A stretch of DNA of 64,000 bases from Arabidopsis thaliana (Eukaryota; Streptophyta; Magnoliopsida; Brassicales; Brassicaceae): NCBI RefSeq assembly GCF_000001735.4, contig NC_003075.7, positions 1,613,001 through 1,677,000 of the forward strand, read 5' to 3'. The first letter of the stretch is position 1, and the number at the start of each line of letters is the position of its first letter. A program made the position numbers and the translations under genes. Below the pieces are notes generated by a model. It did not search any database. It was not told the DNA's origin and was given only the letters and a program-made list of their open reading frames with translations. This document shows, in pieces, positions 1 through 64,000 of this stretch.

Positions 1-269
1 GGATGGATGCTTGACTGAGTAGGAAGATTAGGATCGACGTTGATAGGGGGCTGTTTTATGTAAAGGTTTGTATTGAGCAAAACGGTTTACAAAAGTGAGT
101 AATAAAATGGAAGTTTCAATAAATAATTAATATTCCGGAGCGATCAAGCTTAGTGGGGAGAATGGGTGTAGTTATAAAACCATTTCCTGAAAATGTTGGA
201 GACGAGGTAACGGCCGATGAACTTGTTTATATATTTGTGCCAAAAAATAGTCAACTACCACTTGATTTA

Positions 270-435
270 ATAACGTAACATATGAAAACATAGATTCTTA
301 AATGAATAACATATGAAAACATAGATTCTTAAGTGGTCCGCAAATGTGAAGAACATTAAGAAGAACAAAAATGAATAAAAACATAGATTCTTAAGTTTCT
401 TCGCAAATGTGAAGAACAATAAGAAGAACAGAAAT
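270..435. repeat. short direct repeats in AT-rich flank
   Basis: A phrase containing aacatagattcttaa recurs three times. A second phrase, gcaaatgtgaagaaca followed by aagaagaaca, occurs twice. The unit is roughly 50-60 bp and slightly diverged between copies. Nothing coding is seen in 1-439 apart from these repeats. Confidence 0.6.
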
Positions 436-439
436 GAAA

Positions 440-784
440 TCAGTACTTATGAAACACATATGATGACATAGACCAACGATACTCATTGAGGTTCTGATGG
501 TCCGACCAACACTCACCGTAATCCTCAAACTCCCAGGAATTTTTGTATGTTCCTTGATGACGTGGACCAACCTCGTTAATATGGAACATTAGCTTATCTC
601 CGAATAAGTCGACTTCACTAAATTTATAGCACATTCGCTTGTACTCAGTATAAAATTCCCACGGAATTGATCCATCGCAACTATGGAGCATGATGTAAAG
701 TAGACCAGCATGTGAAAAAACATCTTTTATGCCATCCAAAATATCAATCACTTCCTGGAGCTCACACATATGAAATACCAACAC
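440..784 (-). CDS. unrecognised small open frame (114 aa), possibly a gene fragment
   Basis: An uninterrupted 114-codon frame starts with MLVFHMCELQEV and is rich in Tyr, Trp, His and acidic residues (for example ECWSDHQNLNEY near the end). I do not recognise a family. Its composition is unlike random AT-rich translation and vaguely resembles the C-terminal post-LRR part of Brassicaceae TIR-NB-LRR proteins, but no diagnostic motif is present. No signal peptide or membrane segment is evident, and no promoter or partner gene can be assigned nearby. It could be the last exon of a decayed host gene or chance coding. Confidence 0.25.
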   Translation of the reverse strand: MLVFHMCELQEVIDILDGIKDVFSHAGLLYIMLHSCDGSIPWEFYTEYKRMCYKFSEVDLFGDKLMFHINEVGPRHQGTYKNSWEFEDYGECWSDHQNLNEYRWSMSSYVFHKY

Positions 785-2245
785 TAAACTCTAAAGATAT
801 AGGGCATAGGGATTTTTGAAGGCGAGGCATTTGGTGTAAAACATGTGGTAACTAGAAAATTCTTGAGCCATATGAATGAAAACAGGGGACTTATCTAGTC
901 GAACAGAAGAAAGAGTTTCCCTTGAAAAAACAGCGGCTTTGCTTCCTCCGTTCCCTGATTTTCAGATGCCTGACACGTAGCTGCTAATATACTAATCTTA
1001 GTTTTTGAGGACGGTGTAGATATGTTAAAGGCTTGGATTCAATCATGACTAAAACATTACCTGTATGTGAAATTAACCAAATGTTGATGACGAGGCTGGA
1101 CGGCAAATTGATTTCCCCTAATATGGTCAAGGCACTTGGTGGTCGCCAGTAATGTCTAGTAGGGGCCATTTATCGAAGATGGGTACATTTGCCTTTCTCG
1201 CAGATAATTTTGGGCATTCTGTATTATCAACTCGAATAGTACTGAAAGTGGTGTAAAAGTAGCAATATAAATAAGAAATTTGAAGTAAACCAGAAAACTA
1301 GGATCGAACCTCGCAAATGGGAACAGACTTGAGATAGTGATAGAATGGGAACCCTAATACTCTGGAACACTAAAGAGGGGTGGGGAGATGGGTTACTGGC
1401 GGCATATGTGGTGGGCCATACAAAATAAAAAAAATTAGACATGGCAATAAGTATATGTAAATCATGTGTGTCCAAATTATCATATCCAAAGTTATATATC
1501 TGCATGGTATATACCATATAGACTTCTAGAACATGTATTGTTACAAGCAATTCATGTGGAACTCATTTATTGGGGATTCGGTTCTAGAATTTTGTTTTTG
1601 CTTTGGTAAACATGTGAAGAGACTAGGTTATACATACATAGACTGAACTCATTAAACACCAACAACAATGTTAGATTGATAAGACTTAGGAAATATAAAA
1701 ATGTAGATGGAATAGCAAACAAGAATTTCACATAACAAAGACAGAACAGTAGACGCAGAAATGCAAAAGATACAAGTTTTAGAAAATATAAACATGTAGA
1801 TGGACAGATAATGATGGACAACACATTACGAACACCTTTTCTTTCAATATTTGGGACGATTGGTTCCTTTGTGTGCTCGGGATTTGCAACAAGAGCAACG
1901 TGGACTACTCTCTCGCGGACGTGGCTGAGCCCAGTAAGCCCCATCGATTTGTACCCATCCTCTTTCTTCTCCATAAGTCTCCATCCATAAACTAGCTCCA
2001 TCCATGTGGATTGTTGGCCTTAAGACACTTTGTAAAGAAATGATAATAGATGGAGTGCGACATTGACCACCACATAAAATACCGAGATCTGTCCAGGCAG
2101 ACACAACTAATTGAATTGTTTTTGACAAAAAAAAAAGTTTGCAGTTTTACTAGAGGTTATAATCGTGTCGATGGGAAATTTTACCGCTATAAAACAGTTT
2201 TTCAATTTTCCGGAGGGAACTCAATTCAGAAACGGGGTAATGTGA
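785..2245. other. AT-rich flank left of the Helitron, no supported gene
   Basis: Several short open frames occur on the minus strand. None has a recognisable domain or a consistent exon structure. A minus-strand stretch near 1850-2000 includes a Cys-rich CSCCKSRAHKG phrase that recalls a zinc knuckle but is too short to assign. A segment near 1222-1265 (tatcaactcgaatagtact and following) recurs in diverged form near 22650-22700, to the right of the Helitron. Confidence 0.4.
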
Positions 2246-2324
2246 TCTACTATATTATTTGAGACGTACACTTAATGAGGTGGGCATGAAGTTTTCAGGA
2301 ATAACAAGTTTGCCATTGGGTTAA

Positions 2325-2690
2325 AATTTTATGTCATGAAAAACCCGTTTAGAAACGCGCAGATCCTTTTGACCCGGATTTTAAAATAATGGGTAATAAC
2401 TTCTAATCTTGGCCATTCAATTGAATTGTTTTTAGCCGTTCGGTTTCGTAGTTTCACTTAAAAAAACACGCAGATTATTTTACCCGGTTTTAAGAATTCG
2501 GGTACTCGCGTTTAATCTTGGCCATTGAATTGAATTGTTTTTAGCATTTTGATTTCATATTTCACATAAAAACACGCGGTTCTTTTTATCCCGTTTAAAA
2601 AAATCGGATTCTCGCGTGTAATCCTGGCCATTGAATAGATTTATTACTAGCCATACGATTTTTTAGTTTCACGCAAAAAATCTTCCGACT
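2325..2690 (+). repeat. Helitron 5' subterminal tandem repeat, about 107-bp unit, 3-4 diverged copies
   Basis: Each unit contains aaacacgc or acgcgcaga, then a tttacccg-type block, then tctcgcgt or taactt, then aatcttggccattgaattgaattg and ttttagc. Copies start near 2325, 2432 and 2540, with a partial fourth from about 2645. The repeats lie just inside the Helitron 5' end and before the first gene, where they may contain its promoter region. Confidence 0.65.
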
Positions 2691-5157
2691 ATATTTCAGG
2701 CAACGAATCGCATTAATTTCATTTAATTCATTGCGTATATTTGTTTCCAGCTTTCAAATATATCACTTCTCCATAATTATACATCTAATATTTCGTTTGG
2801 ATCTTCATTTAGAATTATCATAAATTTTCCACAAGTATTCCATATATATACATAACCACTTTTACGGTAAATGCTAAACATTTTCCTATAATTATGGGAT
2901 TTGTGATATGGAATAAACTTGAATTCCACGAATAATATCTTCTGCGCATATGTTTTTGACCTAAGCATTTATTCTTATAAATATCAGACGCCTCATGTCA
3001 ATCTACTCACTCATCTTCACCTCATACATTCATTTCTAAAATCTCTCAAGCCTTACAAGAACGCTTGGCGTATTCAGGTTAAATTGCTTCATGTTTGGAG
3101 GCAATATTTTGTAAAGGCTGGTGAATCCATCGAAATGATTTTGGTTGATGAAGTCGTACGTATTATATTTTTAACATTATATTTTGTCCAGCCTTATAGT
3201 GTGGGCAAGCATCATTTTCACTTATTAATGTAGATTTTTAATTCATATAGGGTGATAAGATGAGTGCTGCTGTGAGAAGAGAGCAGATCAAGAAGTTTAA
3301 AAGGTGCTTAACTGAGGGTGTTTGGAAAATCATTACGACCGTCACTCTAAATCCTACAAGTGGCCAGTATCCTATTTCTGACTTGAAATACAAGATTGGT
3401 TTTGTTTTCAAAACCACGGTCTCTCCATGTGATAGCGTCTCTGATGCTTTGTTTCTCTCCCTTGCTAAATTTGACGTGATCCTCTCCGGATCCGCTAACC
3501 CAAATATCTTGCACGGTTAGATTAAAGTTTACATTTTAATTTTGAACATACATGCCTTATCTCTTCCATAGTCAATATTTTCATAGGTTGTTGATCGCTC
3601 TGAAATCCAAGATCTTAACGCTAACAACAAGCCCACCAAAAAAATCGATTTCCATTTGAGAGATCAGCAGTACCAACAATCTATATTCATATTCCTTCTT
3701 AATTAAATATTTCCTATTTAGTTACTATTTACTAATAAATTTCTTCTTTCCATTTAAGTGACACTCGCTTGGCATGTACACTTTGGCGAAAGTATGCTGA
3801 GATCGTTGACCAAGCTTGCCAGAAGTCAACCGATGGTATTGTTGTTTGCTTAATCCGATATGCGAAGATCAATCTCTACAACGGTAATTATATTGATATG
3901 TACTACTACATATATATATATATATTTTTTAAAACATGTCCTTTTATTTATACGCAGATAATAGGAGTGTTTCTAATTCTTTTGATGTTTCACAAGTCTT
4001 CGTTGATTCCACATTGGCTGAGTTGAGTCTTTTTAAGGAAAGGTAACTGTATTTCTATTTCACTAAATATATTTGCTTCTTTATAATATTAAGCGAAGTA
4101 AATTACCAACCGATGGGTTAAATTTGGGAAGTTCGGGATCATCCCACAAGAGACTCTATGCTCCAAGAACTGGGGATGACGATGGAGATTATCCAAGGCA
4201 AACAATCAAAGAAGTCCTTACAGTTACTGATGTACTATTTATGAATTTATTTTATCTACTAACCTTTCTATTATTTTTTATTTATTTTATTTTAAACTTA
4301 GTTTGTGAAATCCTCATTATATTCATTTGAAGGTGGATAAGTGCAAAATAGTTTGTACTGTTTCGGACATTGATACGGATTTGTGGTACTATTTTTGTTA
4401 TCGTGCTCACAACAAGAAGGTTGTCAAAGAGGAAGTTATCAAACTTGAACATGTCAAGACACCTCAAAAGCCATGATTTTGGTGTGGCATATGCAATGGT
4501 TTTGCAAAAACTGTTCTTGAAAAGTGAGTCTTTATGAAAGCTTTATATTGAATGTATTTTGAATAATAATTCGGTGTTTAAAAGATAATAATCCTATTTA
4601 TATTTTAGGTTTTGGTTACATCTCCATATTATGGACCAAACCGGCGAAGCTAGATGCATGTTATTTGATAGTCATGTAAATGATATTCTTGGCACCACTG
4701 TCCCTGAATTGCTTAATGGTTTATTTGATGAGGTATATTGCCTTTTAAAAAATAAACTCTTTGATTAAAATGACTACGTTCATGTTACAATAATCTATAT
4801 TTTTCTGTAGATCGAAGACCCAACTGATTTGCCTGATGTGATCAATGGTTTGAAAGGGAAGCTTTTCCAGTTTCTATTATGTATGCAAAGGGAAAACATA
4901 TTTGGTGGATATGATTCATTTACTGTTGCCATATTCTACACCGGTAACATTGATGATGATATCGTATTTGAAGACTCGGATGCATACGTTGATCCATCAT
5001 CCATAGTTTCCATCGATCAGGTTTGTCTCATAACATTAAACAATTCCAATCATTTATATTTATATTTTATGGTTGTCTTATTAAAATATGTTTTGTATTT
5101 TCATATAGGGTTCCCTTATGCTCACTAATAGAGTAGATCTTTCTGATGTGGATTTGT

Positions 5158-6310
5158 TGTAACGCCCGTGAACCGGAAAATCGGTTAGGGTTTGTTTTTA
5201 AATCATCCGGTTTAATTGGTTGGCTTAATTGGAAACCCTAGAGTGTGCCTATAAAAGAAGGAAACTCGAAATTAGGGCTTTAGTTAGCCACTTTTCATTT
5301 TGTAAAGGAGAAAAAGAGAGAAAAGAAGAAGGAGCAGAATCGTTAGGGTTTGAGAGAAATCAGTTTCGTCATATCAAATTGTGGTAAAAGGTAACGAAAT
5401 TTGGTAGAGTTATTCCCAAGTCCTTTATCGTTATTCTCCAGTTAACAAATTGGATTTGGATTAAAATTGGTTGAGTTATTCGCAGTTTCGTGAGACACGT
5501 TTTCTCAGACGCGAATTAGGACCAGCGGAGATTGAAACTGAGATCGTGGTCTTGTCTGTTTTCCGATCGGCACGAGATTTTGTGGGCAGCTTTGTGACGT
5601 CTGCAGCTAGGATTTCACCGGAGAGATTGAATAGTTAACGGTTAGCTTGTATTTTAGGGTTTCGTATTTGAGACTGCTTGTTTCTGGTTTTTCCTGTCCA
5701 GTTTGCTTCAAGGTTGCTTTTGGTTGTGGACTTGTTGTAGGACGTTTCTGGACTGTTTCAGACGCAAGGAGAGTCTCTCCTGGGTTTAATTGCTATTAGA
5801 ATCAATTTGTTAAGGTGAGTGCGTGACCATGAGCTTATCTGAGCGATTGGGTTGTGTGATTTGTTTTGTGTGATGATATGTAGGTGTGGAGAATGTGTTT
5901 TGGGTGAATTGTTCAATGACTGGTTTGTTTGTATTGTATTCGTGATTATACCTTTGTATATGCTTGTGTGTATAGCTCGTAGATGGGAGGATCGCCTCAC
6001 TAAGTATTTATGATAATACTTACGCATCTCATTGTGTTGTTGATGCAGGTAAAGATAAAGTGTGATCGTGGAATCATGGCAAGGAAGAGAGGATGATCTA
6101 GGAACTCGTTTGTTTTATTTTGGTGTTTTTGGTTATTGGAACCCGGTTAGGATTGTTAGTTATTCTTGGTTTTGTTGGTCAAATTATTTATTTATTCATA
6201 AAATAGTATTTTTGACTTGCGGTTTAATTGTTATTTTATTGGTTGGTTTAATTAGATATTTATGGGAATATTTAATTATATTTTTTTTAAAAATGGGTCG
6301 GGTTGTTTCA
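5158..6310 (+). repeat. 5' LTR of the Tekay-like element (1153 bp)
   Basis: Begins TGTAACGCCC and ends GTTTCA. It holds a TATA-like box (tataaaa, 5250-5256). A near full-length second copy exists as a solo LTR on the minus strand at 31088-32246, which confirms the LTR limits. The last 257 bp are repeated at 11151-11408. Confidence 0.9.
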
Positions 6311-6313
6311 ATT

Positions 6314-6325
6314 TGGTATCAGAGC
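6314..6325 (+). promoter_or_regulatory. primer-binding site, initiator Met-tRNA type
   Basis: TGGTATCAGAGC lies 3 bp after the 5' LTR. It is the standard plant retrotransposon primer site, complementary to the 3' end of initiator methionine tRNA. Confidence 0.9.
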
Positions 6326-6562
6326 TATTACGGTTCTAGGATGTGTAGAAAAATTAATTGATGAATTATTTTCCTGATGATTAATGTGGGATGAGCTAGG
6401 GTGTTAGCATATTGAGGATTGATTATGGAGTGTTTAGTCAATTGTGTGTTGTTGGAGTCCTAGCATCATCTTCTCCGAGCCTGAAATGAGATTCCACGGT
6501 AAGTTGTTTGTGATATATTCGTTTGTTTTAGTTTCTTAGCCATTTGTTCTTGAGTAGCGCAG

Positions 6563-7940
6563 ATGGTTAGAGGAGCTGGAGTTCGTGGTCGTGGTCGTGG
6601 TCGTGGTCGCGGTAGGGGACGAGTCCTCAAGGGTACCGGCGAGAGTGATGGCCACAGTGCCACAGTTGAGCAGAGTGTGGGTTCGCAGCCTGAGTTTGTG
6701 GAGCCCGGGGTTAGGAACGGTCTTGGTGCCGATATAGCTGGTGCAGCCGGAGTGGGGGCTGGTGGAGCTGGTGTCGGTACCGGTGTGCATGCCGTTGGTG
6801 CTGAGGGCCCAGGAGTGATGGGTGCCGCAGCCGGAGGAGCCCAGGTTCCAGAGGTTGGTTTCGCGGGCCTGTTCAGGCAGTTGTTGGAGCGGTTACCAGG
6901 TGTGGTACCAGTGCAGGCTCCAGTTGCGCCACGAGTGGTGGAGGTGCAGCAGAGGGCTGCGGTTGCTGAGGAGGTTCCATCTTATTTGAGGATGATGAAA
7001 CAGTTGCAGAGGATTGGCACCGAGTATTTTTCTGGTGGTACTAGTCCTGAGGAGGCCGACAGTTGGAGGTCGCAGGTTGAGCGGAACTTCGGTTCGAGCA
7101 GATGTCCGGCGGAGTATCGGGTGGATCTAACAGTGCATTTTCTAGAGGGGGATGCACATTTGTGGTGGCGGAGTGTGACTGCCAGGAGGAGGCAGGCGGA
7201 TATGTCTTGGGCAGATTTCATGGCTGAGTTTAATGCCAAGTACTTTCCGCGGGAGGCGCTCGATCGTATGGAGGCGCGTTTTCTTGAGCTGACACAGGGT
7301 GTGCGGTCGGTTCGGGAGTATGACCGGAAGTTTAATCGACTCTTGGTGTATGCGGGTCGGGGCATGGAGGATGACCAGGCCCAGATGAGGAGGTTCTTGA
7401 GGGGACTTCGACCGAATTTGAGGGTGCGGTGTAGAGTGTCGCAGTACGCCACGAAGGCGGCACTGGTGGAGACGGCTGCTGAGGTAGAGGAGGACCTTCA
7501 GAGGCAGGTGGTGGGAGTGAGTCCAGCGGTACAACCGAAGAAGACTCAGCAGCAGGTGGCACCTAGCAAGGGCGGCAAGCCTGCGCAGGGGCAGAAGAGG
7601 AAGTGGGATCATCCTTCCAGAGCTGGACAGGGTGGTCATGCATGATGTTTTTCTTGTGGGAGCCTTGACCACAAGGTGGCGGATTGCACGCAGCGAGCTG
7701 AGACGAGGAAGTGCTACCACTGTAGGGAGAGGGGACATCTCAGGCAGAATTGTCCTAAGCTGCAGCGGATGGCAGTGACAGTGGTACAGCCGGCGGTGCA
7801 GCACGGAGCGCAGGTGCAGCAGGGAGTGCAGCAGTTAGCACATATTGCAGCAGCACCGCAGGGTTACATTACGCGTGAGATAGGCGGTACCAGCAACAGA
7901 GCGATTACTGGTATGATTTCTGAGACTCAAACTTTGTGAA
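6563..7940 (+). pseudogene. gag region of the Tekay-like element
   Basis: The region opens with a Gly/Arg-rich basic head (GRGRGRGRGRGR), then a Gly/Ala/Val-rich stretch. It continues into the retrotransposon gag domain, recognisable by GDAHLWWRSV, FMAEFNAKYFPREALDRMEARFLEL and SVREYDRKFNRL. A CCHC zinc knuckle follows (CYHCRERGHLRQNC, near 7712-7755). Gag forms the particle shell and binds RNA. This is part of the broken fossil element at 5158-11408. The G+C content is clearly above the surrounding AT-rich DNA. Confidence 0.88.
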
Positions 7941-7989
7941 TTGTTTATGTTGTGTTGGATATCATTGTTTTGTGATGAATGTTAGGGTT

Positions 7990-10900
7990 CTTAGCACATG
8001 AGGTTTGTGTAGGGACCTTATTAGTGGGCGGTGTAGAGGCCCATGTGTTGTTTGACTCTGGAGCATTGCATTGCTTCATTACCCCCGGAGAGTGCCTCGC
8101 GCGGCAACATCCGTGGGGATCCTGGTGAGCAACTTGGAGCCGTCAAGGTTGCTGGAGGACAGTTTCTAGCGGTTCTGGGGGGAGCGAAGGGTGTAGATAT
8201 TCAGATTGCAGGGGAGTCATTGCCAGCAGATTTGATTATCAGCCATGTAGAGTTGTATGATGTTATTCTGGGAATGGATTGGTTGGATCATTACAGAGTA
8301 CATCTTGACTGCCACCGTGGGAGAGTTTCTTTTGAGCGGCCAGAGGGAAGGTTGGTTTATCAGGGAGTGAGACCTACCTCAGGGAGTCTCGTCATCTCAG
8401 CAGTGCAGGCAGAGAAAATGATCGAGAAGGGCTGCGAGGCTTACCTGGTGACGATATCTATGCCGGAGTCTGTGGGCAGGTAGCAGTGAGCGACATTCGG
8501 GTTGTTCAGGAGTTTCAGTATGTGTTTCAATCGTTGCAGGGATTACCACCATCACGGTCTGATCCTTTCACGATTGAGTTGGAACCAAAGACAGCGCCAT
8601 TGTCTAAGGCACCCTACAGGATGGCTCCAGCAAAGATGGCAGAGCTAAAGAAGCAGCTAGAGGATTTATTGGGTAAGAGATTCATTCGTCCTAGTACTTC
8701 ACCTTGGGGAGCGCCGGTGTTATTTGTGAAGAAGAAGGACGGGAGTTTCCGCTTATGTATTGACTACCGGGGTTGAACCGGGTCACTGTGAAGAACAAGT
8801 ACCCTTTGCCAAGGATTGATGAGTTGTTGGATCAGTTGAGGGGTGCTACTTGTTTCTCCAAAATCGATTTGACGTCGGGTTATCATCAGATCCCGATAGC
8901 GGAGGCAGATGTTCGCAAGACTGCTTTCAGGACGAGATATGGACATTTTGAGTTCGTGGTGATGCCTTTCGGGTTGACTAATGCACCTGCAGCGTTCATG
9001 AGGTTGATGAACAGCGTGTTCCAGGAGTTTTTGGATGAGTTTGTGATCATCTTTATTGATGACATTCTGGTGTATTCTAAGAGTCCTGAGGAGCATGAGG
9101 TACATCTAAGGAGAGTGATGGAGAAGCTACGGGAGCAGAAGTTGTTCGCTAAGTTGAGTAAGTGCAGTTTCTGGCAGAGAGAGATGGGTTTTCTGGGTCA
9201 CATTGTTTCTGCAGAGGGAGTTTCAGTGGATCCAGAGAAAATTGAGGCTATCAGAGATTGGCCTAGACCGACGAATGCCACTGAGATCAGGAGTTTTCTT
9301 GGGTTGGCAGGGTATTACAGGAGGTTCATCAAGGGGTTTGCGAGTATGGCACAGCCGATGACTAAGCTGACGGGGAAGGATGTTCCTTTTGTGTGGTCAC
9401 CGGAGTGCGAGGAGGGTTTCGTGAGCCTGAAGGAGATGTTGACGAGTACACCAGTGTTAGCATTGCCAGAGCATGGAGAGCCTTACATGGTGTATACTGA
9501 TGCCTCGGGAGTTGGTTTGGGTTGTGCTCTAATGCAGCGTGGGAAGGTTATTGCCTATGCATCACGGCAGTTGAGGAAGCATGAGGGCAACTATCCTACT
9601 CACGATTTGGAGATGGCTGCAGTAATCTTTGCCTTGAAAATTTGGAGGTCTTATCTTTATGGCGGGAAAGTGCAGGTGTTCACGGATCATAAGAGTTTGA
9701 AGTATATTTTCACTCAGCCAGAGCTGAACCTGAGGCAGAGGCGATGGATGGAGTTGGTGGCTGATTATGATCTAGAGATAGCTTACCACTTGGTAAGGCT
9801 AATGTGGTTGCAGACGCGTTGAGCCGTAAGCGCGTGGGCGCGGCTCCAGGGCAGAGTGTTGAGGCCTTGGTGAGTGAGATTGGTGCTTTGCAGTTGTGTG
9901 CTGTGGCACGAGAGCCATTGGGATTGGAAGCTGTGGATCGAGCAGATCTTCTGACTAGAGTTCGGTTGGCTCAGGAGAAGGATGAGGGGTTGATTGCGGC
10001 TTTTAAGGCAGAGGGCTCTGAGTATCAGTTTGCAGCTAATGGGACTATCCTTGTGCATGGGCGAGTTTGTGTGCCTAAGGATGAGGAGTTGCGACGGGAG
10101 ATCTTGAGTGAGGCTCATGCGAGCATGTTTTCCATTCATCCAGGAGCGACTAAGATGTACCGAGACCTCAAGCGGTACTATCACTGGGTCAGAATGAAGA
10201 GGGATGTAGCTAATTGGGTTGCAGAGTGCAAAGTTTGCCAGTTAGTTAAGGCTAAGCATCAGGTGCCAGGTGACCTGTTGCAGAGTTTACCCATTCCTGA
10301 GTGGAAGTGGGATTTCATCACGATGGATTTTGTGGTTGGGTTGCCTGTGTCGCGAACCAAAGATGCTATTTGGGTGATCGTGGACCGTCTGACTAAGTCA
10401 GCACATTTTCAAGCCATCAGAAAAACCGATGGAGCGGCGGTGTTTGCTAAGAAATATGTGAGCGAGATCGTGAAGTTGCATGGAGTACCTGTGAGTATTG
10501 TGTCAGACAGGGATTCCAAGTTTACTTCTGCATTTTGGAGAGCCTTTCAGGCAGAGATGGGTACTAAGGTACAGATGAGCACGACTTATCATCCACAGAC
10601 AGATGGGCAATCTGAGAGGACTATTTAGACGCTTGAGGATATGTTGCGGATGTGTGTCTTGGATTGGGGAGGTCATTGGGCGGATCACTTGAGTCTGGTA
10701 GAGTTTGCTTATAACAATAGCTATCAGGCGAGTATTGGGATGGCTCCTTTTGAAGCGTTGTATGGGAGGCCATGCAGGACACCGTTATGCTGGACCCAAG
10801 TGGGGGAGAGGAGCATATATGGTGCAGATTATGTTCAGGAGACCACGGAGAGGATCCGGGTTGTTAAGCTGAACATGAAGGAAGCTCAGGATCGACAGCG

Positions 10901-11150
10901 GAGTTATGCTGACAAGAGGAGGAGAGAGCTTGAGTTTGAGGTTGGGGACAAAGTGTATCTTAAGATGGCCATGTTGCGAGGTCCGGACAGGTCTATCTCA
11001 GAGACTAAGTTGAGTCTGAGGTACATGGGTCCGTTCAGGATTGTTGAGAGGGTGGGACCAGTGGCATACAGGTTAGAGTTGCCTGATGTTATGCGTGCGT
11101 TTCACAAGGTCTTTCATGTGTCGATGCTGAGGAAGTGTCTTCACAAGGAT
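7990..11150 (+). pseudogene. pol region (protease, RT, RNase H, integrase) of the Tekay-like element
   Basis: Domains in order. Protease is near 8020-8440 (LFDSGALH-type active site and VILGMDWLDHY). Reverse transcriptase is near 8490-9300 ([33 protein letters not shown], and the catalytic FIDDIL). RNase H is near 9480-9780 ([16 protein letters not shown]). Integrase is near 9860-11130, with the HHCC zinc finger (HPGATKMYRDLKRYYHW, CKVC), core residues in DFITMDFVVGLP and IVSDRDSKFTS, and a C-terminal GPFRIVERVG block ending in FHKVFHVSMLRKCL. These proteins copy and insert the element. Chromovirus elements normally carry a chromodomain after this block, and it is not seen here. Broken fossil. 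Confidence 0.9.
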
Positions 11151-11408
11151 GATAAAGTGTGATCGTGAAATCATGGCAAGGAAGAGAGGATGATCTAGGA
11201 ACTCGTTTGTTTTATTTTGGTGTTTTTGGTTATTGGAACCCGGTTAGGATTGTTAGTTATTCTTGGTTTTGTTGGTCGAATTATTTATTTATTCATAAAA
11301 TAGTATTTTTGACTTGCGGTTTAATTGTTATTTTATTGGTTGGTTTAATTAGATATTTATGGGAATATTTAATTATATTTATAAAAAAAAATGGGTCGGG
11401 TTGTTTCA
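11151..11408 (+). repeat. 3' LTR remnant of the Tekay-like element (258 bp of about 1150)
   Basis: Matches positions 6054-6310 of the 5' LTR with about 99 percent identity, and ends TTGTTTCA directly before the target duplication TTTGT. Only the last quarter of an LTR is present. The junction with pol falls at the phrase gataaagtgtgatcgtg, which also occurs in the 5' LTR. Confidence 0.9.
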
Positions 11409-11538
11409 TTTGTCATCAACCTCTACTCCATCATCAAAACGAAAAGATTCAGATGATGTTGTTGGAAATGATCAGGCTTCCACAAGTAAGAAGAAGTGTT
11501 CTAAGATGACCATGTCTGAGGAAGACTCCGGCGAATGA

Positions 11539-12142
11539 TGCTTAATGACTACTCCATCTTGGATCGTTTTCTTCATTAATATTTCTTTGCTTTAAGTTAT
11601 CGAAGTTGTTTTCATTTTTTAAGTTCTAAACTATCTTTATTTTATTTGTTGTTTTGGAATTAAAAAAATTTCTTTCATTTATGTCGATTTGTTAAACAAT
11701 TTTATTAACTTAGTTATATTTATGATTAAGAAACACATTCTTTTATATTACAATGTCAATCTTACTGAGAATATAAACATTTTTGCTCATTATGACCAAA
11801 AAACCCAATAAAATCAGAATTATCATAAATTTTGGATACTAAAAAATCAGTCCTATTAAATAAGACAAATCTTGAGAATCTTGAAAAACAAAGCTATTCC
11901 GTTTTTTCCATAGATTCTCATTTAAATAATTACAAGTTTTAAAAATACCCTAACAAATAAATGTCATCATTATTGTTCTAACCTATAAGAAATTCTATTG
12001 GTTGTGGACGATTCGGTTTTCTTTTTACACATCAATTGTCCATCATTGTATCTTTTCACAATTATATAAAATCAAAACCCCCAAATAAAATCATTAGGTT
12101 AAACTCTTATCTTTCAAAAAAAAAAAACTTCCTCTCTAAAAC
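11539..12142 (+). other. AT-rich spacer between Helitron genes
   Basis: Follows the stop of the RPA1-like gene and precedes the next DUF223-like start. It is very AT-rich, with no frame of note. It probably holds the 3' untranslated part of the first gene and the upstream region of the next (an A-run precedes the ATG at 12143). Confidence 0.5.
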
Positions 12143-12885
12143 ATGATGTCTGTTCACAAACTTACCAATTTGAGGGATAAGTCGACTAACTGGAAGATTA
12201 ACGTGAAGTTCCTGTCAATCTGTAATCATCCTCCAAAGAGTCATGGTGAAATTACGACCATGATTCTTCACGATGAAAAGGTTTGGAATTTTGGATTGTT
12301 CATTCTTTTAATCCAAATTTACTTTGTTACTATTGAAATAGATACTTTTAAATTATTTAATCGTTGAGTTATTTGGAAATAATTTCAGTGTGATCGAGTA
12401 GATGCAACAATACCTCAAGGAAACTATCAGTATCTTTTCCGACCGTTTCTCAAACCTGGCTCATGGTCTCACATCTCTGACTTTCGGGTCGTGGTTCCTT
12501 AAGAAAGGGTTAGGTATTCTTCGTTTCGTTTCCACATCAAGTTTATTTGGGAATCAAGTGTTTTGCCTCTTCTGGAACTGGTGAAAAGAGACTTTTTTGA
12601 TTTTATTTTTCCCATAGACCTCAAGTATCCGTGTCTTGAGGATTGGGAATATGTCACGGGTAAGTTTTTAGTCAATATATGTTCTTATCATTTTAAGATT
12701 AAAATTTTATTAGTAGTTTATGTTCTTATTTTTTTGAACTACTCTATTAACATCTAATTCTATACTTAGATGCAAGGGGTGTGGTGTCAAATATCTCGGC
12801 TATTAAGAAATTTCCATTTGTTTGTCGCCAATGTGAAACCGACTATAAATCGAGATATGTCTCGTTCAACCTTTTGGACAATATG
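12143..12885 (+). pseudogene. DUF223-like OB-fold gene, shortened (Helitron cargo gene 2)
   Basis: The first block, 12143-12280, starts MMSVHKLTNLRDKSTNWKI and contains VKFLSICNHP and TTMILHDEK, the pattern of the first OB strand set in plant RPA/DUF223 proteins. Later blocks are near 12390-12500 (GNYQYLFRPFLKPGSW), 12570-12660 and 12770-12885 (DARGVVSNISAIKKFPFVCRQC). Introns of 70-110 bp, AT-rich with GT-AG-like ends, separate them. Frame changes within the second block and the lack of a third OB fold suggest a decayed gene. Predicted role is single-stranded nucleic-acid binding. It lies 0.6 kb after the RPA1-like gene on the same strand. Confidence 0.6.
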
Positions 12886-13484
12886 TAAGTTTTAGTGTTT
12901 ATAAGTATATCAAAGTCATATCATTATTTTTATGACTTAAAAAGAATCAATACATATATAACTGTTAAAGTTAACTTCTGTTAAATGTAATATATATAGG
13001 ATTTCAGTCTATTATATATATATTGTGCTCTTATACATATTTTGAGGAATAATTATGTACTTTAATTGAGTAGATAAAAATATTGACTTCTATATTGAAT
13101 TCAATTTATTTATATATCTTCCTTTCTCAATGAATTATATTGTTGACAACTTTTTTTACCATCTTTTCCAAGATTGATAACAAGATTTGACAACTCATCC
13201 AAGAGATATGACAACTTATGTCACATTTTATTACATACAAAATTCATTAATTTTCGCAAGTAACCATAAAAAGCATACCATCGAGATTCCAAATTCGATT
13301 GACAAGATTTGCATGGCATATAAATTTTTGTAATAAATTAATATAAACTAAATATTCAAAATTATACACATACACATATCCTAACCCATAAACCGAAAAA
13401 AGTAATCTCCTCCCTTCTTTATTTCCATTACTTGCCTTCTTCATCTTTCTTCTAACCTATTAACTTGAAAAAAAAAAAAAAAAC
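12886..13484 (+). other. AT-rich spacer between two DUF223-like genes
   Basis: No coding signal. It contains TA-rich runs (tatatatata) and poly-A (13469-13484) directly before the next ATG at 13485. Confidence 0.5.
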
Positions 13485-14799
13485 ATGTCGAGATATGATA
13501 GAGGTGGTTACTACAAAGGAATCTCTTACCTCTCTTAAATTTCGCCAAAAAAGAAAGAGTGGAAAGTGTTTGTCAAGATACTAAGTTGGTGGGTATCACT
13601 TCCTCATGAGGGTTGGAAGACACACCGCATGATCTTGTGCGACGAGATTGTAAGTCTAAATTAATTAGTATTCATTAGATCTAATCTATTAATATTTCAT
13701 AAGTTAAACGTTTTTTTAGGGGACAATGATTGATGCCATTGCTCCTTCTTATGTCTTTGAACATGACATCCCTAGAGTTCTCGAAGAAGGTAGTTGGTTT
13801 TTCATGGAAGACATTCATGTCATCAAAGCATCCGTCGGATCTCCTCCCTTTACCGATCATAAGTTCAAAATCAAGTTTCTTGAGTACACCAAACTATCTC
13901 ATGTGGGTAGATTGGTTCCAAATAACTTTTTCCGATTTGCTTCCTTCTCCATGATCGAAAACAAGACTTTCTTATTTAGATTTTTAAAAAATAAGCAGTC
14001 TGTTTATTTGGAAATATAAAGCTTTCATGTTTTCCTTTATTTTTTGTAGATGCTTATGGTGTTGTCGTGAGAGTTGAGAATATAACAAGACCGGATTATG
14101 TTCCTCAAGATTCCAAAAATCCTAGACTTTCTCAATTTCTCGAGTTTGAGCTCAAAAATACTTGGTTAGTATTTCCGACTATATAGTTCCGCATCTATTT
14201 GGTTCTATATTTTAATGTAGGAACATAGTAAATATTGTTATCTTTATAGGTGGCTTAATTCATAGAACTTAGATGTTTGTGAGAAATAATTTTGATATTC
14301 TTATTAGGGGACAATCTCTGACATGTGTTGCAACTGGATATACTTGTGATTTGTTTGTGCGTTTGTGGAGGGAACTTGGTCTAGACCTTGGTTATGAGTG
14401 GACCTTCGGTATGAATACTACAACATGTGTGCTTCGATTTTGGAAGGTTGCTGATCATGAAGGTAAATTTAACACTCTTCTCATCCTATCTTTAATTTAT
14501 ATAGCTAATGCATATAATAAAAACATAAATATTTTAGGTTGTTAATGTCTAATCTCACATAATGCTGCTTCTAAGAAATATATTCAATCAAAGTTACCTA
14601 GAGATTAACATGGATCACATCACGTAAGAACGTTTTAGTGTATTACAAAATATTTTACTCTTGGCTGTTTATTTCTTTTTTGTTTTCCTATTGTTTCAGG
14701 GCTCAATTTCTTGAACGAATGCAACCAGCTGAGCTAGGTGAAGTTGTTGATGAGAACTTAAGACATCAAGACCAGACCCATTTCCATCGTTTTTATTAA
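13485..14799 (+). pseudogene. DUF223-like OB-fold gene (Helitron cargo gene 3)
   Basis: Starts MSRYDRGGYYKGISYLS. Next comes a block with EWKVFVKILSWWVSLPHEGW and MILCDEI (about 13560-13650), then 13720-13960 (MIDAIAPSYVFEHDIPRVLEEGSW), 14050-14165 (DAYGVVVRVENITRPDYVPQD), 14273-14462 (LTCVATGYTCDLFVRLW and CVLRFWKVADHEG) and a last block 14700-14799 (AQFLERMQPAELGEVVDEN) with a TAA stop. This is three OB-fold-like parts in the usual order, with AT-rich introns. An in-frame stop early in the gene and another before the third fold make it likely inactive. The third-fold block is closely matched on the minus strand at 28770-28970. The inferred role is single-stranded DNA or RNA binding. Confidence 0.65.
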
Positions 14800-15476
14800 A
14801 TCTTCTCTATTATGCTTTAAAAAATGTATTGTTAAGACTTTGTTTTTGTTTTTATTTCATTTCCTATGCATGATTTCTGTAAAATATTAACTTTGATTAT
14901 GCTTCGTTTTATTTAATGCTTACTAAATCACTATAGTTCTGTAAACTTAGATAAAATTTTAACTATTTTGATATTGTTATTCTTATTAATAATTTTGATT
15001 TAAATTATGTAGATATTTTGTTGATTGTAACACAATGTATTTGAAATCAAACTTTTGATTTCAAATTTAAACTAAAATATGAGTTAGATATGCATGTATT
15101 AAACAAAGAAAATAAATATGCAAAACTTAGAGTTTATTAAAATATTTGTCCAGTGGAATATGCCATTAAAACGTTAGAGAATCTTTTAAGTTGGAAACAT
15201 CCATGATTTCAACTATGAGTTTCTTAATCAAGCATCCTATGATTTGTGTTACAATTTGCACAATAATAGAGTAGATAAACTAAATTAGTATATACATTTC
15301 GTATGTTGCGCCATAATAAAATTATATTGTAGATATTTTTGTTAACATTATATTTTCATATATATTGTTTCCTAATTTTAAGCATTGTTATGTTTATTAT
15401 ATTATTTGGTTTGTGAAACATTTAGCCTTTCTACTCAAACCAAATTAATATTCTTTGTTTATGTTCGTCGTTTACA
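14800..15476 (+). other. AT-rich spacer before the Helitron Rep-helicase gene
   Basis: No gene seen. The sequence is strongly AT-rich with short T-runs. It presumably contains the 3' end of the DUF223-like gene and the promoter of the next gene. Confidence 0.5.
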
Positions 15477-18400
15477 ATGAAGAAAAGAAAAGATAATGAT
15501 GTAGATCAACAACAAAAAAATCAGAAAACCTCAAAACGAACAAGACGTTTGTTCGATGAAACCAACTTTCCTTCGCAAAATCAAACACTTGGATCGAAAA
15601 ATTTAGTTGCTGCCAGTTCTGTGTTTGGTAGAGTGCTTAGTGACATTACAATGTCTACCTTACAAAAAGAAGTCAGACTCCTCATACTCCTGTGTCCTTA
15701 CCTCTTTACTCTGGAAATAATAATGGGAGTTCCTCACTCATTAGACCTATTAATTCGATGAACTCAACTCTTACATGTAGTATGCTCATATATTCTTTTG
15801 ACTTTATTTTGATTCATATATTTTTGCACTTCAAAGAAGACAGAGTAATTTATAATACACCAAACAGAAGAGGAAATATAGTCAATGGATCTAATAGCTC
15901 AGAAGTGTTTAATCCAACTCTTCCAAGAGCTGCCGCAAAAAAAAAGGAAATCAGGTTAGTAACTTATATACTATTGAATATGCAATATTATCATACAAAT
16001 TTTAAATATAAGAATATTATTTTTTTATATGTCATGTGTTGATATTTATATTTTTTATTGCAGGAAATTTATATTTTTTACTGCAGGAAATTTATCCAAT
16101 ACTAAAAAGATATCATTATCACTTCGAGAGAAGACCAATGATAAAGCAACCAACAATTATGATATTGTTAACAAAATATCTATTCGAAGGTTGTCTGCTG
16201 TTAAAAGAATGACCAGAAAAATATCAAACGCTTCAGGTTAAGTATAATTTTTTTTTTATTAGATACAATACATATTAGTTTAATATTTTTATTTATCTTT
16301 ATTTGGTTGTTGTTTTTCTCAGTAGGATCACCAGACTTCTTAACTCCTAATCAAACTACCCTAAACGTAAATACATTGTTTGGAGTAGATGACTCTGAAA
16401 ATTTCTTATCGGATATAACATATAGATCGGAAAGTACTAGGAGAGGATGCAACGTCTCTACCATTAGATTAATGTCGAATAAGAAGAAAAAAGTTTCAAA
16501 TGGGCAAGGTTCGATTTATATTTGAAAATTAGCTATTTATATTATGTTTTAGTATGTTTGTCTAATTTCTAATAGTTTAACAGAAATTATATCATTACTT
16601 CCTTAAAAAAATTTAATATTTTGGTTTGTTGATTGTTAGGAGTCCCACATTCAACAAAATTACAGTCAAAAAGAGAATTTTGCAAGTATTTTACGTGCCA
16701 ATATGCTCAATGACGAAGAAATTGATCATTCTGAAGCAATATATTCTGATAGTGGTATAATGTTAATCATACTTTTTAAAATTGCAACTTTATATAATTA
16801 GTGTAAAATTGATTAATTTGTGCTACTTTCATGTCATATCTTGTCTACAGATAGGCCACATGAATTTGATGATCATATATTTGACTGTAGTAGTCAAGAA
16901 GAGTATGAGTCGGACAAAGATTCACCGAGCGATTAGGTTGTTGGACCAAAATATATTTTCGACATGAAAGATTTGTTAAGAAGGAATTTAAACAAGGAAT
17001 TTACTGCTAGCTTCAAACAAAGACGATGCCAGTTCATCCACTAGCGGTAATAATTTTAAAGCATATGTTATATATATTAGAACTAAGGAAAAACTTATCT
17101 AACATTTTATCGACTAACTTTGGTATCAATGTTTGTTCGATTCATGCGATTCATGTTATCATGACGAAAGTGATGCGAATCACACATGTGTGCATTGTGG
17201 TGCAATTTTCTGGTATGGTGAAAGACTAAATAGAAGAAGGAGGAGTAGCAATCCGGTTTTTACAGGATGTTGTATGCAAGGACAGATTGTTCTACCTATG
17301 TTAAAAGAATCACCTGAATATATGTGGTGGTTGCTTACAGGCGACCATGAAGATGCTAAAAATTTTAGAGCAAATATCAGACCATAAAACATGTTGTTTT
17401 CATTCACATCTATTGGGGGCAAGGTAGATCGCTAAGTAAGAAAGGGACGTGGTCCATCTATGTTTGCTCTACAAGGAGAAAACTATCACTTGATAGGCGC
17501 GTTGAAACCAAAATCTTGTGATTATGCAAAATTCTAGCAGCTTCATATCATGGACACTGAGAATGAAATTGATAATCGAATTGAAGTTATAAGGTAAGTG
17601 TTAACTTCAATTGAACTTTGTGAAATTATATTTTGTGGCAGCTAATATATTTTGTTTATTATATGTCTTTTGTAATTATCCAAAATTGTATCAAAGGTAA
17701 TAATGGTGGGACGGAAGGTGGGAAACAAAGTTCAAGAAAGAAACAGTTGCAGCTTTGCTAAAAATGTTGGACAAGATAAACCCTCATGTTGGTGCATTTA
17801 GGATTGCCCGTGATAGATTCAACATGGAGAAAATAGGCAAATTTTCATATGAGGATTATATCTCATCGCGAGAAAGATGGGAGAGTGTATAACCTTCCAT
17901 CTGTAGCTGAACTTGCTGCATTGATACTTGGAGATTTCGACGACAATCTATATAAAAGAGATATAGTCCTATAGATTAAGTCTGGAAAGTTAAGGAGAAT
18001 ACATGAATGTCACGTTTCATATCTAGCTCTTCAGTATCCATTGTTATTTCCAAAATGAGAGGATGGGTATAAGCTTGGAATAAAAAAAACTCCTACCAAA
18101 ACAACAAAAGGAAAGAAAAAGCAGGAAGATGTTAGTATGAGGCAGTGGTTTGACTACCGTTTACAAGAGAGAAAATATGAGAAGCACATCCTCCTTCACT
18201 CAAAGCGTTTACTTCAACAATTCATGGTTGCGCTTTTACTATGATAGAGTCTAATCGGCTAAGGTATGTAAAAAAAAAAAAACGAAGTTTTGCAGTACCA
18301 ATAAGCAGGCAGTTCAAGATGCTTCTGATGCTCGAGATAATGATCTTTCTAATAAAGGAAAAAATTGTATCATTCCTCCATCTTTCACTCGTGGTCCAAC

Positions 18401-21400
18401 TTATATGCAACATAACTACTTAGATGCAATGACGACCTGTAAACATTTCTGCTTTCTCGACCTGTTTATAACCTTCACATTTAATCCTAAGTGGCGAGAG
18501 ATCACAAGATTTGTTAAAGAGCGAAATTTGAATGCTGAGGACATGTCGGATGTCATTTGCAGGATTTATAAATGAAACTCGACAACTTGATGGATGATCT
18601 AACAAAAAATCATCTCTTTGGAAAAACCAAATCAGGTACGAAATGATTTCATGTTTTTTAAACATATATTTCATGAATTTTAATTTACAAGTGACATTAA
18701 CTCATAATTGTTATGTCGAAACAACTATGTATACAGTAGGATTTCAAAAAAGAGGTCTTCCACATGCTCACATCATTCTTTGGATGGATCCTAGATACAA
18801 GTTTCCTACAGTTGATGACGTTGACAAGATTATCTTTGCCGAAATTCTAGATAAAGTAAAAGATTCAGAGCTATATCAAGTTGTGTCGGAATGTATGATT
18901 CATGGACCATGCGGATTGGTTAATCCTAATTCGCCATGCATGGAAAATGGTAAATATTCCAAGTTTTATCCAAAGAACCATGTTGAGAACACGTCTCTTG
19001 ACAATGAAAGTTATCCAATATATAGACGCAGAGATACTGGTCGTTTCGTCGAGAAGAATAAGTTTCAATCTGACAACCGGTATGTTGTTCCATACAATGA
19101 TGTCTTGTTACGGAAATACATGGCTCACATCAATGTAGAGTGGTGTAACCAATCCGTCTCTGTTAAATACGTATTCAAGTATGTTAACAAGGGACCTGAT
19201 CGTGTAACCGTCTCTGTCGAGCCTCATTGAAAAGAAGATGTCACCGAGCAAAACAATGTAGGAGAAACAAATAAAGATCCACAAGAACGAAATCAAGTTC
19301 AGGATTATTTTGATTGCAGGTATTTTTCATTATTTTATTTCAGTTTATTGTAGACATACTTAGGAGACTATTTTTAAGAAGAGTCTTAATGAAAAATAAC
19401 TCAAATATCGTTTTACAAATACGTATCTGCATGTGAAGCGATGTGGAGGATTAAAGGCTATCCTATACATTATCGACAAACATCAGTAACTAAACTTACG
19501 TTCCATGAGAAAGGCAAGCAACCTGTTTATGTCAAGGAAGGTGAGACTGCTGAATCTGTTTTGTATAGAGTGAATAATGATGAGACTCAGTTTACCGCAT
19601 GATTCGAGCTTAATAAGCGTGATCCGGAAGCAGCAAAACTTTTATATGAACAAATACCTAATTTCTATACGTGGAATGGTAAAGATAAGGAGTTTCGCAG
19701 AAGGTTGATGCCAAGTTTTGTTGTTGGTAGAATAAATTATGTACCTCCAAAGATAGATGATGCATATCACCTTCGCATTCTGATTTGTTCATATAAATTA
19801 TGTCGAGGGTGTTGTTCATGAATCATACAGAGATGCATGCTAATATGTTATGCTCTAGGTTTGCTTGATGATGATAAGGAATATATCCACGGTATTGAGG
19901 AGGCTAATTTTTGGTGTTCTCCTAAGTATGTTTGCAAGTTGTTTGTTATTATGCTTATTTCCGAAAGATTGAGTTCCCCAGCCGTTGTATGGGAACACAC
20001 TTGGAAGATACTGTCTGAAGATTTTAAGAGGAAACTAAGAAATCAGTTAGAACGTGCAGGTTAGTTAAATTATTATTTTTAAATTAAATATACAATTTTA
20101 TAGATGTTTTTATAAATATTTTAGTACATTCAATCTTATATTAATTTATATGCAGAATATATATTGCCTGACGAAGACAGGATTCAGTTATGTTTACAAG
20201 AGCTGCAAAAAATATTAAAAAGGCATGGAACAGATCTTTGGAGGTATAAGATGTTGCCTCAGCTTGAACCAGGCGATGAACCTGCCTTTAATCAGTTGAT
20301 CCTCGATGAGCGCAACTACAATTGTGAGTCATTGAAAACAAAACATGATAATTGGTTAAAGATGCTAACTGCTGAACAGAAGAAGGTATATGATGGAATA
20401 ATGGATGTTGTCCTTAATGACAAATGAGGTGTTTTTTTCTTATATGGATTTGGAGGAACATGAAAAAACTTTTTGTGGAAGGTTCTATCCTCATCGATAA
20501 GATCTAAAGGAGATATTTGTTTAAATGTTGCATCAAGCGGCATTGCATCTCTGTTATTAGAAGGGTGGCCGAACTGCACATTCTAGGTTTGGTATTCCTC
20601 TAACTCCTCATGAGACCTCAACATGCAACATAGAACGTGGTATTGATCTTGCTGAACTAGTAACAGCAGCTAAGTTGATCATTTGGGATGAAGCTCCTAT
20701 GATGAGTAAGTATTGTTTTAAGTCATTAGATAAGAGATTAAGAGATATTATATCGACTCCAGAAGATAAGCCGTTGGGTGGAAAAGTTATTCTTTTCGGA
20801 GGTGATTTTAGGCAAATTCTTCATGTCATCGTTGCAGCCGGTAGGGAACTGATTGTCAAATCATCACTCAATTCGTCTTATCATTAGCAGCATTGCAAAG
20901 TTTTGAAGTTGACGAAGAACATGAGGCTTCTCCAAGATATAGACATAAGTGAGGCACGTGAGATTGAGGAATTTTCGAAATGGATCCTTGCAGTCGGCGA
21001 GGGAAAACTAAATGAGCCTAACGACGGAGTAACTCCGATACAAATACCAGATGATATTCTTATTTTTGAAGGAGACAACCCTATAGAATCGATCATTAAA
21101 TGTGTCTATGGTACAATCTTTGCTCAAGAGAAATCTCTAACGTTTTTCCAAGACAGAGCTATTTTGTGTCCCACCAATGATGATGTTAACTTAATTAACG
21201 ATCATATGCTTTCAAAGCTAACAAGTTAGTGAATTAACTTTGGAGATTACTCAAAAGTATACATATAACTTTATATGTTGTTACTTATAAGTGTATATGA
21301 CAGTGAACTACTACTCTTTTCAAGTGAAGAAAGGATTTATCGAAGTTCTGATTCTATTGATCCTTCTGACACACGTGCAGATAATAACCCCGTATATACG

Positions 21401-21900
21401 CCTGATTTTTTCAATAAAATCAAGCTTTCTGGATTACCTAATCATTTACTTCGATTAAAGTTGGTTGCCTAGTTATGTTGTTGCGTAATCTTGATCTGCA
21501 TGGAGGTTTGATGAATGGTACAAGACTCCAGATTGTCAGACTTGGAGATAAACTGGTGCAAGGACGTCCATTAACAGGTACTAGAGTTGGTAAACTGGTC
21601 CTTATTCTCATGATGCCCCTAACTCCTTCGGCTCATAGATTGCCCTTTAAAATGCGACGGAAGCAGTTTCCTTTATCTGTTGCATTTGCTATGATGATCA
21701 ATAAGAGCCAACGCCAGTCATTAGCCAATGTTGGCATAAATTTGCTGAAGCCTGTTTTCTCACATGGACAGTTGTATGTCGCTATGTCTAGAGTGAAATC
21801 AAAGGCAAGGCTGAAGGTTCTTATTACAGACAGTAAAGGAAAACAGAAGAAAGAAACAACAAATGTTATTTTCAAAGAAATATTCCAAAACCTTTTGTAG
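15477..21900 (+). pseudogene. Helitron Rep-helicase (RepHel) gene, degenerate
   Basis: N-terminal Ser/Thr/Asn-rich blocks (15477-16530) are followed by a zinc-finger block (17133-17387: HTCVHCGAIFWYGER, NPVFTGCC). Next is Helitron_like_N (about 17860-18650: TCKHFCFLDLFITFTFNP). The Rep nuclease has the HUH motif PHAHIIL at 18760-18780, and two tyrosines four residues apart in [10 protein letters not shown] (codons at 19168 and 19180). The helicase is PIF1-type, near 20160-21900: Walker A YGFGGT, Walker B IIWDEAPM, GGDFRQ, LTKNMRL, and the last motif NKSQRQSL with GQLYVAMSRV. The Walker A glycine codon is replaced by TGA at 20461, and more stops and frameshifts follow, so the gene is dead. In a live Helitron this protein nicks, unwinds and transfers the strand. 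Confidence 0.9.
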
Positions 21901-22434
21901 ATTAATTATACAGGTATCATTTATTTAATTTGATTATTATAAAATAAATATCATTGTACAAAATTATATAACATGCTAACTTAGTCGTTTTTAAATTTGC
22001 AGATTGGAATAATTATTAAAAGCCTTTCGTTTTGCCATTTTCTTAATGTTTATTTTTTTTAATACCAGTGGAGAAGTATGTAATCTATTAATATATATAG
22101 TTTTTTTTTATATAATTATGAGTTTGAAGTTTGAACAAAGACATTTTCCAAGTATTAAATTGTCAAATTTTATAATTAATTTACATGTTAATGACATACA
22201 CAAAATTGTACAAATACTATGTGTACACCTACATATACTAAATATACAATTACGTACCCAAACATACATACCAATACTATACTAAATTTTCCATACTACA
22301 AACCGAGGAAACTACATATACTAAACAAAATATGGTTTGAGGAGACTAAATATATTTAGTTGATACCAATAGTACATGATATACAACTACATATTTATAT
22401 ACAACTACATATTTACATACAAATACCAAGGATA

Positions 22435-22461
22435 CCGTGTGTAACACGGGTACTGACCTAG
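22435..22461 (+). terminator. Helitron 3' end hairpin and CTAG terminus
   Basis: The stem is ccgtgt / acacgg with a gta loop (22435-22449), then gtactgac and the terminal CTAG (22458-22461), followed by T. This is the replication/transposition stop signal of Helitrons. The stem is perfectly paired although the coding part has decayed. Confidence 0.85.
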
Positions 22462-23316
22462 TTATGGTATAAAAGAGAAACCAATTTATTAACCTATCCA
22501 TAAAAGATAATCCACGGTAACATTATATTATGGATTAAAAATAATAATTACATCGGAATACATATGTATTAGTTAATGACGTGTTAGTAGCAATAATTAG
22601 TTCGTAACAAACAAATATAGGAGAATTTATACCGTTAATAGTGTATTATGAATTATCAACTCGGATAGTACTAAAGGTGTACAAACAGATTTGAGCAATA
22701 ACTCAACTAAGAGAAATCGGTGATACTTGACAACTAATGATAATTGAATTATATATATTTTGCCCTCTAAAAATAAATTTGAAAAGGAGATTATTTCCAG
22801 CTAAACCATTTACCAAGTGTTTCGGAGATCAGTTTAGATTTGGAGACATAACGTAAAAGAGATTGTTCCTAATTTACTTAACTAAAAATCAAAAAGTCGT
22901 GCACTAAAACAATATCTTTTTGGAAACAAACATATAGAATAGATAAAGGTGATAGGAGAATATTCTCTATATAAACCATTTAGCATGTGTTACAGAGATC
23001 AGTTTAGATTTGGAGAGAGATAGTAAAAGAGAATGTTCGTAATTTACTTATCTAAAAAGCAAAAATTGGTGCAATATTAGATTTTCTTTTTTGGAAGATA
23101 TTCTAAAATGCATTATAATAAAACTGTAGGTCATACAACCAGAATCAAAAATATGAAACATAAGAAAAATAATAATTCACAATTACAACTTCTAATAAAC
23201 CGGGAAACTAAAATAATTACTGTAACCATAATAATCTCTAGATACTCAACCCCCACGATTCGTTTAAGTTTCTTCCATACCACATTCCATCGATTTCCAT
23301 TTGAAACATAGAAAGT
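22462..23316. repeat. AT-rich spacer with a 170-bp tandem duplication (22802-23105)
   Basis: taaaccatttaccaagtgt at 22802 recurs at 22972. Following phrases (gatcagtttagatttggaga, tctaaaaa/actaaaaatcaaaaa) keep the same order in both copies, at roughly 85 percent identity by eye. The stretch 22640-22700 resembles 1222-1265 left of the Helitron. No gene seen. Confidence 0.6.
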
Positions 23317-24060
23317 ATGCTCAAGTTAACGAAGGTCGACAAGAATGAAGCACCATCCCTTTCAGGTGTCAAAAAGGTTGTTCAGCGTAACCTAATCTTG
23401 ATATTCAACATAAACAAAAACCAATCGTCTGCTTCTGTTTGTGTTTTCCCTCAGGTTGCTGTTAGCCCAGAAATTCACATCCAGGCACCAGTACTTGCTA
23501 AAAATTGTTAGATATGTTGTTGAAGATGGCGTTGATTCTTTAAAAAATATGGTGAAGGATGGTCCGATATTTAAGGCGGCTGTGTATTCCAAGGAAACCC
23601 TAAGTTGTTGCCGACTTGACACATCTCGTTATTTCATGTAGTGGTCCATGAAGAACTCCATCTATTACCATTTCTTTACAAAATGTCTTGAAGCCAACAA
23701 TCCTCATGCTTTGAATGCGGTATTGTACAAACCAATAGCATATGAGAATTTTGCTGCCGAATGCTATAGAGCTAGCTTATGGGCGGCTGTGTATTCCAAA
23801 GAAACCCTAAGTTGTTACCGACTTGACACATCTCGTTATTTCATGTGGTTGTCCATGACGCACTCCATCTATTACCATTTCTTTACAAAATGTCTTGAAG
23901 CCAACAATTCTCATGCTTTGAATGCGGTATTGTACAAACCAATAGCATATGAGAATTTTGCTGCCGAATGCTATAGAGCTAGCTTATGGGCGGCTGTGTA
24001 TTCCAAAGAAACCCTAAGTTGTTGCCGACTTGACACATCTCGTTATTTCAAAGAAGAATC
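23317..24060 (+). pseudogene. F-box gene of the At2g35280 type, degenerate, with internal triplication
   Basis: The recognisable part reads LLKIVRYVVEDGVDSLKNM, then GPIFKAAVYSKETL, RLDTSRYFMW, YYHFFTKCLEANNPHAL. I recall this order from Brassicaceae F-box proteins related to At2g35280, which are substrate-choosing subunits of SCF ubiquitin ligases. The segment from AAVYSKETL to ECYRASLW is repeated: two full copies and the start of a third, in frame, 69 codons each. An in-frame TAG lies in the first copy (near 23639), and the usual C-terminal half of the protein is replaced by the repeats. It is probably a dead tandem-duplication derivative. The F-box proper lies in a less clear frame upstream. 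Confidence 0.55.
23573..24050 (+). repeat. 207-bp in-frame tandem repeat (2.3 copies)
   Basis: tgtgtattccaa starts at 23581, 23788 and 23995, exactly 207 bp apart. Copies differ at only a few positions. The third stops after CRLDTSRYF. Just after it, a 30-bp phrase (gaagaatcttcttgataacatctatattt) is itself duplicated at about 24052 and 24108. Confidence 0.9.
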
Positions 24061-24119
24061 TTCTTGATAACATCTATATTTTTGAAATTCAACCAAAAAT
24101 TTTTGAAGAAGAATCTTCT

Positions 24120-24375
24120 TGATAACATCTATATTTAGATCTCTTTACCCGTCTGAAAATGATATGTCATATAATATTTAGACATAGGACTATTTTGTTT
24201 GTTAACAAAACCAAACATATAAGTCAAAATACTACTTAAGATAATACGAACATTAGTTATAGATTATTTTAGAACATTGGTTTTACATTACAAACCAAAA
24301 CCAAGAGGTCGAATAATATGAACATTGTTTTGATCACTAATTGATCAAGGCAAACAACACATCAATTTACTACAC
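24120..24375 (-). repeat. conserved 3' flank of the DUF223 array (also at 25995-26285, weaker at 28200-28380)
   Basis: The phrases ttagatctctttacccgt, attttgtttgttaacaaaacc, gaacattgttttgatcactaattgatcaag and caaacaacaca occur in the same order at 24120-24375 and 25995-26285. A shorter, more diverged set appears at 28200-28380. The repeats lie just downstream of each gene copy, so whole genes with flanks were duplicated. Confidence 0.7.
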
Positions 24376-24384
24376 GACAACACC

Positions 24385-25615
24385 ATACACACTTTCAATA
24401 ATCTGAATCGGTAGAACCTACCTCATTAGCTTCCTCAGCAGCCAATCTAAATCCCAATGTAAACAAAATACACGTTCAACACTTTCTAATTAGATTTTTT
24501 TGAAGATAACTATGCAAAATAATACATACATCTCTAGAAATTCTCCAACCTCAGGCATATCAAGACTGATATCCAACCGGCTACATTTACCAACGGTTCA
24601 AACAACATTTCGTCCTGCCATTATATAATTATCTATGTTATTGTAAAGATAAGCGATTTTTTTTCCAAGCAAAATCAAACTTATAGAAATTTATTACGTA
24701 GATCATATATATTTTTTTGTGAATAAGAGAATTACGTGAAGATCTATGAATTCTCCACCACTGTAATACTCATACAATTCGTTCACCCCTCGCTCTTTTC
24801 CATTTTTCATTAAATTGTTTCGCGAAACCTCCGATTGCAACACATTCCATAACATTGTTACTGAAATAATTTAACATATAAGTCATCATGACAACTACTA
24901 ATATATTTACATGCATAAAGAGTATTTAATTAAAGACTTACACATGATCTTGAATCTTGAACATAGTATAGCAAAATCATATCTCTGTCTACTTGGCTCA
25001 AGATAACGGAGTTCACCAGTATCAACAACAAAACCAATCAAGCCTTGCAAAAAAAGAAGTGATATTGATATAATGGTGTCAAAATTTCAACATATTTCCA
25101 AATGAACAACCAAATCATCTTACTAATCAAGTAGTTCTTGTCTAGAGTATCATCCAAGACCTCAGGAAAGGCTACATAAGAAAGAGTGTGTTTAAGAGCA
25201 TCTTTTGGTGGAATTGTGTTCAAAATAGTCGATTCTTCAAAAACAATCCGGTAAATGTGCTTGGTGGTTCTTCTATCGTCGGTCACATGTTTCAACGGAA
25301 AGTGATGAATAGCTACTCAATCACCATATCTAAATTTGGAGTCAAATAGGACGATGTCCTTATATTTGATCTTGGCCTCTATTCTATGATCCTATATATA
25401 AGATTTCATAAATAGTTGATTAGAAAAACATTAAACAAAACCACTTTACAATATCGGTGAGAAATTTAGTAAACCATGCATACCCGCACATCAGCCAAAA
25501 CCATACGAACCGAACGACGACCCCTATCAGACCACTCTCGCTATTTGTTTAAGACCTTAACTTGGATGGACCAACAAAGTTTAATAGGGTTCAGATCGCC
25601 GACGTCCTCATCCAT
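24385..25615 (-). pseudogene. DUF223-like OB-fold gene, copy A of a minus-strand array
   Basis: The start ATG (complement of 25613-25615) gives MDEDVGDLNPIKLCWSIQVKVL, then a stop codon (TAG) replaces a residue, and the frame goes on as SDRGRRSVRMVLADVR: the first OB fold. The second fold lies at 25038-25295 (RRTTKHIYRIVFEESTIL, DALKHTLSYVAFPEVLDDTL), with a further part near 24930-25030 (VVDTGELRYLEP-like). The C-terminal tail ends RLAAEEANEVGSTDSDY with a TAA near 24405. Predicted single-stranded nucleic-acid binding protein of the RPA/DUF223 family. At least one stop and several frame shifts indicate a pseudogene. Exon limits are approximate. Confidence 0.6.
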
Positions 25616-26299
25616 ACCCCACCGGACCTTGCTAAATAACAACCGAACAGGTGTAAACGTTTTCGTTATAAAATTATGAGTCTAACCATGAGGCATTCTC
25701 TTAGTTATAGTAGTCATAATATATAAATAAAAAACATGTTTACCGTACGATTCTAATTTCCAAGACTATTTTAACTTTTCCTATGCATGGTCTCTTCTTC
25801 CTTTGCATGGTCCCTACTATCAATTCGAAATCTGACATATCTATATATAGGCATAAAACGTCAATTAAGATACTGCCAAGATACAATTATATTTTGTTCC
25901 AGATCTTTAATATGGTATGAAATAACATTTTGACATGAAAATGATTTCTAGTTTAGTATATACTATAGTTGCATTAATTTCAAAAAAATAATGTTTTCGA
26001 TAACACCTATACTTAGATCTATTTACCCGTATCAAAAGGATATGTTATACAATATTTAGATCTAGGAGTATTTTGTTTGTTAACAAAACCAAATATATAA
26101 ATCAAAATACTGAAGATGTTAAAAAAAACAAAAACTAAATACTACTTATAAGATAATACAAACATTAGTTATATATTATTTTAGAACATTAGTTTTAACA
26201 TTACAAACCCAAACCGAGAAGTCGAATGATAAGAACATTGTTTTGATCACTAATTGATCAAGGCAAACAACACAACAATTTAAAACAAAGTATTTAAAT

Positions 26300-27534
26300 A
26301 TTCCTTGAACATCTTGTATCATCTGAACCGGAACATATTGAATTCGTAGCAGCCCAAGCATAAGCAGTGGAGAGTGTACTATATATTTAAAAAACTTAAG
26401 AGGTCATTAAACGTATGGATTATGTATATCCAACAATACATGAATTTAAATGCTATATATTACTCCGGTTCTTGATTTCCTCAATTTCGTAAAACTCTGG
26501 ATCAAAATAAAATCTAGAGCATCCAACTCTATTCATGAGACATGGTTTTCCTGTAAAATATTAAATCAGTTATGTTCTCTACCATTTTTAGAAAATACTA
26601 TGAATATATAAAAGTCAATACCTTTATACTTTTCAACATGCCAAAATGTCAAAACACAAAAAACAAAATCACGAAGGTACGAATGATCATACTCTCGGTT
26701 TACCCATACTCTCATAAAATAGTCAGCCAAATCTCCTACCGCGCAACATCTCAATTTATGTCCCCTTTAAAATTTTAAAGCAAAACAAAACGTGATTAAT
26801 AAATAAATTTTGACATAACAATCGGAAAAGAAACTCACCTATGATTCATTAAGATGAAGGGGACATAGTTACATCCACCATTCTATCGTATTGTCCAGAA
26901 ACATAAGGGATCCGTTTAAGTCGGCCTATATAAACGATAAATTGCACCGCATCTAGATTTAAAGTATTCAATTTTATTAGCTATCCCATTGCCTATTAGA
27001 ACCAAACAAATAAAAAGTTGAAACCAAAAAACGTACCAATCGGAATTTCGGTCAGGATCCTCCATCCCCTTATGCGACTATATTTTTCAGGCTCAATACA
27101 CTTACTTGGTCACCGTTCATAAGTGGCAGTAATTTTGGTTGGTTGATGGAACCATATACGGAACATGTTGGTCGTGTTACTCAACATGTCCGGCAGGTAC
27201 AGAACCAAAAAATCAGATACAAAGTACCATGTGTTTTCCCTCAAGCCAGTTATATTATCATGATCATGATCAAAGGGACCACAGGTAATAGTAGCTTCAA
27301 ATTTAGTATGCTATATAATAAGAATAAGATAAACATAAAGTATGTAAGGCAAATCACAAAAATTAAAATATATTGAAAGTGATAATAGTGTTTAACCGCT
27401 AAATTGGCAAGAATCATCTCCAACTTCAAGTTAGGTCTGCCATAATTTATGTACCAAAAAACCAATACATTGACACAAATTACGCGATTTATATCATAAG
27501 GTGTAAGATCCTCGACCCTCGTCAAATGATGCAT
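26300..27534 (-). pseudogene. DUF223-like OB-fold gene, copy B of the array
   Basis: The start is at the complement of 27534: MHHLTRVEDLTPYDINRVI, then VNVLVFWYINYGRPNLKLEMILANL (first OB fold). The second part lies near 27110-27290 (GLRENTWYFVSDFLVLYLPDM, FRIWFHQPTK). The third fold is at 26600-26754 (MRCCAVGDLADYFMRVW, CVLTFWHVEKYKG). A tail near 26300-26550 contains YFDPEFYEIEE-like sequence and a Ser/Asp-rich end. The order of parts matches copy A and the Helitron-borne genes. It is probably a pseudogene, since the frame is not continuous over every block. The nearest neighbours are copies A and C on the same strand, about 2 kb apart. Confidence 0.6.
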
Positions 27535-27539
27535 TTTTT

Positions 27540-28440
27540 TTGTTGAATACGGTTGTGTATTCGAAGAACTTTTTGTTTGAGTGTTAGCTCAATTGTTTTG
27601 TTTTATGAGGCCACTGTCTAAACAAAGGGTGTATATATATCAAAACACTTTCCTTTTGCCATAGTCGTTATTCAAACAGGAAAATAATATATAAATATAT
27701 TTACCAATCAGGCATAGTCAAATTATTTTTTTAAAACCCCTAAAAAAACAAAATTCAAAAGTTTTATCATGCACTCGTCCAAAATACGTGTAATTGTGAA
27801 TGACAATACACTGAAGACTTCGTTTATTGTGAACGATAATACTTTCGATATTTCCCAATCAATCATATTGTGAGTGATAAGTTTGAGACATGAATGAGAA
27901 CCATTGAGCCACGTCTTTCGCGTATTAATGTCTAAACATATCATATAGCAGATTTGGTGTGTTTTAAACATATCATACATTTCTTTTTATTTATACAGTA
28001 CATATCTAACATTATATTCAAAAATCTCAACGATCAATATTTGTATAAATATTTGTTTGTTTTTTGCTGGAATGAATATACGTACGGAAACTCTACAAAT
28101 ACAATAATATATTCTTAATATTATTTTTCATTAAGACAGTCGTTTTTCGTGAGCCGAAATAAAAAGAATAATACCAAAATAGAACATCAAAGCGAACTAC
28201 TTAGACCAATCGAAGATATATGAGTATTTGGTTCGTTAATAAATCTAAACATATAAAGGATATCAATGGTGATAAGATAATAACATCTTTAAAGCAAATC
28301 AAAACCATGAAGTCGAATGATACGATCATTGGTTTGATGACTATTTATCAAGTCAAAACAGCACATGTTTTAAAAAACATATAAGGTAACAGAATATTTT
28401 ATTACATCAAAGCACCATGCACACTTTTTCGGTAGAAAGG
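27540..28440. other. AT-rich intergenic DNA within the DUF223 array
   Basis: No supported gene. Short internal echoes (gtgaatgacaata, gtgaacgataata, gtgagtgataag within 27795-27880) suggest a small degenerate repeat. The right part holds the third, weak copy of the array's 3' flank. Confidence 0.4.
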
Positions 28441-28444
28441 CTTC

Positions 28445-29345
28445 TGGTATTGATGGCTTCAATTCTCATCAACAACTTCACCTAGCTCAGCTGGTGGCAT
28501 CCGTACAAGGAATTGAGCCCTCTAAAAGTAGAAAAAAAAGAAATTAATTTATTAGATTAATTTTTTTTTTATAATACGCTTTTTAGTAAATAAATAGTGA
28601 AAATAAAAACGTTCTTACGTGATGCGAGCCATGTTAATCTTTGGGTAAGTTTGATTGAATACAATTCTTGAAGCACCATTATATGAGATTAGACATTGAC
28701 GACCTAAAATAATTATGTTTTAAAACCATTGCATTAACTTGTTAAATTAAATAGATGATGAGAAGAGTGTTAATATTTACCTTCATGATCCGAAATCATC
28801 CAAAATCGAAGCACACAGGTTGTAGGATTCATACCAAAACGCCATTCATAACCAAGACCTAGTCCAAGATCCCTCCATAAACGCACAAACAAATCACAAG
28901 TATATCCACTTGCAACACATGTCAGAGATTTTCCCCTAATAAGAACATCAAAATTATTTCTCTCAATCATCTAAGTTCCATGAATTTAGACACCTATAAA
29001 GATAACAATATTTACTATTTTTTAATATAATTATATATAACCATATAGATGCAGAACTATATAGTCGGAAATACTAATCAAGTATTTTTTAGCTCAAACT
29101 CAAGAAATTGAGAAAGTCTAGGATTTTAAAAATCTTGAGGAACATAATCGAGTCTTGTTATATTCCCAACTCTCACGACAACACCATAAGCATCTACACA
29201 AAATAATCGAAAACATGAAAGTTTTAGATTTCCAAAGAAACAGACTCAATAATTTAATATTTTTAAAAAAGAAGGTTACCATGAGCAATTGTACAATTAA
29301 CCGTCTTGTTTTCGATCATGGAGAAGGAAACAAATCGAAAAAAGT
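28445..29345 (-). pseudogene. DUF223-like OB-fold gene, copy C, lacking its first part
   Basis: Blocks in order on the minus strand: about 29345-29260 (NNFFRFVSFSMIENKT), 29190-29080 (VVRVGNITRLDYVPQD), 28970-28776 (NNFDVLIRGKSLTCVASGYTCDLF and CVLRFWMISDHEG) and 28520-28465 (AQFLVRMPPAELGEVVDEN with a stop). It is far closer to Helitron cargo gene 3 (13485-14799) than to copies A and B. Over the third OB fold, about 80 percent of residues are the same by eye. The first OB fold is missing: homology stops near 29345 in AT-rich DNA. Confidence 0.7.
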
Positions 29346-29349
29346 TATT

Positions 29350-29811
29350 ATAAGTGGTGTGTTATAAAAGTGGTGTGTTATAAATAAAAATTATTATATT
29401 AGTTATTTCTTGTACTCGTTAAAAATATTATAAATTTATTTATCTTAATCCATAAAAAATTAAAATATTAAATTTAATTTCATCATAGAATAATAATTTG
29501 TGTTATCTAATAGCACTTCATATATATATATTTTGTCATATTAAAACAAAACTAAATTTATTTGTTAATATATCAAATATTTAAATTATAAAGATATAAT
29601 TGTTGGAAATTCTAATAAAATTTAGAATCTTTAATTAGTATGTACATAAGAATAATAAAAATCCATTAAATAAATAAATGCATTACTTAATTATTAGAAA
29701 ATAGAAGTTAATTAATAAAGAAACGTGCATATCAGATAGTTGAAGGTTGCTTGTCAAATTTAATTGATTATATATATATATGGAAAAGTATATTATATAA
29801 TTTAATTAATT
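29350..29811. other. very AT-rich spacer
   Basis: No coding signal. TA runs at 29520-29530 and 29768-29780. It marks the junction between the truncated DUF223 copy C and the CACTA transposon. Confidence 0.5.
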
Positions 29812-31087
29812 TTGACTAGTGTACATAATACTCGAAATGCTGAACAATTTTATGAACCCGCGGTTAAAGATAATGCTTGGGAAGCCCCAAATCCTTATAC
29901 TGCAGATTTTATCAACCGTTTAAATACAGCAAGTGAGCCTCTATATGACAACTGCGGCGAAAGCTTGTCAAAAATTTCATTGGCTGCTAAAATGATGCAC
30001 ATTAAGACGAAACACAATCAAACAGAAGCGTGTGTCGATGATACTGCAGACTTGTTTCATAAGGTTTTACCAAAATGTAATGTTGCTCCAAGAACTTATT
30101 ATGAAACAGAGAAGTTGATGCGGACTTTGAGTATGCCGTACCACATGATTGATGTATGCCAATATAATTGCAAACTCAGGATTAAGATGTTTGCAAATTT
30201 TGTGAGCATCCAAGGTACAAACCTCGGAAAGCATCGGTACGGGCTACTAGAAAGCATATTCCATACAAGAGAATGTTCTATTTGCCAATATCATACCGGC
30301 TCAAGAGATTGTATCTATCCGAAAAGACAGCGCCCCATATGAGTTGGCACACAGAACATACATGTCTTGATGGAGTTATGCAACATCCTTCTGATGGCAA
30401 GGCATGGAAGAATTTCCAACATCTTAATCCTGAGTTTGCATCCAAAAGCAGGAATGTTTATCTCGAATTATGTACTGATGGTTTTAATCCATTCGAATCT
30501 TCTGGTGGTAACTACTCTCTCTGGCCCATAATTCTTACTCCTTATAATCTCCCGCCAGATATGTGTATGAAAAGAGAATATCTATTTCTTTCCATACTAG
30601 TGCTAGTGCGAAACCATCCAAAACGAAGTTTGGATATTTTTTTTACGACTACTGATAGAAGAATTGCTGGAACTTTGGATCAATGGCTTTGACGGGTTTG
30701 ATATTCAGCGAAGCAAAATTTTAATTTACAAGCAGTGTTAATGTGGACTATAAGTGACTTTCCAGCATATGGGATGTTGTCCGGATGGACAACTCATGGA
30801 AGAATGTCGTGTCCGTATTTTATGGATCAAACGGATGCTTTCCAATTGAAGAATGGTCATAAATCTAGTTGGTTTGATTGTCATCAAAGATATTTACCTC
30901 TAGATCATGTTTTTCGCCAAAACGAAAAGTCTTTTCGAAAGGGTCATATTGTCAACGATGACCCACCATATTTTATATCAGGAAAACAGTGGAATGTGGT
31001 GAAGAAAACAGTGGAATGTGGTGGAAACAATCATATAAATAGTGGCATCGAAGGATATGGCGAGACGCACCACTGGCACAAGCATAG
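29812..31087 (+). pseudogene. TNP2-like transposase, left part
   Basis: Blocks: 29812-30342 (ESLSKISLAAKMMHIKTKHNQ, PYHMIDVCQYNC), 30273-30692 (LPISYRLKRLYLSEKTAPHM, WHTEHTCLDGVMQHPSDGKAW, YLELCTDGFNPF, PYNLPPDMCMKREYLFLS), 30735-31087 (WTISDFPAYGMLSGW, SWFDCHQRYLPLDH, VECGGNNH). These match the tnp2 transposase family (Transposase_21), whose protein cuts the element at its ends. The usual N-terminal region is absent. A frameshift near 30290 and a break near 30690-30735 interrupt the frame. The homology stops at the solo LTR and resumes on its other side. Confidence 0.85.
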
Positions 31088-32246
31088 TGAAACAACCCGA
31101 CCCATGTTTTTTTTAAAAAAAATATAATTAAATATTCTCATAAATATCTAATTAAACCAACCAATAACATAATAATTAAACCGCAAGTCAGAAATACTAT
31201 TTTATGAATAAATAAATAATTCGATCAACAAAACCAAGAATAACTGACAATCCTAACCGGGTTCCAATAACCAAAAACACCAAACATAAAACAAACGAGT
31301 TCCTAGATCATCCTCTCTTCCTTGCCATGATTCCACAATCACACTTTATCTTTACCTACATCAACAACACAATGAGATGCGTAAGTATTATCATAAATAC
31401 TTAGTGAGGCGATCCTCCCATCTACGAGCTATACACACAAGCAAATAAAAAGGTATAATCACGAATACAATACAAACAAACCAGTCATTGAACAATTCAC
31501 CCAAAACACATTCACCACATCTACATATCATCACACAAAACAAATCACACAACCCAATCGCTCAGATAAGCTCATGGTCACGCACTCACCTTAACAAATT
31601 GATTCTAATAGCAATTAAACCCATGAGAGACTCTTCTTGCGTCTGAAACAGTCCAGAAACGTCCTACAACAAGTCCACAACCAAAAGCAACCTTGAAGCA
31701 AACTGGACAGGAAAAACCAGAAACAAGCAGTCTCAAAGACGAAACCCTAAAATACAAACTAACCGCTAACTATTCAATCGCTCCGGTGAAATCCTAGCTG
31801 CAGACGTCACAAAGCTGCCTACAAAATCTCGTGCCGATCGGAAAACAGACGAGACCACGATCTCAGTTTCAATCTCCGCTGGTCCCAATTCGCGTCTGAG
31901 AAAACGTGTCTCACGAAACTGCGAATAACTCAACCAATTTTAATCCAAATCCAATTCTGTAAACTGGAGAATAACGATAAAGGACTTGGGAATAACTCTA
32001 CCAAATTCGTTACCTTTTACCACGATTTGATATGACGAAACTGAATTCTCCCAAACCCGAACGATTCTGCTCCTTCTCCTTTTCTCTCTTTTTCTCCTTT
32101 ATAAAACGAAAAGTGGCTAACCAAAGCCCTAATTTCGAGTTTCCTTCTTTTATAGGCACACTCTAGGGTTTCCAATTAACCCAACCAATTAAACCCGATG
32201 ATTTAAAAACAAACCCTAACCGATTTTCTGGTTCACGGGCGTTACA
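31088..32246 (-). mobile_element. solo LTR of the Tekay-like gypsy family (1159 bp)
   Basis: The reverse complement runs TGTAACGCCCGTGAACC to GTTGTTTCA and matches the whole 5' LTR at 5158-6310, with roughly 3-4 percent difference by eye. It is flanked by the 5-bp duplication CATAG (31083-31087 and 32247-32251). A lone LTR with target duplication is the known product of recombination between the two LTRs of one element. Confidence 0.93.
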
Positions 32247-33823
32247 CATAGCATCTTTTGGGAGTTGTCATATTGGAAGACACATTTGATTCGACATATC
32301 CTTGATGTGATGCATATCGAGAAATTTTTTTTTGATAACTTGATTAACACTTTGTTAAATATCACATGCAAAATAAAAGATTCAATCAACTCACGAAAAG
32401 ATCTCACTTTATATTGTGATCGAAAGAAATTACACCTTACATCGTCTGGAAAAGCCCATGATCCAATATCCAGGTTGTCCCCTCAATCAAAAATAACATT
32501 TCTTAAATGGTTAAAAGATGTGGTGAAGTTTCCAGATGGGTACGTGTCTAACATAGGACGATGCATACACATTGATCATGGAAGTCAAATGTATGGTTTG
32601 AAAAGTCATGACTGTCACGTCATTATGCAGCGACTATTTCCGTTTGCATTCTCTGAACTCCTTCCCCATGAAGTCCATGAAGCAATATCAGGTAAATTAT
32701 AATTATTTAGCTTCAGTGTACTTATATAGTTATTAATCTGTATAATAAACTTATTTTTTCATTTATTTTTTTACAGATGTAGGAATATTTTTCCGCGATC
32801 TTTGTTTAAGAAATTTGGAAGTCAGTGATGTTCGTATGAAAAGTAATATTGCTCTGACACTTTGCAATCTAGAGAAGATATTTCCACCATCTTTTTTGAT
32901 GTTATGGAGCACTTGACTATTCACTTACCAACAGAAGCCAAACTTTGTGGGCTTGTGCAGTTTCGATGGATGTATCCATTCAAACGATTCATGTTTCATC
33001 TTAAGAAAAAGGCGAATAACAAAGCAAGTGTTGAAGGGTCAATTGTGGAACAATTTATTAATGAAGAAATTACAAATTTCAGCTCTCACCACTTTAATCG
33101 TGAAGCGACTATTGTGTCGAGTAGTGCTCAGAGACGACATGCTAGTTGTTTTGCTCAACACCACATCTACTCGTACGACGATGTGCCGACATTATTTAGA
33201 GTGGAAGTGGAAAATCATATTATGAGTGGTTAACCGATGATGACAACCACATCGCTCATACATATATTTTGCTCAATTGTGAAGAATTGGCACCATTCGA
33301 AAGGTCATTAAAAATTTACATATATATAAAGGTAAAATGAGATTTTAGTTCTTGATACAAAAAATTCAGGCCATTTCATAACGAAGCTAGAGAACGATAT
33401 GTTGGTCTCACCGAAGATTTCTTAACGACTATGAAAGAATGAGATTTTTCAAGTTGGTTATATAATTTGGTAAGTTTTAGCTACATATTTCACAATTTAT
33501 GATGTGTATAGCTTTGTAATTAAGATGGATTATATACGATATCATGATCATCTCATAAGATGTGTTCATACAGATTCATAGTGATCACACGAATACTTGA
33601 AGAAATCATCACACAACGAGTAGCAATGCAGGAGGATAACGACGATCTTCAATATTCCGCGACAGTCAATACATTGAATCTAAGTTCACTAATTTTACCT
33701 AGAGGACAGCTTGAAGACATTCCCGAAGATCCACTATGTGAAGATTCTGAAGATCATGATAGCGATCTTGAGACGACAAATTCAGAAAGTTCCAAAGAAT
33801 TCGAAAGTTCCGAAGAAGAATAA
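32247..33823 (+). pseudogene. TNP2-like transposase, right part with DUF4218
   Basis: After the solo LTR, homology continues with SFGSCHIGRHI or, one frame over, ELSYWKTHLIRHILDVMHIEKFFFDNLINTLL (32260-32350), then FLKWLKDVVKFPDGYVSNIGRC and GLKSHDCHVIMQRLFPFAFSELLP to 32695. After a GT-AG intron (about 32693-32776) come FPPSFFDVMEHLTIHLPTEA and QFRWMYPFKRFMFHLKKKANNKASVEGSI (DUF4218). The gene ends with an acidic Ser/Glu-rich tail (33560-33823, EDPLCEDSEDHDSD). DUF4218 is the usual companion of tnp2 in plant CACTA elements. Stops near 33230 and 33440 break the frame. Confidence 0.82.
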
Positions 33824-34014
33824 TACCATTGCGGAAATGATTATTGTCTAGGGAGTTTAATGTTTTATAGCCAAGTTTTTCTATTTGCTTTTCTATAAAA
33901 TAATATGAATAATATGTTTTCCCTTCTCTTGTCTTATAACTCTCATACTTTAAATCGCTTGAAACATGCCCAAAATTTTTGTTGCAGTAACAGAACCATG
34001 ATTATTATAGAATA
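33824..34014. other. short spacer between CACTA and the hAT element
   Basis: AT-rich, no gene. Its last 8 bases (34007-34014, ATAGAATA) are the left target duplication of the hAT element. Confidence 0.5.
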
Positions 34015-34484
34015 TAGGGGTGGACATTTCGGTTTAACTTCGGATTTGGTTTGGGTTTGGTTTTCTTTCTCTTGGTTTATGTGGGTTTCGTAAAACTCTA
34101 ACTATACTCAACCGTAGTTAGTTTGGTTTGCTTTGTGTTTGGGTCAGTTTTAGTTCGGTTCGGTTTTAATTCGGTTCAAAAAATTAATTAATGTATCAAA
34201 TTCTATGTTTAAATTGCATAATTCAAACAAAACCAGAAAAGAAAAACCTAGAAAAACTCAACCTATAAATATTTATAGTTATTTACAATATTTTCATATC
34301 ATTAATTAATTAATTTAATAAACACATTGGGTTATTGATTCGGTTTGGTTTAAAACCGAACCTTAACCGACCCATTTGGGTTGAGACAAAATGCAACTGA
34401 CAGGTTTGAGTCTACGCTTAAGTTTGGTTTGGGTCAGTTTGAATTCGAGTGGGTCAGGTCGGTTGGTTAAAATGCCCACCCCTA
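34015..34484. mobile_element. non-autonomous hAT-type element (470 bp)
   Basis: Terminal inverted repeats begin TAGGGGTGGACATTT on the left and, on the complement of the right end, TAGGGGTGGGCATTT. A perfect 8-bp target duplication ATAGAATA flanks it (34007-34014 and 34485-34492). An 8-bp duplication is the mark of the hAT superfamily. The interior is rich in ggttcggttt and gggtttgg phrases and their complements, and encodes nothing. This looks like a small derivative moved by a transposase made elsewhere. Confidence 0.88.
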
Positions 34485-35416
34485 ATAGAATATATTGAGT
34501 TGACGAAGTCGTAAACTCTAGCCTCATGAGTTGAGTTAAACCGAGTTGTTCAAGTCGGATAGATTGGTTTGTTCCAAATTTGAAAATTTGAAAATCCCAC
34601 CAAATAGACCGGAATAAAAATTCTGTTCGGGATGGTTCGGAAATCGGTTTATTCGGGTTGGTTATACATTAAATTTGAACCGAATTATTTGTTTAATCGG
34701 CCATTCCTTAAGAAATTGATCAAACCATGGCATTTCTTTCTCCCTCACATCACCTGCGGACACCAATATTCAATGAGATCTATATGACATTCTTATGAAA
34801 TTAAACAAGATTGAAATCTCGAAGTGGGTTTGTGTTTGTTGTATCTTTAGTTGCTTTTTGTTCATATTCTCTATAAACTTGTTATCTAAAGTAAAAGCTC
34901 TCTGTAGATCTTTATTTGCATCAGATTCTGTAGTTGTAAGTATTTCTAATCATAGATTGTCAAAAGTATTTATTGTGTAGATGACTGATTGTTCTATGAT
35001 AGCTTTTCAGTTTACTTTTATGTTTGCTTTGTTCTATGTTTTGATACACTGCTTGATTTTCTGAAGCTTTATGATTCTTCTTCATCTTTTTTATGTTAAC
35101 ATCTTTGGCGTGTTTGTGTTCCTTTGATGCAGCTGATTAAAGATTGAAGGTATAAATTGATCTGTTCATTATATCCATCCGCCGTTAATAACAGATTGAA
35201 GGTATAAACTGATATGTTCATTAGCTAGCTTTTGGAATTAAGATAGGATCAATGCAAAATCTAACAGATTGAAGCTTTCCTTTCTTTTGTTCTTACTTAG
35301 TTCTTTCTTCCTTGAAATTGGATTGAAGTGTTTTGATTAGTTAAAGTTTATAAGTGTATATGTCCCTTGTGGGCTTAAGCGTATATCTCTCTTCCAATTG
35401 CTTTCATATTTGAAGA
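34485..35416. other. T-rich non-coding DNA with short repeats
   Basis: 34560-34690 repeats the ggtt-cggt-type phrases seen in the hAT element. The phrase gattgaaggtataaa(c/t)tgat occurs at about 35144 and 35196. T-rich, splice-acceptor-like stretches are frequent. It could be a 5' untranslated/intron region of the small frame at 35417, but no gene can be named. Confidence 0.35.
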
Positions 35417-35653
35417 TTGAAAGTCATCGTTGAACTTGCAACAGATTATAAGCTTGACATTGATATTTCAGCGGACCTTATTGCCAAACTCATGTTTCAT
35501 AAAGAAAACCCAACACCACCTGAGCTTCATTACTCTGTTGAAGCACCAAGCCCATCAACAAATGGTGGGTCTTCAGGTTCAACGGTGGGACTTCAAGTTC
35601 CTAAACGCGAGACTAAAGCCTTCGTGAACCCATCAACAAATGGTAGGTTCTAA
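35417..35653 (+). CDS. unrecognised fragment, 78 aa
   Basis: The frame reads MKVIVELATDYKLDIDIS, DLIAKLMFHKENPTPPELHY, then a Ser/Thr/Gly-rich part (STNGGSSGSTVGLQ). The composition looks like true protein, with an amphipathic segment and then a linker, but I cannot name the family. The phrase atcaacaaatggt occurs twice (about 35555 and 35632), so the tail may be a small duplication. Upstream DNA looks like a long 5' intron. It may be one exon of a captured or decayed host gene. Confidence 0.3.
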   Translation: MKVIVELATDYKLDIDISADLIAKLMFHKENPTPPELHYSVEAPSPSTNGGSSGSTVGLQVPKRETKAFVNPSTNGRF

Positions 35654-36079
35654 TGTCAGATACTCATTATGTGTTAAGGATCTAGTAGGAACCAGTTCAG
35701 CTTGTAATAGGTCTCTCTCTCTCTCTATCAAATGTATTCAGGTTGCAAAATACTGTGTTTCAGATTCTTTTGGTCTAATTTGATTTTTGCATCTTTATAG
35801 ACGAGTCAGTGAATTAAGGTCAAATAATATTATGCATAAAATGTTTTGTTCTGTGACTTTTGTCTTGCCTTTGTTTTTTTGGTTGAATAATCTTTCCAAT
35901 AAAAATTGTTACAGTTCTTTGGTTGTTCCTGCTTCTTCTCTCTCTATTATTTTGATAATTTAGAGAACTTGAGAAATTGGAGCTGCCTACTTGAATTTGG
36001 ATGTTCCTTGTTTCAGTTTGTATTTGCAGTACTTTTATTCTTCTTGAGTTAAGATTCTTGCGGGTTGATTACTATCATT
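35654..36079. other. non-coding DNA with a (CT)n run
   Basis: A (CT/TC)n run lies near 35710-35728. The rest is T-rich. No gene or element end is recognised before the LINE homology begins at 36080. Confidence 0.4.
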
Positions 36080-36435
36080 TGCGGGTCGGTTACAACTGAT
36101 CAAGTCTGTTCTTTCTAACCTTACCAATTTTTGGTTCTCTGTTTTCATACTTCCAACGGCTTGTATTGAAGAGATAGAGAAGCTTTTTGCTGCTGTTTTG
36201 TGGTCTGGTCCAGAACTGAATACTCGAAAGGCTAAGATTTCTTGGTTGGAGGTATGTAAGCCTAAACGGGAAAGGGGTCTGGGTCTCAAGTCTCTTAGAG
36301 AATTAAATGAAGTTAGCACTCTGCAACTTATTTGGCGAATATTCTCGGCAAAAAACTCTCTATGGGTGCAATGGATATATAAGAATTTGATTCGTAAGGG
36401 AACACTTTGGTCTGTAAAGGATAACACGAGTTGCA
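36080..36435 (+). mobile_element. LINE (L1-type) fragment, C-terminal part of reverse transcriptase
   Basis: The translation includes AGRLQLIKSVLSNLTNFW, FILPTACIEEIEKLFAAVLW, KISWLEVCKPKRERGLGLKS and LQLIWRIFSAKNSLWVQWIY. This is the well-known block after the RT active site in plant non-LTR retrotransposons. No poly(A) tail or target duplication is seen, and both ends are cut. It is followed directly by a GRF zinc-finger gene on the opposite strand. Confidence 0.85.
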
Positions 36436-36671
36436 TTGTCATAGCATAACAATCATATCAGAGCATTACATTGCGCATTACAATCGATGTTCAATGTTAA
36501 AGTTTAATTTAGTTGCATTGTCATAGCATTACAAAACACAAAACAGGCATTGTTATAGCATTACAAAACACAACACAGAAACACAAAGAGATCAACAAAG
36601 AAACAAGAAAGCACATTTTCTTCCAAAGCATCAACACTTACACTCTTCCCTACATCCATACAATTTAGCAA

Positions 36672-37187
36672 AGAATTACAGAGGCAACACCTACTGTCTT
36701 CAAAGCTGACTTAGCCATTACATTACCCAGCTCCTTCACTTCACTATCTATCTTCTTACCCATCGCATCCTCCATCTTCTTTAACTTTTTGTTTTGGAGT
36801 TTCATAGTAGCCATCACCTACATCCTCATATCATTGACATCATCGACAACTTTCTTTCTCTTCTCCTCGACCATCCTAATTTCATCTATTAGAGCTTTAT
36901 CAACCCATTCGAACAAGTTCTCTTCGTTTTCCCGCTACATATATAAATTTCGATGAATGAATACGCCGTTCTCTATTCAATCAACATTGTAGGGACCAAG
37001 TAAAACAATGCTCCTGAATTGCAATCTCGCATCGATAGAGTCGCCGGAATGGATTTTCCTTTGTCTTCGAAGTGTAAGTGATGATTTTCGTTCCACACCA
37101 GCATGAAGATGGGACTCCTGGAGGAGAATAACGACGACCCGAATTTGAAGCAGTTGAGTGGTAGCTCATCGAGCTCATTGTGCTCAT
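36672..37187 (-). pseudogene. GRF-type zinc-finger gene (Brassicaceae small family), two exons
   Basis: Exon 1 (from 37187) reads STASNSGRRYSPPGVPSSC, then WCGTKIITYTSKTKENPFRR, then YRCEIAIQEHCF. The zf-GRF pattern C-x-C, ENPFRRxYRC is plain. Exon 2 (from about 36934, after a TAG acceptor) reads ENEENLFEWVDKALIDEIRM, then a Lys/Glu-rich coiled coil (VEEKRKKVVDDVNDM, LQNKKLKKMEDAMGKKID). Proteins of this kind are numerous in Brassicaceae. GRF fingers bind single-stranded nucleic acid in the few studied cases. A TAG after NDMRM interrupts exon 2, with coiled-coil coding continuing past it, so the gene is either shortened or dead. Confidence 0.65.
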
Positions 37188-37204
37188 CGTTTCTTAACCT
37201 TCAA

Positions 37205-37577
37205 AATTTTCTCTCAAGAACCCTAACTCTAAAATCCCCAAATCGACTCGATTGAGTTAGGTGAGAAGAAGAAGAATGGAACGACGTCGTATGGCGTTTG
37301 GGCTGTTTTGGTTATGGCCCAAATTGATTTTAAATTGGTTAAGCCCAAATCGATTTTAAATTGGATACGACGTTGTTCTGGTTACAGATTAAATCAGGCA
37401 ACCCAAATTAAATAGTGCATCTAAGTTATGGATTCATGTTTTACACTAAGTGTTGAAAAATGAGACAAAGAGGAAAGACTCTACTTGCAGGAGAGACTTC
37501 TATCTAATTAATTAATTATAATTGCAATGTCATGATTTTAAGGTTGTGTATTTAAACTCTCATCATTATGATTTTAA
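37205..37577. other. intergenic DNA upstream of the GRF gene
   Basis: Positions 37188-37260 contain caaaattttctctcaagaaccctaa, likely the 5' leader of the GRF gene. A phrase with attgattttaaattgg occurs twice (about 37323 and 37350). No other gene. Confidence 0.4.
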
Positions 37578-38990
37578 TATTTTTTTTTGCTAAGTCGGTA
37601 AATATCATATAAAATAAAAGAGTTAGGAATTACAACGAGAACTCCTAAATAATTATTTCCTTGGCAAAAATTATGATAAAAATAAGGAAGTAAACAATCT
37701 TCAGAAAGAAACAATATATGAGCCAAAAACTCATAGGATTATGGAACTTCTTTTTGTGTCTTCTTGCGTCGATGGAGTTGATGATTTCCCTATCGATGAT
37801 CTTGAAGACTTAAGCAGGATCCATGTGGTGCGAGTTATGTAGCATGTTATTTCTCTGCTTCCAAGTTGCGTAGACGACGGAATGAACGACAAATCCATGA
37901 AAGAAGCTCAGCCCAATTCAGGAAAATAAGTGAGTGCAACCTAAGCCTAGACTGAACCAAACTCCAGAGGGCTCTGCTGAAACTACAACCCAATAGTAAT
38001 TTATCCCTAGTCTCGGGTGCAGTAGAACACAAGCAGCAAAGAGGTGAGACAGGAAGACCCAAGCAAGCAACCGTGTCCAAGTGCGCAACCTATCAAAATG
38101 AAAAATCCACATGTGGAAAGCGTTTCTTGGAGTTGAGCCTTTAAACCAAATAGAAGCAGCCCAATCTTTCTTCTCTTCCCACTGTCGAAGAGCCTGCCAA
38201 GTCTTTGAAGAGGAGAAACCATTGCAGTCCACATTATTTACAATCCAGTGGTACTCATCACTTACATTCAGGTGTAGATGAAGGGGAATAGTATCAAGAT
38301 GAGATTTTAAGCTTTGGAGCTGCGGTGAACGTGTCAAATACATGCCCCAACTAATGCCCTGAGTAGCGTCTACAACAGAAGCCCCAATAAGAATCCTCAG
38401 CCTATTAGAACCTACAACACCAATGTGAATAAGTAAGGGGCCAAATGGCGTCCAATTGTCTGTCCAAAACCTAGCAGTAAGCCATTGCCTATGTTACATC
38501 GAAGGAAACGTTCTACTAAAGGTCTCAACCGCATGAGACATTTCCAATTCCAGGAATCAGAGACCAATTCTTGAGAAGTCCAAAAATTAGAAACAGAGGC
38601 ATCCCCTAGACCCTGTAGATGGTGATACCTATGCCAGTCCACCCATAAAGATCCTCCTCCAAAGAATAACCGCCAAACAAGCTTCAGATTGAGGGTTGTA
38701 TTCCATTCTTAAAACCGCATGATACCTAGCCCTCCCTCAGCTTTTGGTAAGAAGACTGTTGACCACGCGACCTTAGCCTTGTTGTGATTTTCAATGCCGC
38801 CAGACCATAGAAAACGTGAGCATAGAGACTCTATTTCTTTGATGCATCCATTAGGGAGCTTGAAAGTAGTAATCCAAAAAACCACACAGCCCGTAATTAC
38901 CAAAGCAATCAACTGAAGTCTACCAACGAAAGAGAGAGATCTCACTGCCCAACCCGTGAATTTCCCTTTAATCTTATGGTTTTTATCTTA
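37578..38990 (-). mobile_element. LINE (L1-type), 5'-truncated, with poly(A) tail
   Basis: On the minus strand, from right to left: KIKGKFTGWAVRSLSFVGRL, then NGCIKEIESLCSRFLWSGGI (end of reverse transcriptase), WVDWHRYHHLQG, SWNWKCLMRLRPLVERFL, then the zf-RVT zinc-binding domain (WFKGSTPRNAFHMWIFHFDR, LFAACVLL, and a later LLLGCSFSRALW). The 3' end is an A-run (the T-run at about 37580-37590). Typical of L1-like elements cut short at the 5' end during insertion. Frameshifts near 38700, 38400 and 38000 and a few stops break it. The nearby fragment at 36080-36435 is a different copy on the other strand. Confidence 0.88.
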
Positions 38991-39261
38991 TTAAAGATCA
39001 ATTAATCAAACCTTTCTAAATCATATGTAAGACTATAAATGTTTTAATAAAAACGACTTGTCGGTCGGTCTGTGGGCTATATAAATGTAATATATAAATG
39101 GTTAATAAAATAAGTAAATAATTTGTAAAAAAAAAATATTTTCATTAGTTATGAAATTATAATATATAAAAATGTGAAAATGTGAAAATAGATTTTTAAA
39201 TTTTAAAATACTTTCAAAAAGTAATTATAAAGTTTTTTAAATTAATATTTAAAATGTATTA
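38991..39261. other. very AT-rich spacer
   Basis: No coding signal. Contains A- and T-runs and tgtgaaaatgtgaaaat tandem phrases (about 39172-39190). Confidence 0.5.
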
Positions 39262-39269
39262 ATGCATCA

Positions 39270-39412
39270 GGAGCAGGAGAACCATCACGACCCGCAACAA
39301 GAGCAAAAGAGCCATCACGACGTGCAGCAGTCCCTGCAAGAGAACCATCACGACGTGCAGGAGAACCAACCCAACCTGCAGAAGGAACATCAAGACCATC
39401 AACACATCAGGT
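39270..39412. repeat. short tandem repeat with accatcacgacgtgcag core
   Basis: The core (a/g)ccatcacgac(g/c)(t/c)gca(g/a) occurs three times (near 39281, 39311 and 39347), with two shortened echoes further right. On the plus strand it would read as His/Gln/Asp-rich (ENHHD, SHHDVQQ). It lies at the 3' side of the TNPA-like gene and may be its degenerate tail. Confidence 0.6.
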
Positions 39413-40340
39413 TGAACTCCAAAGACTTCATAATCGCATTCAGCGCAAGTCGGGCAGTTGCCAGCTCATCCATTACCCTGCCCACACCAGTCTTCAACAC
39501 CACCATGTCTTCCTTGAGGGCCTCATTGTGTTTCTTGAGCGCATGATTATTTTTTTCCAAACCATTCATGCGCATCTCATTGTCAAGGTTGTGAGACATA
39601 GTTGTAGCCACTTTCTGGGATGGATTGATATCCCGGTATTGAACACTGCCTAGTCCATAAATATATCCTTTTTTATTTTGACCTCGCTGTGAAACAAAGA
39701 AACATTTAAGTATCATTCAAAATGAAATACAATTTTAGATGGATAAACAAAACGAAACTAATCAAACAAATGAGCATTGCAGATGGATAAAATTAAGTGT
39801 TCCAATTAAAAATCAAACAAATGAACATAATCCAAACTGAACAAGTTTAAAATCAAACTAATGAGAAATTCTTTGTTGAGTACCTTCAGATATTCTTTGT
39901 TCAAAACAATTCGAGAGGGAGTACCACTAGATGAGGCTGTTTGGCTGAGGGCATTGAGAGAATCATCCTCGTCCATAACTTGTTTACCCGCTTCCTCCAC
40001 TCGAGAAAAATAGATTCATAACGAGGGTCCATGAAACTACCGTCTTTACGTGTGTGAGTCCTCCTTACAAGTTCTGTGAAGGGTGGTGGCAAAGACGATG
40101 AAGAAACTTATACAAACAAAACAAAGATTTTGTGATTATTTCAACTTACCATAAAGCTCCGTTAAGCTTCCTCGGATGTAGATGTGGCTGTGATTCTCTT
40201 TCAGGAGCACTAAGCAATACATCAAGAGTTCTTTGGCTGTAGTTTTTTGCATGTGAAGATGTAGGACTTGGAGATCATGTGGCTCCTGGTGGTACAGTTC
40301 TATTTGGTACGGCTCCAGGAGGTACCCTTCGATGGTTTAG
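39399..40340 (-). pseudogene. TNPA-like gene (Transposase_24), internally deleted
   Basis: Right to left: a Pro/Val-rich head then RTLDVLLSAPERESQPHLHP (40260-40150), the THTRKDGSFMDPRYESIF block (about 40060-39980), then GYIYGLGSVQY (about 39665) and a coiled coil (EMRMNGLEKNNHALKKHNEA) to 39403. In the two other copies (49317-50640 and 52250-54312) a KEKW...NPD-W...YW block stands between head and THTRKDG. Here it is missing, so an internal deletion is likely. TNPA-type proteins bind the subterminal repeats and help the TNP2/TNPD transposase. Confidence 0.7.
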
Positions 40341-40514
40341 CTCTTGAAAAAAGAAAGATTAAACGTGTTACTATAAACTAATAACAAAAAAAATGAATGA
40401 TACATGAAATGGAAACCCTGAAAAACTTAAACACATGAACAAAAGATCTAAACCCTAGAGACGGAGTGAAATTGAGGACATAGACAAAGAGAGATATCTC
40501 CAAATAGATAAATC

Positions 40515-43365
40515 TCAAAGAGCAAAAGCTCTTAAGAAGATTGAATTCTGACCTGATGGATGTTTCCTTATTCGTCTATCTATAGTTGTGTCAAACCATC
40601 TGCATTTGAAAACCAAGGCCTTTAACCCAACAACACCATGATATTGAATCATCATTATCTCTTCTATCAACCCATAATAATCCGTGTTAGTGGTTCCACG
40701 AACATAGACACCGTAATTTTGAGTTTTCTTATCTTTTCCATAGTTATGCGTGTGAAGACAATATCCTCGTGAGTGGTATATAGGCCAAGATGTATAATTA
40801 CGGTTAGAACCTTGGACGAAATCCAACATCCATAATGGAAATTGATAAGATTTTGTGGCATCGTTAATCTGAAATTGAACCACATTATAGGTAGTAATTA
40901 TAAAGTACGTAATCATATTATATTAATTAACAATATTTATTTTCTAATTATACTTACATAGTCTTTACACCATTCAGCAAAGTAGTTGTCTTTCACTTTT
41001 TCCATTTCTTTAGGAGAAATTCTTAGGATTTGCTCCGTCATATACTCTTCGAACATCCTATAATTGTAGTTAGCGTTAAAATATTATATATGTGAATATT
41101 ACATACTATAAAAGTCATACCATTCACAAAGTTCAAAGGCGTCACAGTTAAGTAACAAAAACGTTTGGAGCACTGTGTAGTCATTATCATTAAACCATCC
41201 ATTTGTGAGTTTTCCACTAACACGACCTTCATGGTAGAACAAGCTTGACACATCTGGGTAAAAGTATGTAAATCGAATTTCTCCAGAAACAGGAACATCA
41301 TCATCTTTAATTTCAGGATGTCCAAAATAATTTGCAGAAGTATTTGCTATCTCTTCATTCACACATTGTGCAACAATCGAACCTGCAATATGTGCACAGT
41401 TCTTAACTTTCCTCTTTAAATGGTACATGTATCTCTCGAACAGATACATCCACCGATATTGCACTGGACCGCTTAGCAAAGCTTCATCTGGTAGATGATC
41501 AGGAAGATGTTCCATAACATCAAAAAATGATGGAGGAAATATCTTCTCCAAATTGCAAAGTTTTAACCCCAATATTTGCTTTCAAACAAAGAAACATCAT
41601 CTTTGCATAAAATCTTTGCTGAGATATCCCGGAAGAAGAGTGAAATGTCTACGAACATATGTAATTAAATTAATTTATTGATATAAATATAATATAAAAG
41701 ATATGTACAAAGTTGAGAAACAAAAAATTACCTAAAATGGTCGTGTGAACATTTTTATGAAGAAGTTCTACAAACGCAAATGGGAGTAGTCGTTGCATGA
41801 TGGCATGGCAATCATGGCTTTTCAGCCCAGATAACTTCTTTGAAGCGTATCCATCTGGAAACCGTATATCATTTTTCATCCAACAGAGAAATGCTTTTTT
41901 TTATCAATCGAGAATCTAAATATTTGTACTAGTATTGTTCCATCTCTGGTGAGATGTAAGCCACTTCTGTTGCATAAAGTCGCAAGATCCATTCTTGATT
42001 TAATTTTATCTTTTGTTTTTTCAAGAACTTTCAGAACTGTGTTGATGAGATTATCGAAGAAATTCTTCTTTATGTGCATGAAGTCAAGGTTATGTCGAAG
42101 AATAAGATTTTCCCAATATGGTAACTCCCAAAATATACTCCTTTTCACCCAATTGTGATGAATCCCGTATCCATCGATAGTTTGGGCAAACTTCTCGTGT
42201 TCGTTCCCTCCACAATCGACTGTACTAAACAACCCAACAAATATTGTTTATTCTCTCGTGAAAAATTTCCTCTCTAGTCCACCACAATGGAGGATCATCT
42301 CTCACTTCCTTCCCTCCGCGAAATGCTTGAACATTTTGCATGTACATATGACCTAGAGGTAAAAACATTCCGTGGCAATCAAACCAACTATGCTTTCTTT
42401 CATTTGGTAACCAAAATGATATGGTATTATCTAGACAATATGGACACGACAAAAGACCATGCGTCATCCAAACAGACAACATGCCATACGTCGAGAAGTC
42501 ACTTATTGCCCACGTCAAAGCAACTCGCATCGTGAATTTTTTTTTCTTTGATTTGTCATACGCTTCTTCCCCGTCAATCCACAGACTCACCAACTCCTTG
42601 ATCAATGGCTGAAGATAAATATCTAAATTTTTTTTGGGATGCTTCGGTCCAGGAACAAGGACTGATAGAAAGAAAAATTCTCTCTTTATGCACATGCCCG
42701 AGGGTAAATTATAAGGAGTTACTATCACATGCCAAACCGAGTGTGCCTCACCATTCATACTAACAAGATTAAATCCATCAGTTGATAAGCCTAGATAAAT
42801 ATTGCGACTTTCAGCAGCAAAATTTGGATATACCTCATTGAAATTTTTCCATGCTGCTCCATCGGACGGGTTGTGCATTTCTCCTTCGGGAGACATATGT
42901 TCAGCATGCCATCGCATATCCATTGCGGTATTCTCTTGAACGAAGTTTTTGAAAACTTTGTCGTTGGAAATCTCTATAACTAGCAATAATGTCTTGTATG
43001 TTTTTTTTTAAAGATTGTCGTCTACGATTTCCTCGTGAACCAACATAAACTTGTGCGCTTCGCCCAGATCTTTGTGAACTAATTCCACTTCAACATGTTG
43101 ACTACAAATTAGGCCTAATTCGTTGTTGGTTTCTAGGAGCAGAATTTTTGAAGGTTTCATCATCATCAACGGCAACACGATACGCTTCTTCATCTTCTTG
43201 TGTCTCGGGAACTTGTGTTGCTGGCACGTTACCACTATCAGAGTCTGAGTCATCATCGCTTTCTTCATCAATTGCTTGCTCGTTGATTAATTGTTTTCTT
43301 CTTTGGCGAGATGAATGCTGATATTGGGACTGAACATCATATAATACGAGACATCGTTTCATCAC
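40515..43365 (-). pseudogene. TNP2-like transposase with DUF4218 and DUF4216
   Basis: Right to left: an acidic leader (43365-43102, ESDDDSDSDSGNVPATQ), then the tnp2 core at 42986-42225 (DMRWHAEHMSPEGEMHNPSD, YLGLSTDGFNLV, PYNLPSGMCIKREFFFLSVL, AISDFSTYGMLSVWMTHGLL, HSWFDCHGMFLPLGH). Next, 42232-41876 (ELPYWENLILRHNLDFMHIK, NFFDNLINTVLK), 41879-41720 (GLKSHDCHAIMQRLLPFAF), DUF4218 at 41572-41250 (PPSFFDVMEHLPDHLPDEAL, YRWMYLFERYMYHLKRKVKN), and DUF4216 at 40900-40560 (YYGLIEEIMMIQYHG, LVFKCRWFDTT). A full-length family gene in outline, with breaks between these parts. It resembles the CACTA at 29812-33823 in the shared domains. Confidence 0.88.
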
Positions 43366-43689
43366 GTCCCAAAAATCAGGCGGCTTTCAGTTGAAACTTT
43401 TTGTTAATTTACATCCCTAAAATTTTCGAATCAATTAGATTTTTAATAGCAAAATTTTATAAAAGATTTAATGAGTTGAAAAGTTATGTGTACTTACAAA
43501 CTCTTGTTCTCTCTACCATATGTCAGATGCAAATATCATTAATATCTGAGGATCAACAATGATGTCAGTTTTATGCGTAAGAAACCTCCATCTCTTGTAA
43601 AACAATTTGAATTCATCAAGCTTGTTTTTGAAGAAAACATAAGTTATATTCATGTTGAACGCTTGATTGAACTTTTCAACCATATACTA
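43366..43689. other. spacer between CACTA and LINE tail
   Basis: No named gene. Minus-strand reading gives isolated protein-like phrases only. A-run/T-run boundary at 43689-43698 marks the LINE 3' end. Confidence 0.4.
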
Positions 43690-44360
43690 TTTTTTTTTCA
43701 TCAGATTTTATTTAGAAATTAGAAGAGCCAATTCTGAGGAAAAATGTTTACAAAAGTAATATGAAGCGGTTCAATACAAATTTTTGTGCCAATTTGTACG
43801 CCATATCATTTGCAGTACGAGAAATAAAAAATTAGGAAAAACTTGTGAATTCTTCATTGTCGGTGTGGAATTCCTCCAAATAAGTTGAAAATGCTGGTCA
43901 TTCGGTTGGAAAAGACACTATCTTCACCAGGTCTGAACAGTCTGTACAAAATGCTACTTCTTTGTTGTCGATACCAATCATACACTTCATCGCCCAGAGT
44001 AGAGCTTCGACTTCTGTATAGAGGAGAGAAAGACTTCTACGCATATTAGCAGCTCCCATGGTTGGCGAGTCTCCATTTGATGATGTGTAGAACCACCCTA
44101 ATCTAGAAAACTTATCGCTTCCTTTCCAAGATCCGTCCACAAAACAACGAAAACCAGAATAAATATTATCATATTATATTTTTTCGACCCGAATTTGTTT
44201 TTCCGATCCCATGGAACCGTGATTTTTGGTATTGAGCTAACTACCACGATTGTGCCTCTTTTTCTGCTAAACATAATACGTCTAACGGTTTTTATCCATA
44301 TTTTCAAATATTTTTTCGTTTCTTGCTTTCCAAATATACCAAATTATCCATGGATATGAA
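43690..44360 (-). mobile_element. LINE fragment with RNase H domain and poly(A) end
   Basis: Minus strand, right to left: HPWIIWYIWKARNEKIFEN (near 44350-44290), then VDGSWKGSDKFSRLGWFYTS, TEVEALLWAMKCM and VAFCTDCSDLVKIVSFPTEW (44145-43890), and a tail with SRTANDMAYKLA. This is the RVT_3-type RNase H domain at the C-terminus of plant L1-like elements, with acidic residues in the first (VDGSW), second (EVEALLW) and third (CTDCSDLV) motifs. It ends in an A-run at 43698-43689. Stops near 44280-44200 break the frame left of the RNase H part. Confidence 0.82.
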
Positions 44361-44385
44361 GATTAATCAAATTCTGAAGGTAGGA

Positions 44386-45400
44386 TGTTTTTTTTTTTTG
44401 TGCACAATTTTATATCATAGTCAATCATCCTCAAAAGAGAGAACAATTACAGATAGGGCTACATAAGGAGGAGCCGAAGCAAACAATCCATGCATCAAAA
44501 GCAAAGCAATAAATAAAGATAAGCAGATTAAAGGATAGATCAAAGTAGTTTTAATCTTTAGGCCATACATGTCGTTGCAACGTCCATGGACCATGATAAC
44601 ATTAAAGCAAACAAGAGAGAAGGCACCTTGGACAACACAAAACACACCAAATGCAATGTTGCGCGAGATTGATTGTGCCACTAGGGCAGATAAACCAATC
44701 CAAAGAAAGGCTATCGAGATAGAGGTGACAAAGCACCAAACTGACGAGCCGTTGAAATTCAAACCAACAAACGTGGTTCTAGATTGGAAACAACTTGGAC
44801 TGGCCTTAAACACAGGCATAGTGACGCCGGAGAAGTATCCGGTGAGCAAACTTTACCGAATTTAGGCAGAAATCGAACCAGCAAAAGTAGTGCTAAACCA
44901 GTAGCAGATTGAGCCTACCGAAGAAATATCCGACATAGGCAAAGAGAACCCGGAGAAATTTCCGGTGAACCGATGAGTGATGAAACGTGAAGAGGTGAAA
45001 GATTGGCAAAGTGGCGAACGATTGGCAGATGGAATAATGTACACTACAATAGGGCAGGCCCAAAAAACATGTATGCACCAAACAATCATGCAGCCCAACA
45101 AGCTTAAAGGGCCACCCAAATATCCACAAGACCCAACAAAGGCCCAAGCCCAAGTTAAAACTTTCCTCCAAAAAGTGAAGATCTGACCTAATTCGAGCGA
45201 GGCGGATGAGATGTGGCGGTGGCGGTTGACGACGGCAAAAGGGACATCAAACACGGAGAACAGCAAAAGGCAAAGCTCACCGTGAAGGGAGGTCGAGGTG
45301 TTTTTGAGGGAAGAGCTGAAACTTCGGGATGATTTAAACCTGTTCTTGTGGAAGGATTTGTGTTCCGTTGACGATTAGACCACATATCTGCAATCGTTAA
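44386..45400 (-). other. poly(A)-ended unit of unknown type, possible retroposed or LINE 5' sequence
   Basis: Minus-strand frames 45385-45188, 45266-44862 and 44849-44421 are long for this AT-rich DNA. They contain hydrophobic, Ser/Phe-rich phrases, two of which look like echoes of each other (FTGNFSGFSLP and LTGYFSGVTMP; near GSICYWFSTTFAGSIS and GSSVWCFVTS). The unit ends in a 13-base A-run (T-run 44387-44400). I know no protein like this. A LINE 5' region or a processed transcript are options. The LINE tail to the left has its own A-run, so these are two separate insertions or one rearranged one. Confidence 0.35.
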
Positions 45401-45409
45401 AATCGAAAT

Positions 45410-46508
45410 AATTTTTCTTAATAAGCTTTTAACTATTTATTTTCATATTATTAATAAAAATTTCAAGTATATATATTCAAGTACAAAATATATTTAATAT
45501 ATAGAAGTGTTATTTTATATAAAATAATCCAAAAAGTGATATAAAACATCACAAAATTGAAATTAGTTACATAATTAACGGACATGTATAACTTAGACAA
45601 ACCAAGTTAAATGGTTTACAAATTAGCGAATAATATTAATTTAACTAATACATGCAAACTCCATGATTTATATTTTTCTTAACAATTGCTATGATTTTTA
45701 ACAATCATTCTTTCTTTTCCTAATTAATGAAATACATAACCTATTACTATAATAAAAATTAAATTTAAAACCACAAATTTATAGATATTGACTCAAATAA
45801 TATCTTTTCAATTATTAGAAAATAAAAATAAAGAAATAAAGTGAATCAAATCTTATATTACAATATATGCTTCAATATTTTCATTAAAAAAATAAATTAC
45901 ATAACATTTTAAAATTTTGAAACCCTAATTATTTCCCAATCCACATTTTTCGTTTTAAATTTGCATTTGTACAAAATAAATCACTCCCTAAAACTTTCTT
46001 TTCTGATTTTTATTAAATTTTGTTCTTTTTCTGGTAAAAATAAATTGTACATGCATTAAGCTGATATTGCTGACTCAAATAATGTTAACAAAATGTCAAA
46101 ATTGAGGCTATTAAAATAATAAAAAAGTTAGTCAAAAACAAAAGTATATCAATCCCAAATTATGATTAAATTAAGTATTTATATATAATGATTTTTACCA
46201 AAACAAATAGCATTATATTATACTTTTGTGTTATTAAAGTAAGAATTTACAAAGAATATCATCACATTAAAGTCAAAAACAATTCTTATTTTTAAATATT
46301 ATTGATATATTTTCACTTTATAAAATATTATTAATAAGTAAATGATATAAAAATTAAAATATTATGAGATGAGAAATATAGCCGGACGAGTTTGGATTGA
46401 TATAACACATGTTAAATATTTATTTTATTATTTTATTATCACCAATTTTTTAGTTATAAAATTAATATAAAATTATATAACTTAATACTAAATTAAAAAC
46501 TGTATAAT

Positions 46509-46547
<39 letters not shown>

Positions 46548-47190
46548 GTTCTATGGTGTATTACGAGTTAAATCCTAGTAAATAAGTTAATAATGAATGT
46601 TATAATTAATTAGTATTATATAAACAAGAGAGAGAATAATGGTGGCGACGCTTTATTTAGCATAAATAGAAGGATTAATGAGATACCTTGAAGTAATTAC
46701 CTTAAATGTAGAAGTAGTTAGAGAGGATTGAAGATAGTTTAGGAAAATTTTTTTTTTGGCTTTGCTATACTAAGAGAGAGGTATGTATATATAAGAAAAA
46801 CTTCTACATTAAAAACAAATAAAAGAAAAAAGAAAATATGCATTTATAACTTATCGGCGTTTTTGTACTGGGCTTCGAAACACAGTCCACTACATTTATC
46901 TATCTAAAAAGTTACGTTTTTTTTTTGTGTTTTTTTTTTTGAAAAACGCAAAGTATTGTTATTTTTCTTGATTGGGGATAAATAACGTTTTTCAATTAAC
47001 AAAATTAAGTTCCGCCATTTAAAGGCTATAAGCCTGTCCTTAAAAATACATTAATGGATGAGCTAATGCGGATCAAGAGGAGCTATGTGTACTGGGAGTT
47101 CATGAATAGTGAAAAAATAATACGGTCCAGTACAAATGTTTGAATGGTGAAAATATGGTAAGAGTTTCGGAAAATATATTTTAAAAAAAT
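45410..47190. other. long AT-rich stretch without genes; (AT)n at 46516-46539
   Basis: No frame with protein-like composition on either strand. A dinucleotide AT microsatellite of about 24 bp lies at 46516-46539. T-runs occur at 46747-46756 and 46917-46940. Confidence 0.6.
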
Positions 47191-47618
47191 ATATTATAAA
47201 TAAAACTAATTTAATAATAGAATGCAGCTAAAAATTAAAATTGTTATATTTTATTTTATATGGATAAGAAAAATTTTTATATATTATTTTAGATTAAAAT
47301 ATTATTAAAATTTAGTTAAACAATACATATAAAAACTTCAAAATAATACAATGCAAAACAGTACTATTGTAAATATTATTTTTTTCCACAACAAATCTAT
47401 AAATATATTATAAATAAAACTAATTTAATAATAGAATACAACGAAAAGTTAAAATTATTATATTTTATTTTATATGGATAAGAAAAACTTTCATATATTA
47501 TTTTAGGTTAAAATATTATTAAAATTTAGTTAAATAATACATATAAAAACATCAAAATAATACAATGCAAAACAGTACTATTGTAAATATTGATTTTTCC
47601 ACAACAAATCTATAATAT
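47191..47618. repeat. 214-bp tandem duplication
   Basis: atattataaataaaactaatttaataatagaat starts at 47191 and again at 47405. Both copies end with cagtactattgtaaatatt...ccacaacaaatctata. About 95 percent identical by eye. It lies just downstream (minus-strand sense) of the Harbinger transposase remnant. Confidence 0.9.
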
Positions 47619-47619
47619 T

Positions 47620-48478
47620 ATCTCTTATTTGTGTTATATGTTCTCCGTCTACTACTTCAGCTGCTTCCAGGTCATCTAAATCATGTTCTTAATCAGTGTT
47701 GTTTACTTCAGGCTCTATCATTACTTCTGCGAAATCTGCATCTGAAAAGTTTGAAATCTTGTTGAAATTGTGTAATCCCATTGTCGCCATTACCACTCTC
47801 TTTTGAACATATATACTATATATTGGAAAATCACAAAGAATCCTTCATTTTTCTTTCCAAACTCCAAATGTCCTCTCGATAATAACATAGTGAAGCATGA
47901 CATCGATTAAACAATTCTTGTTTATTCCTCGGAGGTGGACCAGAATTGAACTAAAGAACCTTATTTATTTGGATATACTGAATCAACGGCATAATAATTC
48001 TCTAACGAGGTAAAGGGAACTCAGAATCGCTTGTTTGTGCCATTTCTAGGACAGCTGTATCTTGACATGCTCTCGGTGCTCCATTCCAAATTTATGTGAA
48101 CAACGTATTCAAATCACATATAGCCATGATGTTCAAAGATAAATTATCGTGTTGATTCTAATACATTCCTCGTAACTCATGCTTCACTTTTACACAAACG
48201 TTTGTTTCATCTATTGCTCCGATAAATCCACTAAAATATGGCCAGTATCTTCAATCTACTTGAAGTGTCTCAGGAATTCGATGTAGTTCTTGAGTTGTTA
48301 GAGTTTGTATATATTCACATCCTAGTAATTCAGTTGTTGTAAGAACTTCTCCAAATTTTCTCTTCACGGTTTCCTAATTTCAGCCAAATCTCAAACCAAC
48401 ATCTCTTTGAACTTCATTGTGCCCACATATTCGTAAAAGAATGGCCACATTTTCTTCAATACTTACATTTAACGTTTG
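47620..48478 (-). pseudogene. PIF/Harbinger transposase (DDE_Tnp_4, HARBI1-like), degenerate
   Basis: Minus-strand translation across stops: NVSIEENVAIFLRICGHNEV, KFGEVLTTTELLG, then FSGFIGAIDETNVCVKVKHE (near 48235-48175; the first catalytic Asp is in GAIDET), NLSLNIMAICDLNT, ACQDTAVLEMA, a DSVYPN-like second acidic site, and VIIERTFGVWK with the catalytic Glu. It ends in an acidic tail (EVMIEPEVNNTD). The order GAxDGT, ADAGY, ERTFG is that of PIF/Harbinger transposases. Several in-frame stops and small shifts are present, so no long open frame exists. The N-terminal end is at about 48478. Terminal inverted repeats were not recognised. Confidence 0.8.
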
Positions 48479-48534
48479 TTGTTGACCATAATTTGTTTGT
48501 ACAATATTGCACAATATCTACAAGAAGATAGGCT

Positions 48535-49140
48535 ATTTTCAACGAACAAAATCGTCGGAAAAACATCGGAAACAGCCGTTTCGACGAATTTTCGACGACA
48601 TAGATTGGTCGATTTTGATCTTGTTGGAAATCTGAATGTCATTGCAAGAGTATTAGAAATTACCGACGTGTTTCCGACGAGGCATTTTCCGACAATTTCT
48701 CTACGCTTTTCAGACAATAACATTGGTTGGGAAACCGGTTGGAACATAGTCGGAAATGATCGTCGGATCCCCGTCGGAAATATTTTCTGACAATTTCTCT
48801 ACGCTTTTCTGACAATACATTGGTTTCGAAACCGGTTGGAACATAGTCGGAAATGATCGTCAGATAGTCTTCGGAAATATTTTCTAACAATTTCTCTACG
48901 CTTTTCTGACAATACATTGGTTTGGAAACCGGTTAGAACATAGTCGGAAATGATCGTCGGATCCTCGTCGGAAATATGTTGCGACAATTTTCTAACGAAT
49001 ATTGTTGACAGGCATTGCATCAGAACGTTGTTGAAAATTGGTCGGTATATTCTTCTGACGATTTCCCCACAACGTTATTCCCGAGTGATTACCGACGATG
49101 TATTTCCGACGGGTTACCGACGTTGTTCGTATTTCTAACG
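48535..49140. repeat. CACTA subterminal repeats (CCGACG/GTCGGAAA type, 97-98-bp tandem units)
   Basis: ctctacgcttttctgacaat recurs at 48699, 48797 and 48894, each followed by cattggttt, aaccggtt(g/a)gaacatag and tcggaaatgatcgtc. The surrounding DNA is full of ccgacg, cgtcgg and gtcggaaa. Such repeats are binding sites for TNPA-type proteins at the ends of Brassicaceae CACTA elements. A degenerate terminus (ctacaagaagatagg, near 48518) may mark the outer end. Confidence 0.8.
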
Positions 49141-49316
49141 GGTCTAATTTAATTATCAATTAAATATATATATTTTTTTATTAATTTAAATTAGCATTTA
49201 TAGAAATTTTTTGTTCAAATATTATAAAATAAATATTTTAAAAGTGCATATATTATCCTACAAAAGAAAATCAAATTGTTTGACAAAACAACAAAATTAA
49301 ATTTAAACAAATGCAT
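49141..49316. other. AT-rich 3' flank of the TNPA-like gene
   Basis: Lies between the subterminal repeats and the stop codon of the TNPA-like gene at 49317. No other feature. Confidence 0.5.
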
Positions 49317-50640
49317 TTATAGACCATTGGGAAAATCAGAAAATTTTGAACGCATGAAATCAAGAATCTTCATGTTTTGCTCCTTCAAAACTAAGATCTC
49401 CTTGTCTTTCTCCTCAAGCTCTGCAAAGATATCAGAATCCCGTGATGGGCCGGCATAAAAATATCTGGTGCTTTGGTTAAGGCTACCTAACTCTATCACA
49501 CGACCTCGGTTTGGTGGAATTTCCTGTATATAAAAACTGTTAGTAAAACAAATTTAGATTATACAAAAAATGTATGTTATGAAACAAATCTTACCTCAAA
49601 AACCATGCGATTGATTTTTTCTCGGGTTTGGACGTTGGATGGTGAGGAACCATCATCATTTTGAGGAAGTTGTGTCTCAACGAGACCTGCGATGTAACCG
49701 TCTTGAATTAATCCAGCTTTCTTGTTGGTGTGTGTATCCTCAATGATTTCTACAAAATCAGGTTCCACACCTCCGTTATTCTCTGGCTATAAATCAAATA
49801 AAAAATATAGTTAAATTAAAATAAAACATGAAATCAAATAAGAGTAAAAGATTTACCAATTCGCTTGTACGGCTTAAGAAGCTCGTCGAACCCGCATTGT
49901 GCACCGTCATACCTTTGCCACCACATTCGCTTTTCCGATATTTTGAGTTGGTTTTCGCGGTACAAGCAGTCTCCGGCAACGCTCAATACTCTTTGTAGCG
50001 AGGCCATATGTCTGGGTTCAAGCCTTTTGGACACTCGCCTGCTGCCCACTTTTCTTTCCAAATGTTCATGTGGTCTGAAAATTTTGATGCAGCATACTTG
50101 TGAAACCCAACACGGCCAGAGGGTGTGTGGACATGATCCCAACTTAATTCATGCAACAAACAAAAAGAATTATGTTAGAAAGGGATAACCAAAAAAATAA
50201 TGGTACGTAATAATAAATTCATTACCGCAAAAGTTCTAAACCAAATCTCTTGATTGTTGCGAGGCATATCATTGTACGTCGGATACGGATGTTTGAGCAT
50301 CCCATGCAACATCCGTAAAATTGATTTGAATATGCCATTTTTAGAAAAACCAAACCTACATATAGAGATAAATAATATGATTTCTACTTTAAAATATTTA
50401 TATATTAAAAACAGAAAACAAAATTTACTTACCATGTGCTCCCTTCAAGCCTTTTTGGATGGAGTCGTCGGAGAAGTGTCCGCCCCGGTTGTTGTACTAG
50501 CTCCTCAATTGTCATCGATGGAAGAGCAATGGACTGCTTTGACTCGGGAACGAACGATGGTGATGGTGTTGTCTAGTATGTCTGATTATTGGATCGAGTC
50601 GTAGACCTACGAAAATCTTGGCACGAAGTCCTAACAAATA
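49317..50640 (-). pseudogene. TNPA-like gene (Transposase_24) of the third CACTA-type element
   Basis: Five exon-like blocks, right to left: 50640-50435 (SKQSIALPSMTIEELVQQPG, LLRRLHPKRLEGSTW), 50347-50230 (HPYPTYNDMPRNNQEIWFRTFA), 50150-49855 (WKEKWAAGECPKGLNPDIW, then LPETACTAKTNSKYRKSE and MTVHNAGSTSF), 49785-49595 (VEIIEDTHTNKKAGLIQDGY, VETQLPQND) and 49525-49317 (ELEEKDKEILVLKEQNMKIL coiled coil and stop). The order fits Transposase_24 (Ptta/En/Spm). A TAG replaces one residue after RYKEY (near 49983), and another stop lies in the first block. Its likely binding sites are the repeats at 48535-49140. Confidence 0.78.
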
Positions 50641-51535
50641 AAATAATATTATTAGTACATAGTTTAATATAATTAAAATTCGTAATGTCAAAAAATTAAT
50701 AGATATCATAGTAAAATAAATATCGAAGTAAAGATTATTTTTAAATGAAAAATCTAAAAGACACCTAAATTATTAATCAAAACCACTTATTTAGTTAAAA
50801 TCCATTTTATATAATATCAATTATCATAATATACAAAAATTAATCTATTAATTTGTTTAGATAATTATTAAATACCTAAAATATAAAACCTAAATATTAA
50901 AAATTGCAGCAAACAAGACTAACGACTTGAGAATTTAGACCAACAAGACTATAAAGCTCAGTCAAAAAAATGTACGACACGAAAACTGTCCACTTCTACC
51001 GAAAATGCAAATGATCATTTCAGGTAAACCAGGTCTCATAGATTAAACCCAGGGACAGCCTACTAAGACTGAACTTATTTATATAGTAAAAAACAACAAG
51101 AGAAGTAGAGAATGAGATCTCTTGAACACAGATTCAATCTGAAAACATATGATTATTAGCTTAACTACATTCGAAATACTCATTAAATTTCACCTGTCCA
51201 ATAACCACTTTCGTTTGCTAATAATGGAGCCTTTTTTTTTCTTTTTTTTTTTTACTATAGAGATAATTTTGTACACGGTAAAATAGAAAGAAGAAACAAA
51301 CGACGAAGGATTAATTTCATGAATTATTCGATAGTACTTAAACTGACGATAGTGATTGGTTGTTAGCAATGAGTGATTATCCAAAGAACAACAACGATTT
51401 AGTACCTATATATATATTTATTGATCTCTAAATTCCACCCAATTATGCAAAATATCTATTCAATGTTTAGACTAATTGAAATTGGTAGAAAAGTTCACTT
51501 ACATAGTTGCAGAGAGTTTGAGGGAGATGGTGAAG
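50641..51535. other. AT-rich spacer between two CACTA-type elements
   Basis: No gene seen. No CCGACG-type repeats occur here, so the third element lacks a recognisable right end. Long T-run at 51232-51253. Confidence 0.5.
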
Positions 51536-52010
51536 ACTACAAGAAAACACGTCTTTTGCGAGGGAAGAAACCGTAGCTAATCCCTCGCAGACAATCGCGA
51601 GGGAATTGCGACGAACCACAGTTCCTCGCAATACGCGTGTCGCAAAGTCAAATTGGTAGCATTTCTCTCGCAAATTTTGCGACGAACTAACTTACTCGCG
51701 AAGCACTCACAATTTGCGAAGGACAAATTCGGTAGCAAAGTAGCTGCAAATTTATGGTCTCGCTCATTCTTCGCAAATTTTGCGATGGAGTTGCGGGGCT
51801 CCGTTCGTTCCATCGCAAATCCTTAGCAATATTTGCGATGGACTTGCGATGTGTCAACCGACTTATTTGAAGTTTTTTTTAGCGTGATTACTGTTTATTT
51901 TGGCTCCCTCATTCCTCGCAAAAGTTTCGATGGAGTTGCGTGGCTCCCTTCGTTTAGTCGCAAATACCTCGTAATATTTGCAATGGACTTGTGACGTATC
52001 AGCGACTTAT
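51536..52010. repeat. CACTA-type left end with TTTGCGAGGGA subterminal repeats
   Basis: ACTACAAGAAAACACG at 51536 matches the common Brassicaceae CACTA terminus CACTACAAGAAAA apart from its first base. It is followed by many copies of cctcgcaa, tttgcga and cgagggaa on both strands, and by two copies of a unit containing ttgcgatgga(g/c)ttgcg and ggctccgttcgtt/ggctcccttcgttt (near 51782 and 51912). Matching repeats occur at 56207-56330. Confidence 0.75.
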
Positions 52011-52249
52011 TTGTTGTTTTTGTAAGCGTGATTACTGTTTATATTTAGAGATTACTGTTGTAATTAGCTTTATTTAATGATTTTCCTAATTTGATCTGAT
52101 TACTAAGCTTTAAATTTGAAAACTGATTAAAAACACTAAACTCATAATTGAAAGCTGAAATTTTCAGATTCAAGTACACAATATAAGAAACCACAAAAGA
52201 TTGTCTTAAGTTTTGATAAATTGTCAAACTGAATACAGAAATTAGAAAG

Positions 52250-54312
52250 TATGAGATGGAGAGGATCCAGTGTTGGGGTCAGCTATAACAGCCTCAGGTT
52301 TGACAGCCTCAGGTCCGACAGCCACATGTCCGATCCCAGCAGATGTAGCAGCTGCGGCATTAGGCTCCTCGGGTCTCAGATTGGAGTTGACCGATTCAGT
52401 TCTTGTAGAGGATCTGGCTCGAAACAGTGTAGCAAATTCTGGATCCTTATCGGCAAGGTAGTCAAAATACGCATCAAAACTGGTGATCTTCTTAGCCTGG
52501 TTTGCAATAAGGGCTTCAGCAACAGCCAGCTTCTACGAGAGCACAACTGGATCATCTCGAGGAAGCACCGGACCGGCATGAGCTGAAGACGCTTCTGCCT
52601 GTAATGAACCAGCTCCATAAATCCTGCCTTTCTTCTTAGGAGCAACCTGTCAGAAACTCACAACCAAACCGACAATAACATAATCAAAGCAAAGTCGAAA
52701 CACATTGATATAATGCAAAACTTTTAGCTCCAGACATAATCATATCAGGCTGAAAATACAATGACATTATGCAAACCAAAAACACAACATAATCAGGCCA
52801 AAAACACAATGACATTATGCAAACCAAAAACACAACATAATCAGGCCAAAAAACACAATGACATTATGCGAACTTCTTTCACAACATAATCATATCAGTT
52901 TACACATAATGACTGAATGCAAACTTCATTCACAACATAATCATATCAGTTTACACACACTGACATTATCCAAGCCACAAACACAAGATAATCATTTCAG
53001 TTTGACATAATTCAAGCCACAACAGACAAATACAAAGCAACACAAAAAACTGTAACTATATTGAGTTGATGCCATATGTCCGACACTATATTGAGTTGAA
53101 AGCGATAAGTTACACGTGCATAGATCTTGTTCTTTGCTTGAACAGATAACCCGCCTGAACCTGTGCTCTCCGTAGTGTCGTCTGAACACAGGTGAGACTC
53201 CTCCTCTTGAATCTTTGATGACACGTCGTTATAGATCTCCTCCGACTTTCTATCGATGAAAGTCCCATCAGGTTTTCTATGAGTCTCATCTAAGAGCAGG
53301 AGAAAATCTGGAGTACTTTCTCCTATCATCTCACACTAAAACACTAAAACAGATAAGTCAGTTGTTTGAAATACAAAGTTTTTTAAGTAAAAAAGCTGAT
53401 TAACTTACATGTTTGCGGGCACGAGCTTTGTAAGAGGTCTGGCCAAACTCGTGTTTATGTATTCCGCGGCCGTCCGGATCATGATATCTTGCGTTCTTAC
53501 TTTTGATACTCTTCACTTCCGCCTTAGGATCCCTCCAAAAGTCCACAAGACCCTTCCACACATCAGGATCTATCCACTGCTGTTTTGCCTCATCTCCCTT
53601 TTCCTTCCACTTTCCCTTCCACCGACCAATTTGATCAGACATCCTTTCCTTCAGCTTAGCATCACACTCAAGTCTAACTCTCTTGTTTATTACAGAGTCC
53701 CAGTTATACACTTGCTACAAAACAAAGATAAGACACATTAGAAATAGACAAGACCAATAGTTGTACCAAACAAAACACAAATTATTTAACTTATATCAAA
53801 GGTTTCAAACCAACGATCGACCACTGCTTCTGATGTCTGTTACCAATTTGCATGAGGTTCTTTGAAATCTCTTTCAAAAATGCTCTGGACAGTGGCTGCA
53901 ACTGAAGAGTCATCGTCAAACCTACAAAACAAGAATCCATCAGACAGACAAAACTAAAAAGAGACAAGTCCTAGTAAAGAGACCAAAGCCTAGTGGCTTA
54001 CCAGAGTGTTCCTGGAGGACGGTTAGGGTCTAATCTAGGCAAACCAGCACGACCAGGACTAGCAAGTAGCTCATCTATTGTCAGGTCATTGAGTCGGACA
54101 GCTAGCCGAGTAATGTGATTGGAAGAACCGCGAGGGGATTGATTGAAAGGTGGAGGAGAAGTACCATCTGCTTAGTGGTTTGAATTGATTGGTGTCAGTG
54201 GTAATGTATGGCGATTACTCGGAACCGCCGATGTGTTTCCTTCACTACGAGGACGCTGTTGATGTTGCTGCTGAGACCGAAACCAGGTATAATCATTCCC
54301 AGAGAAAGACAT
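52250..54312 (-). pseudogene. TNPA-like gene (Transposase_24) of the fourth CACTA-type element
   Basis: ATG at the complement of 54312: MSFSGNDYTWFRSQQQHQQR, then ITRLAVRLNDLTIDELLASP and LDPNRPPGTLW to about 54004. Next, about 53940-53790 (VAATVQSIFERDFKEPHANW), 53711-53409 (ERMSDQIGRWKGKWKEKGDE, WIDPDVWKGLVDFWRDPK, NARYHDPDGRGIHKHEFGQT), 53329-53130 (LLDETHRKPDGTFIDRKSEE), and 52645-52250 (GRIYGAGSLQA-like end and an Ala/Pro-rich tail). Exon order and GT-AG spacing are typical. Two in-frame TAA codons (near 54175 and 53840) make it a pseudogene. The copies at 49317-50640 and 39399-40340 are distant relatives. Confidence 0.85.
52735..53020. repeat. tandem repeat in an intron of the TNPA-like gene, about 50-bp unit
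   Basis: cataatcaggccaaaaacacaatgacattatgc recurs with small changes about five times between 52740 and 53010 (variants with cataatcatatcagtttacacat). It lies between the last two coding blocks. Not seen in the other TNPA-like copies here. Confidence 0.8.
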
Positions 54313-54889
54313 CTTGCAATAAAAAAGAAAACATTAGTAAATCGATTTGGAAACACAAAACCCTAATCAGATCTACAATGAAAATCAAACGAAAATGACA
54401 AACCCTAATTAGATCTACAATGAAAATCAACCGCAAACGCGAAACCCTTATTAGATCTACAAATAAAAACTCGACAGAACCCTAAAACGAGAAACCCTAA
54501 TAGACTTCTAGACTCTGCAACAAAATCGATTTAAAAACTCAATTGAAAAAACCCTAATTAGAGATTCGTTTGAAAGAAATTCGTATGCTTCAGGATAAGA
54601 ACAAAAACTCTAATAACCCTAATCGAACAGAAACTCAAAATTCAGAACATTACCTTGAAGTTTGATGGAACAGTAGAGGCGTAGAAGATGTAGACACGGC
54701 GGCGAAGAAGAACAGTCGTCGAAGAAGAAGAGCAGTCGTTGCGAAGAAGAACGGCGCCGACGAAGAAGATCGGATCGAGAGAGACTCGACTGTTAGAAGA
54801 AAAGAAAAATTAGGGTTTGAGTGAGAAGCGGCTGGGTTCGCTAAAATTCGTTTCACGGTGTATATATGAAAATAAAACGCCTTGCAAAT
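54313..54889. other. 5' region of the TNPA-like gene
   Basis: Several diverged copies of gaaaccctaattagatctacaa (54360-54560) and a Glu/Lys-type purine stretch with gaagaagaag (54690-54770). Probably leader and promoter of the gene at 52250-54312. No other gene is supported. It ends with the target duplication CAAAT (54885-54889). Confidence 0.5.
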
Positions 54890-56206
54890 TGTAACGCCCG
54901 CGATCCTCAATAGGATCGTTGGCTAGGACTTGGTCCGAGAGAGGAAGGTGGAGTCTCGGACAAGTGAGAAGGAGCTGGCCATAAGCTCGGACAAAGGGGA
55001 AATCATGCAGGCTAAGCTAGGATCGTAAAGAAATCACTTGGGTCAGCTCGCCCAAAGCTCAAGCTCAGCTGGAAGGAGTGACGGTTACTCAGGTCGAGTG
55101 ACAGTCCAGCTTGGGCAGCTGGACGAGTGACGGACGAGCTCGAGGCAGCTGGACGAGTGACGGTTGAACTCGAGGTAGCTGGACGAGTGACGGACGAGCT
55201 CGAGGTAGCTGGACGAGTGACGGACGAACTGGGCGGTTATGGGCGAAGAGATACAACTCTTCGGAAAGGTGCAACTCTTCGGAAGGGCGCAACTCTTCGG
55301 AAAGGTGCAACTCTTCGGAAAGGTGCAAGGAACGGATGTGTTGATTCGGGAAGCATCCATTCGCCCCCTATATAAGGAAGGGCGCCCAGGACCATTCCAC
55401 TCACCACAACACACCGAAAACACAAGAAACTCACCATTAAAACCCTCTCCCTCTTGGGAGAATAAATAGTCTTAGGATTCGGTGGCCGGGCTGTGGCCGG
55501 CAATAAAGAAGGAGGGTCGGATCGACCTAACCTCGAGAAGGAAGGTAAGGGATCCTAGACTTTGAGTCTAAGGGTTCTAGGATGTGAGTTAGTAGTCGGA
55601 TCCTTGAAAGGACCGACTAGAGGGCTGAGTAGTATCCGGGTCATGTGCATCCTACACAAGACTCGGTCCGGGTAGGGATCGGCTGAGGCGGGGACGCGGC
55701 TCGGCGGAGGACCGGCGGGTCTTAACTGACCTGCCGAGAATCGGCCGGACTGATGCGCGATCTTCCCCTCTCTGAATTCTCTCCACGGATCCGAGTAGTG
55801 TATGGCATATAGAGCATTGCATGGACTTGCATATGATTAAGTAAATAAGATTACTTATGGCTCTATGACTTTCAGGAACGAACGGTGATCGTGGGAAGGA
55901 TTTGGCTTAGGCGCGAGAGACTCAAGGCCGGGATGATGGGTGGTGATAGTTCGGATAGTCTAGGGATCGATTATATGACTTGTAATAGCTTATATGCAAA
56001 CTCATAGGTTGTATCGAATCCTTTGCTTAATTAATAAAGTATCCGATTGTTTGTTTACTCTATTCGTCTCATATATTGAATCTCGGAATCATATGAAACG
56101 GATTAGACTAGGAAAGAACCTCATAAACGGTTAGGGCCGAGTCACTTAGTGGCTTGGGTCGAGAGAACTCGCCCGGACTTTAGGCAGTCCGGATCGGGGC
56201 CTTTCA
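54890..56206 (+). mobile_element. GC-rich solo LTR (1317 bp) of another gypsy-type family
   Basis: Starts TGTAACGCCCGCGATCC and ends GGGCCTTTCA. It is flanked by a perfect 5-bp duplication CAAAT (54885-54889 and 56207-56211). It has a TATA-like box (tatataag, 55369-55376) and no coding sequence. The ends TGTAACGCCCG...TTTCA are shared with the Tekay-like LTR, but the interior is different and richer in G+C. It sits inside the fourth CACTA-type element. No partner LTR is present. Confidence 0.88.
55115..55326 (+). repeat. two minisatellites inside the solo LTR (30-bp x 4 and 18-bp x 4)
   Basis: agctggacgagtgacgg starts at 55117, 55147, 55177 and 55207 (period 30). caactcttcggaaaggtg starts at 55254, 55272, 55290 and 55308 (period 18). 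Both lie upstream of the TATA-like box at 55369, in the enhancer (U3) part of the LTR. Confidence 0.9.
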
Positions 56207-56427
56207 CAAATCCCTCGCAAAATTGCTAAGGTTTTGTGAGGAACCGACAACCAATGAAATCGCTTCAATTTTGCGAGAGACTTGCGAGGGAGCCGTAGCA
56301 AATCCCTCGCAAACTAGAAACGATTACACAATGACTCGATTAGGGTTTTTGGATCATTTTGCGAGTGTGAGAGTCGAAACTCGCACAATAGAAATTGTTT
56401 TAAGGGTTTCTTCAAAGAACGAATCTT
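56207..56427. repeat. right-hand TTTGCGAGG subterminal repeats of the fourth CACTA-type element
   Basis: aaatccctcgcaaa, ttttgcgagagacttgcgagg and gcgagtgtgagagtcgaaactcgca repeat the motif family seen at 51536-52010. The expected terminal TTTTCTTGTAGTG was not found. The element appears to be cut here by the Tat-lineage gypsy element. Confidence 0.65.
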
Positions 56428-57163
56428 TGTGAGATTCTCAAAGAACAACAGAATTCTCAATTACCGCGAACGGTGGTCTTGATTGTATTAATGAGAAAGT
56501 AATGATTTGATCGTACAAGTGTTCTAGAATATGAAAATAAGTGTTTTTGCCTTCAAAGTCAGAGCGTTTTTGATAACCTGAAGTTGAGAGCGTTTTTGTG
56601 CGTGTCCCCTTTGTTTGTCCTTCGCTTTTTATAGACCTTTGGAATATCGCCCCTCGCGATATTCTCGGAAGATTTCTCTTTATCTTTAAGTTGGTGAAGT
56701 AGATTGTCCTTATCTTCCGAAGATTCTGTGAATTTCTGTATTCGGTGATATCTTTGAAGATTATCTCTTCCGGGGTTTTCGGAAATGATATGTTTGATTT
56801 TATATCGGCTAAGTCCTTTTTGAAGGTTTTCTCATCTAACCCAAACTTTTTCCGAGCCGGAATTTAGCTGACCTTGGGTCGTGCTCGGGCAGCTCGGACC
56901 GTGATATTCGAGGATGCGTTCCTGAGGCGTCTTGGAGCCCGCCTCGGGATGAATTGCCAGGTTTTATGTCCGAGGCGTTCCGAGGTCGGGTCGGGGGACC
57001 ATTTCACGAGAATGCTCTGAAGCGTTCTCGATATCGCCTCGGTATGGATTCTTGATGCGATCTCCGAGGTGTTTTATGGCCCGGTTCGGGATAACTCTTC
57101 GACGTCTCCCGAGGCATTGAAACATGGTTGGCTCGCTTACCTGGGTGGAATCCGACCCCAACA
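56428..57163 (-). repeat. 3' LTR of the Tat-lineage element (about 736 bp)
   Basis: On the minus strand the LTR begins TGTTGGGGTCGGATTCC at 57163, directly after a purine-rich tract. The far end is proposed at 56428 (ending ATCTCACA) because TG...CA ends are expected. This end is less sure because the partner LTR is outside the window. Confidence 0.65.
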
Positions 57164-57180
57164 GTTTGCCCCCCATCTCA
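57164..57180 (-). promoter_or_regulatory. polypurine tract next to the Tat 3' LTR
   Basis: The minus strand reads GAGATGGGGGGCAAAC and abuts the LTR start. A second purine run (aaaaaagggggga, minus strand of 60576-60590) lies between integrase and the antisense gene. Confidence 0.65.
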
Positions 57181-57637
57181 TTGACTTAGCAGAGAGACGA
57201 TGAGCTTCATGAATGGATTCCCGAGCCGACTGTTCGTCTTCTAGTTCTGTCGCTTCATCTTCCCGGACGGTCAAACTTCTGTCGCGTGTTGCCGACTATT
57301 CTTGAGAAGTGGAAACGTTTCTCGCTTATTCCCGAGGATCACGCGGATCTTTTCCTTCTGCCGAGCCCACGCGCTTGAACGCGTTTTGAATGTTTGCTGC
57401 GGACCCAACGCGCTCTTGAAAACTCTTTATATATGGCAAGCCACTCATTCGAGATTTCATTTGAAGTTTTCGAAGAAAATAAACAAGTTTGCTTCCTTCT
57501 CTCTGATCTTGATATTCCTATCGTTTTTTCTTTTCTGGCGAAGCTCCGTCGTTCATTTTGTTATTTTTGATTTCTCCGGGATAGAAATTCTTGTTTTCTG
57601 GTTGTTTCCCTTCTCGTCTATCGTTCCCGAGCCGAGA

Positions 57638-60055
57638 ATGAGTCCTAGACAGTCTCCGTCGATCCCGAGCGCTTCTCTTGTCGATTCTAGCGACTCAAAT
57701 CACCCAGATGATCTTCCCGCGATCTACAAACGGAGAGCAGTTTGGACATCTTCTGAAGAGTATACTGTTTCTTCTTCGGATGCCCCCGAGCAGGCGACTC
57801 CCGTCGCGGCTCGGGAAGATACCAATGCCGATATCGCTCGGGAACTGGATTTGCCCGATGATCCCGAGCCGCCTCTTGTTCGCAGGTCTTTTGCCCCGAT
57901 GGCTGACGAAGCCGAGACATCCAATTGGCGAGAAGTGCCTGAGCCCTTCATGCCGACGGTTAAGATTGAGGATTTTCTTTACTTAGGCCCGAACGAGACA
58001 GAAGATATCCTGCGTCTTAATGAGCAAAAAGCTTTCGAAAAGGCCGAGAAGAAGAAGAGGAAGAAAAGCAAAAAGGTGATAATGCCAGATCCTCCCGGCT
58101 CAACATTGTGCATCGAGCGGTCTCTCTCGGACCTTAGGGCTCGATTTGGCCTTGGCGCTTTAACCTTGGGTGTGCCGAGCCCTGACGAGCAAGCCGACAA
58201 TCCCCCTGCGGGTTTCTATACCTTGTATGAGGGGTTCTTTTATGGTTGCTTCTTGTGGCTGCCAATCCCGAGGCTGGTTCTGGAGTATGTGACATCATAT
58301 CAGATTGCCCTTTCCCAGATCACGATGCGATACTTGAGACATTTGCTCGGGATTTTGATTCGGAGTTATGAATCCGAAACTGAAATTACGCTCGCTCATC
58401 TCGAGATCAGGCGGGTTCCAAAATCCGAAGTGGATCGGTATTATATATCTCCTACTAAGGGTAAGAAGATTATTGACAAGTTCCCGAGCAAGGACGATTC
58501 GTATACCGAACACTTCTTCTACGTGGCTCTCGGAGACGTTGTTCACGATGATCTTCTCGGGACGGTTCTGACGAGATGGGGAACTTTGGGTAGTTGTAGT
58601 TAGTTAGCGATATGTTTACGTCCGACGCGATTTATATATTTTGTTTCTTTTTCTAACTAGTTTTCCTTTGTTGCAGAACGCACTCTCAAGTTTCTCGAGT
58701 CGATTCCTGACGATTTCCTCTCGGCTTATCACGCGTTATCAGCTCAGAAGTGTGATTGGTCAAAACATTTCTCTCTGGATCGAGTCGAACTAGCCCTCCG
58801 TCTTCTTCACGGCGTTTCCTGTCCTACCAGTTCAGAATCTCCGGACCACCGAACTCAATTGTTCGTCGATATGCAGTCAACTAAGCTCACTTTGAGGGAG
58901 GTGTACGCGAAGAAAAAAGAAGATAAAGAAAGACGCTTGGCGGAAGAGAAACGCCTCGCGAATGCAGGATTGATTTTGCCGCGGGTAGCCTCTCCCGATG
59001 CGACTCAAGACCGGAATGTTGCTCCCGAAGTTGCGGCCCCGGTTGACCCGACGCCTTCTGAAGCTCAAGAGGTCGATCCTACTGCTGTTGCGCCTTTGCC
59101 CGAGGCGGTTGTTGTGCTACCTGCGAGCGACATGGCCGCGGGTAAGCGTGTTCGGACGAATGATTCATCGTCCAAGAAGAAAAGCAAGAAGAAGAAGGCC
59201 TCGAGTGCCGAGGCGGGAAAAGAACTCCCCATCTTTGAGGACCGGGTAGCCTCTGCAAACCTCCTCAGGGGGTGCGTCGGTCCTTTGCTTCCTCCTCCGG
59301 ATACTCTTCTGGAGTCGCGGAAGTATGCTGAAACGGCTTCCCACTGTGCCTATTCAACTTTTTCATTCATCGCGTCTAGATCTCCGATATGTAATTTTCT
59401 TTATGTTTTCTAGGTTGTTGCTTCGATGAATCGAATGGTGCACTCGTACGATTTGGCCATGAGGAACAACATGGAGGCGGCCAACAGGTTGGCCGAAGCG
59501 GATGCTCGGATCCAAGTTGCCGAGCGAGAAAGAGATGAGGCGCTCTCCCAAGCTGCTGCAGCGAAAGTAGCAAAGGAGGAAGGCGAAAAGGAGGCTTTCG
59601 TGAACAAGGCGAATGCCATTAAGATGGCCGAGCTGAACCTAAGGGCGGACTCCGAGGTTGTTCGCCTCAAAGGCATGCTGGCCGAGGCGAGGGGGCTTCG
59701 TGATAGCGAAGTGGCTCGGGCTTCTCAAACGGCAAAGCGTGAGACCTCCGAGGTTTTCGTCGCCAGACTTAAGGCCGCCGAGCAGAAAGTCTCGCTTCTC
59801 GATGGGATCAACGATCAGTTTATATACTTATCCCAGGCGCGGCCTAATGCGCAACTGATCAAGGCACTTGAGGAAGGTGGAGAGTTGGCGACCGAGAAAG
59901 ACCAGGTCGAAGAATGGCTGAAAGACTTCGCCAATGCCGAGGTAAATTTTGCCAATTTTGTCGCCGAGCTGAAAGAGGAACTCAAGGCTCCTGTTCCCGA
60001 CCCCGCTCCTTTAAGTCCGGGTGGTCACAAATCGGTCGAGACCCTTGCTGACTAG
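57638..60055 (+). CDS. antisense gene of the Tat element (Transposase_28 'putative gypsy type transposon' family)
   Basis: Plus-strand reading blocks at 57638-58603, 58680-59350 and 59414-60055. The first starts MSPRQSPSIPSASLVDSSD, with an acidic Ser/Pro-rich head and a Lys-rich patch, then GFYTLYEGFFYGCFLWLPIP and YQIALSQITMRYLRHLLGIL, the conserved core. The second has a basic patch (SSKKKSKKKKAS). The third is a long Ala/Glu-rich coiled coil (MAELNLRADSEVVRLKGM). Gaps have GT-AG-like ends, and splicing of such antisense genes is plausible. Unlike pol it shows little decay. A TATA-like box (tttatatatgg, 57426-57436) lies 200 bp before the ATG. The function of this gene in the family is not known to me. 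Confidence 0.7.
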
Positions 60056-60680
60056 GCGGGAGTTGTTAACCAGTCTGGGTCACTTCTGCCTGCTGAGGAC
60101 ATTCGCCCGTCTGTAGATCTCGACTAAACGCCCGACTCGGGATTTGTCTTTTTTTTTTTTTCTTTTTTTTTTGTCTTCGTACTTGTGTCTGGATGGCTTT
60201 ATCCAATGATTTCTAGAACTTATGCCTGGATGGCTTTATCCATTTTGCAATATGAAATACTTGGTGGGATTCTAAAAACCCGAACCGTTTTATTGTCTCA
60301 TATGATTCAGTTGAAGTATGGGTGAAACGAGATGGGGTATCGGTGTTTGAGTATGACCGGGTTTCTGAAGATAGAAATTTCTTCTCAAAAAATCTGGAAG
60401 AATTTATCTTGTATTTATATAGCGCGCTGTAGCCGAGCAGGCGTAAAAGATACTCCGAGCCGTCGCTCATCGTATGTAGCCGAAGGGTTTAAAAGTTGAA
60501 CCGAATTTTTATTATTTATGCCGAAGCTAGTACTCGTACAAAATAATAAGTGGGAGTATGGATATACGGACCCACTCCCCCCTTTTTTAATGGGGGGGTA
60601 GCTGAACTCGTCCGAAAACGAGCTGCTTACGTACCCTTTTCAGGGATCAAGCCACCTCGTAGTTCAAGTTTAGTCACCTC
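60056..60680. other. Tat element region between antisense gene and integrase
   Basis: Contains a 24-base T-rich run (60150-60173), a direct repeat of gcctggatggctttatcca/gtctggatggctttatcca (60187 and 60225), and a purine tract (minus strand 60576-60590). No coding seen. Confidence 0.6.
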
Positions 60681-61920
60681 GGATTTAGTTGTAGTATTTC
60701 CTTAGGTGCATTGCTTTCCATGACCTTGGAACGGCTTTGCCGCTTAAGTCAGCGAGCTCATACACTACGAGTCGGATGACTTTAGAAATTAAGTACGGTC
60801 CTTCCCAGTTCGTCCCGAGCTTTCCAGCGTTCGGTTTGGCAGTGTTCTGGAAAAATTTTCGGAGGACCCGATCTCCTTCATGGAATCTTCGTTGCCGAAC
60901 ATTTGAGTTGTAATGACGAGCCGTTTCATTCTGATAATTTTGTATGCGAACCAGGGCTGAACTCTTCGTTCATCGATCAGATCGAGTTCGTCGAGGAGCC
61001 TTTGAGCGTTATCAGGGGTGTTCTCGGGGGATACACTCCGACGTAGGCTCGACACTATCATCTCGGCTGGAATTACGCATTCCGTTCCGTAGACTAAGGC
61101 GAAAGGGGTTTCTCCCGTGGCTCGGCGAGGAGTTTTCCGATGCGACCAAAGTACACCTTCGAGTTCGTCGGACCACGAGCCCTTTTTAGCATCGAGCCAT
61201 TTCTTCAATCCGTCGAGGATTATTTTGTTAGCGGCTTCGGCTTGGCCGTTTCTTTGGGGATATCGTGGTGTTGACTTGCTAAGTTGAATTCCCCATTTAT
61301 CACAGAAGCCTTGGAAGCGGGTTGATATAAACTGCGAGCCGTTATCCGTGACAATCTCATAAGGTATCCCGTGGCGACATAGGATATGTTTCCACACGAA
61401 GTTGTCGACTTGAGCGTCCTTTATGCTGGCGTAAGATTCGGCTTCTATCCACTTAGAGAAATAGTCGGTCAGGACGAGAACTAATTTTTTTTGCTTCGAG
61501 GGATACATAAGTCCAATTATATCCATTGACCATCACATGAAAGGATACGGCGAGGCGATTGATGACAAGAGCTCGGCCGGCTGATGAATTGTTGGCGCAT
61601 GCCTTTGACATTTTTTGCATCGTTTTGAAAAAATTTCGCAGTCTTTGATCATTGTCGGCCAGAAGAATCCGTGGCGTTTTATTTTAATGGCTAAGGCCCT
61701 TCCCCCGGAATGATTTCCGCACGAGCCACCGTGAATTTCCTTCATGATCTTGCAAGTCACTTCTCCTTCCACGCATGTCATCAAGGGTCTGGATAATCGC
61801 CACTTGTAAAGTTTTTCATCTATTAGAGGAAACGTGCAGCCTGAGCTTTGAGTTTCCGAGCTTTCCATTTGTCCGAGGGCAATTTCCCTTCGGATATATA
61901 GCTTATGATGGGTTCCATCC
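60681..61920 (-). pseudogene. integrase of the Tat element
   Basis: Zinc-finger part [20 protein letters not shown] and CKKCQRHAP (about 61760-61600). Then the catalytic core with [32 protein letters not shown] (second Asp) and the [12 protein letters not shown] block with the Glu (61525-61200). C-terminal part [20 protein letters not shown], then LGTNWEGPY-like sequence near 60800. It inserts the element's DNA copy. Part of the broken fossil. Confidence 0.88.
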
Positions 61921-64000
61921 ATACTGAGCTGCAGTCACCTGGGTCGTCTTGATCCGCGCTGACTTGTATTGGGAGGACGTGTTCTTCTTCGCCGAGCTCA
62001 ATTCTTGGCTTCTCAATGAATTCCACTGGGATGACTCTTCTTAGGCTCGGGTCAGATGTCGAGGCTAGAGCAGCTAAGGCGTCAGCCGATGTATTTTCTC
62101 CTCGTGGAATTCTTGTCAACTCGAATTCGTCGAAATTCTTCGCTAGATTTTGAACATGAATTAGGTAGGCTTCCATCTTTTCGTCCCGAGCCGTGTATTC
62201 TCCGTTGAATTGATTCGTGACGAGCTAAGAATCACAAAAAGCTCGGATTTTTCCTATCTTTAGTCCCCGAGCTAGATTAAGTCCGGCAACGAGCGCTTCG
62301 TACTCGGCCACATTGTTGGTAGCTTTGAAGTTTAATCTAAATGACTGCTCGAGGACCTCTCCTGTTGGTGAGGTGAGGCGGATGCCTACACCCGAGCCTT
62401 GCTTCGATGACGAGCCATCTACGTGTAGAAGCCAAGTTGTGTCGAGCGGATTTTCCCGAGCCTCCTTAGTGGGTAGTTCGACAATGAAATCGGCTAGAAC
62501 TTGCGACTTTGCACATGTTTTGTTCCGATACTCGATGTCGTATTCGCTGAGCTCGATTGCCCACTTAGCCAGACATCCTGATTGGCTTGGACTGTGTAAG
62601 ATGGCGCGGAGTGGCATGGATCCCATTACTATGATGGAATGGAATTGGAAGTAAGGTCGCAGCTTTCGAGCCGACATTACGACTCCTAAAGCAAGTTTTT
62701 CCATTTGCGGATAACGAGATTCCGCGCCGGTGAAGGTCTGCGAGACGTAAAAAATCGGTTTCTGCTGGCCTCTGTCTTCTCGGACTAACACTCCGCTGAC
62801 CGCAATATCCGATACGACAACATACAAGTATAGTGGTTCTCCGATTACGGGTTTTGCGAGGATGGGTGGAGTTTCCAGGTACTTCTTGAGTTCCTGAAAA
62901 GCTTCTTCGCATCGGGTCGTCCATTCGAACTTTTTGTTTCCCCGAAGCACATCGTAAAAGGCTAAGCATTTGTCGGTTGAGCGAGAGATGAAACGGTTAA
63001 GGGCCGCAACCCTTCCGGTTAGGCGCTGCACTTCTCGCTTGTTCTGAGGTGACGCCATTCCCAACAATGCCTCGATTTGCTTCGGATTTGCCTCGATGCC
63101 GCGGTGCGTGACTAGGTATCCGAGGAACTCGCCAGATCTTACTCCGTAGCGGCATTTTGCAGGATTGAGCTTGACGTTGTAGAGGTTGAGCTGCTTGAAA
63201 CATTCGCGTAAATGGGATATGTGATCTTTTTTTGTCATGGATTTCACCAACATGTCGTCGATGTAAACTTCCATTGTCTTCCCGATCTGTAATGCGAAGA
63301 TTTTGTTGACGAAGCGTTGATAGGTTGCCCCAGCGTTCTTGAGTCCGAAGGGCATCACTCGGTAACAAAAAATGCCTTGTTCTTTGTAAAAAACGGTTTT
63401 TTCTTGATCTTCGGGGTTCATCATGATCTGGTTGTAACCAGCGAATCGTCCATGAATGACAGTAGTTTGTTTCCAGAAGTTGATTCTACGAGGCGGTCGA
63501 TGTGTGGTAATAGGAAGCTGTCTTTCGAGCAGGCTTTGTTAAGGTCTGTGAAATCTACGCAGACCCTCCATTTGCCATTTTTCATTTCTACTACGACCGG
63601 GTTCGCGATCCAATCGGGATATTTCGCCTCGGTGATGGATCCGATCCTCAATAATTTCTCTACCTCAGCTTTCACGGCTTCTGCTCGCTCCCGACCCAAT
63701 TTTCTCCTCTTCTGCTTGATGGGCTTGAAAGTCGGATCGATGTTGAGCTCGTTCGATACGATGTCAACACTTACTCCGGGCAAATCTTCTGGGGACCAGG
63801 CGAATGTATTGACGTTTTCTTTAAGGAAAGCTGTGAGTTCAGCTGTTAGTTCTTCTCCCAGATCTCCGCCGATTTCTACGCATCGCTCGGGCTTTTCGTC
63901 GTCAAGGCAGATTAAGAATACCGGATCGGGAGTTGGTGTTGCAGATTCCCGAGCCTCCTCGATCCTTAGCTGTTATAACTGCTCAAAGATTGACTTCTCT
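61921..64000 (-). pseudogene. reverse transcriptase and dual RNase H of the Tat element
   Basis: From the window edge leftwards: a protease-RT linker (DLGEELTAELTAFLKENVNT), the RT start (VDIVSNELNIDPTFKPIKQK, WRVCVDFTDLNKAC), RT core (CYRVMPFGLKNAGATYQRF, catalytic YIDDML near 63270), and LTGRVAALNRFISRSTDKCL. The first RNase H follows (EPLYLYVVVSDIAVSG, KPIFYVSQTF), then the second, archaeal-type RNase H (LLHVDGSSSKQGSGVGIRL, NNVAEYEALVAGLNLA; 62440-62230), and its end near 62110-62080 (RIPRGENTSADALAALAS). The double RNase H assigns the Tat lineage. Continues past 64000. Confidence 0.9.

Follow-up and report, generated by a model that had tools for sequence, protein, structure and literature searches.

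The Helitrons of Arabidopsis thaliana were reportedly first described by Kapitonov and Jurka in 2001. According to one review, the order is characterized by ends of the form TC...hairpin...CTRR, an A-T target and a Y2-type Rep protein accompanied by RPA and other proteins (PMC7385966). In rice, Mothra is described as having RPA-only "semi-autonomous" elements without RepHel, for which its authors propose that a sister family with common ends provides RepHel (PMC4683698), and in maize ZmhelB1 and ZmhelB2 combine RepHel and RPA1-type DNA-binding domains in one Helitron, the latter as three domains of one RPA1 motif after the helicase in the same ORF (PMC3288121).

Here, we analyze a 64,000-nucleotide stretch of A. 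thaliana DNA (NC_003075.7, positions 1,613,001 to 1,677,000; hereafter the window), in which a Helitron occupies positions 2246..22461; all features below are given in window positions and lie on the + strand. The element resembles the A. thaliana Helitrons, by the features given for the order, in its ends, its A-T target and its pairing of a Y2-type Rep with RPA (PMC7385966), and it differs in carrying three DUF223 genes, a nested Gypsy element and a broken RepHel. Its three separate genes lie ahead of RepHel, in contrast to the maize arrangement. Like Mothra, its relatives include RepHel-less elements beside RepHel-bearing ones with common ends; one RPA gene is described for Mothra, whereas the RepHel-less relatives here have four DUF223 genes, the fourth at RepHel's place (PMC4683698). 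We conclude, with a probability of about 0.96, that the element is a plant Helitron of the canonical kind, a rolling-circle transposon, now dead, whose progenitor had three diverged, RPA1-like DUF223 genes followed by RepHel. Taken on its own the element is ordinary; the family around it is mildly interesting.

Ends, hairpin and insertion site

The 5′ terminus (2246..2275) starts with TC, beginning TCTACTATATTATTTGAGACGTAC..., and is preceded by A at 2245; the 3′ terminus (22450..22461) reads GTACTGACCTAG, its CTAG ending at 22461 with T next at 22462. The initial annotation had placed both ends at these positions, and matches elsewhere in the genome agree. Among the matches listed for 2200–3000, 16 begin at query positions 38–54, with eight starting at 2245, six at 2253 and the other two at 2239 and 2237, and the short 3′-end matches listed (query 126–132 onward) stop at 22461, save one at 22460. 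That annotation had also suggested looking for other copies sharing both ends. Both are present in 12 of 13 relatives fetched from the A. thaliana genome, a proportion that is not a whole-family rate, the 13 having been chosen largely for nearby hits to both ends; all 12 are flanked by A and T, the 5′ flanking base of one (C4_4.087) having been read by eye.

The suggested search for an empty site was equally productive. At seven of seven loci among the matches listed, the joined flanks match across the junction, so that paralogous sites without the element join exactly the two proposed ends; identity is only 69–71%, a gap of up to 29 nt opens in the window sequence some 5 nt to the left of the junction, and one of the seven paralogues (L057) does not have A-T at the junction. 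These paralogous empty sites show that the element entered a dispersed repeat between an A and a T and duplicated no target sequence. When the first 20 nt are set against the reverse complement of the last 20, 2 of the 20 positions match, so there are no terminal inverted repeats; inverted repeats of at least 60 nt, searched in 1–26000, all lie outside the Helitron, and three of the seven loci with an empty site were examined and contain none of at least 30 nt. A subterminal tandem repeat (2404..2680, about 106 nt × 2.6) also gives repeated matches in the relatives.

The terminal hairpin, CCGTGT-GTA-ACACGG (22435..22449), has a perfect 6-bp stem (6/6 pairs) and ends 12 nt before the 3′ end. 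All six Watson-Crick pairs are kept in 5 of 12 copies with the hairpin, window included, a set that omits C3_12.88 and C5_10.69, in which the hairpin is lost, and copies whose fetched sequence stops short of the 3′ end. The contrast between decayed coding parts and a perfect hairpin had been singled out earlier; each half of it is observed, but with 5 of 12 copies equally perfect the contrast is not telling, and a reading of the hairpin as a sign of selection is unsupported on the same count. Relative to the commonest stem, one pair in the window has changed on both sides, from C-G to T-A, a compensatory change that proves little, being one pair in one copy.

Genes and the nested retrotransposon

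DUF223 is an OB-fold domain. The 5′ part of DUF223 gene 1 (3045..5157; 113.5 bits after joining 3045–3156 and 3252–3519) is followed by a Gypsy-type LTR retrotransposon of 6.25 kb (5158..11408) lying inside the gene, with matches to gag, protease, RT, RNase H and integrase, a 5′ LTR at 5158–6310, a reduced 3′ LTR at 11151–11408, ends of the form TG...CA and a 5-bp target duplication, TTTGT (left 5153..5157, right 11409–11413). The Gypsy element is absent from the initial annotation, which had described a 20-kb Helitron; the identity and both ends stand, and the size does not, since the full 20,216 bp include the Gypsy element and the Helitron without it measures about 13.96 kb. The continuation of gene 1 past the insertion, with its 3′ side (11409..11718), is 78–90% identical to relatives. 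Gene 2 (12143..12908; 49.0 bits, exons joined by eye) is shortened, its region lacking some 1.15–1.2 kb that relatives have, with the gap at about 12906–12908. Gene 3 (13485..14799, start and end placed by eye; 50.3 bits after joining exons) has an in-frame stop early after the ATG; unjoined, its DUF223 match falls under the cut-off at 14.8 bits, compared with 21.8 in one relative and none in two others. Once exons are joined, all three DUF223 domains exceed the Pfam cut-off, and they represent the RPA-like single-strand-binding genes found inside plant Helitrons. The RPA C-terminal domain gives only a sub-threshold hit in the element, the Rep_fac-A_C match in gene 1 reaching 11.9 of 28.5 bits.

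RepHel follows in two parts, and Helitron_like_N, PIF1 and Pif1_2B all exceed their Pfam cut-offs. The decayed Rep part (16670..20061; Helitron_like_N, 61.3 bits) contains, in translations read by eye, His-Ala-His in PHAHIILW (18763..18771), which we take to be the HUH motif, and YVFKY (Y-x3-Y; 19168..19182), presumably the two-tyrosine motif. The PIF1-type helicase part (20093..21897; 193.7 bits) is frameshifted, and a stop codon at 20461 falls within the Walker A stretch, as placed by eye. The HUH, double-Tyr and PIF1 motifs reported earlier are therefore all present in a gene that is decayed, as also reported: it has six frame changes in stretches that are open in relatives, as well as stops, and the intact RepHel frame of an autonomous Helitron is lacking.

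We propose that a Helitron with three DUF223 genes and RepHel inserted between A and T in the dispersed repeat and later acquired its present damage. Gypsy insertion into gene 1, loss of about 1.15 kb from the gene 2 region, and RepHel stops and frameshifts are each evident, with no relative order among the three implied. By analogy with the family, transposition would have started with a nick made by the HUH/Y2 Rep domain at the TC of the 5′ end; one strand would then be peeled off by the PIF1-type helicase and may be coated by the OB proteins, and the 3′ hairpin would mark the stop before this strand is ligated into the target between A and T.

Relatives and alternative readings

Because several relatives carry only some of the modules (DUF223 genes but no RepHel, or gene 1 with RepHel), and because the 5′ part and the Rep part of C3_12.15 fall with different relatives, one might read the element as two Helitrons side by side or nested, with the 5′ end from one and the 3′ end from another. 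The sharing of both ends by 12 of the 13 fetched relatives argues against this, and the exact joining of the 2246 and 22461 ends at the empty sites speaks against such a chimera, leaving it very improbable. The module trees, which weigh less, keep the window in one group with C2_3.75/3.77, C1_13.52 and C5_10.69, wherever these have the module concerned, although in the 5′ module short elements fall beside it too. Less probable still, to the point of being negligible, is a recent tandem duplication of the OB genes in the window copy: the three do stand in a row, but their DUF223 stretches are mutually only 26–29% identical, which contradicts a recent origin, and relatives carry DNA matching all three in unchanged order. 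The single, canonical Helitron thus remains our reading. From the groupings of C3_12.15, exchange between copies seems to have occurred in its family.

The piece of the gene 2 region that the window copy lacks is split between C2_3.77 (its positions 2–956) and C2_3.75 (957–1150), so these two are halves of one element. The window copy is not the only one in which gene 3 adjoins RepHel, since C2_3.75 and C5_10.69 run past 15379, as does C1_13.52, which extends as far as 16176.

A fourth DUF223 gene in the subfamily

Three OB-fold genes had been regarded as near the upper limit for plant Helitrons; the three are there, but relatives with four show that this is no ceiling. The fourth DUF223 gene stands at RepHel's place in seven related loci, and nine RepHel loci of the subfamily are without its stretch, so the two show no overlap among the loci listed. 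Four loci have gene 1 and RepHel without genes 2 and 3, with a common start point at window position 15197. The exclusion is not general, as at a locus outside the subfamily (C1:13.76 Mb) one strand carries a match to Rep and, some 7 kb away from it, a match of 72% to the stretch holding the fourth gene. It is possible, though doubtful, and somewhat more so in light of that locus, that the subfamily comprises complementary sets with common ends (genes 1–4 without RepHel, gene 1 with RepHel, and rare full-length elements) moved by trans complementation in which the OB proteins served as common helpers. A Helitron group with four DUF223 genes and no RepHel was not evident in titles and abstract openings of the open-licence literature searched, nor did that literature yield papers on a Helitron with RPA and DUF223 together.

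The window copy is one of few observed that still link three DUF223 genes to RepHel, and this suggests that three DUF223 genes plus RepHel is the ancestral layout behind two multiplied, internally rearranged groups. The presence of a fourth DUF223 gene at RepHel's place makes testable both a possible sharing of proteins in trans among plant Helitrons and the reason why these elements keep several diverged OB proteins.

Termini, insertion site and nested retrotransposon

On chromosome 4 the window would fall within or close to the heterochromatic knob hk4S. Helitrons are reported from this knob (PMC7385966). The Helitron at 2246-22461 (+ strand) begins with TCTACTATATTATTTGAGACGTAC from position 2246, directly preceded by A, and its 3′-end reads ...GACCTAG up to 22461, followed by T. 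The genome searched comprised 119,662,809 bases in 7 contigs, with the window at C4:1613001-1677000. Among the matches listed for 2200-3000, the 16 with a start at query 38-54 begin at 2245 (8/16), 2253 (6/16), 2239 (one) and 2237 (one), and among the short matches listed for the final 30-37 nt, all terminate at 22461 except one at 22460. Both ends are present in 12 of 13 relatives, a set biased towards whole copies because its members were picked mainly for closely spaced matches to both ends; the remaining one, C2_3.77 (named, like the others, by contig and Mb position), was fetched as a sequence that stops short of the 3′-end. In all 12 two-ended relatives the TC end is preceded by A and the 3′-end followed by T (C4_4.087 read by eye), the terminal tetranucleotide being CTAG in nine and CTAA in three, and the 11 lengths measured range from 2,593 to 21,588 bp. 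Comparison of the terminal 20 nt revealed no inverted repeat between the two ends, which agree at 2/20 positions. The initial annotation had contrasted the perfect terminal hairpin with the decayed coding parts; however, all six Watson-Crick pairs are intact in 5 of 12 hairpin-bearing copies, window included, so it is no surprise that a decayed copy should retain a perfect stem.

When the two Helitron flanks were joined into a 388-nt query, a BLAST piece crossed the junction at 69-71% identity in each of the seven fetched loci, which are all those listed as crossing it. The alignments place A|T at the junction in six of the seven, two of which read GTGA|TTA exactly like the window, and the locus L057 deviates there. 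About 5 nt to the left of the junction, a gap of up to 29 nt opens in the window relative to some of these paralogues, so the reading of that side close to the junction depends on the aligner's gap placement. Since the joined flanks match other loci across the junction, we place the Helitron within a dispersed repeat. Other copies with both ends and a paralogous empty site thus answer the two checks that the initial annotation had proposed, and the element's identity as a Helitron is confirmed, as are its ends. No fewer than five of the seven paralogous empty sites have a DUF223 exon match within ~1.5 kb, and the repeat that hosts the element may therefore belong to another old Helitron. A 207-nt tandem repeat of ~2.3 copies occupies 23575-24050, and 106 nt of it are inverted relative to 2003-2108, on the opposite side of the Helitron.

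These bounds had been described as enclosing a 20-kb Helitron; the bounds stand and the size does not, because they include a nested Gypsy element at 5158-11408, and without it and one copy of its target duplication the Helitron proper is ~13.96 kb. The Gypsy element has gag, zinc knuckle, protease, reverse transcriptase, RNase H and integrase matches, starts with TG, ends with CA and is flanked by a 5-bp duplication, TTTGT. Its 5′ LTR spans 5158-6310, and 11151-11408 is the sole part left of its 3′ LTR. The pair shows 6 mismatches and 1 gap position over 258 common columns, which at a substitution rate of 7e-9 per site per year would correspond to roughly 1.7 million years, an estimate based on a handful of changes. 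At 31088-32246 (- strand) lies a solo LTR of the same family, with CTATG on both flanks. Other repeats in the window, both on the - strand, are a CACTA-type remnant with a Transposase_21 (tnp2) match (42225-43007) and a second retrotransposon with reverse transcriptase, RNase H and integrase matches (60789-63538).

DUF223 genes and the decayed RepHel gene

The three OB-fold genes noted initially are borne out as three DUF223 domains over the cut-off (24.6 bits) once exons are joined: gene 1 (3045-5157 and 11409-11718) scores 113.5 bits, gene 2 (12143-12908) 49.0 and gene 3 (13485-14799) 50.3. We take DUF223 to be an RPA-like OB-fold. With exons unjoined, gene 1 (57.9 and 33.2 bits, in two pieces) and gene 2 (29.3) are over the cut-off and gene 3 (14.8) is below it; among relatives, unjoined gene 3 reaches 21.8 bits in C5_13.50 and gives no DUF223 match in the parts of C4_4.22 and C2_4.03 that were scanned. 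Gene 1, gene 3 and a relative's gene 2 all show a break near profile position 43-46, as a shared intron would produce. The mutual identity of 26-29% marks genes 1, 2 and 3 as old paralogues. At 12906-12908, in the gene 2 region, the window lacks ~1.15-1.2 kb. This segment (1151 nt) is complete in C4_4.22, C5_13.50 and C2_4.03, divided into adjoining parts between C2_3.77 (2-956) and C2_3.75 (957-1150), and present only in parts in C1_13.52. At the protein level, a small part of it is similar to gene 3 (56% over 27 residues, E 9e-5), suggesting that the segment probably holds further gene 2 exons. A second Helitron remnant at 28435-29349 (- strand) shares ~81% identity with the gene 3 region.

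HUH, double-Tyr and PIF1 features, all noted initially, are all found in the Rep and PIF1-type helicase gene (RepHel, 16670-21897), the HUH and YVFKY motifs by eye in translation and PIF1 by domain match. Its Helitron_like_N, PIF1 and Pif1_2B matches fall in different frames. The decay claimed for this gene is borne out by six frame changes, counted within stretches that relatives keep as one open frame (three in 17663-18655, two in 20093-21226 and one in 21293-21894), and by 34 in-frame stops, including one at 20461 inside the Walker A stretch (position by eye). Eighteen of the stops lie in 16040-17084, a poorly aligned region that likely contains introns, and some of the other 16 may fall at piece ends. 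Over their RepHel stretches, the window and six relatives have no open frame longer than 361 aa among those of at least 150 aa, a test limited by introns. The Rep stretch occurs at no fewer than nine loci at ≥91% identity, window included, with a further group at 66-73%.

Relationships among modules

Unrooted FastTree trees were built for eight modules from copies covering at least 70% of each. The window groups with C1_13.52 and then C2_3.77 for gene 1; with C2_3.77 for gene 2; with C5_10.69 and C1_13.52, C2_3.75 next, for gene 3; with C5_10.69 and then C2_3.75 for spacer and Rep; with C5_10.69 for helicase; and with C3_13.26 and C5_10.69 for the 3′ subterminal module (204 bp). The 5′ subterminal tree joins it to C1_13.52 and three short elements on a long branch, then to C2_3.77 and C3_10.98. 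We take C2_3.77 and C2_3.75 to be halves of a single element separated by a large insert, because the missing gene 2 segment runs from one into the other. By these groupings the window stays with one set of relatives across modules, the 5′ subterminal blemish aside. The partners of C3_12.15 differ between modules.

A fourth DUF223 gene in relatives

Three relatives of 11.2-11.4 kb (C2_6.06, C3_12.15 and C3_12.88) carry gene 1 and RepHel and have an identical join sequence linking window ~12037 to 15197, the position at which a fourth locus, C3:14.05, begins. In C2_4.03, C4_4.22 and C5_13.50, DNA matching genes 1-3 loses its likeness at ~15379 and regains it at ~22185-22194; a protein search for RepHel pieces gave 0 matches in each (16 in the control, C3_12.15). 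Where RepHel would be, these three have ~2 kb in common, with a fourth DUF223 gene of two exons, each over the cut-off (L042:3520-3899 in the fetched locus of C5_13.50; also in loci L043 and L037). C2_4.03 also contains an insertion that bears, at L036:2074-4268, a Transpos_assoc match and a long open frame, CACTA transposase-like by eye.

The fourth-gene stretch occurs at at least seven loci with ≥84% identity, with a DUF223 match in 7/7. Of 13 loci listed for the gene 3 stretch, four continue past 15379 towards RepHel (the window, C2_3.75, C5_10.69 and, up to 16176, C1_13.52), two are fragments ending earlier, and the seven whose match ends at 15377-15379 are the same seven fourth-gene loci. 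The closest of nine listed Rep loci to any fourth-gene locus is ~300 kb off, both lists being lower bounds. A Rep match at C1:13,757,760 and, ~7 kb away on the same strand, a 72% fourth-gene match at C1:13,765,543 lie outside the subfamily; C1:13757760-13765792 is possibly a Helitron with both genes, and the pair argues against a general exclusion of the fourth DUF223 gene and RepHel.

Three OB genes, initially placed at the high end for plant Helitrons, are thus unexceptional within their own family, in which seven loci carry a fourth DUF223 gene. The titles and abstracts searched, a set without the founding paper, contained no RepHel-less group with four DUF223 genes, which is no proof of novelty. 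In rice, the Mothra Helitrons have relatives described as bearing RPA and lacking RepHel (PMC4683698), and the Helitron at 2246-22461 is an ordinary Helitron of known kind.
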